From NCBI GenBank assembly GCA_017440045.1, contig JAFSIA010000027.1, positions 42,152 to 106,151 of the forward strand: a DNA stretch of 64,000 nt. The letters run 5' to 3'. The DNA comes from Lachnospiraceae bacterium (GTDB lineage Bacteria; Bacillota; Clostridia; Lachnospirales; Lachnospiraceae). The notes under the pieces were generated by a model, which saw only the letters and a program-made list of their open reading frames with translations, had not been told where the DNA came from and searched no databases. Shown one piece after another: positions 1-64,000 of the stretch (its first letter is position 1; each line of letters starts with the position of its first letter). Position numbers and translations under genes: made by a program.

Positions 1-252
1 ATCGCTACAGGTGCGATTATGACTTTCCAGCAGGTTTGGGCTAATATGGAAACATCAAATTATTATATCAATAAAGAGTCGATGAAATCGTTGACTTTCT
101 ATATGAACACAGTTGCAAATGCAAACAATACTGTAGCCGGTCAAGGTATGCAGGCTGCAGCATCACTCATAATGTTTGTGCCTAACTTAGTATTATTCAT
201 TATTCTTCAGAGTAGTATTATGAATACAATGGCGCATTCAGGTATTAAGTAG
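1..252 (+). CDS. Carbohydrate ABC transporter permease, MalG type (C-terminal fragment)
   Basis: The frame is open from base 1 and ends at TAG 250-252, so only the last 83 residues lie in the window; the first in-window ATG (base 19) is internal, not the start. One hydrophobic membrane segment is visible near residues 55-72, followed by a short polar tail ending in HSGIK, the usual shape of the cytoplasmic end of MalG-type sugar permeases. The next gene starts 10 bases later, so it is probably the tail gene of an upstream permease pair in the same operon. Substrate cannot be told. The family call rests on a short segment and on context. Confidence 0.75.
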   Translation: MATGAIMTFQQVWANMETSNYYINKESMKSLTFYMNTVANANNTVAGQGMQAAASLIMFVPNLVLFIILQSSIMNTMAHSGIK

Positions 253-262
253 GAGGTGCCAC

Positions 263-2359
263 ATGAGAAAGTTTTTTAAATCAGTATCTGTGGTAGCCTT
301 GGCTGCCGTGATACTTGGAACAACAGTTACAAGTGTACAGGCAGAATCACCATACAAGACTTTTACAATTGACGGATATGGTTCCATAAATGAGACACAG
401 ACAGCTTACGAGCCATACCAGACAATTACAAAGATTGTATATGGTGAGGATGTTGAAGATCCTGAAGGCACTGGCGGAATCATCCTTAAGAGCCCACAGG
501 ATATGTGCGTTAGAGGAGATAAGATGTATATCCTCGATGCAGGACTTGTAGGAGATGACATAAGAAGAGTCGTTATTTCAACTCTTGATGGTCAGTATAT
601 AGACCAGATTGCATACGAAGAATTTATCAATCCAAAGGGTCTTTATGTTACAGAAGAAGGTAGAATATATGTAGCAGATAGAGATGCAAACGCTATCTTC
701 ATCTTTGATAAGGACGGAAACTTTGAGAAGAAAATAACAAAGCCGGATCATCCACTTTATGGTGATGATATGGAGTTCTTACCACTTAAGATTGTAGTTA
801 ACCATGGTGGAGTAATGTTCATCATTTGTGAGAAGAACAGAAATGGTATTGTACAGATGACAGAGGATGAAAATGGTTCATTCCTTGGATACTTCGGTAC
901 AAATGCCACAGATGTATCTCTTAGAGTTATCTTACAGAGACTTCTTCTTTCGGATGAGGCTAGAGCAAGACAGGCGTCGAATATGCCACCTACACCAGAT
1001 AACCTGGCTATAGATGATAAAAACCTTATTTATACAGTTACTCGTGGTGAGATGTATGATACTCTTAAGAAGTTAAACATCGCTGGTACAAATATGATTG
1101 AGGCTGATGCTTACGAAGAGCTTCCTGCTGCTGTTGCAACAGGTCAGTATGACAATATTTTCGTGGCATCACAGAGTGGTTATATATACGAGTACAACTC
1201 ACTTGGTGAGCTCCTCTTCGTATTTGGTGGAAAGGACGATGGAAATCAGAGAATCGGTCTTTCAGAGACACTTTCAGCTATTCAGGTAGATAGCAATAAC
1301 AGAGTTTACGTCCTTGACGTAGCAGCTCAGAGAGTACAGGTATTTGAGCCAACAGAGTTTACAAATAAGCTTCACGAGGCACTTAAACTTTACTCAGACG
1401 GACGTTATGAGGAAAGTAAGGCTCCACTTGAGGAAGTACTTACAATGAACAGCCTTTTCGATTATGCAAATAAGGCTATGGGTAAGGCCTACCTTATGGA
1501 GAGAGACTATGAGACAGCTCTTTACTATGCAGAGCTGGCTAAGGATGCTGATACATATTCAACAGCATTCTGGGAGATAAGAAATACATGGTTACAGGAG
1601 AATATTATTACAGCAGTAGGAGTAATACTTGTTCTTTATGTACTTCTTAAAATATATAAGTACTTTAGAGATAAGGGTAAATTTGATAAGTTCTATAAGA
1701 AATTTGAGAAAATCTCTAAAAGTAAATATATGATGGGCGTTCGTTATGGCGCTAGATTTATCAAGCACCCAATTGATGGCTGTTATGCAGTTAGAAGAGA
1801 GGGTAAAAACTCATATCTTGTAGCAAATACAGTACTTGCAGGTACAGCATTAATGTACTTGGTTGGTAAGTATTTAAGTGGTTTCCTTATCAAGGCTCAG
1901 AATGGAGTAAGAGAGGGAGAGTACGATATCGTTACAGATGTTGGATTACTTGCGATAGTATTTGTCTTATTGACAGCATGTAATTATCTTGTATGTACAA
2001 TCAATGATGGTGAAGGCCGTTTCAAGGAGCTTTATTGTGCATTTGCATATTGCTTCACACCATATATCTTTATAGAGATTGGTATTGTAGCTCTTAGCCA
2101 TGTTGTTACACACAACGAGATATTCCTTATCTCACTTGCAGAAACTATTATGTATGTGTGGATACTCACACTCATAGTAATAGCTATCAAAGAGATAAAC
2201 AATTACACAATGAAAGAGACCATCAAGGTTATCTTATTAACATTATTCTGTGCACTGATTGTAGTATTGATTGCTTACATCTTAGGTGTATTATGGGGTC
2301 AGGTATTTGACTTCTTCAGTGCAATAAAGGGAGAGGCGGTGTATCGCTTTGGAAACTAA
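263..2359 (+). CDS. Secreted/membrane NHL-propeller, TPR and Yip1-like protein
   Basis: The protein has 698 residues. An N-terminal signal peptide ends near VQA at residue 27. Residues about 60-370 carry repeats typical of NHL six-bladed propellers (phrases such as PKGLYVTEEGRIYVADRD and IQVDSNNRVYVLDVAAQRV). A short TPR-like helical stretch follows (about 370-435), then a membrane helix near 448-466, and a C-terminal region (about 490-695) with several membrane segments resembling Yip1-domain proteins. SD AGGAGG lies just upstream of ATG 263. It sits between sugar permease genes and overlaps the next gene by 11 bases, so it belongs to the transporter operon. In similar Clostridia loci such proteins accompany ABC sugar importers; their job is unknown. 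A role in docking ligand or transporter parts at the outer face of the membrane is my inference. Confidence 0.7.
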   Translation: MRKFFKSVSVVALAAVILGTTVTSVQAESPYKTFTIDGYGSINETQTAYEPYQTITKIVYGEDVEDPEGTGGIILKSPQDMCVRGDKMYILDAGLVGDDIRRVVISTLDGQYIDQIAYEEFINPKGLYVTEEGRIYVADRDANAIFIFDKDGNFEKKITKPDHPLYGDDMEFLPLKIVVNHGGVMFIICEKNRNGIVQMTEDENGSFLGYFGTNATDVSLRVILQRLLLSDEARARQASNMPPTPDNLAIDDKNLIYTVTRGEMYDTLKKLNIAGTNMIEADAYEELPAAVATGQYDNIFVASQSGYIYEYNSLGELLFVFGGKDDGNQRIGLSETLSAIQVDSNNRVYVLDVAAQRVQVFEPTEFTNKLHEALKLYSDGRYEESKAPLEEVLTMNSLFDYANKAMGKAYLMERDYETALYYAELAKDADTYSTAFWEIRNTWLQENIITAVGVILVLYVLLKIYKYFRDKGKFDKFYKKFEKISKSKYMMGVRYGARFIKHPIDGCYAVRREGKNSYLVANTVLAGTALMYLVGKYLSGFLIKAQNGVREGEYDIVTDVGLLAIVFVLLTACNYLVCTINDGEGRFKELYCAFAYCFTPYIFIEIGIVALSHVVTHNEIFLISLAETIMYVWILTLIVIAIKEINNYTMKETIKVILLTLFCALIVVLIAYILGVLWGQVFDFFSAIKGEAVYRFGN

Positions 2360-4637
2360 GAAAGATAGTATATTAAAAAGAATAGTGAACAAGCTTATAG
2401 CGGTAGCCGTTGTTGCAGTTATAGTTGTATTGATTCTCTTTTTTACAACTGATACAGCAGATACAAAGCCACCATACGAGTCAAAGATTGACGTATCAAA
2501 GTATGTTGAGGCAACAGAGAAACTTGAAGGTGCTATAGGAGATTATAGACTTATAGCAAAGAGTGAAACTCATGAACTTTATGTTAAGGATTCATCTCTT
2601 GCTATTAAGGTTAAGGATTTAGCTACAGGTGAGGTTATGGATTCATCCGTAGATGAAATCCAAGGAACAGTTAATGATGAGTGGAAGGGTTTCCTACAGT
2701 CAGGTGTCAGAGTTGAGCTTATTAGAGGTACAAATGATTCGATTGTTGCAGATCTTATAAACACACCTCGTAAAATAAACATGACAGACCTTGTTAATGG
2801 TTTTAAAGCGGAAATTGATTTCTACGAATTATGCATTAAGTTTACAATGTATGTAACATTGGAAGGCACAGACGTTGTAGTTGCTATCCCAGATAACACT
2901 ATCGAGCAGTATGGCGATCCTGAGGAAGGCGCAATACATGTTGTTCAGGCTATTTCGGTATATCCTTGCTTAGGAGCAACACACCTTGGAGATGTTGAAG
3001 GTTATATGTTTGTTCCTGACGGAAGTGGTTCACTTATCACTTTAGAGGATAAGGAAGGAAAATTTGCCAGTGGTTATGCCGAGATGGTTTATGGAGAGGA
3101 TGACGGTTTCAGAGAGACTATGTCAGCAGACCTTCTCTGGGATGAAATCATGATGGTAAATGATGCCGAAGAGATTTTGGCACCAATTTTCGGAATGGTT
3201 CATACAGACAGAGAGATTGGTTATTTAGGAATCATTGAAGAAGGCGATAAGAGAGCTGAGATTAATGCAATTCCAAACGGTGCAAAGATTGATTACAACC
3301 GTGCATTTGTAAGATTTATATTTAACACACTTTACATGGAACCAACAAGTAATGGTAATACAGGTTCTATCAAGAGATATGAGACAGAAAGAACTCATAT
3401 GGATGTAGTTCTTCGCTACCGTTTCGTATCTGGCGAATCTGCAGATTATTCAGGTCTTGCGGTTGCATACAGAGATTATCTTATTGATAATGAGCTTGTA
3501 AAGTTAGACCTTGACACATCATATAATACAAGAGTTGATTTCCTCGGTACAGAGAGAGAGAACTGGCTTACAACAACAAAGACAGTTACAATGACTACTA
3601 TCGAGAATATCAGAGAGATATATGATGAGTTAAAGGAAGCTGGCGTAACAGATATTGTGTCTGTTTATAAGGGCTGGCAGGATGGTGGACTTCAGGATAT
3701 TCCAATTACTGATTACGAAGCTGACAGTGATATAGGTGGAACAGATGAGCTTACAAAGCTTATTGATGAACTAAAGTCTACAGATATTAAGTTCTCTCTT
3801 TATCAGGAATCACTCAAGATTAATCCTGATGAGTCAGATACAACTTTCAATGTAATCAAGAGAGTTGATAAGAGAACATTTGAGCAGACCATTTATATGG
3901 ATGTATATGAGTCAATGAAATATATGACTCCTGAAAAGAGTGAGACAGTTGTTAATGGTATGGTTGGTGAATACACTGCTGAAGGTGTAAATGCAATGAC
4001 TCTTGCAGGTATTACAGACACATTATTCTCATACTATTACAGTGGAACACATTATACACGTCTTGAAACAGCAAAAATGTTTGAAAAGACTATTGCAGCA
4101 GCAGATGAAAAGATGGACCTTATGCTTGAGCAGCCATTTGCATACCTTTGGAAGTATACAGATGCTATGGTAGATATGCCATCTTCATCATCAAAGTACA
4201 TATTCTCATCAGAGGAAGTACCTTTCTACGCAATTGCATTAAAGGGTGTTGTTCCAATGTATTCAGAGTATGTAAACTTTGAAGCAAATAAACAGCAGTT
4301 CTTCTTACGTCTTGTAGAAACAGGAATGTTCCCATCGTTCTACATTACATATGAGGATTCAGCACAGCTTATCTACACTAACTCAGCTGACATATACAGT
4401 TCAAAGTACAGTGTATATAAGCAGGAAATTATCGACTATGCAAACGAGTTAAGCGCTTTTAATGCTAAGGTTGATGGAGCAGTTATCACAGACCACAGCG
4501 AGCCTGTAGAAAATGTGATGGTTGTAACATACAGCAACGGCGTTAAAGTATATGTTAACTATAACGAAGGTGAAGTTTTAGTTGATGGAGTACAGATTGA
4601 CGGAATGTCTTATAAGGTAGGTGATGGCAATGAGTAA
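2349..4637 (+). CDS. DUF5696-like membrane-anchored protein, possible TIM-barrel
   Basis: The 762-residue protein begins with TTG at 2349, inside the end of the preceding gene, with a purine-rich AGGGAGAGG sequence 10-20 bases upstream. Residues about 12-32 form a single membrane anchor; the rest would be outside. Residues about 390-620 alternate strands and helices in a TIM-barrel-like way (TDIVSVYKGWQDGG, IKFSLYQESLKI). I recognise the overall pattern as DUF5696, a family often found beside Yip1-type proteins and sugar ABC permeases. No catalytic residues can be assigned with confidence. It overlaps the following permease start by 8 bases, indicating translational coupling. A glycan-binding or glycan-cleaving role at the cell surface is inference from fold impression and context. 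Confidence 0.65.
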   Translation: METKKDSILKRIVNKLIAVAVVAVIVVLILFFTTDTADTKPPYESKIDVSKYVEATEKLEGAIGDYRLIAKSETHELYVKDSSLAIKVKDLATGEVMDSSVDEIQGTVNDEWKGFLQSGVRVELIRGTNDSIVADLINTPRKINMTDLVNGFKAEIDFYELCIKFTMYVTLEGTDVVVAIPDNTIEQYGDPEEGAIHVVQAISVYPCLGATHLGDVEGYMFVPDGSGSLITLEDKEGKFASGYAEMVYGEDDGFRETMSADLLWDEIMMVNDAEEILAPIFGMVHTDREIGYLGIIEEGDKRAEINAIPNGAKIDYNRAFVRFIFNTLYMEPTSNGNTGSIKRYETERTHMDVVLRYRFVSGESADYSGLAVAYRDYLIDNELVKLDLDTSYNTRVDFLGTERENWLTTTKTVTMTTIENIREIYDELKEAGVTDIVSVYKGWQDGGLQDIPITDYEADSDIGGTDELTKLIDELKSTDIKFSLYQESLKINPDESDTTFNVIKRVDKRTFEQTIYMDVYESMKYMTPEKSETVVNGMVGEYTAEGVNAMTLAGITDTLFSYYYSGTHYTRLETAKMFEKTIAAADEKMDLMLEQPFAYLWKYTDAMVDMPSSSSKYIFSSEEVPFYAIALKGVVPMYSEYVNFEANKQQFFLRLVETGMFPSFYITYEDSAQLIYTNSADIYSSKYSVYKQEIIDYANELSAFNAKVDGAVITDHSEPVENVMVVTYSNGVKVYVNYNEGEVLVDGVQIDGMSYKVGDGNE

Positions 4638-5664
4638 TGAAGAAAAGAAGGTAAAAAAGGCTGCAAAGCCTAAGAAAATTAAACCTGGAAAAATTGCTAG
4701 AAGAGATGCCATCGCAGGTGTATGTTTCGTCTTACCTTGGGTAATTGGTCTTATCGTATTTAAGCTTGTTCCATTGATTAATTCCTTCCAGTACTCTCTT
4801 GCAAGAATTAAGTTCACTGCAAGAGGTATGAAGATTGAATTTAAACAGTTTGAAAATTATATTACAATGTTTACAGAGGATGCAGAATTCCCTGTACAGA
4901 TTGTATCATATATAACTCAGACGCTTATAACAGCACCTATTATCGTTGTATTCGCGCTTATTATTGCGATGTTCCTTAATGGAAAGATTAGATGTAGAGG
5001 TCTGTTTAGATCAATTTACTTCCTGCCGGTTATTATTGCCAGCGGTCCTGTTATGAACATGTTGGTTGGTCAGGGAGCAACAACAATTGCAACAATTGAT
5101 TCTGAAACAATTACTAACGCATTGGCGGCAATAATGCCTGAGGGATTTGAAGGTGTAACTGATGCCGTGGCAGATGTATTTGGAAATATAATTACAATAC
5201 TTTGGTATTCCGGAGTGCAGATTCTTATTTTCTTATCAGCTTTACAGAAGATTGATTCATCTCTCTATGAGGCTGCGGGAATCGACGGTGGTTCAGGATG
5301 GGAGTGCTTCTGGAAGATTACACTTCCAACTATCAAGCCAATGATTGTACTTAACGTTGTTTACACAATTATCTTTAGATCAAACAACGAGCAGAATCAG
5401 GTTATTGTAATGATTAAGGATGCTATGAAGGGTTCTGCTACAGCGAAGACATCGGGATATGGATATGCTTCGGCTATGGCATGGGTATTCTCTGTTGTAG
5501 AGGTTCTCATCATAGGTATTATGGCACTTCTTCTTATGACACGTAAGGATGTATATGAGAAGCAGATTAAACGCCAGAAGAAGCTCGACAAGAAAGAGGC
5601 TCGAGCTATTAGAAGAGTAAGAAGGAGGGATGCGAGAAATGCGAAACGTAAAAAAGCAGCTTAG
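4630..5664 (+). CDS. Sugar ABC transporter permease, MalF/UgpA type
   Basis: It is an inner-membrane half of a binding-protein-dependent sugar importer, 344 residues from ATG 4630. I prefer this start over GTG 4621 because AAGGTAGGTG (4614-4623) sits at a proper distance from 4630 but overlaps 4621. A basic lysine-rich N-terminus precedes about six membrane helices. The EAA loop that contacts the ATPase is visible as YEAAGIDGGSGWECFWKITL. The C-terminus is also highly basic. It overlaps the previous gene by 8 bases and the next permease by 26, typical of a coupled permease pair. No ATPase gene is present in the window; such importers often share an MsmK-type ATPase encoded elsewhere. Confidence 0.9.
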   Translation: MSNEEKKVKKAAKPKKIKPGKIARRDAIAGVCFVLPWVIGLIVFKLVPLINSFQYSLARIKFTARGMKIEFKQFENYITMFTEDAEFPVQIVSYITQTLITAPIIVVFALIIAMFLNGKIRCRGLFRSIYFLPVIIASGPVMNMLVGQGATTIATIDSETITNALAAIMPEGFEGVTDAVADVFGNIITILWYSGVQILIFLSALQKIDSSLYEAAGIDGGSGWECFWKITLPTIKPMIVLNVVYTIIFRSNNEQNQVIVMIKDAMKGSATAKTSGYGYASAMAWVFSVVEVLIIGIMALLLMTRKDVYEKQIKRQKKLDKKEARAIRRVRRRDARNAKRKKAA

Positions 5665-6637
5665 TAGATTTATAAACTATATCAAACATCCCACTTACAA
5701 TAAGGAAAAGGTGCACAAATTCTTATATGGTTCAAAGGAAAAAGAAGGTTTCTTAAAGCAGTTTGCAGTATATGCATTGCTTATATGTATCGGATTCGTG
5801 TACCTGTATCCACTTCTTTACATGTTGTCAAACAGTTTTATGACACTTGATGACCTGCTTGATTCATCAATCAACTGGATACCAAGTACATTTAACCTTG
5901 ATAACTATGTACAGGCAGGAAACAGTATGGAGTTCTGGTCAACACTGGGCGATACAGTACTTGTTTGTGGTATACCAACAATAATTAATGTTATTATCTG
6001 TTCTATAGTGGGTTATGGTTTTGCCAGATTTGATTTCCCACTTAAGAAGGTACTTATGGGATTACTTATTTTCACATTTGTACTTCCATCACAGATTACA
6101 ATGATGCCACTTTACGTTATGTACAATGATTATGGTCTCATTGGTGATATTTGGTCATTTATACTTCCGGCAATTTTTGGTCAGGGTCTAAATGCACAGA
6201 TATTCATATTGATTTTCTATCAGTTTTACAAGATGGTACCAAAGGTACTTATCGAGGCGGCACAGATTGATGGTGCAGGTTATATAAAGTCATACTTTAG
6301 AATTGCCCTTCCATCAGCTAAGCCAGCTATGCTTACAGTATTCTTATTCTCAATGGTATGGTATTGGAATGAGTCATACTTAACAGAAATGTTCGTTACA
6401 GGTCTTACAAAGGCTGAGGAAAGCGGTTGGACAACACTTATGGTTAAGCTTCAGCAGTTTAACGCTAACTATAGTTCAATGCAGGCGCAGCAGAATACAG
6501 GCGTACAGATTAACAATAACGAGTCAATTCAGATGGCTGGTACAATGTTAAGTATACTTCCACTTCTTATCGCATACTTCCTCTTACAGAGACAATTCGT
6601 TGAGAGTATTGATAGAACTGGTATCACAGGTGAATAA
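5639..6637 (+). CDS. Sugar ABC transporter permease, MalG type
   Basis: It is the partner of the preceding MalF-type permease, 332 residues from ATG 5639. SD AAGGAGGG (5622-5629) is well placed for 5639 but too close to ATG 5630. A basic N-terminus precedes six predicted membrane helices. The EAA motif is visible as IEAAQIDGAGYIKSYFRIALP in the cytoplasmic loop. A polar insert with TGVQINNNESIQM before the last helix, also seen in the fragment at the window start, suggests the two MalG-type permeases are related. It lies directly upstream of the binding-protein gene, separated by a stem-loop. Substrate is unknown. Confidence 0.9.
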   Translation: MRNVKKQLSRFINYIKHPTYNKEKVHKFLYGSKEKEGFLKQFAVYALLICIGFVYLYPLLYMLSNSFMTLDDLLDSSINWIPSTFNLDNYVQAGNSMEFWSTLGDTVLVCGIPTIINVIICSIVGYGFARFDFPLKKVLMGLLIFTFVLPSQITMMPLYVMYNDYGLIGDIWSFILPAIFGQGLNAQIFILIFYQFYKMVPKVLIEAAQIDGAGYIKSYFRIALPSAKPAMLTVFLFSMVWYWNESYLTEMFVTGLTKAEESGWTTLMVKLQQFNANYSSMQAQQNTGVQINNNESIQMAGTMLSILPLLIAYFLLQRQFVESIDRTGITGE

Positions 6638-6640
6638 TTC

Positions 6641-6666
6641 CGTAGGGAGGCTGCCCTCTCCCTGCG
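6641..6666 (+). promoter_or_regulatory. Intercistronic stem-loop between permease and binding protein
   Basis: CGTAGGGAG (6641-6649) pairs over 9 bp, with one T-G pair, with CTCCCTGCG (6658-6666) around an 8-base loop. There is no proper T-run after it (TGGTTTATTCGTTTG follows). It sits 3 bases after the permease stop and 66 before the binding-protein start. This is the classic place for partial termination or for 3'-end protection that gives different transcript levels of permease and binding protein. Confidence 0.5.
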
Positions 6667-6732
6667 TGGTTTATTCGTTTGCAAGTTAATTGCAAACACC
6701 ATATAACACAAAATTTTTAAGGAGGAAAAAAA

Positions 6733-8232
6733 ATGAAAAATCTTAAGAAATTATTAAGTATGTTTCTTGCAGTTGTAATGCTTATGGGCCTTGCAACAGG
6801 TTGTGCATTCGGCCCCGACGACGAAGGCGAAGGCGAAAACAAAGATGCATGGGATTTCGCTAACCAGGAAATTGATCCTGATACAGGTCTCCCATACATG
6901 ACAAAGGAAAACATTGAGCTTACATACTTTAACTTCGACTCAGAAGTTCTTACACAGGAACTTGCAAGAAGATTCGAGGCAAAGTATCCAAACATTAAGG
7001 TAAACGTTGTTTACGTTACAGCTAATGTTTCAAATGATACACTTTCAACAATGGTATCTTCAGGTGAGACACCAGACTGTTTCATGTTCACAGACTGTGA
7101 CTTTGCATTATCAAACGAGCTTCTCGGTGATATGACATGGCTTTGGGAGCATGATAAGGAGAACGAGAACCTTCTTCCAACTATTAACGAGTTAAAGTTA
7201 GGTTACTTCTACACAGATCAGAAGTGGGCAACTCCTATGAAGTTCTTCCCTGGTATCATCTTTGTTGATAAGAACGTTGTTAAGCACTTCAACTTAGAGA
7301 TGCCAACAGTTGACTGGACATGGGATGAGATGATCACTCTTATTAAGCAGACAACAGATAAGACAGTTGAGCCAGCTTACTATGGCTTAGGTGTATACAA
7401 CAGACTTGACTCTTACTACGGAATCGCTGCTTCACAGGATATCGTAGGTGAGTTTGGTTTCAACGGAAAGACATTCGATCTTAGCGTTTGGGCTGTAGGT
7501 GAGCAGGAGTTTGCTGACCTTAAGCTTCAGGGTTATGTAGCTCCAGATAGAGAAACACAGGCTATGGAAGACTGGTTAGACAACTGGGATGGATGGGCAG
7601 GTGCATCAGGTCGTGTTGCTATTATGACAGAGGCTTACTGGACATACCTTAACCTTTTTGATACAGATGCATACAAGGTTGATTTAGGTGTTAACTTCGT
7701 TCCATATCCAATCCCTTCAGTAGAAGAGGTTGAGGGCGTTGCTAATACAATTGCTACACTTGACTTCGGTGGAATTTCTGCTACAACAGAGCATCCAAGA
7801 GAGGCTTATGAGCTTCTTAAGTGGATGGGATGGGGTGTTGATGGTTGGACAGAGAGATTAAAGATCTATGCTGATGAATCATTCACAAACTCATCAGGTC
7901 TCCCACTTATCAGAGATTCAGTTCCAGCTCCTATCACATTAGATGAGGAAATTTGGGCAGCATACAAGGAATTCTACTATGATGGAACAGAGAACGACGA
8001 ATACTGGGATACATATTTCGCAAATTGTATCCGTCCTGTACCATTTGGTTGGTTAGCAATTCCAGGTTACTGGACATTCTGTGATCAGTACTTTAACTCA
8101 ATCGGTATCCACAACTTAGTAGATACAGGTGCTGCTAAGGCTGCAGACTATGCAGATGAGGCTACAGCACAGGCTAACGCATACCATGCAGAAGCTATGA
8201 TGGAGTACTTCGGTATTGATATTAATGAGTAA
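6733..8232 (+). CDS. Extracellular sugar-binding lipoprotein of ABC transporter
   Basis: It is a family-1 solute-binding protein of 499 residues that would capture sugar outside the membrane and deliver it to the upstream permease pair. The lipoprotein signal is clear: lysines, a hydrophobic core and a lipobox LATGC with Cys24. The mature protein has the usual two-lobed pattern (FEAKYPNIKVNVVYV near the N-terminus, and late Trp/Gly-rich loops). SD AAGGAGG lies a few bases before the ATG. Codon use is strongly biased to the same codons as its neighbours, suggesting high expression. It follows a stem-loop and is closed by a strong terminator, so it is the last gene of the transporter operon. 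Ligand cannot be told from sequence. Confidence 0.9.
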   Translation: MKNLKKLLSMFLAVVMLMGLATGCAFGPDDEGEGENKDAWDFANQEIDPDTGLPYMTKENIELTYFNFDSEVLTQELARRFEAKYPNIKVNVVYVTANVSNDTLSTMVSSGETPDCFMFTDCDFALSNELLGDMTWLWEHDKENENLLPTINELKLGYFYTDQKWATPMKFFPGIIFVDKNVVKHFNLEMPTVDWTWDEMITLIKQTTDKTVEPAYYGLGVYNRLDSYYGIAASQDIVGEFGFNGKTFDLSVWAVGEQEFADLKLQGYVAPDRETQAMEDWLDNWDGWAGASGRVAIMTEAYWTYLNLFDTDAYKVDLGVNFVPYPIPSVEEVEGVANTIATLDFGGISATTEHPREAYELLKWMGWGVDGWTERLKIYADESFTNSSGLPLIRDSVPAPITLDEEIWAAYKEFYYDGTENDEYWDTYFANCIRPVPFGWLAIPGYWTFCDQYFNSIGIHNLVDTGAAKAADYADEATAQANAYHAEAMMEYFGIDINE

Positions 8233-8270
8233 TTAGAAATATACTTAAATAATTAAGAGATTTACAGCAG

Positions 8271-8308
8271 ACGACCGCGTGAAAAAACGTGGTCGTTTTG
8301 CATTTTTT
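8271..8308 (+). terminator. Rho-independent terminator of the ABC operon
   Basis: ACGACCGCG (8271-8279) pairs with CGTGGTCGT (8288-8296) around an A-rich loop, followed by TTTGCATTTTTT. Confidence 0.9.
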
Positions 8309-8311
8309 ATG

Positions 8312-8340
8312 TTGACAATATGAATCAAATACTTTAAAAT
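8312..8340 (+). promoter_or_regulatory. Sigma-A promoter of the LamG lipoprotein gene
   Basis: A consensus TTGACA (8312-8317) is followed after exactly 17 bases by TAAAAT (8335-8340). It lies directly after the ABC-operon terminator and 46 bases before the LamG lipoprotein ATG, so that gene is transcribed on its own. Confidence 0.8.
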
Positions 8341-8385
8341 ATTGTTATAAATATTTTAAGAATATTTAAAGGAGGACATTACAAA

Positions 8386-9450
8386 ATGAAAAAGAAGTTA
8401 CTTGCAATTCTTCTTACAACAGTTATGGCTGTATCTGTAACAGGATGTGGCGGCGCTGATGATAATAAGGAGACAACAACAGCAAAGAACGAGAAAACAA
8501 CAGCTGGTCAGACAACAACAGGTGCAGATGCGCCAACAGAAGTTGTTCCACCAACACCAGAATTAGCAACACCAGAAGAGCTTCCAGCTCAGCCATTTGC
8601 TCACATCACATTTGATGGTGAAGTAGATGAAGGTTACAAGGCTGTAACACAGGCTACAAAGGCAGCTGATAGCGCAGGAGACGGTGCAAACTTTGATATC
8701 GTTGATGCAACAGATGCTGTATTAACATACGAGGAAGGACCTGTTGGTAAGTGCCTCTTCATTGATGGTAAGTTTGGTCTTGATCTTGGTCTTAAGCCAA
8801 CAAACACAGATCAGTATACAGTTTCATTCTGGATGAACGCTGAGAGATTAGCTACATTTGGTCCTACACTTCAGGTAGGTTACAACATGCACAGAGTAGA
8901 TAACTCTGGAAACAATGTAACATGGTTCAACGTAACACAGTGTGAGTGGGGCGATGCTACATTAACAGATGGCGGAAGAATCTTCCCTATGGTATGGAGC
9001 CGTAGTGAGACAGGTGATGCTGCAGATGGTACAGATTGCTGGCCATGGATGGCAACATTTGATAACACTGTAAAGGGTAAGAAAGAATGGGTTATGGTTA
9101 CTATCGTATGTACAGGTGAGGAGCAGGTTAGCCCTGTAACTGGCGCTACATATGTAGGCGCTGAGTACTATGTAAACGGTATGAAGTACTATGATTCAGC
9201 TGATAACTTTACAAATCACACATATTGGGCAGAGTGGACATGGGATGCTACATTAGCTCCAAACATCATGAAGCCAACAGAAGGTGCTGTGTTCCAGTCA
9301 TACTTCGGTATCAACTACTGGGATACAATCCTTAAGGGATATGTAGATGATCTTTATGTATATGATACAGCTCTTACACCAGGTCAGGTTGCTACACTTT
9401 ACAACTTAGGTAACAAGGACTGCAAGACAGGCGTTGAGGCTGCTCAGTAA
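8386..9450 (+). CDS. LamG-domain lipoprotein
   Basis: The protein has 354 residues with a lipobox VTGC (Cys21), so it is anchored on the outer face of the membrane. A Thr-rich linker (residues about 27-60, ETTT and QTTTG units) leads into a concanavalin-A-like LamG domain from about 70 to 345, with the typical phrases YTVSFWMNAERL, EYYVNGMKYYD and GYVDDLYVYDTALTPGQV. No catalytic domain is seen, so it is likely a carbohydrate-binding surface protein. It has its own promoter and terminator and follows the ABC sugar transporter. LamG domains of the same style occur in both GH43 enzymes and in the EAL protein of this window. Confidence 0.8.
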   Translation: MKKKLLAILLTTVMAVSVTGCGGADDNKETTTAKNEKTTAGQTTTGADAPTEVVPPTPELATPEELPAQPFAHITFDGEVDEGYKAVTQATKAADSAGDGANFDIVDATDAVLTYEEGPVGKCLFIDGKFGLDLGLKPTNTDQYTVSFWMNAERLATFGPTLQVGYNMHRVDNSGNNVTWFNVTQCEWGDATLTDGGRIFPMVWSRSETGDAADGTDCWPWMATFDNTVKGKKEWVMVTIVCTGEEQVSPVTGATYVGAEYYVNGMKYYDSADNFTNHTYWAEWTWDATLAPNIMKPTEGAVFQSYFGINYWDTILKGYVDDLYVYDTALTPGQVATLYNLGNKDCKTGVEAAQ

Positions 9451-9470
9451 TTTAATAAAGATTACTATTT

Positions 9471-9499
9471 GAGGCTACCGTAAGGTAGCCTCTTTTTTT
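9471..9499 (+). terminator. Rho-independent terminator after LamG lipoprotein gene
   Basis: GAGGCTACC (9471-9479), loop GTAA, GGTAGCCTC (9484-9492), then seven T. Confidence 0.95.
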
Positions 9500-9542
9500 G
9501 TTATATAGGAAAGTTCTAGGAACTTTCCTATATAACAAAAAA
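9494..9542. repeat. Long perfect inverted repeat next to the terminator
   Basis: The arm TTATATAGGAAAGTTC (9501-9516) and its exact complement (9520-9535) flank TAG. The pairing extends through G-C and the T-run/A-run to a total of about 23 bp per arm (9494-9516 with 9520-9542). It uses the T-run of the preceding terminator as part of its left arm. The role is unknown: a second terminator on the minus strand or a short mobile palindrome are both possible. Confidence 0.7.
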
Positions 9543-9651
9543 CGCTCCGCTAAGGAACGCAAATTTTATGTTGCAGTAGCGATGCAAAAGTGCTAAACTT
9601 GAAGGAAATGAGGCATATGTAGGAAGGTGCCATAGAAAGGAAGTATGGATT

Positions 9652-10677
9652 ATGGAAAAGAAGAATATTGACTGGTCAAATCTAGGTTTTGGATATATAA
9701 ATACCGATATGAGATTTGTGTCAAATTATAAAAATGGAGCTTGGGATGAAGGCGCATTAGTGGCAGATCCTATGATTCAGATGAGCGAGTGTGCTGGTGT
9801 ATTACAGTATGCACAGACATGCTTTGAGGGTATGAAGGCATATACAACAGAAGATGGTCGTATCGTTACATTTAGACCGGATTTAAACGCAGCTCGTATG
9901 GAAGATTCTTGTAAGAGACTTGAGATGCCGGTGTATCCACAGGATAAGTTCGTTGAGGCTGTTTCAAAAGTAGTTAAAGCAAATCAGGCATATGTGCCAC
10001 CATATGGTTCAGGCGCAACATTATATATTAGACCTTATATGTTTGGCTCATCACCTGTTATCGGTGTAAAGCCAGCTGAGGAATATCAGTTTAGAATCTT
10101 TACAACACCAGTTGGTCCATACTTTAAGGGTGGAGTGAAGCCTTTGACAATCAGAGTTAGTGATTTCGACAGAGCAGCACCAAATGGAACAGGACATATA
10201 AAGGCTGGACTTAACTATGCAATGAGCTTACATCCAATTGTTTCAGCTCATCATGAGGGATATGATGAAAATATGTACCTTGATCCAAAGACAAGAACAA
10301 AGGTAGAGGAGACAGGTGGAGCAAACTTCTTATTTATCACAAAGGATAATAAGGTTGTTACTCCAAAGTCATCAAGTATTCTTCCTTCAATTACACGCCG
10401 CTCACTTATGATAGTTGCCAAGGATTACTTAGGTCTTGAGGTAGAGGAGAGAGAAGTGTATTTAGACGAGCTTAAAGACTTCGCTGAGTGTGGTTTATGT
10501 GGAACAGCAGCTGTTATCTCACCAGTAGGAAAGGTAGTAGACCACGGTAAGGAAATCTGCTTCCCAAGTGGTATGAGTGATATGGGACCAGTGACAAAGA
10601 AGCTTTATGACACACTTACAGGTATCCAGATGGGCAGAATAGAAGCTCCAAAGGGATGGATTCATGAGATTTGCTAA
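9652..10677 (+). CDS. ilvE: Branched-chain amino acid aminotransferase
   Basis: It is a PLP enzyme of fold type IV that transfers the amino group between glutamate and the keto acids of Leu, Ile and Val; cytoplasmic. At 341 residues it matches the longer type-II bacterial branch. The PLP lysine is K184 in HIKAGLNYA. Other family marks are YAQTCFEGMKAY near residue 53, YIRPYMFG near 125, and the late GTAAVISPVG phosphate-binding turn. SD AAAGGAAG lies upstream. The 200-base upstream region shows no T-box or leader-peptide attenuator, so amino-acid control is not visible here. It has no obvious operon partner; the next gene follows after 103 bases with its own likely promoter. Confidence 0.93.
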   Translation: MEKKNIDWSNLGFGYINTDMRFVSNYKNGAWDEGALVADPMIQMSECAGVLQYAQTCFEGMKAYTTEDGRIVTFRPDLNAARMEDSCKRLEMPVYPQDKFVEAVSKVVKANQAYVPPYGSGATLYIRPYMFGSSPVIGVKPAEEYQFRIFTTPVGPYFKGGVKPLTIRVSDFDRAAPNGTGHIKAGLNYAMSLHPIVSAHHEGYDENMYLDPKTRTKVEETGGANFLFITKDNKVVTPKSSSILPSITRRSLMIVAKDYLGLEVEEREVYLDELKDFAECGLCGTAAVISPVGKVVDHGKEICFPSGMSDMGPVTKKLYDTLTGIQMGRIEAPKGWIHEIC

Positions 10678-10713
10678 TATTAGTATTAGTTCTAAATAGT
10701 GAGAATATTATAG

Positions 10714-10754
10714 TATAATATATAGTCTTTTCGCAGACATAATCTGTCTGCGAA
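10714..10754 (+). promoter_or_regulatory. Probable -10 element and 5'-leader hairpin of murL
   Basis: TATAAT (10714-10719) has no good -35, so the promoter call is weak. Eleven bases later a perfect 10-bp hairpin begins: TTCGCAGACA (10730-10739), loop TAATC, and its complement (10745-10754). It has no T-run, so it is not a normal terminator; it would form near the 5' end of the murL message. Confidence 0.45.
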
Positions 10755-10780
10755 TTGCTATATAATAGGGAGGATTAGGA

Positions 10781-12196
10781 GTGCAGAAATATAAAGAGTT
10801 TAGAGATAAATACCAGACATTTATATATGGCGGATACAATATAACAGAGGATAATGAAAAAATAAATATAGTATACGACTTTGAAGTGCCGGGATTATCA
10901 AAATTTGCACCTACATGGTCGTTTCCAAAAAAGAATAATGGTAGTGAATTATTTAGCAACAAGAGAAAGTTCAGACAGATGGTGTTCTCTTTGGGCTTAG
11001 TTGAACTTATTAGTTATTGGAAGATTGCCTGTCCACCTAAGGTAATTATAAAATGTGGATATCTTGATGAAGATATGATTAATTGGTGGAAATCATTGTA
11101 TTTTAATGGTCTTGGTGAGTTTTATTATACAAATGGAATAGAGGAGAATGAAGCGGACTTTATGGATATTGTCATAGAGTATGATGATATAGAAAAAGCA
11201 TCACTACAAGGTGCAGAGGAACAGATAGAAGATGAGAAATATGTGTCAGATTCTTTAAATGGATGTCTTGTACCTATTGGTGGAGGAAAGGATTCGGCAC
11301 TTACATTAAGCATTTTAAAGGATGAAAAAGACACAAACTATTGTTATATTATAAATCCAAGAGGTGCAACCATAGAAACATATAAGGCAGCTGGATATGG
11401 TGAGGAGAAAGTTATAGCAGCTCGTAGAACCCTTGACAAAAATATGCTTGAGCTAAATAAACAGGGATATTTAAATGGTCATACGCCATTTTCTGCAATT
11501 GTAGCCTTTTCAGCGACAATCGCAGCTTATATAAATGGATTAAAGTATATTGTTTTGTCAAATGAATCCAGTGCCAATGAAAGCACTGTGGAAGGAAGCT
11601 ATGTGAATCATCAGTATTCAAAGAGCTTTCAGTTTGAAAATGATTTTCATCAGTATGAGAAAAAGTATATAGGCAGTGGGACATACTACTTTAGTTTGCT
11701 TCGACCTATGAGTGAGTTTCAGATTGCAAAGTATTTCTCTAAGTGTACAGAGTACCACGATATTTTTAGAAGCTGTAACGTGGGAAGCAAGGAGGATATC
11801 TGGTGTGGACATTGTCCTAAGTGCCTCTTTGTATGGTTAATTTTATCACCATTCTTATCTCAGAGGAGACTTACAGAGATATTTGGAAGAAATATGGCTG
11901 ATGATAAGGAAATGGAGTTTTATTTTTCACAGCTTATCGGCATGGAAAAGGAGAAGCCTTTTGAATGTGTAGGCAGCAGAGATGAAATAAATGCAGCTAT
12001 AACACTTACTATTAGAGACTTTGATACAGGATTTAACAAGGGCGATAAGCTCCCATATCTCTTTGAGTTATACAAAGAAAAGGGATTATATGAAAAAAAT
12101 CTTTCACAGTGTGAGACATTTAATACATTTTATGACGAGAGACATTTGATACCGGCTAAATATGTAGAGCTTTTAGAAAAGCTTGGCATAAAGTAG
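10781..12196 (+). CDS. murL: UDP-MurNAc-L-Ala-L-Glu epimerase
   Basis: MurL, known from Xanthomonas, uses ATP to invert the terminal L-glutamate of UDP-MurNAc-L-Ala-L-Glu to D-glutamate, so the cell can build peptidoglycan without free D-Glu. Here 471 residues start at GTG 10781 behind GGGAGG. Supporting marks: an N-terminal domain with FAPTWSFP and GLGEFYYTNG as in the MurL family; an ATP-pyrophosphatase loop PIGGGKDSALT with GGGKDS at 167-172; and a conserved cysteine motif WCGHCPKC at 341-348 preceding LILSPFL. The next gene, 69 bases on, is a MurD-type ligase, the partner expected for this pathway. The main alternative is another PP-loop enzyme, but the partner gene and N-terminal motifs favour MurL. 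Confidence 0.8.
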   Translation: MQKYKEFRDKYQTFIYGGYNITEDNEKINIVYDFEVPGLSKFAPTWSFPKKNNGSELFSNKRKFRQMVFSLGLVELISYWKIACPPKVIIKCGYLDEDMINWWKSLYFNGLGEFYYTNGIEENEADFMDIVIEYDDIEKASLQGAEEQIEDEKYVSDSLNGCLVPIGGGKDSALTLSILKDEKDTNYCYIINPRGATIETYKAAGYGEEKVIAARRTLDKNMLELNKQGYLNGHTPFSAIVAFSATIAAYINGLKYIVLSNESSANESTVEGSYVNHQYSKSFQFENDFHQYEKKYIGSGTYYFSLLRPMSEFQIAKYFSKCTEYHDIFRSCNVGSKEDIWCGHCPKCLFVWLILSPFLSQRRLTEIFGRNMADDKEMEFYFSQLIGMEKEKPFECVGSRDEINAAITLTIRDFDTGFNKGDKLPYLFELYKEKGLYEKNLSQCETFNTFYDERHLIPAKYVELLEKLGIK

Positions 12197-12265
12197 AACG
12201 CTCTCATATTTTGTTAAAAAAAATAATCGTAAATCATAGATGGTTATAAGAAGGGAAGGATAGCT

Positions 12266-13651
12266 ATGAGACAGACTATTCGTAAGCATATAGAAGGAAA
12301 ATCTGTAGGTATTTTAGGCTTTGGTCGTGAGGGCAGGGCTACATTACCATGGATTTTAGAGGACAATACGGCGTCTAAGGTGGCTATCTTAGATTTAAAT
12401 CCAGTCACATTGCCTGATGATATTAATGCAAAATATGGAGATAAAATACAGCTTATAACAGGTGAAGACTATCAGAAAAATTTAAATGATTTCGATGTGA
12501 TTTTCAAAAGTCCCGGAATAGTCTTAGATAAGGAAAAAGATTATTATACATGTAAGATATTGTCTGAGATGGATATATTCTTTGAGACATACAAAAATCA
12601 GATTATTGGAATAACAGGTACAAAGGGTAAGAGCACAACTACGACACTTATGTATCACGTCGTAAAGATGGCAGGAAAAAAGGCATTACTTGCGGGAAAT
12701 ATAGGAATTCCGGTGTTCGACATAGCGAGGGACATAGATAAGGAAACATTGCTTGTTGTGGAGCTTTCATGTCATCAGCTTGAGTATGCCACAGTATCGC
12801 CATATATAGGAGTGCTGCTTAACATTCATGAGGAACATTTAGACCATTATGGAACTATGGAAAAATATGTGGCAGCTAAGGAAAATATATATAGGAATCA
12901 GATTTTAGACGATATATTATTCTGTCAGCAGGAGCTTAGTCCGAGGGATGCCAAATCAAAAGTGATTACCGTAGGGGCGATGGATGTTTGTGGAGATGAG
13001 GACGCAGATATTTATGTGAAGGATAATGTTATAAATATAAAGTCAAATAAGCTTGGTGAGACAAATTTATCATATCAAATTCCGGTAGATGACATTCCGC
13101 TTATGGGCAATCACAATTATTATGATATAGCAGTTGTTTATGGTATAGCAAAGTATCTTAATATTGATGATAATACGTTTGAGGAGGCTTTGAAAACATA
13201 TGAGCCATTGCCTCACAGACTACAAAATATAGGAACTGTTGATGGTATAACGTTTTATGATGATTCTATATCAACAATAGATGAGACAACTATTCAAGCT
13301 CTGAATACGCTTAAAGATGCTGACAGTGTCATAATAGGAGGCATGGATAGAGGTATAAGCTATGAAAGCCTCGAGAAATATTTATCTGAATGTAAGGTGC
13401 CGCATATTATTCTTATGGAGGCAACAGGTCAGCGAATATATAAAGAAATTGAGGAAAATTATCCTGATTTCAAGAGTAAGGAGAGGATTGTATTGGTTTC
13501 CAATCTTCAGGAAGCAGTGAAGGTTGCAAAGGAAGTTACATCAAAGGGTAAATCATGTGTAATGTCACCGGCAGCGGCAAGCTACGGTATATTTAAGAAT
13601 TTCGAGGAGCGAGGTCAGGTTTTTAAAAAACTTGTTCACGAAAAAATATAG
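12266..13651 (+). CDS. murD: UDP-N-acetylmuramoyl-L-alanine--glutamate ligase (MurD family, MurD2-like)
   Basis: It is a cytoplasmic Mur ligase of 461 residues that adds glutamate to UDP-MurNAc-L-Ala using ATP. Residues 12-30 form a Rossmann-type start (SVGILGFGREGRATL), the ATP loop is GTKGKSTTT at 118-126, and the later Mur-ligase signatures HEEHLDHYG and GNHNYYDIAVVY are present; the C-terminal domain starts near PLPHRLQNIG. SD GGGAAGG lies upstream. Being paired with murL, it may prefer L-glutamate (the MurD2 activity) rather than D-glutamate; that specificity is inference from context. It is followed by a strong terminator. Confidence 0.88.
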   Translation: MRQTIRKHIEGKSVGILGFGREGRATLPWILEDNTASKVAILDLNPVTLPDDINAKYGDKIQLITGEDYQKNLNDFDVIFKSPGIVLDKEKDYYTCKILSEMDIFFETYKNQIIGITGTKGKSTTTTLMYHVVKMAGKKALLAGNIGIPVFDIARDIDKETLLVVELSCHQLEYATVSPYIGVLLNIHEEHLDHYGTMEKYVAAKENIYRNQILDDILFCQQELSPRDAKSKVITVGAMDVCGDEDADIYVKDNVINIKSNKLGETNLSYQIPVDDIPLMGNHNYYDIAVVYGIAKYLNIDDNTFEEALKTYEPLPHRLQNIGTVDGITFYDDSISTIDETTIQALNTLKDADSVIIGGMDRGISYESLEKYLSECKVPHIILMEATGQRIYKEIEENYPDFKSKERIVLVSNLQEAVKVAKEVTSKGKSCVMSPAAASYGIFKNFEERGQVFKKLVHEKI

Positions 13652-13659
13652 GAGATATA

Positions 13660-13695
13660 AAAGGTTAGAGGTTATGTTTGACTTCTAACCTTTTT
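13660..13695 (+). terminator. Rho-independent terminator of murL-murD
   Basis: AAAGGTTAGAGGT (13660-13672) pairs with ACTTCTAACCTTT (13681-13693), one G-T pair, followed by TT. Confidence 0.9.
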
Positions 13696-13736
13696 GATTT
13701 AATCGAAGTTGCAAAGCAATTACGATTTGATTTAAT
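13696..13736. repeat. Intergenic palindromic repeat, copy 1
   Basis: GATTTAATCGAAGTTGC, AAA, GCAATTACGATTTGATT: a diverged palindrome that matches the copies at 16299-16333 and 22611-22645. Like them it lies immediately after a terminator. Confidence 0.75.
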
Positions 13737-13766
13737 GACACTATCATTAAATAATTTGTAGGGGTA

Positions 13767-13836
13767 TTAAGAAGGTGTTAAATTGCTATTAACAATCTGA
13801 GATTCCATAGACTTTTAAATTTGTGTACTGTACAAT
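13767..13836 (+). promoter_or_regulatory. Promoter and three direct-repeat operators of first GH43 gene
   Basis: Three heptads with 11-bp period, TTAAGAA (13767), TTAAATT (13778) and TTAACAA (13789), end 12 bases before a sigma-A-like promoter, TAGACT (13808-13813), 17 bases, TACAAT (13831-13836). The 331-base gap between murD and GH43 otherwise holds the terminator and palindromic repeat listed here. The same arrangement, with identical spacing, is found upstream of the second GH43 gene. Such helically phased TTAACAA heptads are how OmpR/PhoP-type regulators bind; the actual regulator is unknown. Confidence 0.65.
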
Positions 13837-13982
13837 CAACACATACATACCGTGATAAATATATAAATAAAATACTGCGAGTAAAGAATATTTCCAGGTT
13901 ATATTTATTTGTAGTAAGGTGGGTGATTATATATTTGTTTCGAGTTTGTATATAAAAACTGCACAAAAAATTGGAGGGAATT

Positions 13983-16250
13983 ATGAAAAAGAAGAGATTT
14001 TTGCTTGCAGCTGTATTAGGTATGCTTGTGACAGCAGCGGCAGGATGTAGCAGTAATGAAGAGGCAGAAGGAAATAACGAACAAAAGGAAAAGCATGAGA
14101 CAGACTTTGGTGTGGTTCAAATACCAGGTGAACTTACAAATGCCGGTGGCAGAGTGTCAGTACATGACCCAAGTATTGAGTATGACCCAGCTACAGGACA
14201 GTGGTATATTTTTGGTTCACATACTGCATTTGCAAAGACATCAAACCTTATAAACTGGGCATATGTTGAGAGAGAAAATGCAGCATCTCAGACAAAATAT
14301 GCTAACATATTCAAAGAATCGCAGAGCTGGGCTTCACGTGGAGGTAATTACTCTCCAAATGGAAATCTTTGGGCACCTGATGTAATCTATAATAAAGATA
14401 TGGGTAAGTGGTGTATGTATATGAGTATGAATGGTAACAATCACTATTCATCTATAGCAATGGCAACAGCAGATGACATTGCCGGACCATACACATACGA
14501 AGGTACAGTTGTTTATTCGGGATTTAAGACTAGTGAAGAAGCTGCCTCGACAGACTATGAAAAGGCAACAGGCTCTACAGATGTAAGCAGATATGTGGAG
14601 GGTACTTGGCCTAGATACGGAACAAATGCTATAGATCCATGCGTTTTATATGATAAAGATGGACAGCTTTGGATGGTCTACGGATCATGGTTTGGCGGTT
14701 TATTTATGATTAAGCTTGATAACGAGACTGGACTAAGAGATTATAGCTATACATATGAGTTAGACGAGGATGCAACAGATGGCACTGCATCTGATCCATA
14801 CTTAGGACAGAGAGTTTCAGGTGGATTTGGTGGAACTGGTGAAGGTCCATACATTGTTTGGGACGAGGAAGCGGGATACTACTATATGTATGTATCGTAT
14901 TGTGGACTTAATGCTACAGACGGATTTTCGGGATATCAGATGAGATTATTCCGTTCAGAGAATATTGACGGACCATATCTTGATGCTGCCGGTAATAATG
15001 CTCTCAGAGTGTCAGCAGGTGACAACCAGGCTGTAAAAGGTATAAAGATAATGGGAAATTATTTCTTCAGTTCATTGTCAGGGGCACCAGGTGGTGACAG
15101 CTCTGGCAGCGGATATATGTCACCGGGACATAATTCGGCTATAGTAGATAATGAAGGAAACAGATTCCTTATATATCACACAAGATTTAACACTGGTTCA
15201 GAATGGCATCAGTTAAGAGTGCATCAGCAGTTTTTAAATGAGGATGGATGGCTTGTAACAGCGCCATATGAGTATCTTGGAAGTAAGATAAGCGAAACAG
15301 GTTATGATAAGTCTGAAATAGTGGGAGCTTACGAATTTATTAATCACGGCAACGAGGTAACATTCAATGTAGTTGCAGGCATGTTGAGCACACAGGAAGT
15401 AGTGTTAAATGAGGATGGAACAATTTCAGGTGATGTAACTGGAACATGGGAACAGAAGGATGGCTCTTACTACGCATCAATGGTTATCGATGGAGTTACA
15501 TATAAGGGTGTATTCTTTAAGCAGTTTGATGAATCAGCATCACATAAGGAGACGATGACATTCTCACTTATAGGCTCTAATAATATAGCATTATGGGGAA
15601 GTAAAATAGGAGCACCGGAAGCACCTGAAACAGGAAATGTAGTTGGAGGATATGATTTTGAAGATACAGCTACACCTGGAAAGGATATAGTAGGCACAGT
15701 TGGAGATGCAACAGTAAATGGCGGAGAAATTACCACTGATGCAGAGCGCGGTAATGTATTAAAGCTTGATGGTGTGGATGACTTTGTAAAACTTCCAGAG
15801 CAGGCAACTGCATACAAAGGATATACTATAATGATGTGGTTTAAAGCATCAGAATTGCAAATGTGGCAGAGAGTTTTTGACTTGGGAGATGACAATAGAA
15901 ATTATATGTTCCTCTCTCCTATGGCAGCTACAAATAAGTTAAGATTTGCCCAGACTATGAGCGATGATGGCGAGAAGATGATTAACGGAGATACAGTAAA
16001 GCGCGATGACTGGGTACATGTGGCTATAACAATTAGCGGCACAAGCAAGAGAACTACTATGTATGTGGATGGAGAAAAGGTAGGTTCTACAGTGTTGAGT
16101 GTATGGCCGGAGGAATATTTAGGAACTTCAAATTACATTGGAAAGAGCCAATTCGTTGCAGACCCATATTTTGAAGGTTGTGTAGATGATGTATATATCT
16201 TTGATTATGCATTATCAAAAGATGAGGTTAATTCTTATATGAATAAATAA
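13983..16250 (+). CDS. GH43 arabinanase-type lipoprotein with LamG domain
   Basis: Probably an endo-alpha-1,5-L-arabinanase acting on plant arabinan at the cell surface. It has 755 residues from ATG 13983 (SD GGAGGG at 13973-13978; the TTG at 13971 overlaps the SD and is rejected). A lipobox AAGC gives Cys22. The five-bladed GH43 domain shows the catalytic base D62 (SVHDPS), the modulating D218 (NAIDPC) and the acid E287 (GTGEGPYI), plus WFGGLF and SPGHNSA. A C-terminal arabinanase beta-domain follows (about 430-545), then a LamG domain (about 553-754). It is a paralogue of the next gene with the same residue spacing. Its own promoter and terminator make it monocistronic. Substrate is inferred from the subfamily-like motifs. 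Confidence 0.88.
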   Translation: MKKKRFLLAAVLGMLVTAAAGCSSNEEAEGNNEQKEKHETDFGVVQIPGELTNAGGRVSVHDPSIEYDPATGQWYIFGSHTAFAKTSNLINWAYVERENAASQTKYANIFKESQSWASRGGNYSPNGNLWAPDVIYNKDMGKWCMYMSMNGNNHYSSIAMATADDIAGPYTYEGTVVYSGFKTSEEAASTDYEKATGSTDVSRYVEGTWPRYGTNAIDPCVLYDKDGQLWMVYGSWFGGLFMIKLDNETGLRDYSYTYELDEDATDGTASDPYLGQRVSGGFGGTGEGPYIVWDEEAGYYYMYVSYCGLNATDGFSGYQMRLFRSENIDGPYLDAAGNNALRVSAGDNQAVKGIKIMGNYFFSSLSGAPGGDSSGSGYMSPGHNSAIVDNEGNRFLIYHTRFNTGSEWHQLRVHQQFLNEDGWLVTAPYEYLGSKISETGYDKSEIVGAYEFINHGNEVTFNVVAGMLSTQEVVLNEDGTISGDVTGTWEQKDGSYYASMVIDGVTYKGVFFKQFDESASHKETMTFSLIGSNNIALWGSKIGAPEAPETGNVVGGYDFEDTATPGKDIVGTVGDATVNGGEITTDAERGNVLKLDGVDDFVKLPEQATAYKGYTIMMWFKASELQMWQRVFDLGDDNRNYMFLSPMAATNKLRFAQTMSDDGEKMINGDTVKRDDWVHVAITISGTSKRTTMYVDGEKVGSTVLSVWPEEYLGTSNYIGKSQFVADPYFEGCVDDVYIFDYALSKDEVNSYMNK

Positions 16251-16267
16251 ATATATTAGAATTTTTA

Positions 16268-16297
16268 GGATGAGATAGTTTTGCTGTCTCATCCTTT
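16268..16297 (+). terminator. Rho-independent terminator after first GH43 gene
   Basis: GGATGAGATAG (16268-16278), loop TTTTG, CTGTCTCATCC (16284-16294), then TTT. Confidence 0.88.
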
Positions 16298-16298
16298 A

Positions 16299-16333
16299 AT
16301 TTAATCGAAGTTGCAAAGCAACTTCGATTAAAT
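16299..16333. repeat. Intergenic palindromic repeat, copy 2 (perfect)
   Basis: ATTTAATCGAAGTTGC (16299-16314), AAA, and the exact complement (16318-16333). This is the best copy of the three in the window and follows the terminator by one base. Confidence 0.85.
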
Positions 16334-16340
16334 TTACTTA

Positions 16341-16410
16341 TTAAAAAGATATTAAATCCATATTAACAATAAGAAATATATTGGACTTTCGCTAATCTTT
16401 ATTGTAAAAT
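16341..16410 (+). promoter_or_regulatory. Promoter and three direct-repeat operators of second GH43 gene
   Basis: TTAAAAA (16341), TTAAATC (16352) and TTAACAA (16363) have an 11-bp period and end 12 bases before TGGACT (16382-16387), 17 bases, TAAAAT (16405-16410). The arrangement matches the upstream region of the first GH43 gene base-for-base in spacing, which argues that it is a real, selected control region. About 100 bases of leader follow before the ATG. Confidence 0.65.
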
Positions 16411-16512
16411 CATATCATACGCATCGTGGTGAAAGAATTATTTAATATCTTTTTTAACAGGAAAATATAAAACAAAATATGCGATATAAAGAAATACGAG
16501 GAGGATATGTTT

Positions 16513-19137
16513 ATGAGAAAGAGACGTATTTTATTGACGACCGCTGTTTGTGTGATGATGGCATTTTCAGTGGGCTGTAGTAGTTCTGAGGATAGTCAGG
16601 AAAAGGGTACATCTGATACAACTACTGTAGCAGAGGAAAGTGGAGAAAGTTCTGGTACAAATAGTACTGAAAAAGGAACAGAGAAGGGTACACAGAATGG
16701 CACATCGGCAGAGGGAGAAAGCTCGCAGGAGCTTTCTGGTGAACAGACAAGCTCGCAGGATGGAAGTATGGAAGGTGAGACAACTACTGTAAGTGGTGAG
16801 AATGGCAGCAGTACAGAAGCTACATCTAAGAATGAGCAGGGTACAACAAAGAAAGAGGACACCACAACAAAGAAGGAAACTACCACAAAGAAAGAAACTA
16901 CAACAAAGAAGGAAGAGACCACAACAAAGAAAGAGGAGACTACTACAAGTAGCTCGGGAAATTCAGGTAGCACAGCTACAGGAGTGACAGATTTTGGTGT
17001 TGTAACTATTCCTGGTAAGCTTACAACTGTAAGTTCAAGAGTGTCCGTTCATGACCCGAGTATTGAGTATGACCCGGTTACAAAAAAATGGTATATTTTT
17101 GGTTCTCATACAGCTTTTGCAAGCACATCAAACTTAATAAACTGGACACTTTTTGAACAGGAAAATGCTACATCCCAGACGAAGTATGCTAATATTTTTA
17201 AAGAGTCACAGAGCTGGTCAGCGAGAGGAGGAAATTATTCTCCAAACGGAAATCTCTGGGCACCTGATGTAATATACAACAAAGATATGGGCAAGTGGTG
17301 TATGTATATGAGTATGAATGGAAATAACCATTATTCATCAATTGCTATGGCTACAGCAGACAATATAGCAGGACCATACACATATAAAGGAACAGTTGTA
17401 TATTCAGGTATGACGACAGCTGATGATGTTAATCAGACAGATTATAAAAAGGTAACAGGTTCAACTGATGTATCAAGATATACAAGCCAGGGGTGGTGGT
17501 ATTACGGTACAAATGCCATTGATCCATGTGTATTATATGATAAAAATGGACAGCTTTGGATGGTATATGGCTCATGGTTTGGAGGACTTTTTGTCCTTAA
17601 GCTTGACAATGAGACAGGACTTAGAGATTACACTTATACATATTCGTTAGATACAAATGCGTCAGATGGAACAGCATCAGACCCATATTTAGGAAAGAGA
17701 ATTTCAGGCGGTTATGGTGGAACAGGTGAAGGCCCTTATATAGTATGGGATGAGGAAGCTGGCTATTATTATATGTATGTTTCATATTGTGGTCTTAATG
17801 CTACAGATGGTTTCTCAGGATATCAGATGAGATTATTCCGCTCGAAAAATATTGACGGACCATACTTAGATGCGAAGGGTAATAATGCAATACGTACTTC
17901 CGGTTCTAACAGATATGACCAGGCTGACAAGGGTATCAAAATAATGGGTAATTACAAATTTACATCCCTTGCAACAGCAGGAGCCGGTCCACAGAATGGA
18001 TACAGATCACCGGGACATAATTCAGCTATTATAGATAACGATGGAAACAGATTCCTTATATATCATACAAGATTTAATGGAGACAGCGAGTGGCATCAGT
18101 TAAGAGTACATCAGCAGTTCTTAAACGAGGATGGATGGCTTGTGACAGCGCCATATGAGTATCTTGGAAGCAAGATAAAGGAAAGTGGTTATAGCCAGTC
18201 AGAAATCGTAGGAAGCTATGAGCTTATTGATCACGGCAATGAAATTACATTCGATGTAGTTGCACCTATGTTACCTACATATTTAGTGAATCTTAATTCA
18301 GATGGAACTATAACAGGAGATTATGAGGGAACATGGTCACAGAAATCGGGAACATGCTATGCTACATTAAAGATAAATGGAGTTACATATAAGGGTGTAT
18401 TCTTTAAGCAGTATGACGAGTCTTCAAGCCATAAGGAAACTATGACATTTACAGTTATAGGTTCAAATAATATTGCTCTTTGGGGCAGCAGAATTGGAGA
18501 TGTGGCTAAGGCAGAGACTGGAAAGCAGGTGGCATCATATACATTCGAGACAACATCAAATCTTGGAAAGGATTATATCGGTACTGTAGGAAGTGCTACT
18601 ATAAATGGTTGTACAGCATATAGCGATTCACAAAGAGGAAATGTCTTGAAGTTTGATGGTCAGGATGATTATGTGCAGCTGGCAGCGAAGGCTACGGAGT
18701 ATGACAGTTACACTATTATGATGTGGTATAAATCATCATCAGATGCTGTATGGCAGAGAATATTCGACTTGGGTCATGCGAGCAATAGTTCAATGTTCTT
18801 AACAAGCCATGCTTATCAGGCTGGAATAAGATTTGCGCAGCAGATAAATGGTGATGGAGAGAAAATTATTGAAGCTGGTGTGAATACTACATTAGATAAG
18901 TGGACTCATGTGGCACTTACAGTAAATTCCAGCACAAAGATTGCGACATTGTATGTCAACGGTTCAAGAGTTGGAGGAGTCGCTTTAAGTGCCCTTCCAG
19001 AAGCTTACAATGGAACAAATAATTATCTTGGAAAGAGCCAGTATCCTGATCCATATTTCTCAGGTTACATGGACAACGTGTTTATCTTTGACTATGCATT
19101 ATCTCAGTCTGAGATTAGCACATATATGAATAAATAG
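16513..19137 (+). CDS. GH43 arabinanase-type lipoprotein with long Thr/Lys/Glu linker and LamG domain
   Basis: Likely a surface endo-arabinanase, paralogous to the preceding gene. It has 874 residues from ATG 16513, chosen because AGGAGG (about 16498-16504) is well spaced for it and too close to ATG 16507. A lipobox SVGC gives Cys22. Residues about 25-155 are a Ser/Thr/Glu-rich spacer ending in KKETTT repeats. The GH43 domain has D181 (SVHDPS), D337 (NAIDPC) and E406 (GTGEGPYI), with the same distances as the paralogue (156 and 69). The C-terminal beta-domain and LamG domain (about 675-873) follow. The long spacer should lift the catalytic part away from the membrane, through the cell wall. 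It has its own promoter and terminator. Confidence 0.88.
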   Translation: MRKRRILLTTAVCVMMAFSVGCSSSEDSQEKGTSDTTTVAEESGESSGTNSTEKGTEKGTQNGTSAEGESSQELSGEQTSSQDGSMEGETTTVSGENGSSTEATSKNEQGTTKKEDTTTKKETTTKKETTTKKEETTTKKEETTTSSSGNSGSTATGVTDFGVVTIPGKLTTVSSRVSVHDPSIEYDPVTKKWYIFGSHTAFASTSNLINWTLFEQENATSQTKYANIFKESQSWSARGGNYSPNGNLWAPDVIYNKDMGKWCMYMSMNGNNHYSSIAMATADNIAGPYTYKGTVVYSGMTTADDVNQTDYKKVTGSTDVSRYTSQGWWYYGTNAIDPCVLYDKNGQLWMVYGSWFGGLFVLKLDNETGLRDYTYTYSLDTNASDGTASDPYLGKRISGGYGGTGEGPYIVWDEEAGYYYMYVSYCGLNATDGFSGYQMRLFRSKNIDGPYLDAKGNNAIRTSGSNRYDQADKGIKIMGNYKFTSLATAGAGPQNGYRSPGHNSAIIDNDGNRFLIYHTRFNGDSEWHQLRVHQQFLNEDGWLVTAPYEYLGSKIKESGYSQSEIVGSYELIDHGNEITFDVVAPMLPTYLVNLNSDGTITGDYEGTWSQKSGTCYATLKINGVTYKGVFFKQYDESSSHKETMTFTVIGSNNIALWGSRIGDVAKAETGKQVASYTFETTSNLGKDYIGTVGSATINGCTAYSDSQRGNVLKFDGQDDYVQLAAKATEYDSYTIMMWYKSSSDAVWQRIFDLGHASNSSMFLTSHAYQAGIRFAQQINGDGEKIIEAGVNTTLDKWTHVALTVNSSTKIATLYVNGSRVGGVALSALPEAYNGTNNYLGKSQYPDPYFSGYMDNVFIFDYALSQSEISTYMNK
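16843..16949 (+). repeat. In-frame tandem repeat coding KKETTT/KKEETTT
   Basis: Imperfect 18- and 21-base units (built on ACAAAGAAAGA) code the alternating charged/Thr linker of the second GH43 protein. Unit number could change by slippage without shifting the frame. Confidence 0.8.
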
Positions 19138-19173
19138 CAGTAATATCAGTTAATAATACTGTTTTGCAAAAAG

Positions 19174-19203
19174 GGTTGTCAGCTGTGGTGGCTGACAACC
19201 TTT
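19174..19203 (+). terminator. Rho-independent terminator after second GH43 gene
   Basis: GGTTGTCAGC (19174-19183), loop TGTGGTG, GCTGACAACC (19191-19200), then TTT. Confidence 0.85.
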
Positions 19204-19328
19204 CCTATATTATAAAAACTCTTTGTTATAAAAAATTAGCGAAATATGTGGAAATAATATGTAATTAATGATATAATAGGAAGGACATTATAACGTGAAT
19301 AATTTAATAGAGAAAGGACGGAATATTT

Positions 19329-21452
19329 ATGCAGAATTATGATGAAAAGTACTTTAGAGCAAAAGCGAATAAAAGAGCCGGCACAATATGGCTTGTTCTT
19401 TTGATTTTTGTAAATGTATATTATGGCACAAAGGTAGTGACAGACGGCTTTATGAGCTTATCGTGGCAGATTACTGTTGCCGTAATAGGATGGTCAGCAT
19501 ATATTACTGCCGGATTATTAATGAAATTTAAAGGAATGGATTTTCCATATTATAAATACATTATGGGATATGGATATCTTTTATTCTTTGCCTATATTGC
19601 GTGGACGGCTTTGGATGAAGTGTCGTACATATTTGTACTTCCTATGATTGCATCATTGGTATTGTACAAGGATAGAAAATTTATAAAGAGAATGATGTGG
19701 GCTACATTATTTATCCTTTTTTCTAGTAATCTTTATAAAGGCTGGGCAAAGGATATGATGGAATTTGTATCAAGTGTTGATTGTGCTATACAGTTTGCCT
19801 TGGTAATCTGCTGCTATTCATGTACACTTATGGGTATCAAGCACTTGGAAGAATCAGATGGTGCTTTGACAGGTTCTATACAGTCAAATCTTGAGAGAGT
19901 TGTACAGACTGTAGAGAAGGTTAAGGTGGCAAGTAATGCTGTAGTAGATGGTGTTACAGTCGTTAGAGAGCTTGCTGATGAGAATAAGGTCGGAGCAGAA
20001 AATGTCGTTAAAGATATGCGAAATTTATCTGAAAATAATGGCGTGCTTAACGACAAGACAATGTCATCGATGGATATGACAACAGTTATCGATACACAGG
20101 TTAAGAATGTTACAGAGCTTATGGAGCAGGTAGTAGAGCTTATTGGAGGTTCTATAGAGCATGCAAATACAAGCTCCGAAGAATTAATTGAAGTGGTTGA
20201 TACTACAAATAAGATGGCTGAGCTTTCTGCAGAAGTTGAAAAGATTCTTGTAGAGTTTAAGGAAGAGTTTGAGAATGTTAAAGAAGAGACAAGTACCATT
20301 GAAGGCATCACATCAAAAACTAATCTTCTTGCTTTAAATGCGTCTATCGAGGCAGCAAGAGCCGGAGAGGCAGGACGAGGATTCTCTGTAGTTGCAGAGC
20401 AGATTAGAGAGCTTAGTAGTGGAACACAGTCATCATCAAGCAGAATTATGTCAGCGTTGTCACATCTTGAGGAAACATCGGCCAAGATGCTTGAGTCTAT
20501 TAGTGAGACTATAGGCCTTATACAGATAAATATGGATAAGGTAGCAAATGTAAATAGAAGTGTTACTGATATCACTAACGATGCTACAGCATTAGGAGCA
20601 AATATTAAGGTTGTTGATAGTGCAGTTAAGGAGGTTGCTACATCTAACATCACACTTGTTGATAATATGAAGCAGGTATGTGAAGTTATGGAGGAGATGA
20701 CCGGCAGAATAGATGAGGCTGAAGTAACTACAAAGACAATGCTTAGCAAGTACGAGGAAAGCGCAAGAAGTGCCATTGACATTGAGAATGTCGTTGGTAA
20801 GCTGATGGAAGAGCTTGGTGTAGGCGGCTTTATGGGCGTTCAGGATGTTCGTGAAGGTATGAAGATAGCGATTGCATTTAAGGACGAAAGTGGCAATACA
20901 ATGAGCGAATATTTGGGCGAGGTTGTAGATAAGCTGGATACAAAGGTATTTGTTGAAGTGGATGATAATGGCGTAGAATTAGTGGACAAGAAGGATAAGC
21001 ATACAACATGTCAGCTTAGAATAGTTGTTGATAATGTATTGTATTGTTGGGATGACGTAGTCATAAGACATACAAAAACAGACGAAAAGGGTTCATATAA
21101 ACTATATGTAGAGTCAAGCACAAAGGTATTTAACCGTAGAAAATACCCAAGAATGCCTATTTCAAACCCATGTATCATAAATATAGAAGATGTGGATAGA
21201 GATTTCTCAGGAAGAATGGTTAACATAAGTGCCAACGGATTTGCATTTGCCATAAGAGATGAACTGTTTGGAAAGCTCAAGGGCAGAAATATTAAGCTTA
21301 GCATAGAGGATTTCATGCCACTTAATGGAAAACCTTTGGAAGGTTATATAATACGTAGTTCAAACAATGAAGGCGAATATATTGTAGGTTGTAGAATGCC
21401 TTCAGATAATCAGGATATTAAAGATTATGTAAGTATGAATTACAGCGAATAA
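19329..21452 (+). CDS. Methyl-accepting chemotaxis protein with C-terminal PilZ domain
   Basis: A chemoreceptor of 707 residues. The N-terminal 165 residues form about six membrane helices with no sizable external ligand domain. A cytoplasmic coiled-coil signalling domain follows, with the conserved hairpin tip [21 protein letters not shown]. From about residue 500 a beta-rich region leads to a PilZ domain: RRKYPR near 602-607 and NISANGF near 631-637 are the RxxxR and (D/N)xSxxG c-di-GMP-binding motifs, preceded by a YcgR-like beta region. This would let c-di-GMP feed directly into the CheA/CheW array. No sigma-D promoter is obvious. It is monocistronic with its own terminator. Confidence 0.88.
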   Translation: MQNYDEKYFRAKANKRAGTIWLVLLIFVNVYYGTKVVTDGFMSLSWQITVAVIGWSAYITAGLLMKFKGMDFPYYKYIMGYGYLLFFAYIAWTALDEVSYIFVLPMIASLVLYKDRKFIKRMMWATLFILFSSNLYKGWAKDMMEFVSSVDCAIQFALVICCYSCTLMGIKHLEESDGALTGSIQSNLERVVQTVEKVKVASNAVVDGVTVVRELADENKVGAENVVKDMRNLSENNGVLNDKTMSSMDMTTVIDTQVKNVTELMEQVVELIGGSIEHANTSSEELIEVVDTTNKMAELSAEVEKILVEFKEEFENVKEETSTIEGITSKTNLLALNASIEAARAGEAGRGFSVVAEQIRELSSGTQSSSSRIMSALSHLEETSAKMLESISETIGLIQINMDKVANVNRSVTDITNDATALGANIKVVDSAVKEVATSNITLVDNMKQVCEVMEEMTGRIDEAEVTTKTMLSKYEESARSAIDIENVVGKLMEELGVGGFMGVQDVREGMKIAIAFKDESGNTMSEYLGEVVDKLDTKVFVEVDDNGVELVDKKDKHTTCQLRIVVDNVLYCWDDVVIRHTKTDEKGSYKLYVESSTKVFNRRKYPRMPISNPCIINIEDVDRDFSGRMVNISANGFAFAIRDELFGKLKGRNIKLSIEDFMPLNGKPLEGYIIRSSNNEGEYIVGCRMPSDNQDIKDYVSMNYSE

Positions 21453-21483
21453 AACAAGTTTAATAATATAAGTTAAAAAAGTG

Positions 21484-21523
21484 AAAGGTAGATTTATATT
21501 TTGAGTATAAATCTACCTTTTTT
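21484..21523 (+). terminator. Rho-independent terminator after MCP-PilZ gene
   Basis: A 15-bp stem: AAAGGTAGATTTATA (21484-21498) with TATAAATCTACCTTT (21506-21520), then TTT. Confidence 0.93.
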
Positions 21524-21533
21524 CCACATACTA
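21505..21533 (+). promoter_or_regulatory. Sigma-G-type promoter of spoVT
   Basis: GTATA (21505-21509), 17 bases, CATACTA (21527-21533) fits the forespore sigma-G consensus (gHATR, N17-18, CATnHTA). In Bacillus subtilis spoVT is sigma-G dependent, which supports the call. The -35 lies inside the right arm of the upstream terminator. Confidence 0.65.
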
Positions 21534-21570
21534 ACTCCGAAACCAATTAAAAGAAAGAGGAGTAAGATAT

Positions 21571-22113
21571 ATGCGAGCAACAGGTATAGTTAGAAGAATA
21601 GATGATTTAGGACGTATTGTGGTGCCAAAGGAGATAAGAAGAGTGTTAAGAATACGAGAAGGCGATAGTATGGAAATATTTACTGATATAGATGGTGCCA
21701 TTGTTTTGAAGAAGTATTCACCTATAGGAGAACTGGGAAGTGTGGCAAAGCAGTATGCAGAGTCTATAGCACAGGTATCAGGGCAGACAACAATTATCAC
21801 AGATAAGGATAGTGTTGTGGCAGCAGCAGGTACACCTAAAAAGGATGTTATAGGTAAAAGAATAACAAAAAAGCTTGAAAATATACTTGCAGGCAGAGAT
21901 ATGGTAAAAAGTACTGGAAAGCAGGCAGTGAATATAGTTGATAATGATGATTTTGACCAGACCGAACAGATCATTTGTCCGATTATCTGTGATGGTGATG
22001 TTATAGGCGGAGTTATCATTTCTGCAAAGTCTCAGGACAGCCAAATGACTGGTGTAGAGGAAAAAATAGCTACTATGGCGTCAAAATTTCTCGGAAAACG
22101 TATGGAAGTGTAG
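21571..22113 (+). CDS. spoVT: Stage V sporulation protein T, AbrB-like regulator
   Basis: A transcription regulator of late forespore genes. It has 180 residues: an N-terminal AbrB-type swapped-hairpin DNA-binding domain (RATGIVRRIDDLGRIVVPK, residues 2-20, then EIRRVLRI), and a C-terminal GAF-like domain from about 55 to 178 (QTTIITDKD, ICDGDVIGGVIIS). Length and both domains match SpoVT rather than the shorter AbrB. SD AAAGAGGAG lies upstream. It opens the conserved sporulation block spoVT-hup-rqcP-yabP-yabQ-divIC-spoIIE and is preceded by a sigma-G-like promoter. Confidence 0.95.
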   Translation: MRATGIVRRIDDLGRIVVPKEIRRVLRIREGDSMEIFTDIDGAIVLKKYSPIGELGSVAKQYAESIAQVSGQTTIITDKDSVVAAAGTPKKDVIGKRITKKLENILAGRDMVKSTGKQAVNIVDNDDFDQTEQIICPIICDGDVIGGVIISAKSQDSQMTGVEEKIATMASKFLGKRMEV

Positions 22114-22152
22114 GAAAAATGGTTAAAAATAAGGGAAAAAGCCTAATTTTTC

Positions 22153-22181
22153 TTGACAAAATCAACCAAAGAGTTTATATA
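22153..22181 (+). promoter_or_regulatory. Sigma-A promoter of hup
   Basis: TTGACA (22153-22158), 17 bases, TATATA (22176-22181). It lies about 90 bases upstream of the HU start. Confidence 0.8.
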
Positions 22182-22269
22182 TATATGTAAGGGTAGCAAA
22201 ACATATGCCCGTGCATGACTCACAATAGTGGGTTAATATATAAAACTATAACACAGGAGGAGTTTATCC

Positions 22270-22551
22270 ATGAACAAGGCTGAATTAGTAGCAGCTATTG
22301 CTGCAAAAACAGAATTATCTAAGAAGGATTCTGAGAAGGCTTTAAAGGCTTTTATTGACGTAGTTTCAGAAGAGTTAAAGAAGGGCGGAAAGGTTCAGTT
22401 AGTAGGCTTCGGTACATTCGAAGTTGCTAAGAGAGCTGCTAGAGAGGGTAGAAACCCACAGACAGGTAAGGCAATGAAGATTGCTGCTTCTAAGGCTCCA
22501 AAGTTTAAGGCTGGTAAGGCATTAAAGGACGAAGTTAATAAGAAGAAATAA
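22270..22551 (+). CDS. hup: DNA-binding protein HU
   Basis: A histone-like dimeric nucleoid protein that bends DNA without sequence preference. At 93 residues it is full length. It begins [11 protein letters not shown] and has the signature [20 protein letters not shown] (residues about 45-64), including the DNA-inserting arm with the NP proline, and a lysine-rich end. SD ACAGGAGGAG lies 7-8 bases upstream. A consensus promoter and strong terminator make it a highly expressed single-gene unit inside the sporulation block, a placement common in Clostridia. Confidence 0.97.
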
Positions 22552-22571
22552 GTTCTTGGTGAACGCAAGGG

Positions 22572-22605
22572 AAAGTGTCTTCTAGAAATAGAAGGCACTT
22601 TTTTT
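22572..22605 (+). terminator. Rho-independent terminator of hup
   Basis: AAAGTGTCTTCTA (22572-22584), loop GAAA, TAGAAGGCACTTT (22589-22601), then TTTT. Confidence 0.93.
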
Positions 22606-22610
22606 CATTC

Positions 22611-22645
22611 ATTTAATCCAAGTTGCAAAGCAACTACGATTTAAT
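22611..22645. repeat. Intergenic palindromic repeat, copy 3
   Basis: ATTTAATCCAAGTTGC (22611-22626), AAA, GCAACTACGATTTAAT: differs from the perfect copy at a few positions. It sits between the hup terminator and the rqcP ribosome site. Confidence 0.78.
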
Positions 22646-22664
22646 TAATTCAAAGGAGAGGCAT

Positions 22665-22904
22665 ATGAGATTAGATAAATACCTAAAGGTTTCTCGTCTT
22701 ATTAAGAGAAGAACAGTAGCAAACGAGGCTTGTGATGCGGGTCGAGTTCTTATAAACGACAAGCCTGCGAAGGCTTCTACAGCCGTTAAGGTAGGCGACA
22801 AAATCGAAATACAATTTGGAACAAGGACAGTTAAAGTAGAGGTTACAAGCATTGCTGAGACTGTGAAAAAAGATGAAGCTAAGGATATGTATAAAGATTT
22901 GTAG
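22665..22904 (+). CDS. rqcP: Ribosome-quality-control S4 RNA-binding protein RqcP
   Basis: A small S4-domain protein (79 residues) that binds 23S rRNA/tRNA on stalled 50S subunits and helps RqcH add alanine tails; formerly YabO. I take ATG 22665 behind AGGAGAGG; an upstream in-frame start at 22623 would lack a ribosome site and begin inside the palindromic repeat. The S4 signature is RLDKYLKVSRLIKRRTVANE with GRVLINDKPAK. Its position just before yabP-yabQ-divIC is conserved in Firmicutes. Confidence 0.9.
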   Translation: MRLDKYLKVSRLIKRRTVANEACDAGRVLINDKPAKASTAVKVGDKIEIQFGTRTVKVEVTSIAETVKKDEAKDMYKDL

Positions 22905-22915
22905 AATACAAAACC

Positions 22916-22962
22916 AAATCCCCTAATATATATTATTAAAGAATATATGTTAGGGGATTTTT
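22916..22962 (+). promoter_or_regulatory. Terminator-like hairpin containing the yabP ribosome site
   Basis: AAATCCCCTAATATATA (22916-22932) pairs over 17 bp, with one T-G pair, with TATATGTTAGGGGATTT (22944-22960), running into five T and then directly into the yabP ATG at 22963. The right arm holds the only SD-like sequence for yabP (TAGGGGA). It can act both as a terminator of rqcP and as a block on yabP translation. A weak sigma-E-like GGATATG and AATACAAA pair (22883-22912) lies upstream. Confidence 0.7.
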
Positions 22963-23247
22963 ATGGTTGCAGGCCCAAGAACAGAGAGTGGAAATCATAA
23001 ACTGTGGATTGATAATAGAAAAGAGGGAGGAATTACAGGAGTATTAGATGTTTTATCATTTGATTTAGAGGAAATTGTTTTAGAGACAGTGATGGGAGTT
23101 ATAAGGATAAAGGGAAAGGACCTTCATGTAAAGGGAATTAATCTTGATAGGAAAGAGATTTTCTTTGAAGGTATGGTAAATGAGTTTGTGTATGCTGATT
23201 CTAAGGCAATGAAAAAGCAAAACCTTTTAGGAAGGTTGTTTGGCTGA
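22963..23247 (+). CDS. yabP: Sporulation protein YabP
   Basis: A mother-cell sporulation protein (94 residues), reported in Bacillus subtilis to be expressed under sigma-E. The YabP family pattern is seen: an N-terminal HKLWIDNRKEGGITGVLDV, and V-rich IKGKDLHVKGINLDRKEIFFEG, a beta-sheet fold. Its start follows a strong hairpin that contains its SD. The stop TGA overlaps the yabQ ATG by one base, so the two are translationally coupled. Biochemical role is not known. Confidence 0.92.
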   Translation: MVAGPRTESGNHKLWIDNRKEGGITGVLDVLSFDLEEIVLETVMGVIRIKGKDLHVKGINLDRKEIFFEGMVNEFVYADSKAMKKQNLLGRLFG

Positions 23248-23675
23248 TGGAGGAATATATAGTAGATGAAGCATTGCTTCTGTTAAACTCTTTGTATACT
23301 GGATTGGTCATTATGGCTGTCTATGACATATTAAGATTGTTTAGAAGAATAATAAGACATAAGTATATAATCATTAACATTGAGGACTTTATCTTTTGGA
23401 TACTCGCGGGCTTTGTAGTGTTCTTTTCCTTTTACGAGCAGAATGACGGCGCTTTAAGGTGGTATATTATAGTTGGAGTATTAGGTGGCGCATACATATA
23501 CAAAGCATCCTTTGGTCGATTTTTGGTAAAATATGCATCAAAGTACATAAACAAAATCATTAATATTATCTTGAAAAAACCATTATCTAAGGCTATAATG
23601 GGCTTAAGATACTTGTTTAGAAAGGTTGTTGTAGATAATGCCAAGAAATTACGCAAAAAAGAAGAAGTCTCATAA
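23247..23675 (+). CDS. yabQ: Spore cortex biosynthesis protein YabQ
   Basis: A membrane protein (142 residues) needed for cortex formation in Bacillus. About four hydrophobic segments are visible in residues 5-95, followed by a basic C-terminal tail. The YabQ hallmark GLVIMAVYDILRLFRRIIRH is at residues about 19-38. It is coupled to yabP (TGATG overlap) and runs 38 bases into the divIC start. Confidence 0.9.
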   Translation: MEEYIVDEALLLLNSLYTGLVIMAVYDILRLFRRIIRHKYIIINIEDFIFWILAGFVVFFSFYEQNDGALRWYIIVGVLGGAYIYKASFGRFLVKYASKYINKIINIILKKPLSKAIMGLRYLFRKVVVDNAKKLRKKEEVS

Positions 23676-23940
23676 AGCGGCTATGGTTATGATTTTTTTA
23701 GTTGTAGCCTTTTTTTGCGGTACTCTTGCTATAGCAAATTCTAATAAGCAGGAAGAGTTAGATAAAGATTTGCAGGAGGTTCAAAGACTTCAGGAGCTCA
23801 TACAGGAGCAGGAGAATAGAACCCTTGAACTTCAAGATTTGAAGGTATATGTAAAGACTTTAAAATACGTGGAGGAGAAGGCAAAGGAGCTTGGTCTTGT
23901 CTATCCGGATGAGATTTTATATAAGCCTAGAGTTCCTTAA
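23638..23940 (+). CDS. divIC: Cell-division protein of the FtsB/DivIC family
   Basis: A septum-formation initiator that joins FtsL and DivIB at the division site. It has 100 residues: a basic cytoplasmic N-terminus (PRNYAKKKKSHK), one membrane helix (about 15-32), then a periplasm-side leucine-zipper coiled coil (about 38-75) and a short ELGLVYPDEILY end typical of the family. ATG 23638 lies inside the end of yabQ; it is kept because it supplies the basic N-terminus, though the SD is weak. The gene order yabQ-divIC is conserved in Firmicutes. Confidence 0.88.
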   Translation: MPRNYAKKKKSHKAAMVMIFLVVAFFCGTLAIANSNKQEELDKDLQEVQRLQELIQEQENRTLELQDLKVYVKTLKYVEEKAKELGLVYPDEILYKPRVP

Positions 23941-24031
23941 GATGTTAAAAAATCTCTGGTCCCTCTATTCGATTCAAAAAAGAGATATTTGGATTTTATG
24001 TCTTAAAATAATGTGATTAATGGACCGCAGT

Positions 24032-24064
24032 TTGACAAAAAAATAATAATCAGTGATTTATAAT
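24032..24064 (+). promoter_or_regulatory. Spo0A-type spoIIE promoter with 21-bp spacer
   Basis: TTGACA (24032-24037) and TATAAT (24059-24064) are both perfect but separated by 21 bases instead of 17. This odd spacing is established for Spo0A-dependent sigma-A promoters such as spoIIE and spoIIG of Bacillus subtilis. TTTGACA (24031-24037) matches a 0A box (TTCGACA) at 6 of 7 positions and overlaps the -35. Confidence 0.7.
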
Positions 24065-24093
24065 CTCCTATGTTTAAAACATAAGGAGGTTAT
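24060..24093 (+). promoter_or_regulatory. Hairpin sequestering the spoIIE ribosome site in read-through RNA
   Basis: Bases 24060-24074 (containing ATCTCCTATGTT) pair with 24078-24093 (containing AACATAAGGAGG) with one bulged A. The SD AAGGAGG (24083-24089) is in the right arm. The left arm overlaps the -10 and ends near the expected start of transcription (about 24071), so only RNAs started upstream would fold. Confidence 0.55.
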
Positions 24094-24097
24094 TTTT

Positions 24098-25786
24098 ATG
24101 CAAGGAAGAATTTTTAAATCCATTGTAGTACAAATGATAGGATTGGCAAGTACACAGGTGGCATTGGGAGGGTTTCAGCCTGTGGCAATAGGATATTTTA
24201 TAGCTGTATGGTGTAGTAGGCTTTTAAGGTATCCGCTATATCCAATTATGTTAGTAGGAATTTATTATAGTGTAGGATTTCTTCAGGGGACAAAGTATGC
24301 GCTGGTGCTGTTTGCCATTATGATTGTTTTCTACATTATGGAAGGAAAGCAGTCGCGAGTTCCAATCATCACGGGAACGCTTCTTGGAGGTGGCGTTTTA
24401 TATACTATGGAGATGACGGATATTATAATGTCAAATGGTGGAAAGGATACTATGCTTATGGCTACGGCTACGGCAGTTTTGACTATGTGCTTAAGCATTT
24501 TATTCTATAAATTAATAGAAATGTTTCAGATGCCTGGAAAAGGAGAACGGGACAAGCAGGACAAAGAGGGGTACAAGGAAAAGCTTAATTCATATGAGGA
24601 GAGAATGAACAGTATATCAGATGCATTTGCTAAAATGGCAAAGAGTGTGGAGAAGGCAGTATTTAATCAGCGAGAAATATTTTTCGATATGGACCAATGT
24701 GGATGTGTAAATAACCCTGATTGTATCAGATGCAATATGCTAATAAGGCAAAATCAAATATATAAGAATAAGCTGGCAGACAGTAAAAGGATTATAGCCA
24801 CCCAGCTTTTGGAAATGTCTAAAATATTAGGGGAAAGCCTTGGGAATACATATGATTTACATGGAGTGACAGATGAACAGCTTCAGGACTTGACAGGAAG
24901 ATTTAGAGAGCGAGGGATAAGCGTTCAGCGAGTGGTAAGACTTGACAATAGACGTGGAATTTCTGAGATATTAGTAACAATGAGGGCAAAGAGAGGGAAT
25001 ATAGTTGGCATAAAAGAGGCGGAAAAGATTGTAAATGAAGTGTTTGGGATGGAGGTTGAGATTGTAAGGGATAAGCGGAAAATAATAGAGACAGAGATGA
25101 TTACATATAGATTTAGGGAAAAGCCTAACTTCTTTGTGTTACATGGCCTGGCAAAGTCTGGCAAGGAGTATGTTTCAGGAGATAATTTCTCCTGTCTCTC
25201 CTTAGAGTCAGGGCAGACCTTGTTGGGGATTTCTGATGGTATGGGCTGTGGAATACAGGCATATAAGGACAGCGAGATGGTTCTCGAATTGCTTGAGGGA
25301 CTAATGGAAAGCGGATTTAGTGAGGAGACGGCCATTAAGCTTATAAATACTATTTTTATTCTGGATGGTGAAAATGTATCTCCTGCTACAGTAGATATGG
25401 GCATTATTGATATGTATTCGGGAGTATGTGATTTCATGAAGCTTGGTGCAGCGTCTACATATGTAAAACGTGGGGACTGGGTAGAGACTATACGCTCTAC
25501 GTCCATGCCTATGGGAGGAAGTCATAATCCGGATATTGAAAGCACCACAAAGAAGCTTTATGATGGTGATTTTGTTATAATGATGTCAGATGGCATAGTG
25601 GAGTCGGCGGCTAAGCAAAATAAGGAGGAGATGCTGGGCAAGATTATTATGGAGATGGAGGCAGGTAAACCTCAGGATATGGCAGACAGGTTGCTAGATA
25701 GAGCTAAGAGAGAGTTAGGGGTAGAAGATGAGGATGATATGACAGTGTTCGTTACAGGTATATGGAATTATGCCAAATGTTCATAA
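24098..25786 (+). CDS. spoIIE: Stage II sporulation protein E (PP2C phosphatase)
   Basis: A membrane serine phosphatase that dephosphorylates SpoIIAA and so activates sigma-F in the forespore. It has 562 residues from ATG 24098 (SD AAGGAGG). The N-terminal 150 residues have about five membrane helices, fewer than the ten of Bacillus SpoIIE (about 827 residues). The middle regulatory part holds a cysteine cluster (CGCVNNPDCIRC, near 210). The C-terminal PP2C domain shows GISDGMGCG near 385, the GAASTYVKR phrase and VIMMSDGIVES near 490, which carry the metal-binding aspartates. Its own Spo0A-type promoter lies upstream; tilS follows after 40 bases. Confidence 0.92.
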   Translation: MQGRIFKSIVVQMIGLASTQVALGGFQPVAIGYFIAVWCSRLLRYPLYPIMLVGIYYSVGFLQGTKYALVLFAIMIVFYIMEGKQSRVPIITGTLLGGGVLYTMEMTDIIMSNGGKDTMLMATATAVLTMCLSILFYKLIEMFQMPGKGERDKQDKEGYKEKLNSYEERMNSISDAFAKMAKSVEKAVFNQREIFFDMDQCGCVNNPDCIRCNMLIRQNQIYKNKLADSKRIIATQLLEMSKILGESLGNTYDLHGVTDEQLQDLTGRFRERGISVQRVVRLDNRRGISEILVTMRAKRGNIVGIKEAEKIVNEVFGMEVEIVRDKRKIIETEMITYRFREKPNFFVLHGLAKSGKEYVSGDNFSCLSLESGQTLLGISDGMGCGIQAYKDSEMVLELLEGLMESGFSEETAIKLINTIFILDGENVSPATVDMGIIDMYSGVCDFMKLGAASTYVKRGDWVETIRSTSMPMGGSHNPDIESTTKKLYDGDFVIMMSDGIVESAAKQNKEEMLGKIIMEMEAGKPQDMADRLLDRAKRELGVEDEDDMTVFVTGIWNYAKCS

Positions 25787-25826
25787 ATTACTTGATTTCT
25801 CAGCGTATATAGGCTAAATTCTTTAT

Positions 25827-27236
25827 ATGATGGAAAATAAAGTATTAAAATTTATGGAAGAAAATAGAATGATAGAGGCAGGAGAATCAGTGGTGGTAGG
25901 AGTGTCTGGCGGTGCTGATTCTATGTGCCTTTTGCACATATTAGCCACTCTGAAAGATAAGCTTAATATAGAACTTGTGGCTGTGCATATTCATCATGGA
26001 ATACGTGGAGAAAATGCCGACAGAGATGCTGATTTTGTGGAAAAATATTGTGGCAGGGAGAATATACCATTTCGCCTGTTTTCTTTTGATGTGCCAAGAC
26101 TTGCAAAGGAGTGGGGAATGTCACTTGAGGAGGCAGGAAGAAGAGTTAGATATGATGCTTTTGGACAAGTGGCAGCAGAGTATAATGGGAAGATAGCTGT
26201 TGCACACAATGCAAATGATCAGGCAGAAACAGTTCTTTTAAATCTATACAGGGGAAGCGGCATAAAGGGTCTTGTGGGTATATTGCCTGTGAGAGAGAAT
26301 GTTATAAGACCTATTTTATGCCTGTCGAGAGATGAAATAGAGAAGTATAATCATGAGCATCACATAGAATATGTAACTGATGAAACCAATCTTACTGAGG
26401 ATTATACGAGAAACAGAATAAGGCATAAAATACTGCCGGAGGCTGTGTCATATATTAATGATAAAGCCATAGAACATATAAACAGTACGGCGGAAAGTCT
26501 TGGAATTATAGATAGTTACATGGAAAGTCAGTGCAAAGATGCATTTAAACGTCTTGTGACAGATTGTGAAGAGAGGCTTGATATACAGGTACAGGGATTT
26601 TTGCAGGAGCATCCTGCTATGCAGTGGCAGTTAATAAAGACCTGCTTATATCAGGTGGCAGGGAGAGCAAAGGATATAACGAAGGTTCATATGTCTGATG
26701 TGATTAAATTGTTTTCCATGCAGGTGGGAAGTAAGGTCAGTTTGCCATATGGTATGCAGGCCAAACGTGCCTATGAATATGTGTCCATAAAAGAGATAAA
26801 AGCTGGTGAGGGTGACGGGAAATCGGCGAATGAAGTGACAGTCGTTAATATACAAGGAGAGGGTGAATACACCATAAAGACTGACTTGGGAGAAATTCAG
26901 CTGTCTGTTAGAAAAGATGTCTTTTGTCAGGAGATATTTATTGAAAATAAGTATACTAAATGGGTTGATTGTGATATAATTAGGAGTAATTTGCAGCTAA
27001 GGACCAGACAGACAGGAGATTTCATCGTAGTAGATGAAGCGGGCTCAAAGAAGAAGCTTAAGGATTTCTTTATTGACAAGAAAATTCCTAGAGAGGAGAG
27101 GGATAATATACCTCTTGTGACAGATGGAAATCAGGTTTTATGGATAGTTGGACACAGACTTAGTTCAGCCCATAAGGTAAAGAAACATTCAGATAATATT
27201 TATAGATTACATATAAGTGTAAAATTATACGATTAA
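25827..27236 (+). CDS. tilS: tRNA(Ile)-lysidine synthase
   Basis: It attaches lysine to C34 of tRNA-Ile(CAU), changing its decoding from AUG to AUA. It is 469 residues, cytoplasmic. The ATP-pyrophosphatase loop is VVGVSGGADSMCLL (about 21-34), followed by the HIHHGIRGENADRDADF and AHNANDQAETVLLNLYRGSG motifs of the family, and C-terminal substrate-binding domains ending in LWIVGHRLSSAHKV. Two consecutive ATGs occur at 25827; no strong SD is seen, so coupling to upstream translation is possible. The order tilS-hpt-ftsH is highly conserved. Confidence 0.95.
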   Translation: MMENKVLKFMEENRMIEAGESVVVGVSGGADSMCLLHILATLKDKLNIELVAVHIHHGIRGENADRDADFVEKYCGRENIPFRLFSFDVPRLAKEWGMSLEEAGRRVRYDAFGQVAAEYNGKIAVAHNANDQAETVLLNLYRGSGIKGLVGILPVRENVIRPILCLSRDEIEKYNHEHHIEYVTDETNLTEDYTRNRIRHKILPEAVSYINDKAIEHINSTAESLGIIDSYMESQCKDAFKRLVTDCEERLDIQVQGFLQEHPAMQWQLIKTCLYQVAGRAKDITKVHMSDVIKLFSMQVGSKVSLPYGMQAKRAYEYVSIKEIKAGEGDGKSANEVTVVNIQGEGEYTIKTDLGEIQLSVRKDVFCQEIFIENKYTKWVDCDIIRSNLQLRTRQTGDFIVVDEAGSKKKLKDFFIDKKIPREERDNIPLVTDGNQVLWIVGHRLSSAHKVKKHSDNIYRLHISVKLYD

Positions 27237-27250
27237 GAGGAGGAAAGGCT

Positions 27251-27778
27251 GTGAGCGAAAAGATTAAGGTTCTCATCTCAGAGGAAGATGTAGATAGAAA
27301 GATTGAGGAAATTGGAAAGAAGATTAGCAAGGATTATGAGGGAAAGACAGTTCATCTTATCTGTGTATTAAAGGGTGGAGCATTTTTTATGTGTGAGCTT
27401 GCAAAGAGAATAACAGTACCGGTTAGTATGGATTTCATGGCTGTTTCCAGCTACGGTTCAGGAACTGTCAGTTCAGGAAGTCTTAAGATGATTAAGGACC
27501 TTGATGAATCAATTGAGGGAAAAGATGTTATTATTGTTGAGGATATTATTGATTCGGGAAGAACACTTGATAAGCTTATAGAGCTTCTTAGCACTAGAAA
27601 TCCAAAGAGCATAGGAGTGTGTACACTTCTTGATAAGCCGGATAGAAGAGTAGTTGATGTGAAGGTTGATTACACATGCTTTAATATACCAGATGAGTTT
27701 GTTGTAGGATACGGTCTTGACTACGATCAAAGATACAGAAATCTTCCATTTATTGGAGTAGTGGAGTTTGAAGATTAA
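27251..27778 (+). CDS. hpt: Hypoxanthine phosphoribosyltransferase
   Basis: A purine-salvage enzyme converting hypoxanthine (and guanine) plus PRPP to IMP/GMP. It has 175 residues from GTG 27251 with SD AGGAGGA. The PRPP-binding signature VIIVEDIIDSGRTL (about 95-108) and the early VCVLKGG-type loop (LICVLKGGAFF) are present, plus the flexible loop SYGSGTVSSG. It lies 14 bases after tilS and 17 before ftsH in one operon. Confidence 0.95.
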   Translation: MSEKIKVLISEEDVDRKIEEIGKKISKDYEGKTVHLICVLKGGAFFMCELAKRITVPVSMDFMAVSSYGSGTVSSGSLKMIKDLDESIEGKDVIIVEDIIDSGRTLDKLIELLSTRNPKSIGVCTLLDKPDRRVVDVKVDYTCFNIPDEFVVGYGLDYDQRYRNLPFIGVVEFED

Positions 27779-27795
27779 ATAAGGAGGTAGCTTTC

Positions 27796-29763
27796 GTGAA
27801 AAAGCAGCAATTTGGTGGTTTTGGATTCTATATGATCGTCCTTATTGTGATGGGATTTATATGGTATTTCATTAGCACTCTTGGAACAAATGAAACAGAT
27901 TATAATTACAGTGACTTTTTAGGGGATCTTAGTGAAGGTCAGGTTACAGAAGTAGTTATCAATCAGAATGAGCAGGTACCTACAGGATACCTGGAAGTAA
28001 AAATAGAGGGAAAGAGAGCGGCAGTTACTGTATATGTTACAGATGTAAACGCAGCAGTTGATGCTATGATAGCGGCGGAGTTTACAGAGTACTCTATAGA
28101 GGATGTTGATGGAGAGAGCGTATTTTTAAATACAATTCTTCCTCTGGGCATATCGATAATGGCCATTATCTTTATATTCTTATTATTTAGTGGTCAAAGC
28201 GCAGGCGGCAGCAGCGGAAAGATGATGAATTTTGGAAAGAGCCGCGCTAAGCTTATGAACGAAAGCAACAAGAAGGTTACATTCGATGAAGTTGCCGGAC
28301 TTGCAGAAGAAAAGGATGAGCTTGAAGAAATTGTTGATTTCCTTAAAAGCCCAAAGAAGTATATTGAGGTTGGAGCCAGAATACCAAAGGGTGTCATCTT
28401 AGTAGGACCTCCGGGAACAGGTAAAACACTTCTTGCCAAGGCTGTAGCCGGCGAGGCAGGTGTGCCATTCTTCAGTATTTCAGGTTCAGATTTCGTTGAG
28501 ATGTTTGTAGGTGTAGGTGCTTCCAGAGTAAGAGATTTGTTTGAGGAAGCAAAGAAGAATGCACCTTGTATAGTGTTTATAGATGAGATTGACGCAGTGG
28601 CAAGAAGAAGAGGTACTGGTATGGGTGGTGGCCATGATGAGCGTGAGCAGACACTCAACCAGATGCTTGTTGAGATGGATGGTTTTGGTGTAAATGAGGG
28701 AATCATCGTAATGGCGGCAACAAACCGTGTAGATATCCTTGACCCGGCTATCCTTCGTCCGGGACGTTTCGATAGAAAGGTTTATGTGGGAAGACCGGAT
28801 GTAAAGGGCAGAAAGGAAATCCTTGAAGTACATGTAAAGAATAAGCCATTAGCTGATGATGTCGATTTAGACAATGTGGCACAGACTACAGCAGGATTTA
28901 CAGGAGCCGACTTAGAAAATCTTGTAAACGAAGCAGCAATCAATGCTGCAAAGACCAATAGAAAGTATATCACACAGGCTGATATCAACCGTTCATTTGT
29001 AAAGGTTGGTATCGGTACAGAAAAGAAGAGTAAAGTTATCTCAGAGAAAGAGAAGAGAATTACAGCCTACCATGAAGCAGGTCACGCAATACTCTTCCAT
29101 GCATTGCCAGACGTTGGACCTGTTCATACAGTTTCGATTATTCCTACAGGAAATGGTGCAGCAGGTTACACAATGCCATTGCCTGAGCGTGATGATATGT
29201 TTAACACTAAGGGTAAGATGCTTCAGAGCATTATGGTGTCATTAGGTGGTAGAATCGCTGAAGAATTAATATTTGATGATATAACAACAGGTGCATCTCA
29301 GGATATTAAGCAGGCAACAAGCTATGCTAAGTCTATGGTCACAAAGTTTGGTATGTCAGACAGCCTTGGACTTATCTGCTACGGAGATGAGGATGAGGAA
29401 GTGTTTATCGGTAGAGATTTAGCCCATGCAAGAGGCTACGCAGATACAACAGCGGCTAAGATTGATGAGGAAGTTAAGCGTATTGTTGACGAATGCTACG
29501 TAAAGGCTAAAGAAATAATTATTGAGCATAAGGATGCCTTAGAGAGATGTGCAGAATATCTTCTTAAGAAAGAAAAGATTGGACAGAAGGAATTTGAGGC
29601 ACTTTACAATAATGAGCCTATTGAAGAAGAAATTAAAGAAGAGGTTAAAGAAGAGGCTGAGACAGTAATGGATGCAGTGGAAAAGGCAGCAGCTGAATCT
29701 ATGGCTGAGATAAGTGAGGAAGTCAACGAAGAAACAGGTGTAGAAGAAGACGTAGAGGAATAA
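27796..29763 (+). CDS. ftsH: ATP-dependent zinc metalloprotease FtsH
   Basis: A membrane-bound AAA protease for quality control of membrane and regulatory proteins. It has 655 residues from GTG 27796 with SD AAGGAGG. Two membrane helices (about 9-27 and 115-133) flank an external domain. The AAA module has Walker A GPPGTGKT near 205, Walker [12 protein letters not shown], and the SRH region. The zinc site HEAGH is near 426. The last 50 residues are very Glu-rich, a common but variable tail. It ends the tilS-hpt-ftsH operon. Confidence 0.97.
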
Positions 29764-29773
29764 TTTGAGTGTG

Positions 29774-29850
29774 TTTGTGCAAGTTGCACAAAAGAAAATG
29801 GAAAAATTATGCAACTTTGTGCACACTTAAGTGTTGCAGGGTGTTATACT
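29774..29850 (+). promoter_or_regulatory. Operator-like repeats and extended -10 promoter after ftsH
   Basis: TTTGTGCA occurs at 29774 and 29816 and inverted at 29785; the first two units form the palindrome TTTGTGCAAGTTGCACAAA (29774-29792). A further near-palindrome TGCACACTTAAGTGTTGCA lies at about 29820-29838. Downstream is an extended -10, TGTTATACT (29842-29850), without a clear -35. This looks like a regulated promoter; the regulator is unknown. Confidence 0.5.
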
Positions 29851-29856
29851 ACGTAA

Positions 29857-29975
29857 CGTAAAAACCCCCCAATACATTATATATAGTTTTTGCTACACCC
29901 CATAAAAACTTTGTTCGATTTTAAATCGGACGCAAATACCTTCTCCTAAAGAAGTGGCGAATGCCACTTCTTTTT
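29857..29975 (+). ncRNA. Candidate C-rich small RNA
   Basis: Between ftsH and the GH13 gene, an extended -10 (29842-29850) predicts a transcript starting near 29857 and ending at a strong terminator, about 119 bases long and without a credible ORF. Visible parts: an unpaired run of six C (29865-29870), a second ACACCCC (29895-29901), a small hairpin GTTCGATT/AATCGGAC (29913-29931), CCTTCTCCT (29939-29947), and the terminator stem. C-rich single-stranded motifs facing SD sequences are typical of Firmicutes trans-acting sRNAs. No known family is recognised, and the same stretch could instead be a leader or an ftsH 3' UTR. Confidence 0.4.
29948..29975 (+). terminator. Rho-independent terminator of the candidate sRNA / ftsH operon
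   Basis: AAAGAAGTGGC (29948-29958), loop GAAT, GCCACTTCTTT (29963-29973), more T. Confidence 0.93.
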
Positions 29976-30060
29976 ACTTTAAAACACTTGAACAATACGC
30001 TAGATATAGATTATAATAAAGACAATTATTTCAAGACTTTTTCGTATACTAGGAGGCAAT

Positions 30061-32175
30061 ATGTTACCTTTTACAAAACTAGTAATGTCAGATGCTGAAA
30101 AGAAGCTGATGTATATTCATAGTATGAAGCCTATTTTAAATAAGGCTTTGCTGTACAGCGACTGTACAGAGTGGTATGTGACACCGGCAGAGCCGGACAT
30201 TGACACTGATGTGACTATACGTTTTAGAACTGGTATTGCTGATGTTGACCAGGTTTTATTTTGTGATTATGAGGCTGAGAGACCTATGAAGCTTGCTCAG
30301 TCTACACATGATTTTGATTTTTATGAGATAACAGTTCATGTTACAGATAAAAAGCTTAGATACTATTTTAAGATTAATAGTGGATTTGAAACATGTATTT
30401 ACAATAGATTCGGTGCGGTAGATAAGCATGAAGATGAGTTTGCATTTGCTATTATGCCGGGATTTAAGACTCCAGACTGGGCAAAGGGTGCGGTTATGTA
30501 TCAGATATTTGTCGACAGATTTTTTGATGGTGACAGATATAACAACGTGCAGACAAATGAGTATATTTATATTGATGAGAAGGTAACCCAGGTGGATGAT
30601 TGGAATAAGTATCCTGCAGCTATGGGCGTAAGAGAATTCTACGGCGGCGATATACAGGGTATTATGGATAAGCTTGATTACCTTCAGAAGCTGGGAGTAG
30701 AGGTTATCTACCTTAATCCTATTTTTGTGTCACCTTCAAACCACAAATATGACATACAGGATTATGATTATGTTGACCCACACTATGGAAAGATAGTAGA
30801 TGATAAGGGTGACTTACTACTAGAAGGCGAGCTCAGCAATGCTTATGCAACAAAATATATAAACAGAGTTACAAACAAGGCAAATCTTGAGGCTAGTAAT
30901 AAATTGTTTGTAGAGTTTGTAGAAGAAGCACATAAGCGTGGCATTAGAATTATTATAGATGGAGTGTTTAATCACAGTGGTTCATTTAATAAGTGGATGG
31001 ACAGAGAACGTATCTATGAAAATGAAGATGGCTATGAAAAGGGCGCCTATGTATCAAAGGAGAGTCCATATAACAGCTTCTACAAGTTTAATGATGAAGA
31101 TAAAAATAATTGGCCATATAATACAAGCTATGATGGCTGGTGGGGACACGATACACTGCCAAAGCTTAATTATGAGGACTCAAAGAAGCTTGAAGAATAT
31201 ATCCTAAATATTGCGAAGAAGTGGGTTTCTCCACCTTACAATGTGGATGGATGGAGACTTGACGTGGCGGCAGATTTGGGTCACAGTTCAGAGTATAATC
31301 ACGAGTTTTGGAAAAAGTTTAGAAATGCAGTAAAAGAGGCAAATCCTGATGCCATTATACTGGCTGAGCATTATGGAAATCCGGAAAGCTGGCTTCAGGG
31401 AGATCAGTGGGATACGGTTATGAACTATGATGCCTTTATGGAGCCAATAACATGGTTCCTTACAGGTATGGAGAAGCATAGTGATGAGAAGCGCGGACAA
31501 ATGAAGGGTGATACTACAGGTATGCTCAATACTCTTAAATATCATATGTCAAAGATGCTTATGCCATCCCTTCTTGTGGCGATGAATCAGTTGTCAAACC
31601 ATGACCACTCACGCTTCCTCACAAGAACAAATGAGACGGTAGGTAGAACTGCTTCGTTAGGACCGGAAGCTGCTAATCAGGGTATTAGCAAGGCTGTTAT
31701 GAAGGAAGCTGTAGTTATGCAGATGACATGGCCGGGAGCACCGACACTCTACTATGGAGATGAGGCTGGTGTATGTGGCTGGACAGACCCTGACAACAGA
31801 AGAACATATCCTTGGGGTAATGAAGATATGGAATTGTTAGAATTCCATAGAGATATTATTGCTATTCATAAAAATAATATTGCTCTTAAAAGAGGCTCGT
31901 TTGTACCACTTCTTGAGGAGTACAATCTGTTTGCATACGGAAGATTTTGTCTTGATAATATTATAATCACAATTATTAACAATGATGAGGTGCCAAGAAA
32001 AGCATCAATGCTTGTATCGCAGACAGGAATACGCACAGAGGACTGGGTAGAGCGCATAATGCTTACAACAGAGGATTCATATAATGCCGGAAGCTTTAAG
32101 ACAGAGATAAATAACGGACGTCTAGAGGTAGAAATGCCAGCTAAATCGGCGGCAATATATAGAAGAATAGTATAA
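30061..32175 (+). CDS. Intracellular GH13 alpha-glucan hydrolase (neopullulanase/cyclomaltodextrinase type)
   Basis: No signal peptide, so it should act on imported maltodextrins, cyclodextrins or pullulan fragments in the cytoplasm. It has 704 residues with SD AGGAGG. The N-terminal 130 residues resemble the CBM34-type domain of neopullulanases; the (beta/alpha)8 barrel shows DGVFNHSG (region I), the nucleophile D401 in WRLDVAAD, the acid E436 in ILAEHYG and D515 in LSNHDHSR. A C-terminal beta-domain closes the chain. It is followed by the tRNA promoter; its own promoter is not obvious, though it is clearly separated from ftsH by a terminator. Confidence 0.88.
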   Translation: MLPFTKLVMSDAEKKLMYIHSMKPILNKALLYSDCTEWYVTPAEPDIDTDVTIRFRTGIADVDQVLFCDYEAERPMKLAQSTHDFDFYEITVHVTDKKLRYYFKINSGFETCIYNRFGAVDKHEDEFAFAIMPGFKTPDWAKGAVMYQIFVDRFFDGDRYNNVQTNEYIYIDEKVTQVDDWNKYPAAMGVREFYGGDIQGIMDKLDYLQKLGVEVIYLNPIFVSPSNHKYDIQDYDYVDPHYGKIVDDKGDLLLEGELSNAYATKYINRVTNKANLEASNKLFVEFVEEAHKRGIRIIIDGVFNHSGSFNKWMDRERIYENEDGYEKGAYVSKESPYNSFYKFNDEDKNNWPYNTSYDGWWGHDTLPKLNYEDSKKLEEYILNIAKKWVSPPYNVDGWRLDVAADLGHSSEYNHEFWKKFRNAVKEANPDAIILAEHYGNPESWLQGDQWDTVMNYDAFMEPITWFLTGMEKHSDEKRGQMKGDTTGMLNTLKYHMSKMLMPSLLVAMNQLSNHDHSRFLTRTNETVGRTASLGPEAANQGISKAVMKEAVVMQMTWPGAPTLYYGDEAGVCGWTDPDNRRTYPWGNEDMELLEFHRDIIAIHKNNIALKRGSFVPLLEEYNLFAYGRFCLDNIIITIINNDEVPRKASMLVSQTGIRTEDWVERIMLTTEDSYNAGSFKTEINNGRLEVEMPAKSAAIYRRIV

Positions 32176-32181
32176 ATCTAC

Positions 32182-32210
32182 TTGCGAAAATTACAATCCT
32201 ATGCTATGAT
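32182..32210 (+). promoter_or_regulatory. Promoter of tRNA-Tyr/tRNA-Leu
   Basis: TTGCGA (32182-32187), 17 bases, TATGAT (32205-32210), about 65 bases upstream of tRNA-Tyr. Confidence 0.65.
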
Positions 32211-32274
32211 TTAGTGGTTGGAAAACGAGAGGCATAAAGCTTAAGTTTTCTGACCACAATCAAAGATATATTAT

Positions 32275-32356
32275 GGGCAGATTCCCGAGTGGCCAAAGGG
32301 GACAGACTGTAAATCTGCTGCAACTTGCTTCGGTGGTTCGAATCCACCTCTGCCCA
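32275..32356 (+). tRNA. tRNA-Tyr (anticodon GTA)
   Basis: An 82-base class-II tRNA. The acceptor GGGCAGA pairs with TCTGCCC, the anticodon loop is CTGTAAA within a CAGA/TCTG-type stem, it has a long variable arm, and the T-arm is GTGGTTCGAATCCAC. CCA is not encoded. It is the first of two tRNAs in one unit. Confidence 0.95.
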
Positions 32357-32391
32357 TTAACTGTCAACTAAATATTTGGTATTGATAGTAT

Positions 32392-32477
32392 GCCGGCGTG
32401 GCGGAACTGGCAGACGCACAGGACTTAAAATCCTGCGGGACTAATCTCCCGTACCGGTTCGATTCCGGTCGCCGGCA
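32392..32477 (+). tRNA. tRNA-Leu (anticodon TAA)
   Basis: An 86-base class-II tRNA. The acceptor GCCGGCG pairs with CGCCGGC, the anticodon stem-loop is AGGACTTAAAATCCT, it has a long variable arm, and the T-arm is CCGGTTCGATTCCGG. CCA is not encoded. It lies 35 bases after tRNA-Tyr. Confidence 0.96.
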
Positions 32478-32480
32478 TTA

Positions 32481-32521
32481 AAAAGAAATAGTCAGGTTCT
32501 TAGAACCTGACTATTTCTTTT
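32481..32521. terminator. Bidirectional terminator
   Basis: AAAAGAAATAGTCAGGTTC (32481-32499), loop TTA, exact complement (32503-32521). Flanked by A-run and T-run, it can stop the tRNA transcript (+) and the convergent HD-GYP gene (-). Confidence 0.95.
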
Positions 32522-33513
32522 TAATTATTCTTCAAGGTATATCCATTTCGTAGCATTTCTAGGAATGCATCTAAAATCTTAGGGTCAAATTGTTTGCCTC
32601 TGCCTTTTTCTAGCTCTGCGATAACTTCCTCATTGGACAGAGCTTTTCTGTAGGCTCGGTCAGAGGTCATAGCATCATATGCATCGGCGATAGCGATAAT
32701 TCTGGCGTTAAGAGGAATTTCTTCGCCCTTTAGGCCGGAGACATAGCCACCACCATCGAAGCGCTCGTGATGGTATAGTGCTCCTGATTGCAAATCGGGA
32801 ATAGTGTTAATATTTCTAAGAATCTCAAACCCAATAGCTGGATGCTTTTTAATAACTGCAAACTCATCATCATCTAACCTGGCAGGTTTGTTAAGAATGG
32901 CATCGGGAATTCCAATTTTTCCAATATCATGTAGCAATGCCATAAAATCAAGATTCCTAAGCTCATCTTCACTCATACCCATATGTGAGGCAATAGCCAC
33001 AGAGCAACGGGCAACTCTAATGGAATGTCCGCTGGTGTATTGGTCCTTGGCCTCTATTGTATTAGCAATAGCCATAATTGCATTAAGAGTAACAAGCTCA
33101 ACCTGTCTTGTTTTTTCAGCAAGTCTTGCTTCTAAATCATTTCTCAAATCTGTAAGCTCTAGGATACGACTGACACGACTTCGCATAACCTGAGGGACAA
33201 ATGGCTTTGCAATAAAGTCATCAGCACCATCATTTAAACATTGAACCTCTGTTTCGGGAGCTGAATCAGCAGTGAGAAAGATAATAGGAATACTTTTTAA
33301 TTCCTTTTTCTCACGTATACGTTTCATAGTCTCTCTGCCGTCCATCTCAGGCATGCTAATATCAAGCAATATAAGGTCAGTTGAATTTTCGGCTAAGAAA
33401 TCAAGTGCTTCAAACCCAGATTTAACCAGTGTTACATCATAGTCAGCTGAAAGAGCATGCTTAGCCAAAGTTAAGTTCATTTGGTTATCATCTACAATCA
33501 AAATGTGTTTCAT
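32521..33513 (-). CDS. Response regulator with HD-GYP c-di-GMP phosphodiesterase domain
   Basis: The protein has 330 residues. Residues 1-120 are a receiver domain with phospho-acceptor D51 (LLDISMPEMDG); a helical linker (120-140) leads to an HD-GYP domain with H195-D196 in LLHDIGKIGIPD and the motif HHERFDGGGY at 248-257. The proline of the classical GYP is a valine (GYV), a tolerated variant. Expected output: hydrolysis of c-di-GMP to pGpG/GMP. The receiver and linker closely resemble those of the REC-GGDEF protein at 38380-39750 (same GADDFI-KPFVP and RVSRILE phrases). It is divergent from the BMP/histidine-kinase operon, with a promoter 50 bases upstream of its start. Confidence 0.93.
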   Translation of the reverse strand: MKHILIVDDNQMNLTLAKHALSADYDVTLVKSGFEALDFLAENSTDLILLDISMPEMDGRETMKRIREKKELKSIPIIFLTADSAPETEVQCLNDGADDFIAKPFVPQVMRSRVSRILELTDLRNDLEARLAEKTRQVELVTLNAIMAIANTIEAKDQYTSGHSIRVARCSVAIASHMGMSEDELRNLDFMALLHDIGKIGIPDAILNKPARLDDDEFAVIKKHPAIGFEILRNINTIPDLQSGALYHHERFDGGGYVSGLKGEEIPLNARIIAIADAYDAMTSDRAYRKALSNEEVIAELEKGRGKQFDPKILDAFLEMLRNGYTLKNN

Positions 33514-33559
33514 ATATCTTCACTCCTTGTTTATCCTACATAAACATAATATTAATGTA

Positions 33560-33588
33560 ATTGTACTTTATTAAATAATCTAATGCAA
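33560..33588 (-). promoter_or_regulatory. Promoter of the HD-GYP gene
   Basis: On the minus strand TTGCAT (33588-33583), 17 bases, TACAAT (33565-33560). It is back-to-back with the plus-strand promoter at 33618. Confidence 0.65.
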
Positions 33589-33617
33589 TAGGGAAAGTTA
33601 GAAATATCAATAAAATC

Positions 33618-33646
33618 TTGCGCTTATAAGGGTTTTGAGATATGAT
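33618..33646 (+). promoter_or_regulatory. Promoter of the BMP-histidine kinase operon
   Basis: TTGCGC (33618-33623), 17 bases, TATGAT (33641-33646). Only 29 bases separate its -35 from the opposing -35, so one bound factor could control both directions. The -10 overlaps the ATG at 33642, ruling that codon out as the start of the BMP gene. Confidence 0.65.
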
Positions 33647-33686
33647 AATGATAGTATGTATTTGTGGAAAAATGGGGGAAATACAC

Positions 33687-34781
33687 ATGAAAAAGATTTT
33701 TATTATAACAGGAATTACGTTCATTGCTATCATAATAGGAATATTTTTTATAAATGTCTATGATGCTGACAAAAAAGATACAGAGAAAACAACCAGAGTA
33801 GGTCTCATTTTGAATGGAACAGTAAGTGACCGTAATTGGAGTCAGTCTCACTATGAGGGATTGAAGAAAACAGCTACTCAGCTAAATATAGAAATAGTTT
33901 ATCAGGAAAAAGCAAGCGCAGATAATATTGAAGAAAAAATAGACAGCCTTGTAGAGGACGGATGTGAAATCATAATTGCTAATTCTTTTGAGTTTGGTGA
34001 CGCTGTTCAAGCTGCGGCAGAAAAATATCCGGAGGTATATTTTTACCATGCCACAGGTGTAGGAGTAGGAAAAAATATGTCAAGTTATTTTGGCCGAATG
34101 TATCAGATTAGATACTTGTGCGGAATTGTTGCAGGACTTCAGACAGAGACAAATGAAATAGGATATGTAGCTGCATTTCCTATATCAGAGGTTAACAGAG
34201 GTATAAATGCTTTTGCCTTGGGGGTAAGAAGCGTTAATCCAGAAGCTACAGTATATGTAAGCTGGACAAATTCATGGACAGATGATGAGTCAGCTGCATT
34301 GGCAACAGAACAGCTACTGGATAAATACAATATAGACATAATATCTATGCATACGGATTCTTTAAAGCCATTAGCCTTGGCTGAGGAGAGAAATGTGATG
34401 GCTATAGGCTACAATATCGACAACAGTGAGCATTATCCTAATACATTTCTTACAGCAGCAGTTTGGGACTGGGAAAAGTTCTATACACCAAACATATTGC
34501 AGTGTATACAGGGGAAGTTTGACGGAAATCATTACTGGGAAGGCATAGAAACAGGGATAGTGTCAATTGCGCCATTTTCTGACAAAGTAAAAGATGGTGT
34601 TGCCAAGGTTGTAGAAAAAGAAATTGAGAGAATGAGTAGTGGCACATTTGATGTTTTTTATGGTCCCCTTGTTGATAATGAAGGAAACATACGTGTTTCT
34701 GAAGGTGAAAGCTTGACAGACAACGCTATGCTTAATGAATTTGATTGGTATGTAGAAGGTGTGGTAATAGATGAAGAATAA
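33687..34781 (+). CDS. Membrane-anchored BMP-family ligand-binding protein 1
   Basis: The protein has 364 residues from ATG 33687 behind GGGGGAA. Residues 4-25 are a membrane helix without a lipobox cysteine, so it is anchored as a signal-anchor protein with the rest outside. The mature part is a BMP/PnrA-type periplasmic-binding fold ([63 protein letters not shown]). Family members bind nucleosides or autoinducer-like ligands for ABC importers, but no permease or ATPase lies nearby. The gene overlaps the next BMP gene by 11 bases. I infer a sensory rather than transport role. Confidence 0.85.
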   Translation: MKKIFIITGITFIAIIIGIFFINVYDADKKDTEKTTRVGLILNGTVSDRNWSQSHYEGLKKTATQLNIEIVYQEKASADNIEEKIDSLVEDGCEIIIANSFEFGDAVQAAAEKYPEVYFYHATGVGVGKNMSSYFGRMYQIRYLCGIVAGLQTETNEIGYVAAFPISEVNRGINAFALGVRSVNPEATVYVSWTNSWTDDESAALATEQLLDKYNIDIISMHTDSLKPLALAEERNVMAIGYNIDNSEHYPNTFLTAAVWDWEKFYTPNILQCIQGKFDGNHYWEGIETGIVSIAPFSDKVKDGVAKVVEKEIERMSSGTFDVFYGPLVDNEGNIRVSEGESLTDNAMLNEFDWYVEGVVIDEE

Positions 34782-35871
34782 AAAGAGAACGCAGGCGCTA
34801 CTATTAGGATTAGTTGCGGTGATAGTTATAATTATTATTGTGATTATAGCGCTGCTAGGACAAGAAAATGAGGATGCGCCCAAGGTAGGACTGGTTATCA
34901 CAGGCTCCATTGATGACGATGGCTGGAACGGTGTGCATTATCAAGGTGTATTATATGCCTGTGATAAGATTGGTACAGAATTACTTGTTAAAGAAAATGT
35001 GTCGGAGGAAGGAGCAGAGTGTCAAAAGGCTATCGAAGAGCTGGTAGAGGAAGGAGCTTCCATGATTATATTATCCAGCTATGGATATCCGACTATTGCA
35101 AAGGAAACCATAGACCGATATCCTGATGTGGCATTTTACGGAATATCTGCAGAGTATTATGCTGATAATATGACATCATATTTTGGAAGGATGTATCAGG
35201 CAAGATATTTGGCAGGTGTGCTGGCAGGCTTGAAGACTGAGAATGACAATATCGGTTATGTTGCAGCTATGGCAAATAATGAGGTGAACAGAGGGATTAA
35301 TGCATTTACTATGGGGGTTAAAAGCGTAAATCCTGAAGCTTCGGTTAATGTGATTTGGACAGGCTCCTGGGATGATAAGGAAAAGGAAGTGTCGGCGACA
35401 AATACATTAATTAAGGAAAAAAATGTAGATGTGATTACCTACCATCAGAATCAGCCAAATGTAGCCATAACGGCAGATGCAGCCGGAGTATATACCATAG
35501 GGTATAATGAGCAGGCGGAAGGATTGTCTGAAAAGTATCTTACAGCAGCAGTTTGGGATTGGAAGAAGCTGTATTATCAGATTGTGCGGGAATTCGTGCA
35601 GGGAGAGGCCAATAATGTAAAGCGACACTGGTTTGGAATTGATACTGAGGTGGTGAAACTGTCAGAGTATTCATCTTATGTTACTGAGGAGGAAAAGCAG
35701 GCTGTAGCGCAGGCTATGGAGAATGTGTTTGCAGGAATGGATATCTTCTCGGGAAAGATATATGATAATAATGGAGAGCTTCGCTGTGATGATGGCGAAT
35801 CTATTAGCGACGATATACTGTTGGAAAAAATGGATTGGTATGTTGATGGGGTGGTAATATATGGGAAATAG
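34771..35871 (+). CDS. Membrane-anchored BMP-family ligand-binding protein 2
   Basis: A paralogue of the previous gene, 366 residues. Its membrane helix is at about 8-29, again with no lipobox. The BMP fold phrases are kept: [72 protein letters not shown], and the same ending DWYVDGVVI. It overlaps both neighbours by 11 bases. Two different ligand-binding paralogues in front of one kinase suggest a heterodimer, or two ligands read by one kinase. Confidence 0.85.
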
Positions 35872-38368
35872 ACTAAGACTAAAAAATATAAAAAATAAAG
35901 TCTACGTTATACTTATAAGTTTTTCGGTATTGACTGTTGTGTGTCTGCTTATGTGGATGAGAATACAAAAAATTCTTGATGAACAGCTGGAGGAGCAGGT
36001 TTCAGAACAGGGAAGAATGATTTCAAAAGTGGTGGACAATAGCTTTGAGGATGAGCTTCGACTCTTAAGTGAGTTATCTGTATTTGTTAATATTAAAGAT
36101 GGTACGCTGGACCGAGAATTTGCAGAGGAAGCTGGTGTATCATACGGTGTTTTGAAAATAAATGGCGAAGCGTGCTTTGGAAATAAGCTTGATTTTGAGC
36201 AGTATGATGGAATTTTTGAGGCTATACATGGAAATGCGTCAGTAAGCTGTAGTCAAGATAAGACAGTCTTATTTACAGTTCCCGTATATAATGGCGATAA
36301 TGTAAAGTATGTATTGTACAAATTATATGACAGTGAGGTTCTTGCAAAAACAATCGATTTGACCTGCTATGATGGTCAGGGAGACTGTGTTGTTACAGAT
36401 ATAGATGGAAACATCATAATAAAAAACGAAAATAGCAGGCTGAGTGAAAGCTTCTTTTTAGATTCAGATAACACAGAGGCTTACAGCATAATAAGTGACA
36501 AGATGAATATAAGTGCTATTGCGGCAGCTCGTATGGAAAGCGACTTTGGAGATAATATTTTGTTTGCTTCAGAGACCAGCTATCCGGGCTTGTATATTAT
36601 GGGATATGTCCCTGTGGAAACAGTTATCGGGGAGACATCACTCATTATTCCGCTTGTATTATGGTGCTTTGGCTTATTGTGGTTGCTGCTTATTATCGTT
36701 ACACTTTATTTGATGGTTGCAGAAAAGAAAGCAAAAGAAATCGATGAATTTCTTCAGGCAAAGCTTATCGCAGAAAAGGCAAATCAGGCGAAAAGTGAGT
36801 TTCTTGCAAATATGTCTCATGAAATCAGGACACCAATCAATGCTGTTATCGGTATGAATGAGATAATCTTAAGAGAATGCAGTGATAAAAATATATTGGA
36901 GTATGCCACAAATATTGAAAGCGCCAGCAAAAATCTGTTGGTTATCATCAATGATATATTGGATTTTTCTAAGATTGAGTCTGGAAAAATGGAGATGTTT
37001 GAAAGTAATTATAAGCTTGGCGAAATCTTAAATGATGTTTCATCTATGGTGGAGGTTAAGGCTCAAAAGAAGAGTTTACAATATGAGACAATAGTAGATG
37101 AAAATATTCCAAATGAGCTGTTTGGCGATGATACAAAGATAAAGCAGATTATATTAAATCTCTTGAATAACGCAGTAAAATATACCCAAAGCGGCTCAGT
37201 AAAGCTGAAGGTTAGTGGTGATTTAGATGAGTCAGAAGAAGCAGTAACCCTCAGAGTGGCAGTTGAGGATACGGGAATTGGTATAGAAAAAGAGAAGATT
37301 TCAACATTATTTGAAGGCTTCCAGCGTCTGGATTTGGAAAAGAACAGAAATATAGAAGGTACAGGTTTAGGTTTGGCTATTACAAAGAATCTGGTAGATA
37401 TGCTTAATGGTGAAATAGATGTTGACAGCACATATGGGGAAGGGTCTATATTCTCATTTTGTATTAAGCAAAAGATAGTGAATCCGGAACCAATTGGAAA
37501 TTTTGATGATTATCGAAAGGCTAAAAATATTGACCATAAATACGAACAGAGATTTACTGCACCGGATGCGTCAGTTTTAGTTGTAGATGATAATCAGATG
37601 AATTTGCTGGTTGTAAGAAAATTGCTTGAAAAAACAAAGGTACAGCTCGCGGAAGCTATGAGCGGTGATGCGGCATTGGAGCTTATGAGACAAAATGCTT
37701 ATGATGTTATATTACTCGATCATATGATGCCGGGTATGGACGGAATAGAGACACTTAAGCGCGCAAAAAAGATGGAGGATAATAAGAGCATAAATGCTCC
37801 GATTATTGCTTTGACAGCAAATGCAATCTCAGGAGTGAGAGAGATGTATCTGTCAGAGGGCTTTGATGATTATATTAGTAAGCCTATCGATGGAAAAGTA
37901 TTGGAGGAGCGACTTGTAAAATATCTGCCAACAGAGAAGGTAAGTATTTTCAAGGAGGAAATAGTCGAAAAGGCTGTGGTAGAAGAGGAAACAGGCCTGA
38001 TTGATTATGAGCGAGGCATCAGATATTGTGGAGATATTGAAGATGTGTATTTAGAGATTATGGAGATATTCTGTGAAGCACATGATGATATGTATAACAC
38101 ATTAGAGCAGTTTTTTAATAATCAGGATTGGAATAATTACACCATCAGTATCCACTCATTAAAATCCAACTCACTTAATATAGGCGGAAAGATTCTGTCA
38201 GATAAATGTCTTGAGCTGGAACGTGCCGGAAAGAAAATACGAATGGGTGAGGATGTGCCTGAACAGGTTGAATATATAGAGAAAAATCATCCTGAGACAA
38301 TGAAACTCTATGAGGAAACGATAAAAGTGGCTACAGATTATCTTAAAAGTAAAAAGGACAATGGTTAG
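35861..38368 (+). CDS. Hybrid sensor histidine kinase with REC and HPt domains
   Basis: The protein has 835 residues. A membrane helix (13-34), an external sensor region of about 225 residues, and a second helix (about 261-286) precede HisKA with H320 (NMSHEIRTP), a HATPase with N-, G1- and G2-boxes ([16 protein letters not shown]), a receiver with D620 ([11 protein letters not shown]) and a C-terminal HPt domain with H765 ([12 protein letters not shown]). This makes a complete internal phosphorelay able to pass phosphate to separate regulators. It overlaps the upstream BMP gene by 11 bases and is followed after 11 bases by the REC-GGDEF gene, so that regulator and the divergent REC-HD-GYP are the likely targets. 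Confidence 0.93.
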
Positions 38369-38379
38369 GAGGATAAAAA

Positions 38380-39750
38380 ATGAAGCGTCTTCTTGTGGTA
38401 GATGATAATGATATGAATTGCATAATGGCGAAGCGAGCACTGAGCGATAAATATGAGGTGTTTATAGCAAACTCCGGAAAAGAGGCTTTAACTTTTTTGG
38501 AAAACGAAACGGTAGATTTGATATTGATGGATATAGAGATGCCGGAGATGAATGGTAAAGAAGCGGCCAGTAAGATAAAGCAGAATGAAGCATGGTCAAA
38601 GATTCCTATTATATTTTTAACAGCAGATTCAGACCCTAAAACAGAGGCGGAATGCTTAAGCTGGGGAGCTGATGATTTTATCACAAAGCCATTTGTACCT
38701 GTAGTTATGAATACCCGTGTCAGCAGAATTTTAGAGGTTCATGACTTAAGAAAAGACTTGGAAACTCAGTTGGAAAAAAAGACACATCAGATGGAAAAGG
38801 CGACACAGAAGTCTTTGACTGATGCATTAACAGGATTGCGCAATCGTGACTATCTTGAAAAGAAGCTGACGGAATTATTAAGTGAAGGTGTTAAGGGCAC
38901 ATTCTTTATGATTGACCTTGACAATTTTAAGCAGATTAACGATACATATGGACATATAGTGGGAGATAAGACATTGCAGCATTTTGCCAATGTACTTAGA
39001 GATTATGCAAGGGAAGGAGACATTGTATGTCGACTTGCAGGTGATGAATTTGTAACCTTCTATCCGGAACTGACAGAGCGAAAAATTGCGGCAAAGAAGG
39101 CAGAGGGCATAATCAAATCCTTCGGAGATAAAATGACCTCATTGGGCTTTGGTGGAATAGTGTCAGTTTCTATTGGTATTATAGCGGCTCAGGGAGGAGA
39201 GGAGTTTAAAACTCTTTATAACAAGGCAGATAAGTCACTTTATTACGTAAAGAACAACGGAAAGAATGCATATCATTTTTATGATGAGCATAATAAGAAA
39301 ATAGAGGAAATCAGCACAGTTGTAGACTTGGAATATGTCAGCAATATGATGGAGCAGGGATTGACTGTGAAAAAGGGACCTTTCAACGTAGCTTATGATG
39401 AGTTTAAGAAGGTATACGATTTCGTATCCAGAAATGTAGCCAGAAAAAAACAGAAGGTTCAGGTTGTACTTTTTACTATTCATATGACAAATAAGAAGGC
39501 GGAGATTACGCTGGAAGAGGTTATGGACCGTTGGGAAGAGGCGCTTGTAAATTCTCTTCGTACTGTAGATACAGGAACAAGATACAGCAGTAGCCAGTAT
39601 ATGATGATTTTCTTAGACGTAGATATGGATAACGGAAGAATAGTTGCAGAGAGAGTAATACAGAGATTTCTTTCAAGAAATGAGGATATTAAAGACGATA
39701 TGAATGTTACTTATGATATTCGTACTATGGAGCCGGAAGATGTAGTTTAA
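38380..39750 (+). CDS. Response regulator with active-type GGDEF and second degenerate cyclase-like domain
   Basis: The protein has 456 residues. A receiver with D51 (LMDIEMPEMNG), a coiled linker, then a GGDEF domain with AGDEF at 220-224, a variant that is usually active, and an RxxD inhibitory site at 211-214 (REGD) exactly five residues before it. Residues about 355-450 look like a second nucleotidyl-cyclase fold in which the signature is eroded to SSSQY (403-407) after RY. Expected output: c-di-GMP synthesis with product inhibition. The receiver is closely related to that of the HD-GYP protein across the divergent promoter. It belongs to the BMP/kinase operon. Confidence 0.9.
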   Translation: MKRLLVVDDNDMNCIMAKRALSDKYEVFIANSGKEALTFLENETVDLILMDIEMPEMNGKEAASKIKQNEAWSKIPIIFLTADSDPKTEAECLSWGADDFITKPFVPVVMNTRVSRILEVHDLRKDLETQLEKKTHQMEKATQKSLTDALTGLRNRDYLEKKLTELLSEGVKGTFFMIDLDNFKQINDTYGHIVGDKTLQHFANVLRDYAREGDIVCRLAGDEFVTFYPELTERKIAAKKAEGIIKSFGDKMTSLGFGGIVSVSIGIIAAQGGEEFKTLYNKADKSLYYVKNNGKNAYHFYDEHNKKIEEISTVVDLEYVSNMMEQGLTVKKGPFNVAYDEFKKVYDFVSRNVARKKQKVQVVLFTIHMTNKKAEITLEEVMDRWEEALVNSLRTVDTGTRYSSSQYMMIFLDVDMDNGRIVAERVIQRFLSRNEDIKDDMNVTYDIRTMEPEDVV

Positions 39751-39768
39751 TGAATGCAGGAGAGAATA

Positions 39769-40440
39769 ATGTTTACAGTATTGGTTGTGGAAGATGACAC
39801 ACAATTGAATAACCTGTTTTGTAAAACTCTTAGTAGAAATGGGTACAAAACTCTGTCCGCAGCGGACCCTAAGAAGGGGCTGGAGTTTCTTGATTCTGAC
39901 AAGGTGGATTTGATTATTACAGATATAATGATGCCGGAAATGAATGGGTTTGAGTTCGTAAGACTTCTCAGAGAGGGAGAAGTAAATATACCAGTAATGG
40001 TCATTAGTGCCAAGGGAGACATTGTAGATAAGCAAAGTGGATTCTTTGCAGGGGCTGATGACTATATGGTAAAGCCGGTGGATTTACAGGAGATGCTACT
40101 TCGCGTCCAGGCTCTTTTAAGAAGGGCAAAGAGTGTCAGCGACAGAAAGCTTATCCTTGGGAATACAAAGCTTGAGTACGATACATGGACGGTAACAGAT
40201 AACCAGGGTAGTCAGATACTTCCTCAGAAGGAATTTAAGCTGATTTATAAACTGCTGTCATATCCGGGACAGATATTCACCAGACAACAAATTTTAGACG
40301 ATATCTGGGGACCAGAAGAATATGTGGACTCACACACGTTGGATGTTCATATAAGCCGACTCAGAGAACGATTTAAGGACAATAAGGATTTTGAGATAGT
40401 AACCATAAGAGGACTTGGTTATAGGGTGCTAACAAAATGA
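39769..40440 (+). CDS. OmpR-family response regulator
   Basis: A DNA-binding regulator of 223 residues. ATG 39769 is chosen because AGGAGAG (39758-39764) precedes it; ATG 39754 has no SD. Receiver 1-115 with D52 (IITDIMMPEMNG) and switch lysine in MVKPVD; winged-helix domain about 130-222 (LPQKEFKLIYKLLSYPGQIF, VDVHISRLRERF-like DVHISRLRERF, IRGLGYRVL). It overlaps its kinase gene by the ATGA motif. It probably controls the ABC protein gene downstream, as in antimicrobial-peptide or envelope-stress modules. Confidence 0.93.
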   Translation: MFTVLVVEDDTQLNNLFCKTLSRNGYKTLSAADPKKGLEFLDSDKVDLIITDIMMPEMNGFEFVRLLREGEVNIPVMVISAKGDIVDKQSGFFAGADDYMVKPVDLQEMLLRVQALLRRAKSVSDRKLILGNTKLEYDTWTVTDNQGSQILPQKEFKLIYKLLSYPGQIFTRQQILDDIWGPEEYVDSHTLDVHISRLRERFKDNKDFEIVTIRGLGYRVLTK

Positions 40441-41516
40441 TAAGAGGAAAGAAAAGCAAAGAGGAATGGGAGAAACAGACTAGAGGATATAGGATGACAA
40501 GTGTTATAGCCCTAGGACTGATTGCTGTTTTTGTTACGTATATACTGATAGCTTTTGTTGCGTTAAGAGTTCTTGATGGATTTGGCTATGATATAAGTAA
40601 GCTTCAGGACCCAAGAATTGCACTACTAAATATTTTTTTCGTAAGTATGGTATATGCTGTGCTGGCTACTTACATTATTATGAGAAAGATTTTTAAGCCT
40701 ATAGAGGAGCTTAGCAATGCTTCTCAACAGGTTGCAAAGGGAGATTATGATGTACAGCTACAGTATGACGGAAAAGTCGAGGAGTTAAGTAAGGCAATAA
40801 ATAACTTTAATAAAATGGTTAAGGAGCTAAACTCTGTTGAAATTATGAGCAATGACTTCATAGCAGATGTGTCTCATGAATTTAAAACTCCGCTGTCAGC
40901 CATATCAGGATATGCAACATTTTTGCAGGACCCGGAGCTGTCAGATGCGGAAAAAGCAGATTATATTAAGAAAATCTTCTTTAATATTGATAAGCTAAAT
41001 GACTTGACGGAAAATATTCTTCGGCTGTCAAAGCTTGAGCATCAGCAGTATGATAATGAGCCTGTTACATACAGACTTGATGAGCAGATTAGAGAAGCAG
41101 TAGTTTTGCTTGAACCAAAATGGAATAAAAAAGCCATTGAATTTGACATAAATATGCCAGAAGTACTGTTTAGAGGTCAAAGATCATTGCTGTTTCAGGT
41201 GTGGACAAACATCATAGGCAACGCCATAAAATATACAGATAATAAAGGTAAGATAACCATACAGATAAAAGAGAAAAATGATAATGTAAAGGTAATGGTC
41301 AGTGACACTGGCATAGGAATGTCAGAGGAAACACAGAAGCACATTTTTGACAAATTTTATCAGGGAGATACTTCAAGGAAATCTCAGGGAAATGGATTGG
41401 GACTATCGCTTTGCAAGGAGATTGTGAAAAGATGTGGTGGAGATATCTATGTTGAGAGTACAGTTGGAGTAGGAACTGTATTTATTGTAAAGCTGCCAAT
41501 AGAAAAAAATATGTAA
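40437..41516 (+). CDS. Sensor histidine kinase of the OmpR-type pair
   Basis: The protein has 359 residues. Two membrane helices (about 21-45 and 63-83) are separated by a very short external loop of under 20 residues. A HAMP linker (about 85-135), HisKA with H147 (DVSHEFKTPLSA), and a HATPase with DTGIGMSE and GNGLGLSL follow. The lack of an external sensor domain is typical of intramembrane-sensing kinases that read envelope stress or depend on an associated ABC transporter. It is coupled to the regulator gene by a 4-base overlap. Confidence 0.92.
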   Translation: MIRGKKSKEEWEKQTRGYRMTSVIALGLIAVFVTYILIAFVALRVLDGFGYDISKLQDPRIALLNIFFVSMVYAVLATYIIMRKIFKPIEELSNASQQVAKGDYDVQLQYDGKVEELSKAINNFNKMVKELNSVEIMSNDFIADVSHEFKTPLSAISGYATFLQDPELSDAEKADYIKKIFFNIDKLNDLTENILRLSKLEHQQYDNEPVTYRLDEQIREAVVLLEPKWNKKAIEFDINMPEVLFRGQRSLLFQVWTNIIGNAIKYTDNKGKITIQIKEKNDNVKVMVSDTGIGMSEETQKHIFDKFYQGDTSRKSQGNGLGLSLCKEIVKRCGGDIYVESTVGVGTVFIVKLPIEKNM

Positions 41517-41533
41517 ATATTTACAAATTTATT

Positions 41534-41565
41534 AAGGGAATCTCAACAAAAATTGAGGTTCCCTT
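41534..41565 (+). terminator. Hairpin after the two-component pair
   Basis: AAGGGAATCTCAA (41534-41546), loop CAAAAA, TTGAGGTTCCCTT (41553-41565), one T-G pair. The T-run is poor (GAGTTGCTTTT), so read-through into the ABC gene 91 bases later is possible. Confidence 0.6.
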
Positions 41566-41655
41566 GAGTTGCTTTTGAGATATACTATTTACTATGATTG
41601 TGCAGAACTATTCTGTACATAATATAATTATAAAATCGAGAGGAGTAACAGGGAA

Positions 41656-44600
41656 ATGCTTGAATTAAAAAACGTTAAAAAAGATTACCCTGCTGGTGAT
41701 GGAGTTGTTAATGCCCTCAAAGGAATCGACCTTCAGTTTAGAACCAATGAATTTGTATCTATCTTAGGTCCTTCCGGATGTGGTAAGACAACCCTGCTTA
41801 ATATCATCGGTGGATTAGATCATTATACATCAGGTGATTTGATTATAAATGGTACATCTACAAAGGATTATAAGGATAGAGACTGGGATACATACAGAAA
41901 TCATTCTATAGGTTTCGTATTCCAGAGCTATAATCTTATTCCTCATCAGACTGTTTTGCAGAATGTTGAGTTGGCATTGACACTTTCAGGTGTGTCTAAG
42001 TCAGAGAGAAGAGAGAGAGCAAAGGCTGCATTGGAGAAGGTTGGTCTTGGTGACCAGCTTAAGAAAAAGCCTAGTCAGATGTCTGGTGGACAGATGCAGA
42101 GAGTTGCCATAGCAAGAGCTCTTGTAAATAATCCTGATATTATTCTTGCAGATGAGCCAACAGGTGCTCTTGACACAGAGACCAGTGTTCAGGTTATGGA
42201 GATTTTAAAGGAGATATCTAAGGATAAGCTCATTATCATGGTAACTCATAACCCGGATTTGGCAGAGCAGTATTCTACAAGAATTATCCGCATGCTTGAC
42301 GGTGAGATAAAGAATGACACACGTCCATTAGATGAGAAGGAATGTCAGGAGGAGAGAGCGGCTGAGAAGGCTCTTCAGGCAGAGAAAGGCAAGGAAAAGA
42401 AGCCTTCTATGTCACTTTGGACATCATTCTCATTATCGCTTAAAAACCTTATTAGCAAAAAGAGCAGAACAATGCTCACATCATTTGCAGGAAGTATTGG
42501 TATTATTGGTATAGCCCTTATTTTTTCAGTATCTCAGGGTCTTACCACATATATTGATATGATTCAGGAAAATACATTGTCTTCATACCCATTAACTATC
42601 GAGAAGACGCATGTTGACTTAGGGACTCTTATGGAGACATTTATGGGCTTGGCTGAAAATGACAATGACCATGACAAGGATGCAGTGTATTCAAAGCCTG
42701 TTGTACAGGAGATTTTAAATGCTCTTAACAATATGGAGACAACTGAGAATGACTTAAAGTCATTTAAAGAGTTTATTGAGGCAGAGAGAGCTGACGAAAA
42801 CGGAAAGTTAAATCTTCATGAGGCTATAAATGGTGTACAGTACACATATGACTTGAATTTATTAGTGTACACAGAGAATATAGATGGCGATATTATCCCA
42901 TCAGATGCTCAGGCCCTTATGCAGGAGCTGCTTATGGAATACATGGGTATGGATATGTCGGCTATGACTCAGATGGGAGCTATGGGAAATTCTCCTATGT
43001 CCTCAATGATGACAAGTAATCAGAATATGATGAAGCTCTGGCAGGAGATGCTTCCGGGAGATAACGGAAAGCCAATTAGTGAGCTTTTAGAGAAGCAGTA
43101 TGATTTACTATATGGTACATGGCCAACTGAGTATAATGAAGTTGTAATAGTAGTTGATGAAAATAATGAGATTGACGATATGACATTATACGCTCTCGGT
43201 TTGACATCAAAGGAAACTATTGACGAGATTATGAGTGCTGCTATGAACGGCTCTGATGTAGTTGCCGATACAAGAAATTGGTCTTATGAAGAAATCTGTG
43301 ATATGGAGTTTAAGGTAATACTTAATTCTGACTGCTTTACATTAGACCCTACTACGGGCTTGTATACAGACCTTAGAGAGAGCGATGCAGGTATAAAGTA
43401 TCTTTATGATAACGGCATCGACCTTAAGGTTTCTGGTGTTATCAGATTGAATGAAGATGCTGAGATAGGTATGCTTACAGGTAACATTGGTTACACAAGC
43501 TTACTTACAGAGTATGTAGTTGAAAAAGCAAAGGATGTTGATTCTATTAAGGCTCAGTTAGACAATCCTGAGATTGATATTTTCACAAATCTTCCATTTG
43601 CAGAAAATACAGGAAACCTTAGTGATGAGCAGAAGGAAACTGAATTCCGCAATTACATTGGAAAGCTTGATATGGCATCAAAGGCTCAGGCATATATAGC
43701 TATAAAGTGTGTTCCTTCAGAGGATGAGCTTAATGCTATGGTTGAGCAGGCTATGACAGGCATGGATAGAGCTACTATAGAAGCCACAATGATTCAGGCA
43801 CTGACACAGCAGATGGGTATGGCACAGGAGCAGATTCAGGCATATCTTACTGCTATGAGCGATGAGGAATTAACTGCTGCATATGCTATGATGGTAAGAG
43901 AGCAGGCTAAGATGCAGTATGCAGCTAAGGTAATGGAGTCTCTTGCAGGTATGACACCTGATCAGCTTATAGCTGCTCTTGATATGGAGCTTCCAAACTA
44001 TACAACTGAGCAGTGCGCATTGTATTATGACGAAGTACTTGAGTTTTCAGAGTCTTCATATGAGGCTAACTTAGTACAGCTGGGCTATGTAGATTTAGAA
44101 AGTCCTGCATCAATCAATCTTTATGCGTCAACTTTTGAAAATAAGGATGTAATTGAGGATGCAATTAAAGAATACAACAAGGGCGTTGATGATATTTCGC
44201 AGATTAAGTATACAGATTATGTTGGTCTTATGATGTCATCAATAAGCTCAATTATAAATACAATTACTTATGTACTTATAGCATTCGTAGCTATTTCACT
44301 TGTAGTATCTTCTATTATGATTGGTGTTATCACACTGATTTCAGTACAGGAGAGAACAAAGGAGATTGGTATCTTGCGAGCTATGGGTGCGTCAAAGAGA
44401 GATGTATCTAGTATGTTTAATGCTGAGACTGTAATGATTGGATTTGCGGCGGGTGCATTAGGTGTAATTGTAACATACCTGTTATGTATTCCTATTAATA
44501 TGGTAATCCACAGTGCTACAGGCATTATGGCATTAAATGCATATTTACCAATACCGGTAGCATTGATTCTCATTCTTATCAGCGTACTTCTCACAGTATT

Positions 44601-44667
44601 CTCAGGAGTAATTCCTTCAAGAAGTGCTGCGAAGAAGGACCCAGTGGTTGCACTCAGAACAGAATAA
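41656..44667 (+). CDS. ABC transporter with fused ATPase and FtsX/MacB-type permease
   Basis: The protein has 1003 residues. The N-terminal 225 residues are a LolD/MacB-type ATPase: Walker A GPSGCGKT (38-45), signature MSGGQMQR near 141, Walker B IILADEPTG. A charged linker leads to the first membrane helix near 270-292, a very large extracytoplasmic region (about 295-860), and three C-terminal helices (about 865-1000) of the FtsX/MacB class. Members act by mechanotransmission rather than classic transport (toxin extrusion, peptide resistance, lipoprotein handling). Residues about 419-465 of the external domain hold 14 methionines. The two-component pair immediately upstream suggests regulation by it. 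Confidence 0.9.
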   Translation: MLELKNVKKDYPAGDGVVNALKGIDLQFRTNEFVSILGPSGCGKTTLLNIIGGLDHYTSGDLIINGTSTKDYKDRDWDTYRNHSIGFVFQSYNLIPHQTVLQNVELALTLSGVSKSERRERAKAALEKVGLGDQLKKKPSQMSGGQMQRVAIARALVNNPDIILADEPTGALDTETSVQVMEILKEISKDKLIIMVTHNPDLAEQYSTRIIRMLDGEIKNDTRPLDEKECQEERAAEKALQAEKGKEKKPSMSLWTSFSLSLKNLISKKSRTMLTSFAGSIGIIGIALIFSVSQGLTTYIDMIQENTLSSYPLTIEKTHVDLGTLMETFMGLAENDNDHDKDAVYSKPVVQEILNALNNMETTENDLKSFKEFIEAERADENGKLNLHEAINGVQYTYDLNLLVYTENIDGDIIPSDAQALMQELLMEYMGMDMSAMTQMGAMGNSPMSSMMTSNQNMMKLWQEMLPGDNGKPISELLEKQYDLLYGTWPTEYNEVVIVVDENNEIDDMTLYALGLTSKETIDEIMSAAMNGSDVVADTRNWSYEEICDMEFKVILNSDCFTLDPTTGLYTDLRESDAGIKYLYDNGIDLKVSGVIRLNEDAEIGMLTGNIGYTSLLTEYVVEKAKDVDSIKAQLDNPEIDIFTNLPFAENTGNLSDEQKETEFRNYIGKLDMASKAQAYIAIKCVPSEDELNAMVEQAMTGMDRATIEATMIQALTQQMGMAQEQIQAYLTAMSDEELTAAYAMMVREQAKMQYAAKVMESLAGMTPDQLIAALDMELPNYTTEQCALYYDEVLEFSESSYEANLVQLGYVDLESPASINLYASTFENKDVIEDAIKEYNKGVDDISQIKYTDYVGLMMSSISSIINTITYVLIAFVAISLVVSSIMIGVITLISVQERTKEIGILRAMGASKRDVSSMFNAETVMIGFAAGALGVIVTYLLCIPINMVIHSATGIMALNAYLPIPVALILILISVLLTVFSGVIPSRSAAKKDPVVALRTE

Positions 44668-44673
44668 AAATTT

Positions 44674-44703
44674 ACACCCCGACCAAGTGTCGGGGTGTTG
44701 TTG
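44674..44703. terminator. Bidirectional terminator between ABC gene and galK
   Basis: ACACCCCGAC (44674-44683), loop CAAGT, GTCGGGGTGT (44689-44698), then TGTTG; an A-rich stretch lies on the other side. Confidence 0.85.
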
Positions 44704-44709
44704 TATAGA

Positions 44710-45873
44710 TTATAATAAAGATGGTCCGTTGCCGATTTCTACTACGTAAAATTCGCAAGGATAACCGATTTTTTCTAAGTAAGCTTTTCCTACATTCTCT
44801 TTAAATGAGTCGATGGCATCTGTTTTTACAATGCTGACAGCACAACCGCCAAAGCCGGCACCTGTCATACGTGCACCGATTACACCAGGCTGCTTAAGGC
44901 TCTCTGCCACAAGTGTGTCAAGCTCTATACCGGTTACTTCATAGTCATCGCGAAGAGAATCGTGAGATGCTATCATAAGCTTTCCTAACTCTTCCAGATT
45001 GCCGGCATTCAAGGCTTTGACAGCTTTGATTGTACGCTGGTTTTCGTAGACAGCGTGCTTAGCACGTTTTATTCTAATAGGACTCTTTATAGCATCTTTA
45101 TACTGTTCAAACTGTTCTTCTGTAAGCTCGCCTAAGCTTTTTATATCAACGACAGTTTGAAGCTCTGCTAATGCTTCCTCACATTCTGCACGTCTCTCAT
45201 TATATTTTGAATCACCTAATCCTCTTTTTTTACAAGTATTCATAATGACAATTTTTGAGTCCGAAAGATTTACAGGCGCATATTCATATGAAAGGTCTGC
45301 TGTATCAAGGAAGATAGCATTGTCATTCTTACCCATGGCAATAGCGAATTGGTCCATTATACCACAGTTTACACCGATGAATTTGTTTTCAGCATACTGA
45401 CCTATCAATGCGTTTTCTATCATATCATATGAGAAATTAAATATTTGTTTTAGGACAAAGCCTGTGAGCACTTCAATAGAAGCTGATGAGGAAAGGCCTG
45501 AACCATTAGGAATATTTCCAAAGTAAAGAATATCCATTCCGTTTGAAACGTTGTATCCCTTTTCTTGCAATGCCCAGATGACACCTTTTGGATAATTTGT
45601 CCAATCGTCTTCCTTCTTGTATGTAAGATTATCTATGGATGACTGGATTACACCAAGATTTTCAAAGTTCATTGAATAGAAACGGAGCGTGTGGTCTTCC
45701 CGTTTTCTTGCTACGGCATATGTTCCAATGGTGAGGGCGCATGGGAATACGTGACCGCCGTTGTAGTCTGTGTGCTCACCAATTAAATTCACACGGCCAG
45801 GGGCAAAATAAACTTCACAATTGGTTGCGTCACCAAATACATTGGCAAACTTTTCTAATAAAGAATTTTTCAT
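44710..45873 (-). CDS. galK: Galactokinase
   Basis: It phosphorylates alpha-D-galactose to galactose-1-phosphate (Leloir pathway), cytoplasmic. It has 387 residues of the GHMP kinase family: galactose-binding signature PGRVNLIGEHTDYNGG (25-40), ATP loop NIPNGSGLSSSASIE (about 120-135), catalytic aspartate in CGIMDQFAI (near 178) and C-terminal GARMTGAGFGGCAV. It is divergent from the GH42 beta-galactosidase gene across a 180-base promoter region, so the galactose released by that enzyme is its likely substrate. galT and galE are not in the window. Confidence 0.96.
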   Translation of the reverse strand: MKNSLLEKFANVFGDATNCEVYFAPGRVNLIGEHTDYNGGHVFPCALTIGTYAVARKREDHTLRFYSMNFENLGVIQSSIDNLTYKKEDDWTNYPKGVIWALQEKGYNVSNGMDILYFGNIPNGSGLSSSASIEVLTGFVLKQIFNFSYDMIENALIGQYAENKFIGVNCGIMDQFAIAMGKNDNAIFLDTADLSYEYAPVNLSDSKIVIMNTCKKRGLGDSKYNERRAECEEALAELQTVVDIKSLGELTEEQFEQYKDAIKSPIRIKRAKHAVYENQRTIKAVKALNAGNLEELGKLMIASHDSLRDDYEVTGIELDTLVAESLKQPGVIGARMTGAGFGGCAVSIVKTDAIDSFKENVGKAYLEKIGYPCEFYVVEIGNGPSLL

Positions 45874-45957
45874 TGCAAATACCTCTCTTTATATATTTTT
45901 ACAAGATAAATTTAATCTGTTTACATTATAGCAAAAGGTATATAGCTTGTGTATGGA

Positions 45958-46024
45958 AAAATGTTATATAAATTGTTATAAAATTGTGAAATGGGTGGAC
46001 TTATTTCCTAAAATGTTATATAAT
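45958..46024 (+). promoter_or_regulatory. GH42 promoter and 14-bp direct repeats in galK/GH42 intergenic region
   Basis: Promoter TGGACT (45996-46001), 17 bases, TATAAT (46019-46024). The 14-mer AAAATGTTATATAA occurs at 45958 and again at 46010, exactly 52 bases apart; the second overlaps the -10. Both may be binding sites of a shared regulator or only AT-rich promoter DNA. Confidence 0.55.
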
Positions 46025-46053
46025 GATTGCAATATGTAGAATCGGGTGACTAT

Positions 46054-48105
46054 ATGGAAAATATATTAAGAGGCGACAAGCTTATTCTTGGAACCTGTTA
46101 CTATCCGGAGCATTGGGATAAAGCCCTTTGGGAGGATGATTTAAAGAGAATGCTTGACAATGGCATTGAGGTTATAAGAATTGCTGAGTTTGCTTGGAGC
46201 AAAATAGAGCTCCACGAGGGACAATTTAATTTTGATTTTTTTGATGATTTTCTTAAAGTGGCAGAGAAGGTTGGTATGAAAGTTATCTTTTGTACACCAA
46301 CAGCCACACCGCCGGCGTGGCTTACAGAAAAGTATCCTGAGGTGTTAAATGCCGACAAGAATGGTGTTTTATACAGACATGGTGCAAGAAGACATTATAA
46401 TTATAATTCAAAGAAATATATAGAGCTTACAAAGATTATTGTTGAGAAGGTTGCAGAGCATTATGGCAAGCATCCAAGCATAATTGGATGGCAGCTTGAC
46501 AATGAGTTTAACTGTGAGCTGGGTGAGTTTTATTCTGAGAGTGATACTCTTAGATTTAGAGAGTTTCTTAAGGAAAAATACCAGACACTTGATAAGCTTA
46601 ATGAAGCATGGGGAACTATGTTTTGGAATCAGATTTATACAGCATGGGAGGAGATATATGTACCAAGACCTACAGCCTTTGGTAACAACAATCCTCATCA
46701 GCTTCTTGATTACAAGAGATTTATTTCTGATAGTGCATGCAGATATGCGAAGCTCCAGAGTGATATAGTTAAAAAATATATTAAGGATGGAGATTTTATT
46801 ACAACAAACAGCTTGTTTGGAAATCTTGATTGTTGCAGGATGAATGAGGAGAGCTTGGATTTCTTCACATATGATTCTTATCCAAACTTTGGATATTGTC
46901 TGGACACATATGAGGCTAACAAGTCGTCTTTAAACGACAGAAGCTGGAGCAGACATCTTGCTGAGACCAGAGCTATATCAAAAAGATTTGGAATTATGGA
47001 ACAGCAGTCAGGAACTACGGGTAACCACATTGGTATGGAAGGACCAACACCAAGACCAGGTCAGATTACTCTTTGGACTATGCAGAGTGTAGCCCATGGA
47101 GCTGATTATATAAGCTACTTCCGTTGGAGAACATGTACAATGGGTGCAGAGATGTACTGGCATGGCATTCTTGATTATTCGGGAAGGGACAACAGAAGAC
47201 TTAGAGAAGTAAATGATATACATAAAAAATTCGAGAAGCTTACACCGGTGGCAGGCAGCTCTTACAAGGCACAGATTGGTATAGTGAGAGAATACGACAA
47301 CATCTGGGACAGTGAGCTTGATGTATGGCATAGAAGAATACAGTGGGCTAGTGCAGATGCTTGGTTTAGAACCCTACAGCAAAATCACACACCTTTTGAT
47401 TATTGCTTCATTGATCATATGACAGTAGATGAGCTTACAAAGTATAAGTACCTTGTATATCCTCACGCAGTCATCTTAAAGAAGGAGACAGTAGAAAAGC
47501 TTGAGAAGTATGTAGAGCTTGGAGGAACGCTTCTCTTTGGATGTAGAGCAGGATATAAGGATGAGACTGGAAAATGTGTTATGCTTAAGCTTCCAGGCCT
47601 AATACAAAACTTGTGTAAGACGGATATTCCAGAGTATGGATATGTGTCGCCTGATGATGGTGAGGCATATGCCGACTGGGATGGCACAAAACTTCACGCA
47701 GCTATATTTAATGAACAGCTTGAGCCTTTAGATGGTGGAAAAGTAGAAGCTACTTATAAAGATACTTACTATGAGGGTACAGCAGCACTTGTATCAAATG
47801 AATATGGCAAGGGCAAGGTATATTACTTTGGTGGAGCATTTAGCGATGAAACTGTAAAAGTATTTATAGACAAGCTTGGCATAGCAAAGCCATTTAGTGA
47901 AGTCATAGAACTTCCTGCATGCTGCGAGTTGGCAGTGAGAGAAAAGGAAGGTAAGCAGTACATATTTGTACTTAATTACAGCAAAGAACCTGTGGAAATT
48001 GATGTGAAAAAGACATTGACAAATCTCTATAATGACCAGGTAGAATCGGGAAAGGTTATTCTTAAAGGTTATGAGACAAAGGTTTATATATATCAGAATA
48101 TGTAG
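46054..48105 (+). CDS. GH42 beta-galactosidase
   Basis: It hydrolyses terminal beta-D-galactosides, probably galacto-oligosaccharides from galactan side chains. It has 683 residues from ATG 46054; the upstream TTG at 46027 overlaps the expected transcription start and is rejected. No signal peptide, so it is intracellular. The TIM barrel carries the acid/base E151 (QLDNEFN) and nucleophile E316 (IMEQQSG), spaced as in the Thermus A4 enzyme (141 and 312). GH42 trimerisation and C-terminal beta domains follow. The N-terminal LILGTCYYPEHW is diagnostic. It is divergent from galK. Confidence 0.95.
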   Translation: MENILRGDKLILGTCYYPEHWDKALWEDDLKRMLDNGIEVIRIAEFAWSKIELHEGQFNFDFFDDFLKVAEKVGMKVIFCTPTATPPAWLTEKYPEVLNADKNGVLYRHGARRHYNYNSKKYIELTKIIVEKVAEHYGKHPSIIGWQLDNEFNCELGEFYSESDTLRFREFLKEKYQTLDKLNEAWGTMFWNQIYTAWEEIYVPRPTAFGNNNPHQLLDYKRFISDSACRYAKLQSDIVKKYIKDGDFITTNSLFGNLDCCRMNEESLDFFTYDSYPNFGYCLDTYEANKSSLNDRSWSRHLAETRAISKRFGIMEQQSGTTGNHIGMEGPTPRPGQITLWTMQSVAHGADYISYFRWRTCTMGAEMYWHGILDYSGRDNRRLREVNDIHKKFEKLTPVAGSSYKAQIGIVREYDNIWDSELDVWHRRIQWASADAWFRTLQQNHTPFDYCFIDHMTVDELTKYKYLVYPHAVILKKETVEKLEKYVELGGTLLFGCRAGYKDETGKCVMLKLPGLIQNLCKTDIPEYGYVSPDDGEAYADWDGTKLHAAIFNEQLEPLDGGKVEATYKDTYYEGTAALVSNEYGKGKVYYFGGAFSDETVKVFIDKLGIAKPFSEVIELPACCELAVREKEGKQYIFVLNYSKEPVEIDVKKTLTNLYNDQVESGKVILKGYETKVYIYQNM

Positions 48106-48143
48106 TTGTATTCTGAAATGAGTGAAGATGGAGGAAGACACTT

Positions 48144-50897
48144 ATGAAATTTGGAAAAGGCAAGAAGGAAAAGAAGGATAAGAAGGACCTTCAGGTTAAT
48201 GTTAATCCAGATGAGTTTATGGCTGATGCAGCTGTAGAAAATTCAGATGGAGAGGCTATGGCAAGCGACCAGCCTGAAGAGATATTTGCATTTATGGCTG
48301 AGGAGGTTGTAGAGGAAATTCCAGCGGAAGAGGAAACCGTAGAGGAGGTTCCAGCAGAGGAGCCGCCAGTAGAAGAAGTATCTACTGAGGAAACTTTTAC
48401 CGAGGAGGTTCCAGCAGAAGAGGCACCAGAAGAAGAAAATGCTATAGGAGAGGAAAATGTAGAGGAACTCTCGACAGATGAGGTGTCTGCAGAAGATACA
48501 TTAATTGATGAGCAGGTTTCTGAGGAAATATCAGATACAGCGGCAGAGGTTAGCAGTTGGTTTGAGGACCAGCCAGAGGAAACTGCTGTAGAAGGTGCTG
48601 AGGCTACAGAAGAAGAAATTACAGATGAGTCTAGTGTGGGGGATGAAGCATTGGAAGCATCTGGAGAGAAGCCAAAGAAACAAAAGAAAGAGAAAAAAGC
48701 AAAGGAACCAAAGCCTAAGAAGGATAAGAAGGCAAAGGAGCCTAAGGTTAAGAAAGAGAAAAAGGTTAAAGAGCCAAAGCCTGAGAAGGAAGGTAAGCAG
48801 CCTAAGAGAAGAGATAAGGTTTCCTTCTTCCAGAGTCTTCAGGTTAAGCTGTTGGCAGGATTTATGATTCCTGTTATCTGCGTAGTAACCCTTGGTGTAA
48901 TGTCATACAATCAGGCATCTACAGCTGTTGTAGAAAGCTATGAGGAGTCAGCATTTAATCTTACAAATACAATAGAAGATTATTTGACACTTGTTACTGA
49001 TACAGTTACAAACAGATACAAGGATTATATGGGTTATGAGGACCTTACAAAATACTTCAGAGGCATATATGATGAAGAAGGCGATGCGGCTACAGAAGAT
49101 AGAGTTAGAAAGCAGTATACAACAGAGCTTGCCAACGCAATTTCATCTGACAAGCTCATTGAGGATATTACATTTTTATCTGATGAACAGATTTCTCTTT
49201 CTTCAAATACTATAGAGGGTGTTAGTGTTCTTACAGATAGTGACGAAACAAATGATGTACCTACAACTGTATATGCAGCATTCCTTGAGACTGATATGGG
49301 TAAGGCAATGCTTAAGGATTCACACAGCTATTTGTGGTTTGGTAATAACTGTGATATAGATGATAAGCTTGGAGCGTCAAATGCATTCTATGCACTTCGT
49401 CTTGTAAGAAAATTTGATGGTGCCAACGCAGCTATGATTGTTGATGTTGATAAAGAGAAGGTTATTGAGTCTCTTGATGCGTTAAATGCAGGTGATGGTG
49501 GTTATGTTGCAGTAGTTACAGGAGATGGTTGTGAAATCTTCTCTACAGCTACAAGAAATGAGAAGGAGACTATCTTCTATGATAAGGACTTTTATAAGGA
49601 AGCTATAAAGTCAAAAGAAGAGACAGGAAAGTCTTATGTAACATTTAGAGACAAAAATTATTTATTTGTATATTCAAAGCTTGAGGATAAGGATCTTACA
49701 ATCTGTACACTTGTTGCTGAAGAATATATTATGAAGAATGTAACAGGAATTAGAACTCTTACAGTTGGACTCGTTCTCTTTGCTGCAGTAGTAGCTATCG
49801 CAGTAGGTGCATTACTTTCAAGAGGAATCAGTAAGGCAATCAATGCTATGATTAAGAGTCTTAAGAAGGTTGCCGGTGGTGACTTTACAGTACAGGTTAA
49901 CACAAAGAGAAGTGATGAGTTCATGCTTATGGCAGGAGCTATTACCGATACGGTAGAGCAGGTTAAGGGACTTATCTCTAATGTGCAGGAGGTTAACGGA
50001 GAACTTACTGATGCAGCTGAGAAGGTTTATGATTCATCAACATTGTTCATGGAGACAACACAGAACATCAATAAGTCTGTTGATGAGATTAAGACAGGTG
50101 CTTACAAGCTTGACGAGGATTCTGATAACTGTCTTGCTCAGATGGATACTCTTTCTGAGAAGATTGAAACAGTTACAGCAAATACAGAAGAGATCAGCAA
50201 GATGGCTGAGGCTACAAATGAAGCTATCGAGTCTGGTATAACATCTATGATAGGTGTGACAGAAGGTGCTAAGTCAACAACAAGAATTACAGGTGATGTA
50301 ATCACTGCTATTGAGGAGCTCCAGGATAAGTCTCGTTCAATCGGAACTATTGTCGGAGTTATCAATGAGATTGCAGAGCAGACAAACCTTCTTTCACTTA
50401 ATGCTTCTATTGAGGCGGCAAGAGCCGGTGAGGCAGGTAGAGGATTTGCAGTCGTTGCTACTGAAATTAGTAAGTTGGCTGACCAGTCACTTAGATCTGC
50501 GGATCAGATTAAGAAGATTATTGAAGAAATCGTAGGTAAGACAGGACACGTTGTAGAGATTGCTAAGGAAGCATTTGAAATTGTACAGGCTCAGGATAAG
50601 TCAGTAAGTACAACAACAGAGGCATTTGAGGAAATGAGAAGAAATATTACAACACTTCTTGCTTCGTTGGAGGAGATTTCTCAGAACGTAATCAATATGG
50701 AAAGTGCAAGAGCTATGACTCTTGAGTCAGTAGAAAATATTTCAGCAGTTTCAGCTGAGACAGCAGCTTGCTCATTGTCAGTTGGTGAGACAGTTGATTC
50801 TCAGAATGATGCAATTTACAGCTTGGATGCTGCGGCTAACACATTGTCAGCGAAGGCGGATCAGCTTACAGACCTGTTAGCACAGTTTACTGTATAA
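48144..50897 (+). CDS. Methyl-accepting chemotaxis protein with long charged N-terminal cytoplasmic extension
   Basis: The protein has 917 residues. Residues 1-228 precede the first membrane helix and are low complexity: an acidic part built on EEVPAEE-like units (about 50-165), then a strongly basic part of KKEKK/KEPK units (about 170-227). Membrane helix one is at about 232-258, an external Cache-like sensor at about 260-535, helix two near 540-560, HAMP, then the methylation and signalling domain with tip [20 protein letters not shown]. Chemoreceptors normally start only a few residues before helix one, so the 228-residue extension is unusual. SD GGAGGA lies upstream. Confidence 0.92.
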
Positions 50898-50928
50898 TGA
50901 AAATTTGTAACTTGGGGAGATAAGAACG

Positions 50929-51894
50929 ATGCAATTAATAGGGATTAATGAGATTGAAAATGTAAAAATAGGAAGCGCTGAGGATTTGCAGGCAGGTACA
51001 GGGTGTACCGTAATAATCTGCGAGAGAGGAGCGGTGACAGGTCTGGATGTCAGGGGCGGAGGCCCCGCATCCAGAGAGACCGAGCTTGTAAAACCTACGG
51101 CGGCTTCACAATTTATCAATGCGGTGCTTCTAAGTGGAGGCAGCGCATTTGGTTTGGATGCCGCTGGCGGTGTTATGGAGTACCTGGAGAAGAAGAATAT
51201 AGGATTTGATGTGGGTATAACAAAGGTTCCCCTTGTTTGTCAGTCGTGTATTTTTGATTTGGGTGTTGGTGATATGAAGGTCAGACCAGATAAGGCGATG
51301 GCTATAAAAGCCTGCGAGGATGCTGAAAAGAATAACCCTCAGATGGGAAATGTAGGTGCAGGAACAGGTGCTACCGTTGGAAAAATGGGTGGTATGAAGA
51401 CTGCGATGAAGGGCGGTCTAGGGGCTTATGCAGTACAGATAGGACCATTAAAGGTTGGAGCAATTGTAGCTGTAAATGCTTGTGGTGATATATATGATTA
51501 TGATACACATGAGATTATTGCAGGTATGCTTACTCCGGATATGAAGAACTTTGCCAATATGGAGCAGATGATTTACATGATGGCAGAACAAGCAGCGTCA
51601 AAGGCTATGCAAAATACAACAATAGGTGTAGTTATAACAAATGGTAAATTTGATAAGGCACAGATGAACAAGATTGCAACCATGGCTCACAATGGATATG
51701 CCAGAACAATTAATCCGGTGCATACAAGTATGGACGGAGATAGTATATATGCCATGTCGGTAGGTGATGTTCCGGCAGATATGGATATGGTTGGAACCTT
51801 AGCAGCTAATGTCATGGGTCACGCGGTATGTGATGCAGTAAAAAAAGCCAAAGATGCATACGGCCTTATAAGTTACGATACATTCCACAAATAA
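50929..51894 (+). CDS. P1-family peptidase (DmpA/beta-aminopeptidase type)
   Basis: An Ntn-hydrolase-like N-terminal aminopeptidase that would mature by self-cleavage. It has 321 residues. Typical features are the early GxGCTVIICERGAVTGLDVRGG-like stretch (residues about 24-46), SGGSAFGLDAAGGVM near 70-84, and MGNVGAGTGATVGKMGG near 145, where the cleaved Gly/nucleophile pair would lie; the exact nucleophile cannot be named by eye. No signal peptide. It follows the chemoreceptor by 31 bases but need not share its role. Confidence 0.85.
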   Translation: MQLIGINEIENVKIGSAEDLQAGTGCTVIICERGAVTGLDVRGGGPASRETELVKPTAASQFINAVLLSGGSAFGLDAAGGVMEYLEKKNIGFDVGITKVPLVCQSCIFDLGVGDMKVRPDKAMAIKACEDAEKNNPQMGNVGAGTGATVGKMGGMKTAMKGGLGAYAVQIGPLKVGAIVAVNACGDIYDYDTHEIIAGMLTPDMKNFANMEQMIYMMAEQAASKAMQNTTIGVVITNGKFDKAQMNKIATMAHNGYARTINPVHTSMDGDSIYAMSVGDVPADMDMVGTLAANVMGHAVCDAVKKAKDAYGLISYDTFHK

Positions 51895-51897
51895 TGC

Positions 51898-51926
51898 GTG
51901 ACAAATAAGTAAATATATGGTAATAT
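51898..51926 (+). promoter_or_regulatory. Possible promoter of the tRNA-Phe-like gene
   Basis: GTGACA (51898-51903), 17 bases, TAATAT (51921-51926), 14 bases before the tRNA-like sequence. Confidence 0.45.
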
Positions 51927-51940
51927 AAATGCCGTATAAA

Positions 51941-52013
51941 GCCTGGTTAGCTCAGTTGGTAGATCAGAGGACTGAAATTAATGGTGTCTCTGGTTCGAGT
52001 CCGGAACGAGTCA
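51941..52013 (+). pseudogene. Decayed tRNA-Phe-like gene (GAA)
   Basis: A 73-base stretch keeps exact tRNA layout: D-loop TAGCTCAGTTGGTAGA, anticodon loop CTGAAAT (anticodon GAA), variable loop GTGTC and T-arm TCTGGTTCGAGTCCGGA with all five pairs. The acceptor (GCCTGGT with ACGAGTC) pairs at only 5 of 7 positions, the D-stem at 3 of 4, and the anticodon stem (GAGGA with TAATG) at only 2 of 5. It is therefore probably a tRNA-Phe pseudogene, although a promoter-like sequence and a strong terminator still frame it. Confidence 0.7.
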
Positions 52014-52035
52014 TTTATTATAGTGTGATATTAAG

Positions 52036-52065
52036 GAAAAAGCTCCGGCCTGCCGGAGCTTTTTC
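52036..52065 (+). terminator. Rho-independent terminator after tRNA-like gene
   Basis: GAAAAAGCTCCGG (52036-52048), loop CCTG, CCGGAGCTTTTTC (52053-52065). With A-run and T-run on either side it may also work for the opposing strand. Bases 52066-52122 hold an SD (AAAGGAGG) followed by only ATGAAACCATAA, not a credible gene. Confidence 0.9.
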
Positions 52066-52122
52066 TAAAGAAAGGAGGTATGAAACCATAAAATGCAACC
52101 GTAGTTACATTGCAAATGTCAT

Positions 52123-55100
52123 TTAGTGATTAAATTCGTTAAATGCATACATAATTTCTATCTGTGATAATTCCTGATTATAAATTCTAAAGTCTGCAAT
52201 AGAGCCCTTGAAACTATCCTGATAAATATCGCCACCTAACATAACTCTAAGAGGTTGACCTATTAATGGTGCATTGATAAATTTACCGGCAGGAAGACCA
52301 TTTATATAGAGATTTGATGTCTGAGTTCTAAAATTGTATGAAGCTGCGATAAAGTTCCATACGCCTTTTCGTGGAGCTAATACACTTGAGGCATCAGTCC
52401 ATGCACCTGTACTATCAGTGAAATCTTTTATACGGAACATAGATTTTAAATCAAAGGCGTGAGGTATAATACTTGAGAAACCGTTCTCGAAGCTCGTATA
52501 CATAAGCGTAGACCACATCTGTTCCACATCTTCCTTAAACCACATAGTAATAGTGTAGTTCGAAACAGGATATATATCTGTAGGGAATTCTACGATGTTG
52601 CTTGCAAGTGAACCGCCATCGAAATGTAACGCAGACATATTGGCTGGACCCTTTGTAAATTGTACTCCATCACCGATAATCTTACCTTCAAACTGTTCTG
52701 AATCATCCATAAGGCTATTGTCAAATGCGAAGTGTATGTAGTCAATCGACTCGGTTAATCGGTTCTTTATGTACTCAATAAAGTCCTTCTCGCAAAGTGG
52801 TTTGCTATAATAGTAGCCTTGAACCATGTCACAACCAATTCTTCTAAGAAATTCATTTTGACTATTGTTTTCTACACCTTCACAAAGAACGGCTATGTTA
52901 AGCTTCTTTGCCATTTCAACGATGCTTGATAAGATAATCTGTTGCTTTTGATTAAGAGTATCTGTCATGAAAACTTTGTCAAGCTTTAAAGTATCAATTG
53001 GAAGACTGTTCAACTCGTTCAGAGATGAATGACCGGAACCGAAATCATCCATGGATATCTTAATGCCCATACTTCTAAACTTCTCCACAAGAGGAAGTAC
53101 GGTGCTCATATTCTCAATATAAATATTTTCAGTAAGCTCAAATTCTATAAGAGCAGCTGGGATTGGATATTCCTTAAACAAACTTTCTATGTAATCTATA
53201 ATACCATCTGATACCAGATGAACACGAGATACGTTCATAGATATAGGAACAACAGGTAAATTTTCATCAAGTCTTCCCTTTATATGTTGAAATACCTTCT
53301 TATATACAAAATAGTCAACTTCCACAATTAGACCATTTGATTCAAATAAAGGAATAAACTGGTCTGGGAAAATGAAAGAGCCATCTGGCTTGACCCAGCG
53401 AACTAAGGCCTCAGCACCGATAACCTTCTCCGAGCCACATTCGATTTTAGGTTGATAGTAAACCTTAAGTTCTTCAGTTTCAATCGCATGAGGAAGACTA
53501 GAAGAAAGCTCCATCTGCTGAACAAGGTTTGTAATCATATCAGATGTAAATAATATTGCATCTGAAGCCTCTGAAGCTTTGGCCTGCTTTCTTGCCATAT
53601 TGGCATTTGAGATAGCGATTTCTGCATCGAGACCTTTTGTGTCATGCGCAATAAAAATACCAGTATTAATAACCACATGCTGATTTAAGAACTTGTGCTG
53701 TAAGGCCTCTTCTACCTTATGGTTATGCTCAGAGATAAGTCTGGCAAAATCTTCAGGGTCTCTGGCGTTATTGTATGCAACAGCAGAGACAATATTATCA
53801 GAGTAAACACGACAAGCAGCTAGGGTTAGAGAGTTGCCAGTCTTAATTGTATCTGCGAAATATTCAAGTAAACTGTCACCTACACTATAGCCGTATTTAT
53901 CATTTATTAATTTAAAGAATCTGATATCTGAATAAACAATGGCTAGACCTCTGTTTGGGTCTGTGTTATTTGCGATATAATCCTTAACCACATTTATAAA
54001 GTAATCATATTTCATAAGGCCGGTTAAGGAATCAACAGCATTCATCTGCTCCATAAGATTTTCAGTACGCTTGAAGGCACGCATATTGAGTAAATATGAA
54101 GACAGAATACGACAAAACATTTTTAAGACAGAGATTTCTTTTTGAGTCCATTTTCTTGGTTTATCTATGGATATGAAATCAACACAACCTAAAAATGCGT
54201 TGTCACTATATATAGGAATCTGCAAAATGCTTTTTATGTCGAATAATTCTAATTCGTTGGCATTTTCGGGGAAAATAGGGCTGCTATTCTTAGTGTTAAT
54301 ATAATAACCATTTGTGTATTGCGTAAGAGTTTTAGCCCAGGCTTCCTCTGAAAAAGTCCATCTTGTCCCTATGCATCTTGTATGAGTGCCTGTGGCGCAT
54401 TCATAAATACACTCCATCTCTCGTGGATTTTCAGTAACCTCACGAATAGATATAACTGATATATCATAATGAGTTGCAATGGTTCTAAGAAGGAGATTTA
54501 TAGTAGAATCTACATCTCTTGAATCATCCATAAGCTTAAATGCTAAATCAGTAAGCTCATATCCGAAACTATCACTTTTGCTTATATTTGTATTATCGAA
54601 AGTAGTATATCCGACAGTAGCTCGCTCTGTGTTCAGTGCATTTAGAATGTCTTCATTCTTTGGATCAAAAAAACTGAAGCCATCCTTACCGTTCTTTTTT
54701 GTATGAAATAGTGCCTTGTCCGCGTTATCAAACAAAGTATTTAAATCATGACCATGCTCTGGAAAAAGTGCTATACCGATACTTGCAGATAATGTGAAAT
54801 GATTCTGCTCACCTACATATATAGCAGAGATACTAGAGCAGATCTGCTTAGCTATAGCACTCACCTGTTCAGGCTGAGAGTAATTTTTTAAAAATACGAC
54901 AAACTCATCGCCGCCAACACGACCAATAATGCCATTGGTTGAACAACATTTCGTCAAAGCTTTGGCAACATTTCTGATAACTTCATCGCCAAAAAGATGA
55001 CCCAGATGGTCATTTACAAGCTTGAAGTTATCAATATCAATAATAATGATAGCAGCCTTGCTATCAGAGTTCTCTTTTATGTAATTGTCAATATAAGAAT

Positions 55101-55221
55101 GGGTGTAGCCTTTGTTTAAAAGTCCTGTTAATAAATCCCTTCTCGACTCGTAATACACCTTCGCTTTGGCATTTTTTCTTATGTCAATCTTGTGTACACG
55201 ACCTATAACTCGGTCATTCAT
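52123..55221 (-). CDS. Soluble GGDEF-GAF-GGDEF-EAL protein with C-terminal LamG domain
   Basis: The protein has 1032 residues with no signal peptide or membrane helix. GGDEF domain one has an intact motif at 103-107 and no RxxD site; a GAF domain spans about 205-385; a second GGDEF-like domain (about 395-555) has YSDNI (473-477) in place of the motif; the EAL domain (about 575-820) keeps EALVRW (604-609), FELTEN, DDFGSG (725-730), LKLDK and EGVE (781-784), as in active phosphodiesterases. Residues about 831-1028 are a LamG lectin-like domain (YTITMWFKED, LYINGLPAG, SIADFRIYN), related in style to those of the GH43 enzymes. Start ATG follows SD GGAGG; a TTGTAA/TATAAT promoter lies upstream. 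Confidence 0.9.
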   Translation of the reverse strand: MNDRVIGRVHKIDIRKNAKAKVYYESRRDLLTGLLNKGYTHSYIDNYIKENSDSKAAIIIIDIDNFKLVNDHLGHLFGDEVIRNVAKALTKCCSTNGIIGRVGGDEFVVFLKNYSQPEQVSAIAKQICSSISAIYVGEQNHFTLSASIGIALFPEHGHDLNTLFDNADKALFHTKKNGKDGFSFFDPKNEDILNALNTERATVGYTTFDNTNISKSDSFGYELTDLAFKLMDDSRDVDSTINLLLRTIATHYDISVISIREVTENPREMECIYECATGTHTRCIGTRWTFSEEAWAKTLTQYTNGYYINTKNSSPIFPENANELELFDIKSILQIPIYSDNAFLGCVDFISIDKPRKWTQKEISVLKMFCRILSSYLLNMRAFKRTENLMEQMNAVDSLTGLMKYDYFINVVKDYIANNTDPNRGLAIVYSDIRFFKLINDKYGYSVGDSLLEYFADTIKTGNSLTLAACRVYSDNIVSAVAYNNARDPEDFARLISEHNHKVEEALQHKFLNQHVVINTGIFIAHDTKGLDAEIAISNANMARKQAKASEASDAILFTSDMITNLVQQMELSSSLPHAIETEELKVYYQPKIECGSEKVIGAEALVRWVKPDGSFIFPDQFIPLFESNGLIVEVDYFVYKKVFQHIKGRLDENLPVVPISMNVSRVHLVSDGIIDYIESLFKEYPIPAALIEFELTENIYIENMSTVLPLVEKFRSMGIKISMDDFGSGHSSLNELNSLPIDTLKLDKVFMTDTLNQKQQIILSSIVEMAKKLNIAVLCEGVENNSQNEFLRRIGCDMVQGYYYSKPLCEKDFIEYIKNRLTESIDYIHFAFDNSLMDDSEQFEGKIIGDGVQFTKGPANMSALHFDGGSLASNIVEFPTDIYPVSNYTITMWFKEDVEQMWSTLMYTSFENGFSSIIPHAFDLKSMFRIKDFTDSTGAWTDASSVLAPRKGVWNFIAASYNFRTQTSNLYINGLPAGKFINAPLIGQPLRVMLGGDIYQDSFKGSIADFRIYNQELSQIEIMYAFNEFNH

Positions 55222-55266
55222 GATTAGTCCTCCGTATTTAATTTCACATACTCATACATATAGCGA

Positions 55267-55295
55267 ATTATAGCATAATTGGCTTAAATTTACAA
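55267..55295 (-). promoter_or_regulatory. Promoter of the EAL-LamG gene
   Basis: Minus strand TTGTAA (55295-55290), 17 bases, TATAAT (55272-55267). Confidence 0.7.
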
Positions 55296-55348
55296 TACAA
55301 TTTAAGGTTATATTGTAAAAAAACTGACGATAATAATTTTGAATTTTG

Positions 55349-55377
55349 TAGACAGGTAGGCGTCGCAGGATTATAAT
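55349..55377 (+). promoter_or_regulatory. Promoter of lrgAB
   Basis: TAGACA (55349-55354), 17 bases, TATAAT (55372-55377), 30 bases upstream of lrgA. Confidence 0.75.
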
Positions 55378-55406
55378 TGAGCGGAAAATATGAAAAGAGG
55401 TAATCT

Positions 55407-55772
55407 ATGAAATATATAAAGCAATTTTCAATAATAATTATAATATCCTTTCTAGGTGAGTGCGTGAAAGCACTCTTACCATTTAAAATTCCTGCAAGTG
55501 TTTATGGCCTTGTGATTTTGTTGGTAGCACTGCTGTGTGGAATTATAAAGCTTGAAGCTGTAAAGGATACGGCGGAATTTTTGATACAGATTATGCCGGT
55601 AATGTTTATACCGCCAACAGTAGGAATAATGGTTGCCTGGGACCAGATTAAGAGTATGATAGTGCCTTTTTGTGTCACAGCTGTATTGTCTACTATTGTG
55701 GTTATGGTGGTTACAGGCCATATATCTCAGCTGGTTATACGATTTAAGAAAAGAAAGGAGGGCCGCCAATAA
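55407..55772 (+). CDS. lrgA: LrgA/CidA-family holin-like protein
   Basis: A small membrane protein of 121 residues with four hydrophobic segments. The family phrases FLGECVKALLPFKIPASVYGL (split by position 15-35) and FLIQIMPVMFIPPTVGIM are clear. In the pair LrgA-LrgB it is linked to control of murein hydrolase activity and to pyruvate uptake in some Firmicutes. It ends in a basic tail and overlaps the lrgB start by one base. SD AAAGAGG lies upstream. Confidence 0.92.
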   Translation: MKYIKQFSIIIIISFLGECVKALLPFKIPASVYGLVILLVALLCGIIKLEAVKDTAEFLIQIMPVMFIPPTVGIMVAWDQIKSMIVPFCVTAVLSTIVVMVVTGHISQLVIRFKKRKEGRQ

Positions 55773-56464
55773 TGATAGAGTTTTTGACAGATTCAGCAGT
55801 CTTTGGTGTTGCCCTTAGCCTTTTAGCCTTTCAGATAGGTGTGTTTGTCCGAAAAAAGACAGGATTATCCTTCTTGACACCACTTGTTACTGCCACAGTT
55901 ATAATTATAATTTTCTTAGTTGCATCAGGAATAGACTTTGAGACATATAATGAAGGGGCGGAGATTTTAAAATATTTCTTAACCCCGGCAACGGTATGTC
56001 TGGCAGTGCCGTTGTATCAGAAGCTTATGATATTAAAGAAGAATTTTGCAGCGGTTATATTGGGAATTGTATCAGGTGTGTTGACTAGCGCGTTAATTAT
56101 TTTGGCATTTTGTCTGATATTTAACCTTAATCACCAGGTGTATGTTACATTGCTTCCTAAATCAGTAACTACCGCTATAGGTCTAAGCGTCTCCGAGGAG
56201 CTTGGAGGTATAATTTCTTTGACAATGGCGGCAATTGTTATTGCTGGCAATGTCGGTGGAATGTTTGCTGAGATTATTTTTAAAGTATTTAGAATAAAGG
56301 AGCCTATTTCAAAGGGTTTGGCACTTGGCACAGCTTCCCACGTTATGGGAACGTCAAAGGCTATGGAAATAGGAGAGCTTGAAGGCGCAATGGGAAGTTT
56401 ATCTATTGCAGTAGCAGGTATAATTACGGTTATTGTACTTCCAATTTTTGCGAATATGTTGTAA
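55772..56464 (+). CDS. lrgB: LrgB-family membrane protein
   Basis: A partner of LrgA, 230 residues with about six to seven membrane segments. Characteristic are the central LPKSVTTAIGLSVSEELGG (about 128-146) and late KGLALGTASHVMGTSKAMEIG. It starts within the stop of lrgA (TAATGA), with SD GGAGGG, giving translational coupling. Confidence 0.93.
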   Translation: MIEFLTDSAVFGVALSLLAFQIGVFVRKKTGLSFLTPLVTATVIIIIFLVASGIDFETYNEGAEILKYFLTPATVCLAVPLYQKLMILKKNFAAVILGIVSGVLTSALIILAFCLIFNLNHQVYVTLLPKSVTTAIGLSVSEELGGIISLTMAAIVIAGNVGGMFAEIIFKVFRIKEPISKGLALGTASHVMGTSKAMEIGELEGAMGSLSIAVAGIITVIVLPIFANML

Positions 56465-56493
56465 AATGTATTGTATTGAAAGGTATGGTGCTA

Positions 56494-57141
56494 ATGATGA
56501 AATATAAGGCAGTTATATTCGATTTGGACGGAACTCTCCTTAATACTCTTGAGGATCTTAAAAACAGTGTCAATTATGGATTATCATGCTACGGGATGAG
56601 ACATATAAGCTTAGAACAGACCAGACGTTTTGTGGGAAATGGTGTTGCAAAGCTTGTGGAAAGAGCAGTTCCTTTGGGGACTGACAAGGAGATGACAGAA
56701 AAGGTATTGGCAGAATTTAGAAAGCATTATAGTGAACATTCTCTTGATTTCACAAAGCCATATGAGGGAATGGTAGAGCTTGTTAAAGACCTAAAGAAAA
56801 ATGGATATAAGCTGGCAATTGTTTCAAATAAGATTGACAGTGCAGTCAAGGAATTATCTCAAATTTTCTTTGGAAACTGTATGGATGCAGCTATTGGTGA
56901 AACACCGGAAATTCCTAAAAAACCTGCGCCGGATATGATTTTTAAGGCATTGGAAATTCTTGGCGTAGATAAAAAGGACGCTGTATTTTTAGGCGATTCA
57001 GAGGTGGATGTGGCTACCGGCTTAAACAGTGGTCTGGATATGATTACTGTACTTTGGGGATTTAGAGACAGAGACGAGTTGGTGGAAGCCGGGGCGAAAT
57101 GTTTTGCAGAAAACGTTAGTGATATTTATAATTTAATCTAA
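56494..57141 (+). CDS. HAD-family phosphatase (phosphoglycolate phosphatase-like)
   Basis: A cytoplasmic hydrolase of about 215 residues with a class-I HAD cap. The nucleophile motif is FDLDGTLLNT near the N-terminus, motif II IVSNK, motif III KKPAPDMI, and motif IV FLGDSEVDV. Start: ATG 56494 (or 56497) is preferred because AAAGG lies about 10 bases upstream; TTG 56476 and ATG 56485 overlap that SD. The exact substrate (phosphoglycolate, sugar phosphate) cannot be told. It lies 30 bases after lrgB. Confidence 0.85.
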   Translation: MMKYKAVIFDLDGTLLNTLEDLKNSVNYGLSCYGMRHISLEQTRRFVGNGVAKLVERAVPLGTDKEMTEKVLAEFRKHYSEHSLDFTKPYEGMVELVKDLKKNGYKLAIVSNKIDSAVKELSQIFFGNCMDAAIGETPEIPKKPAPDMIFKALEILGVDKKDAVFLGDSEVDVATGLNSGLDMITVLWGFRDRDELVEAGAKCFAENVSDIYNLI

Positions 57142-57183
57142 GCGCTTTACTAGAATTTATTACAAGATATGCGAGGTAGAATT

Positions 57184-58491
57184 ATGTGGGCTTATGAAAG
57201 TGTATTTTATCAGATTTATCCGTTGGGATTTTGCGGTGCACCATTTGAGAATGATGGGGTGCTGGAGCATAGGATATTAAAGGTTATTGATTGGATTCCT
57301 CATTTGGAAAAAATGGGAATTAATGCAATTTATTTTTCTCCTGTGTTTGAGTCTGATACACATGGATACAATACCAGAGATTATAAAAAGATTGATACGA
57401 GGCTTGGAACAAATGAAGACTTTAAGCTTGTGGTGGAAAAGCTTCATGCTGCAGGTATAAAGGTTGTACTTGATGGTGTATTTAACCATGTTGGAAGAGG
57501 ATTTCCAAATTTTAAAGATGTCATAGCTAATCGTGAAGGCTCTCAGTATAAGGATTGGTTTAATATTAATTTTGGTGGAAATTCAAACTACAATGATGGA
57601 TTGTGGTATGAGGGCTGGGAAGGCAATTATGATTTGGTAAAGATTAATCTGTGGAATGAACAGGTGGTAAATCATATTCTGGACGCAGTGAGTTATTGGA
57701 TTGACTACTTCGATATTGATGGTTTAAGACTTGATGTGGCTTATTGTCTTGATAAAAATTTCATAAGACGTCTGAGACAATTTACAGACAGCAAGAAGGC
57801 TGATTTTGTGCTGATAGGTGAGCTGCTTCACGGAGATTATAACCAGTTTGTCGGTGAGGGTATGCTTCACAGCTGTACAAATTATGAGTGTTACAAGGGA
57901 CTTTATTCAAGCTTTAACGCTATGAATATGTTTGAGATAATTCATTCACTTATTAGGCAGTTCGGGCCGGAGGGCTGGACTTTATATAAGGGAAAGCACC
58001 TTTTGGCATTTGTTGATAATCATGATGTAACCAGAGTTGCATCTGTTTTGTCCAACGAAAAGCATTTGCCATTAATATACGGAATGCTTTTTGGTATGCC
58101 GGGAATACCTTGTGTATATTATGGAAGTGAGTGGGGAGAGAAGGCTGAGAAGTCTCAGGGAGACCCTGCGCTTCGACCATGCTTTGAGGCTCCTAAGTGG
58201 AATGAATTAACAGACTTTATAAATAAACTGGCAGATATTAAAAAGACTGAAAAAGCCTTGAATTATGGCGATTTTAAGTCGGTGGTACTTACAAACAAGC
58301 AGTGCGTCTTTGAGAGAAACTATGAGGGTGATAAGATACTTATTGCCGTCAATGCAGATGACAATGATTTCTATGCAGGTTTTAATGTTGGGGGAGATAA
58401 TGCTACAGACCTTATTACAAATGAGCAGGTGAATATAGGTGGAGGTGTAAATATTCCAGCTTATTCAGTGATGATTTTGAAGGTTGCATAG
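57184..58491 (+). CDS. Intracellular GH13 alpha-amylase-family enzyme
   Basis: The protein has 435 residues from ATG 57184, with GAGGT upstream; ATG 57169 overlaps that SD. No signal peptide, so it acts on cytoplasmic alpha-glucans. Barrel motifs: DGVFNHVG (region I), nucleophile D184 in LRLDVAYC, acid E213 in IGELLHG, D281 in VDNHDVTR. It lacks the N-terminal CBM34-like domain of the other GH13 protein at 30061 and is much shorter. It could be a cyclomaltodextrinase or maltodextrin-trimming amylase; subfamily is uncertain. Confidence 0.85.
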   Translation: MWAYESVFYQIYPLGFCGAPFENDGVLEHRILKVIDWIPHLEKMGINAIYFSPVFESDTHGYNTRDYKKIDTRLGTNEDFKLVVEKLHAAGIKVVLDGVFNHVGRGFPNFKDVIANREGSQYKDWFNINFGGNSNYNDGLWYEGWEGNYDLVKINLWNEQVVNHILDAVSYWIDYFDIDGLRLDVAYCLDKNFIRRLRQFTDSKKADFVLIGELLHGDYNQFVGEGMLHSCTNYECYKGLYSSFNAMNMFEIIHSLIRQFGPEGWTLYKGKHLLAFVDNHDVTRVASVLSNEKHLPLIYGMLFGMPGIPCVYYGSEWGEKAEKSQGDPALRPCFEAPKWNELTDFINKLADIKKTEKALNYGDFKSVVLTNKQCVFERNYEGDKILIAVNADDNDFYAGFNVGGDNATDLITNEQVNIGGGVNIPAYSVMILKVA

Positions 58492-58544
58492 ATAGATTCT
58501 TTATGATAGACTTTACTCAATAACATACTTTTATGGAGGATGAA

Positions 58545-59417
58545 ATGGCAAAAGTTGCAATTATAACAGACAGTAACAGTGGACTTTCGCAGGCAGATGC
58601 GGAAAAGTTGGGAATATATGTTGTTCCAATGCCTTTTATTGTTGACGGAATTACACTTTATGAAGATATAAATTTATCCAGAGAGCAGTTTTATGAGAAG
58701 CTTGGTGGAAATGCTGATGTTTCTACAACACAGCCTACACCTGACTATGTTATGAATCTTTGGAATCAGTTGTTTAATGAAGGCTATGAAGAGATTGTTC
58801 ATATACCTATGTCAAGTGGATTGTCAGGTTCATGTAGCACAGCTACCGCTCTTTCGAAAGATGATGATTATGAGGGAAAAGTCTTTGTGGTAGATAATCA
58901 GAGAATTTCTGTTACACAGAGACAGTCGGTCCTTGACGCTAAAGCTATGGCTGATGCTGGCAAGAGTGCTAAAGAGATTCATGATTATCTTATAGATACA
59001 AAATTTGATTCTAGTATATATATTATGTTAGATACACTTAAGTATCTTAAAAAAGGTGGTAGAATTACACCTGCAGCAGCAGCACTTGGTACGATTTTAA
59101 AGCTTAAGCCGGTTCTTCAGATTCAGGGTGAGAAGCTTGATGCGTTTGCTAAGGCCAGAACAATGAATCAGGCTAAGTCTATTATGATTAAGGCTATAAA
59201 GAGTGATATTGAGACACGTTTTGGTGGAGATGTGACTAAGATGTGGCTTCAGATTGCTCATACAGAGAATATTGAAGAGGCTGAGAAGTTTAAAGCGGAA
59301 ATCTTGGCAGAGTGGCCAGAGTATCCGGCAGACCAGATTATTATAGCACACTTATCATTAAGCGTAGCATGTCATATTGGACCAGGTGCACTGGCAATAG
59401 CATGCTGTAAGAGATAG
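58545..59417 (+). CDS. DegV-family fatty-acid-binding protein
   Basis: DegV/FakB proteins hold a fatty acid for phosphorylation by FakA. It has 290 residues from ATG 58545, with SD GGAGG (58535-58539) well placed; ATG 58533 overlaps it. Family marks: IITDSNSGL at the N-terminus, VPMPFIVDG, HIPMSSGLSGSCSTA near 90, KGGRITPAAAALG and KLKPVLQIQGEKL. The serine and arginine-containing loops for the carboxylate are present. It closes a run of genes before a strong terminator. Confidence 0.93.
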   Translation: MAKVAIITDSNSGLSQADAEKLGIYVVPMPFIVDGITLYEDINLSREQFYEKLGGNADVSTTQPTPDYVMNLWNQLFNEGYEEIVHIPMSSGLSGSCSTATALSKDDDYEGKVFVVDNQRISVTQRQSVLDAKAMADAGKSAKEIHDYLIDTKFDSSIYIMLDTLKYLKKGGRITPAAAALGTILKLKPVLQIQGEKLDAFAKARTMNQAKSIMIKAIKSDIETRFGGDVTKMWLQIAHTENIEEAEKFKAEILAEWPEYPADQIIIAHLSLSVACHIGPGALAIACCKR

Positions 59418-59431
59418 ATTATGTTAATGTA

Positions 59432-59493
59432 AAATAATCCCCCCGGACATTGGAAGACATCCTTGAAGGTTGACTCAATGTCAGGGGGATTTT
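59432..59493. terminator. Long-stem terminator between DegV and the convergent unknown gene
   Basis: AATCCCCC with GGACATTG (59436-59452) pairs with CAATGTC and GGGGGATT (59475-59491), with a short internal mismatch and a 22-base loop, flanked by AAAAT and TTTTG, so it can serve both strands. Confidence 0.8.
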
Positions 59494-59521
59494 GTATATT
59501 ATATCATTTATATGACTTTAG

Positions 59522-60169
59522 TTACTGTGTATTTCTATTTTCTGACTCTATATTATCCAAATGGCGCAATATAGAATTTTTCATAAGAGAGTTTAGTTTC
59601 TGGGCGGTTTCTTTTAATTCGCCTATTTTTTCTGTCTGCCCATATTTTACATAAAGAGTGGCTAAAAGCTTGTAATTCCCACTAATATCTGATAAACTAT
59701 CAATGCCAAAACGTAAAACTTTTATGGCTTCCATATCAAAACCTAATGTGTTTAGTCGGTCGCCGTAGGCATAAATTGTCTGAGCAAAAAGTGTAAAATT
59801 TTGGTCATATTCATCAAGTATGGCAAGATTGGCAGGACCATATTCCATCTTGATATCGGTGGAGGTTAGACCGGTTAAGTTGAAAATGCGTTGATTCTTT
59901 AAACTAGAGAAGACATCGCTACAACGTAACAGCTCATGGTCATCCTTTGGCAATGATGGCGAGAGTTCCGAAAGAAGAAGCCATTCGGGTATTTTAATAT
60001 AATTTAAATCGTCCAATGATTTGCGACGAACATTGTTGGCATCATTTTCACGGTTCCAAAATTGTTTTTTGCGCTCTTCATCAAGGCGGGAACTTTTAAC
60101 TCTCTCATAATTAAGCCATATTATAAATATTACAAATAAAATAAAAAAAACAGGAAAAATACCACCCAT
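59522..60169 (-). CDS. Unknown membrane-anchored protein with TPR-like C-terminal region
   Basis: I do not recognise a family. From ATG at 60169 (SD-like AAAGG 10 bases before) it has 215 residues; an upstream in-frame ATG at 60238 would add a less credible start and overlap the opposing small gene. Residues about 2-22 form a membrane helix, followed by a charged segment (ERVKSSRLDEERKKQF), then a soluble part in which the last 90 residues look like two or three helix pairs of TPR type (FAQTIYAYGDRLNTLGFD, KVLRFGIDSLSDISGNYKLL, ATLYVKYGQTEKIGELKE). It is divergent from the 34-residue membrane peptide gene. Confidence 0.7.
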   Translation of the reverse strand: MGGIFPVFFILFVIFIIWLNYERVKSSRLDEERKKQFWNRENDANNVRRKSLDDLNYIKIPEWLLLSELSPSLPKDDHELLRCSDVFSSLKNQRIFNLTGLTSTDIKMEYGPANLAILDEYDQNFTLFAQTIYAYGDRLNTLGFDMEAIKVLRFGIDSLSDISGNYKLLATLYVKYGQTEKIGELKETAQKLNSLMKNSILRHLDNIESENRNTQ

Positions 60170-60227
60170 AATAAATAACCTTTCTATAATAAATTCTCCC
60201 ATTGGGTAGGGAGGGAAGGAGTATGCA

Positions 60228-60332
60228 ATGTTTAACATTTATAACAAAAAGTCAAAAAGAATAATGACAGCTGTACTTGCTATAGTTCTTGTATTAGCAA
60301 TGGTTGTACCATTCTTATTGTACTTAGTTTAG
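60228..60332 (+). CDS. Small membrane peptide, 34 residues
   Basis: ATG 60228 follows AAGGAG (60216-60221) at ideal distance and runs 34 codons to TAG. The peptide has a basic cytoplasmic-type start (NKKSKR, residues 6-11) and one hydrophobic helix from about 13 to 34 that runs to the end, with a proline at 28. No family is recognised, but the SD, charge pattern and position 28 bases before the AIR-synthase-like gene support a real gene. Confidence 0.65.
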   Translation: MFNIYNKKSKRIMTAVLAIVLVLAMVVPFLLYLV

Positions 60333-60360
60333 AATACCATAAAACTGTGGGGAAGTCACT

Positions 60361-61332
60361 ATGAAAACTGGAAAGATATCAGAGCCTATTTTAAAGCGCT
60401 CAGTGCTTAAGAAAATTTCATATAAGAGTAAATCTGTATTAAGCAGAGCTGCTGTAGGACATGATAGCGCAGTTGTAGCTGTAGGTGAAAAGCGTATGGT
60501 CACAGCTACGGAAACTGTAGTGGCGAAGGTAAATCTTTTGCAGTGTCGTCCGTTTATTAAAGCAGTAAATAATCTTGCTGCAGTAGGAGCTACACCTCAG
60601 TATGCACAAATCTCCATTGTGTTACCGGAGGGTATGCGAGAGATTAAGCTAAAGATGATTATGGATGAGATGGCTGATTATGCTGCAAAATCGCAGGTAC
60701 ACATTACCGGTGGAAGCACGAGTGTAAGTGACGCTGTAATTAATCCGGTTGTGACTGTAACAGTTACAGGTTTTATGGATAATGACAGCGATTGTAAATA
60801 TAAATATAAAGAGGAGATAAAGCCAGGTTATGATATTGTGATGACCAAGGCGGCTGCTCTTGAGGGAACGGCTATTTTGGCTATGGAGCATCAGGAGGAA
60901 TTTGAGAAGAGATTCACCTCCCTATATATAAATAATGCATCAGCATTTATTAATGACATATCTATAGTAAATGAGGCTGCAGTCGCCATTAAGCATGGCG
61001 TAGCTGCCATGCATGATATGTCTGAAGGTGGAGTTTTCGGAGCTATATGGGAGCTATGCGAAGCAGGAAATTGTGGAGCAGAGATTAATCTTAAAAAGAT
61101 TAACATGAGGCAGGAAACCATAGAGCTTACAAATTATTTAAACATTAATCCTTATCTTATGCCGTCGGCAGGCTCACTTCTTATGGTTACAAAAGACGGA
61201 CTGGGCCTTATTAATGAGATGGAGAAAAATGGTATAGATGCGTATGTTATCGGAAAAATAACAGAAGGAAATGACCGAGTTGTGGTAAATGACGAGGAGA
61301 AAAGATTTCTTGAACCACCTAAGAATAAGTAA
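60361..61332 (+). CDS. AIR-synthase-fold protein (HypE/PurM/SelD-like)
   Basis: The protein has 323 residues. An N-terminal ATP-binding-like domain (GHDSAVVAVGEKRMVTATETV; NNLAAVGATPQYAQISIVLP) and a C-terminal domain with VAAMHDMSEGGVFGAIWELCEA and INPYLMPSAGSLLMVT match the AIR synthase superfamily, closest in look to HypE-like hydrogenase-maturation factors. No other hyp genes are nearby, and the C-terminus lacks the HypE PRIC cysteine, so a true HypE role is unlikely. SD GGGGA lies upstream. Cytoplasmic; reaction unknown. Confidence 0.75.
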   Translation: MKTGKISEPILKRSVLKKISYKSKSVLSRAAVGHDSAVVAVGEKRMVTATETVVAKVNLLQCRPFIKAVNNLAAVGATPQYAQISIVLPEGMREIKLKMIMDEMADYAAKSQVHITGGSTSVSDAVINPVVTVTVTGFMDNDSDCKYKYKEEIKPGYDIVMTKAAALEGTAILAMEHQEEFEKRFTSLYINNASAFINDISIVNEAAVAIKHGVAAMHDMSEGGVFGAIWELCEAGNCGAEINLKKINMRQETIELTNYLNINPYLMPSAGSLLMVTKDGLGLINEMEKNGIDAYVIGKITEGNDRVVVNDEEKRFLEPPKNK

Positions 61333-61400
61333 AAAGTTATTGTCCTAGGACATAGTAGTAAATATTAGATAATTAATTCTAAGAAAGGTATGGTGAAAAT

Positions 61401-61901
61401 ATGATAGAATTATCGCCAATCAGAAAAGAGATTCTCGGTGTAATTGAGCACAATGGAAGAATTGATTTAAAGGAGTTAGCGATTCTTATGGGGACAGATG
61501 AAATCACTGTTGCCAATGAGATTGCGGATATGGAAAAAGAGCATATTATCTGTGGTTATCATACAATGATTAATTGGGATAATACGACAAATGACAAGGT
61601 TTCTGCCATGATAGAGGTGAATGTTACACCTCAGAGAGGCGTGGGCTTTGACAAGATTGCAGACAGAATAAAGAATTTTGAGGAAGTAAATGCGGTTTAC
61701 CTTATTTCAGGTGGATTCGACTTTATGGTTCTTGTGGAAGAAAAGTCTATGCGAGCGGTGTCACAGTTCGTATCAGAGAAGCTTTCTACTATCGAAGAGG
61801 TTAGTGGAACAGCCACACACTTTGTGCTTAAGAGCTACAAGGTACACGGAACTATTTTAGAAGAAGAGAAGACAGATGAAAGGATGTTGGTGACACCATG
61901 A
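61401..61901 (+). CDS. Lrp/AsnC-family transcriptional regulator
   Basis: The protein has 166 residues: an N-terminal winged helix (residues about 5-55, RKEILGVIEHNGRIDLKELA) and a RAM ligand-binding domain (about 70-150, AMIEVNVTPQRGVGFDKIA and VYLISGGFDFMVLVE). It ends four bases inside the aminotransferase start (ATGA), a strong sign that it regulates or shares a ligand with that enzyme. SD AAAGGT lies upstream. Confidence 0.92.
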   Translation: MIELSPIRKEILGVIEHNGRIDLKELAILMGTDEITVANEIADMEKEHIICGYHTMINWDNTTNDKVSAMIEVNVTPQRGVGFDKIADRIKNFEEVNAVYLISGGFDFMVLVEEKSMRAVSQFVSEKLSTIEEVSGTATHFVLKSYKVHGTILEEEKTDERMLVTP

Positions 61902-63064
61902 TGAGAAACCCATTATCAGACGTAGTAATAGAGATGAAGCCTTCGGGCATAAGAAAATTTTTCGATATAGTAAGTGAGATGAAGGACGCTATTTCATTAG
62001 GAGTAGGTGAGCCGGATTTCGACACACCTTGGCATATTCGTGAGGAGGGTATCTACTCTCTTGAGAAGGGTCGCACTTTCTATACATCAAACGCAGGTTT
62101 AAAGGAGCTTAAAGTAGAGATTTGTAACTACCTTAAGAGACGTTACAATCTAGAGTACGATTACAACGGTGAAACACTTGTTACTGTAGGTGGAAGTGAA
62201 GCTATTGACATAGCTTTGAGAGCTATGGTAAATCCAGGTGATGAGGTTATCATCCCTCAGCCAAGCTATGTATCATATCTTCCATGTGTTCAGCTTGCAT
62301 ATGGTGTGCCTGTTGTGATTGATTTAAAGGAAGAGAATCAGTTCAAGCTGACAAAGCAGGAGCTTTTAGATGCCATAACAGACAAGACTAAGGTATTGGT
62401 TCTGCCATTCCCTAACAACCCTACAGGTGCTATTCTTGAGGAGGAATACTTAAGAGACATCGCTGAGGTTTGTATTGAAAAAGATATTTTTGTAATATCA
62501 GATGAAATATATTCAGAGTTAACATTCAAGGGCAGACATGTGTCTATCGCTGAGATGCCAGGTATGAGGGATAGAACTATTCTTATTAATGGTTTTTCTA
62601 AGGCATATGCTATGACTGGTTGGAGACTTGGATATGCATGTGGTCCACAGAATATCATTTCTCAGATGACAAAGATTCATCAGTTTGCCATTATGTGTGC
62701 TCCAACAACAAGCCAGTACGCTGCTGTGTCAGCTCTTAAGAATGGTGATGCTGACGTTGAAAAAATGCGTCAGTCATATAATCAGAGAAGACGTTTCCTT
62801 ATGAGCAGATTTAAGGAGATGGATATCCCTTGCTTCGAGCCATATGGAGCATTTTATGTGTTCCCAAATATCAGCAAGTTTGGTATGACATCTGATGAAT
62901 TTGCAACAAAGCTTTTGGAGACTGAGAAGGTTGCAGTAGTTCCAGGAACAGCTTTTGGTGATAGTGGAGAGGGCTTTGTACGTATCTCTTACGCTTATTC
63001 CCTTGAAAGATTAAAGGAAGCATTGGGAAGAATAGAGCACTTTATCAGTACGCTTGAAAAGTAA
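61898..63064 (+). CDS. Class I/II PLP-dependent aminotransferase
   Basis: The protein has 388 residues, fold type I, cytoplasmic. The PLP lysine is K235 in NGFSKAYAMTGWRLGY; other marks are PNNPTGAIL near 172, the SDEIY aspartate near 202 and a C-terminal VRISYA arginine that binds the substrate carboxylate. It is nearest to the AspC/PatA-type aspartate or aromatic aminotransferases; substrate is uncertain. It is translationally coupled to the preceding Lrp-type regulator. Confidence 0.92.
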   Translation: MMRNPLSDVVIEMKPSGIRKFFDIVSEMKDAISLGVGEPDFDTPWHIREEGIYSLEKGRTFYTSNAGLKELKVEICNYLKRRYNLEYDYNGETLVTVGGSEAIDIALRAMVNPGDEVIIPQPSYVSYLPCVQLAYGVPVVIDLKEENQFKLTKQELLDAITDKTKVLVLPFPNNPTGAILEEEYLRDIAEVCIEKDIFVISDEIYSELTFKGRHVSIAEMPGMRDRTILINGFSKAYAMTGWRLGYACGPQNIISQMTKIHQFAIMCAPTTSQYAAVSALKNGDADVEKMRQSYNQRRRFLMSRFKEMDIPCFEPYGAFYVFPNISKFGMTSDEFATKLLETEKVAVVPGTAFGDSGEGFVRISYAYSLERLKEALGRIEHFISTLEK

Positions 63065-63140
63065 TAATACATAATTTAATTTGAATCCATAATGTATATG
63101 ATGTTTTTATACAAGTGGAATTCAAACTGTGATTAGAATA

Positions 63141-63172
63141 TAATGCGGTGTGCAGAAATGTATGCCGCATTA
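63141..63172 (+). promoter_or_regulatory. GNRA-capped hairpin upstream of trmL
   Basis: TAATGCGGTGTGCA (63141-63154), loop GAAA, TGTATGCCGCATTA (63159-63172): 14 pairs including three G-T. No T-run follows; the trmL SD lies 11 bases later. It may be the end structure of the upstream message or a trmL leader element. Confidence 0.5.
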
Positions 63173-63200
63173 CTGTGATTTAAGGGAAGGGAGAAAAACT

Positions 63201-63695
63201 ATGCTTAACATAGTACTTTTAGAACCGGAAATACCGGCAAATACAGGTAATATAGGAAGAACCTGCTGTGCTACAGGTACAAGACTTCATCTCATAGAGC
63301 CACTTGGATTTCAGATAAATGAGAAAGCTTTAAAGAGAGCCGGTATGGATTATTGGGACAAGCTTGATGTAGTTGTGTATGAAAGCTATGCAGATTTCTG
63401 TGAAAAGAATCCTGATGCAAAGATATATTATGCCACAACAAAGGCACCAAACAAGTACTCAGATGTCGCTTACGAACCTGATTGCTTTATAATGTTTGGC
63501 AAGGAAAGTGCAGGTATACCAGAGTCAATTCTTGTTGAAAATCAGGAAACATGTGTCCGTATCCCTATGAATCCGGAAATACGTTCACTTAACTTGTCTA
63601 ATTCAGTAGCCATAGTCTTATATGAGGCCCTCCGCCAGAATAACTTTGTAGGAATGGAGACAGAGGGGCACTTGCGCAACTATGAATGGAAATAA
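63201..63695 (+). CDS. trmL: tRNA (cytidine(34)-2'-O)-methyltransferase
   Basis: A SPOUT-class trefoil-knot enzyme that methylates the wobble ribose of tRNA-Leu isoacceptors with SAM. It has 164 residues from ATG 63201 with SD AAGGGAG; an upstream start at 63150 would run through the hairpin region. Motifs: NIVLLEPEIPANTGNIGRTC at the N-terminus, MFGKESAGIP (SAM loop) and IPMNPEIRSLNLSNSVAI (knot). Full length. Confidence 0.95.
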   Translation: MLNIVLLEPEIPANTGNIGRTCCATGTRLHLIEPLGFQINEKALKRAGMDYWDKLDVVVYESYADFCEKNPDAKIYYATTKAPNKYSDVAYEPDCFIMFGKESAGIPESILVENQETCVRIPMNPEIRSLNLSNSVAIVLYEALRQNNFVGMETEGHLRNYEWK

Positions 63696-63754
63696 ATTGC
63701 AGGTTATGGGTAAATTGCAGCATCATAAACATTTGTGATTTAAGTGTATGATTA

Positions 63755-63986
63755 AGAAAAGGTGCGTAAATATTAATTTTTATTCTTCGCTCCGAATATT
63801 AGACTTTCTAAGTGTTTTGAGTGACACTTCTATAACGTACGCAAACGGCTTCCATTCGCCATCCATAGCTCAGTGGAAGCCCTCGCCCCGACCTCGTGTC
63901 GGGGCGTTGCTGTTTATAGACAAAACACTAAGAAACTCTACATATTCTCCACATGAATAAAAATTAATACCCACGCACCCTTTTCT
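63755..63986. mobile_element. 232-bp fold-back (MITE-like) element
   Basis: The outer arms 63755-63785 (starting AGAAAAGGTGCG) and 63955-63986 (ending CGCACCCTTTTCT) are inverted repeats, about 28 of 31 positions matching with one gap. The match continues inward (GAATAT; CTAAGTGTTTTG versus CAAAACACTAAG). Inside are two hairpins: GGCTTCCA/TGGAAGCC and CGCCCCGAC/GTCGGGGCG (63884-63906). No transposase and no clear target duplication are seen. An open frame of 70 codons crosses it but is explained by the symmetry. It could also be a large structured RNA. Confidence 0.65.
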
Positions 63987-64000
63987 ATATAAAGATTTAC

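Follow-up and report, generated by a model that had tools for sequence, protein, structure and literature searches.

Why should two genes of the Bmp family form one overlapping unit with the gene of a hybrid histidine kinase? The question is raised by a locus in a 64,000-nucleotide stretch of a Lachnospiraceae genome, referred to here as the window. The answer that we favor, with a probability of about 0.6, is that the unit encodes a purine sensor similar to LuxP-LuxQ, which would feed a phosphorelay leading in many cases to c-di-GMP enzymes. An earlier note on the same DNA had proposed a sensor of an outside ligand; the idea of a receptor module without a transporter is supported by our analysis, while the ligand class is refined to a purine base.

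Organization of the locus

The three genes lie on the forward strand in the order BMP1 (33687..34781), BMP2 (34771..35871) and kinase (35861..38368), with the 11-bp overlaps noted earlier between BMP1 and BMP2 (34771..34781) and between BMP2 and the kinase gene (35861..35871). The longest BMP1 open reading frame opens at 33642; position 33687 is the likelier start because it is preceded by GGGGGA and gives the MKK start common to relatives. Both products consist of an N-terminal membrane helix, a short stalk and a Bmp domain, and belong to the Bmp/PnrA-like proteins by their matches to Pfam Bmp (PF02608), with E-values of 3.1e-55 and 9.5e-54 and domain scores of 187.7 and 182.9 bits for BMP1 and BMP2, respectively, compared to a curated cut-off of 24.1. 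A pattern search agrees with the earlier description of a single, plain N-terminal hydrophobic helix without a lipobox in each protein.

The kinase consists of TM1, a dCache-fold ectodomain, TM2, HisKA, HATPase, REC and Hpt. The ectodomain (35963..36631, residues 35-257, forward strand) comprises about 223 residues within boundaries set by us, close to the previous estimate of about 225, and contains two tandem Cache-like modules in the structural model. Pfam recognizes HisKA, HATPase, REC and a borderline Hpt domain (24.6 bits at a cut-off of 24.6). The motifs of an active phosphorelay are present, including SHEIR (with His320) in HisKA, NNAVKY, DTGIG, GTGLGL, ILLDHM in REC and HSLKS in Hpt.

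A response regulator gene of the REC-GGDEF type (AGDEF, 38380..39750, forward strand) starts 11 bp past the kinase stop codon and encodes about 150 C-terminal residues without a Pfam match. It is followed by genes for a response regulator, a second kinase and an ABC_tran-FtsX protein, a set not seen behind the REC-GGDEF gene in seven related loci (L033-L036, L083, L084, L188). On the other side, a REC-HD-GYP-type response regulator gene (HDIGK, HHERFDGGGYV, 32521..33513, reverse strand) is divergent from BMP1. These c-di-GMP genes on both sides, like the Bmp-chemoreceptor branch described below, are absent from the earlier note. We also counted 47 promoter-like sites compared to 32.2 +/- 5.3 in shuffled sequences, but these are consensus matches only and were given no weight.

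Absence of importer genes

A Bmp-type ABC importer combines a lipoprotein with an adjacent ATPase and BPD_transp_2 permeases, a combination not found at the window locus (28001-45000). As claimed previously, there is no match to Bmp-importer permeases in this region, and its sole ABC gene is the ABC_tran-FtsX gene (41656-44667), five genes away from the unit. The two permeases used as queries matched no gene in any of the 27 kinase-linked stretches, own window included, whereas 3 of 3 importer loci run in the same way gave matches; for homologues of this type, the refuting outcome named in the earlier note, a routine place beside nucleoside ABC permeases, thus did not occur. Besides the window, ABC ATPase genes occur in two of the 27 stretches. 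Two such genes lie four genes off in L034, and in L077 an ABC_membrane-ABC_tran gene adjoins BMP2, which we count against the favored reading. In the window's own genome, no Bmp genes other than BMP1 and BMP2 were found and only two BPD_transp_2 matches, both on a different contig and next to a gene for a Peripla_BP_4 binding protein. With the assembly 74% complete, an importer may lie in the missing quarter.

Distribution and neighbors of Bmp genes

We searched BMP2 against 397 genomes of Lachnospiraceae, own genome included, and obtained 96 Bmp matches at E<=1e-40, which are distributed over 72 genomes. The neighbors of all 96 places were judged by BLAST comparison to window and control proteins and counted by hand; MCPs were called by a sequence pattern, which Pfam confirmed in the three proteins submitted. 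A kinase with this ectodomain adjoins 36 matches, importer genes 37 and an MCP 19, while 4 have none of these. One of the matches (L142 of genome G169), in which the gene caller missed the Bmp frame, was counted from the BMP2 search and its importer neighbors. The absence of importers therefore applies to the BMP1 and BMP2 clades and not to Bmp proteins at large, given that 37 of 96 matches adjoin importer genes.

The 36 kinase-linked matches occur in 20 of the 397 genomes, of which 15 carry a tandem pair, 4 carry a single BMP, and one (G135) has BMP1 and BMP2 at two loci, each with its own kinase. The gene order is thus not confined to one strain, and its recurrence in many genomes indicates more than a chance arrangement. 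Named relatives add three kinase-linked loci labelled Lachnospiraceae (L034-L036, of which L036 ends before BMP1) and one labelled Oscillospiraceae (L037). Among the 8 genomes of the genus, the BMP pair is found in 3 (own genome, G680 and G684, the last with an interrupted BMP1); one of the others has a lone MCP-linked Bmp gene, and 4 have no Bmp match. This patchy presence among the 7 genus-mates was counted against our best explanation.

Outside the family, an ABC ATPase gene adjoins the Bmp gene in 28 of 29 loci read at the class level and in 18 of 19 at the order level, with short flanks at both levels, and this kinase adjoins none of them. The class-level sample consists of the 29 loci available for 41 matches listed, the other 12 being without a locus. 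Among the matches listed in searches of the open-access literature, we found no description of Bmp-kinase or Bmp-chemoreceptor pairs, and no mention of Bmp was found in PMC11237719.

Membrane anchors and phylogeny

By our pattern, a lipobox is present in 0 of 43 kinase-linked proteins compared to 76 of 82 others (MCP-linked 18/19, importer-linked 32/35, class level 26/28). Three of the 43 have a cysteine in or after the hydrophobic stretch and yet no lipobox. The stalk, measured from the 19-residue segment of highest hydrophobicity up to the first strand, has 15 residues in 20 of 20 BMP1 proteins and 9-17 residues in 22 BMP2 proteins (one cut row was left out). In 78 lipoproteins (four left out) it has 7-67 residues, and 7-30 at the class level, which overlaps the BMP values; the comparison is only a rough one because the lipoprotein stalks are counted from the lipobox cysteine.

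A tree of 93 of the 135 rows, built by a quick method and carrying a long-branch warning that includes L080_BMP2 and AtzT, contains separate clades of 20 BMP1 (support 98) and 23 BMP2 sequences (support 100). The MCP-linked sequences form one group (support 94, 14 of 19 rows), and importer types are mixed. The tree leaves a sister relationship of BMP1 and BMP2 without support either way; the two clades are drawn from largely the same genomes, an indication that BMP1 and BMP2 are an old pair. BMP1 and BMP2 are consistently different from each other at only 4 positions, and 3 positions are common to both but rare in relatives; these being too few, an argument from interface residues was dropped.

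Ligand pocket

The solved structures closest to the window BMPs, both by sequence and by fold, are AtzT and 3s99, and the BMP1 model superimposes on AtzT with TM scores of 0.87/0.95 at 1.5 A. In AtzT, guanine is reported to stack between Tyr45 and Trp194 and to contact Ser97, the Phe98 backbone, Glu165, Asn218 and Asn220, with affinities of 0.11 uM for guanine and 2.5 uM for adenine; 3s99 was modelled with adenine (PMC6834077). At the corresponding positions our alignments give W,S,F,E,G,W,H,D in BMP1 (W51, S100, F101, E168, W197, H222 and D224), W,S,Y,E,G,W,H,N in BMP2 (W52, S103, Y104, E171, W200, H225 and N227) and, as read by eye, W,S,F,E,G,W,H,D in 3s99, which is consistent with a purine-base pocket in both window proteins. 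Of the 43 kinase-linked rows, 42 retain the Ser, 41 the Glu and all 43 the tryptophan equivalent to Trp194, whereas 5 more distant importer-type rows lack the set. A purine base is therefore the likely ligand class of BMP1 and BMP2 as judged from these residues. The nucleosides suggested by the earlier note are probably wrong in detail, since the ligands in the most similar solved structures are free purine bases and the residues of their pockets are largely conserved. Specificity may differ from that of AtzT, since Asn218 is replaced by His in 43 of 43 kinase-linked rows, as in 3s99. In genome G291, a gene with xanthine-dehydrogenase-type domains adjoins a related Bmp gene, a weak hint at purines.

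At the position of AtzT Asn220, 17 of 20 BMP1 proteins carry Asp and 19 of 23 BMP2 proteins carry Asn. Asp is also the rule in importer-linked (30/35), class-level (28/28) and MCP-linked (19/19) relatives, so that Asn represents the departure. Among 18 loci with both BMPs, the BMP1/BMP2 combination is Asp/Asn in 16, Asn/Asn in one (L085) and Asn/Asp in one (L090), and the two unlinked BMP genes of G135 (L088, L077) show the same swap as L090, with Asn in BMP1 and Asp in BMP2. The Asp of BMP1 is that of adenine-bound 3s99 and the Asn of BMP2 that of guanine-binding AtzT, which leads us to speculate that the two proteins might bind different purines on one kinase and set c-di-GMP as a two-input comparator. 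We consider this unlikely on present evidence; if true, the cell would read the kind or ratio of outside purines. The swaps in L090 and G135 would fit a need for one of each residue, and L085 speaks against it.

Kinase ectodomain

In a model of the ectodomain built from 25 rows (mean pLDDT 84.6, pTM 0.70), a long helix is accompanied by two alpha/beta modules. The best 50 Foldseek rows are largely dCache receptors at a probability of 1.00, with query-based TM scores of only 0.34-0.50. Pfam dCache_1 matches 9 of 25 ectodomains, and weakly (best E-value 3.3e-05; window 0.026), so that assignment to the dCache class depends on the fold. The best 50 Foldseek rows do not include LuxQ, and the likeness to it is one of class (double PDC). 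A binding-protein gene coupled to a kinase with a predicted extracytoplasmic Cache fold is the LuxPQ-type arrangement, and it is found here; docking would follow by analogy.

Purine sensing by the kinase's own dCache domain through the published motif was considered and rejected, as Y-R-W-F-D/N, the distal-module motif of dCache_1PU purine sensors, was found in 0 of 25 ectodomains by a loose regular expression of ours used without a positive control. The window ectodomain contains no Trp, and the W[FYW] pair, reported as part of known dCache motifs (PMC11245519), occurs in 3 of 25.

Two-component and c-di-GMP neighbors

Of 27 kinase-linked loci, 14 have a gene for a GGDEF or HD-GYP protein no more than two called genes away from the unit, and 22 have a two-component gene of any kind at that distance; for the 58 other Bmp loci both counts are 0. 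Since the loci are related to one another and proteins of the window itself served as queries, these counts are not a test of independent events. The 59th other locus, L142, has no called Bmp gene and was left out. The remaining 13 of 27 kinase-linked loci without a c-di-GMP gene within two genes, and a control locus (L097) with a GGDEF gene three genes off, were counted against the favored reading.

Proposed mechanism and alternatives

We propose that BMP1 and BMP2 are membrane-tethered receptors and not importer parts. Each would close around an extracellular small molecule resembling a purine and dock on the dCache ectodomain of the co-encoded kinase, as LuxP does on LuxQ. As to the direction of the response and the partner regulators, we infer that phosphate would take a His-Asp-His route (HisKA, REC, Hpt) to the free receivers of the diguanylate cyclase and the HD-GYP protein, and outside purines would thereby set c-di-GMP. 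Coupling of receptor and kinase is very likely, and both a heteromer and c-di-GMP output are plausible. The heteromer, raised in the earlier note, agrees with the pairing in tandem and with the Asp/Asn difference; in 6 loci, however, only one kinase-linked BMP is present, and a pair is thus not obligatory.

The same coupling could serve a ligand other than a purine base, for instance vitamin B6, a nucleoside or some other flat heterocycle. Structures of Bmp relatives in the PDB contain nucleosides or riboflavin, and the only NCBIfam match for the BMPs is a putative B6-binding Bmp; its scores of 65.2 and 60.2 bits, however, compare to a cut-off of 400, and the pocket positions follow AtzT and 3s99 in a manner not seen in the distant importer-type rows, which makes this a possible but doubtful alternative. 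Domains of the dCache class often bind ligands themselves, a point counted against our best explanation. Direct binding is reported to extend to purines (PMC11245519), and the kinase ectodomain might accordingly sense its own ligand while the BMPs act only as its modulators or as scavengers for an importer encoded elsewhere, which could be missing from the incomplete assembly. We regard this as rather unlikely given the lack of Trp in the window ectodomain, the absence of the W[FYW] pair in 22 of 25 and the negative motif search, and because gene overlap, lipobox loss and a constant stalk are ill-suited to an importer subunit.

That the BMPs are ordinary importer-binding proteins lying beside a kinase by chance is suggested by the family name and a fold of that kind. 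This explanation is already disfavored and very improbable: the coupling is conserved, the clades are separate, the 27 stretches contain no importer permease, and outside the family an ABC ATPase gene accompanies nearly all loci read. With neighbors, anchors and tree all against it, the importer reading was rejected.

Relation to known systems and significance

LuxP, unlike the BMPs, is a single soluble protein of the periplasm and belongs to a different family. In LuxP-LuxQ, the Vibrio AI-2 receptor, the binding protein is described as passing its ligand state to the double-PDC ectodomain of the kinase (PMC8534201). The window unit likewise combines a binding protein with a kinase ectodomain of the double-PDC/dCache class, with docking presumed, but differs by its two membrane-anchored Bmp paralogues and the Hpt domain of the kinase; the LuxQ model reaches no further than the kinase core and scores below its cut-off. 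The XylFII-LytS and CuaD-CuaS systems bind sugars through other binding-protein families. These systems of Clostridia join a binding protein to a kinase, and the solved XylFII-LytS complex is reported to contain two of each; CuaD is a predicted lipoprotein, and CuaR acts on gene expression (PMC10384115). Both have one binding protein per kinase, unlike the window locus. TorT-TorS resembles the window module in combining a binding protein with a hybrid kinase and a phosphorelay, and the TorS model scores 356.6 bits against the window kinase core, under its cut-off of 676.5. It has one binding protein, for TMAO, compared to two BMPs here, and the TorS sensor domain is described as all-helical, unlike that of the window kinase (PMC8534201). 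AtzT and 3s99 share the Bmp fold and the putative purine-base pocket with the window BMPs, and we know of no kinase link for either. Unlike the window BMPs, AtzT is thought to serve uptake (PMC6834077).

Input from binding proteins to sensor kinases is said to rest on about 10 worked examples, and 13 of the 22 families of binding proteins were at that time known to feed into receptors (PMC9602780). A survey of gut receptors names input of this kind as a possible explanation for the small number of kinase ligands found (PMC12415202). If our reading is true, a Bmp-type class would be added, with two tethered receptors, a constant stalk, a likely c-di-GMP output and a directly testable ligand class. 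Bmp genes named as importer parts can then be receptors: in the family sample, 55 of 96 close matches adjoin a kinase or a chemoreceptor.

Results and discussion

In genome G168 (L080:8677-10681), the place of BMP1, upstream of and overlapping BMP2, is occupied by the gene of an SBP_bac_3 protein, at which the contig stops. BMP1 of the genus-mate G684 is broken into two open pieces (L189:8786-9916), which may reflect either decay or an assembly error. A closely similar module is found at L037, in an assembly labelled Oscillospiraceae; the assembly may be mislabelled, or the module may have been transferred.

Within the window, the last ~150 residues (39277-39750) of the REC-GGDEF protein have no Pfam match, and this C-terminal stretch shows 43-62% identity in the closest relatives. 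A terminator-like stem (41532-41567) lies 3' of the second kinase gene and, because of this placement, a transcript started at BMP1 might extend through the OmpR-type pair.

A 758-residue protein with xanthine-dehydrogenase-type domains, as called by a Pfam run for L154 only, adjoins a Bmp gene in G291 (L154:3552-5828 and L155). Bmp lipoproteins also form a separate branch in Lachnospiraceae, each adjoining an MCP of ~570 residues (L137, L138, L143-L146, L148-L153, L156, L157, L178, L179, L190 and L076, the last with three consecutive Bmp genes). All four of these MCPs run against Pfam contain MCPsignal and sCache_3_3 domains, and no importer permeases were seen around the MCP-linked Bmp genes in the stretches read. 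Perhaps this branch serves chemotaxis to purines that depends on a binding protein.
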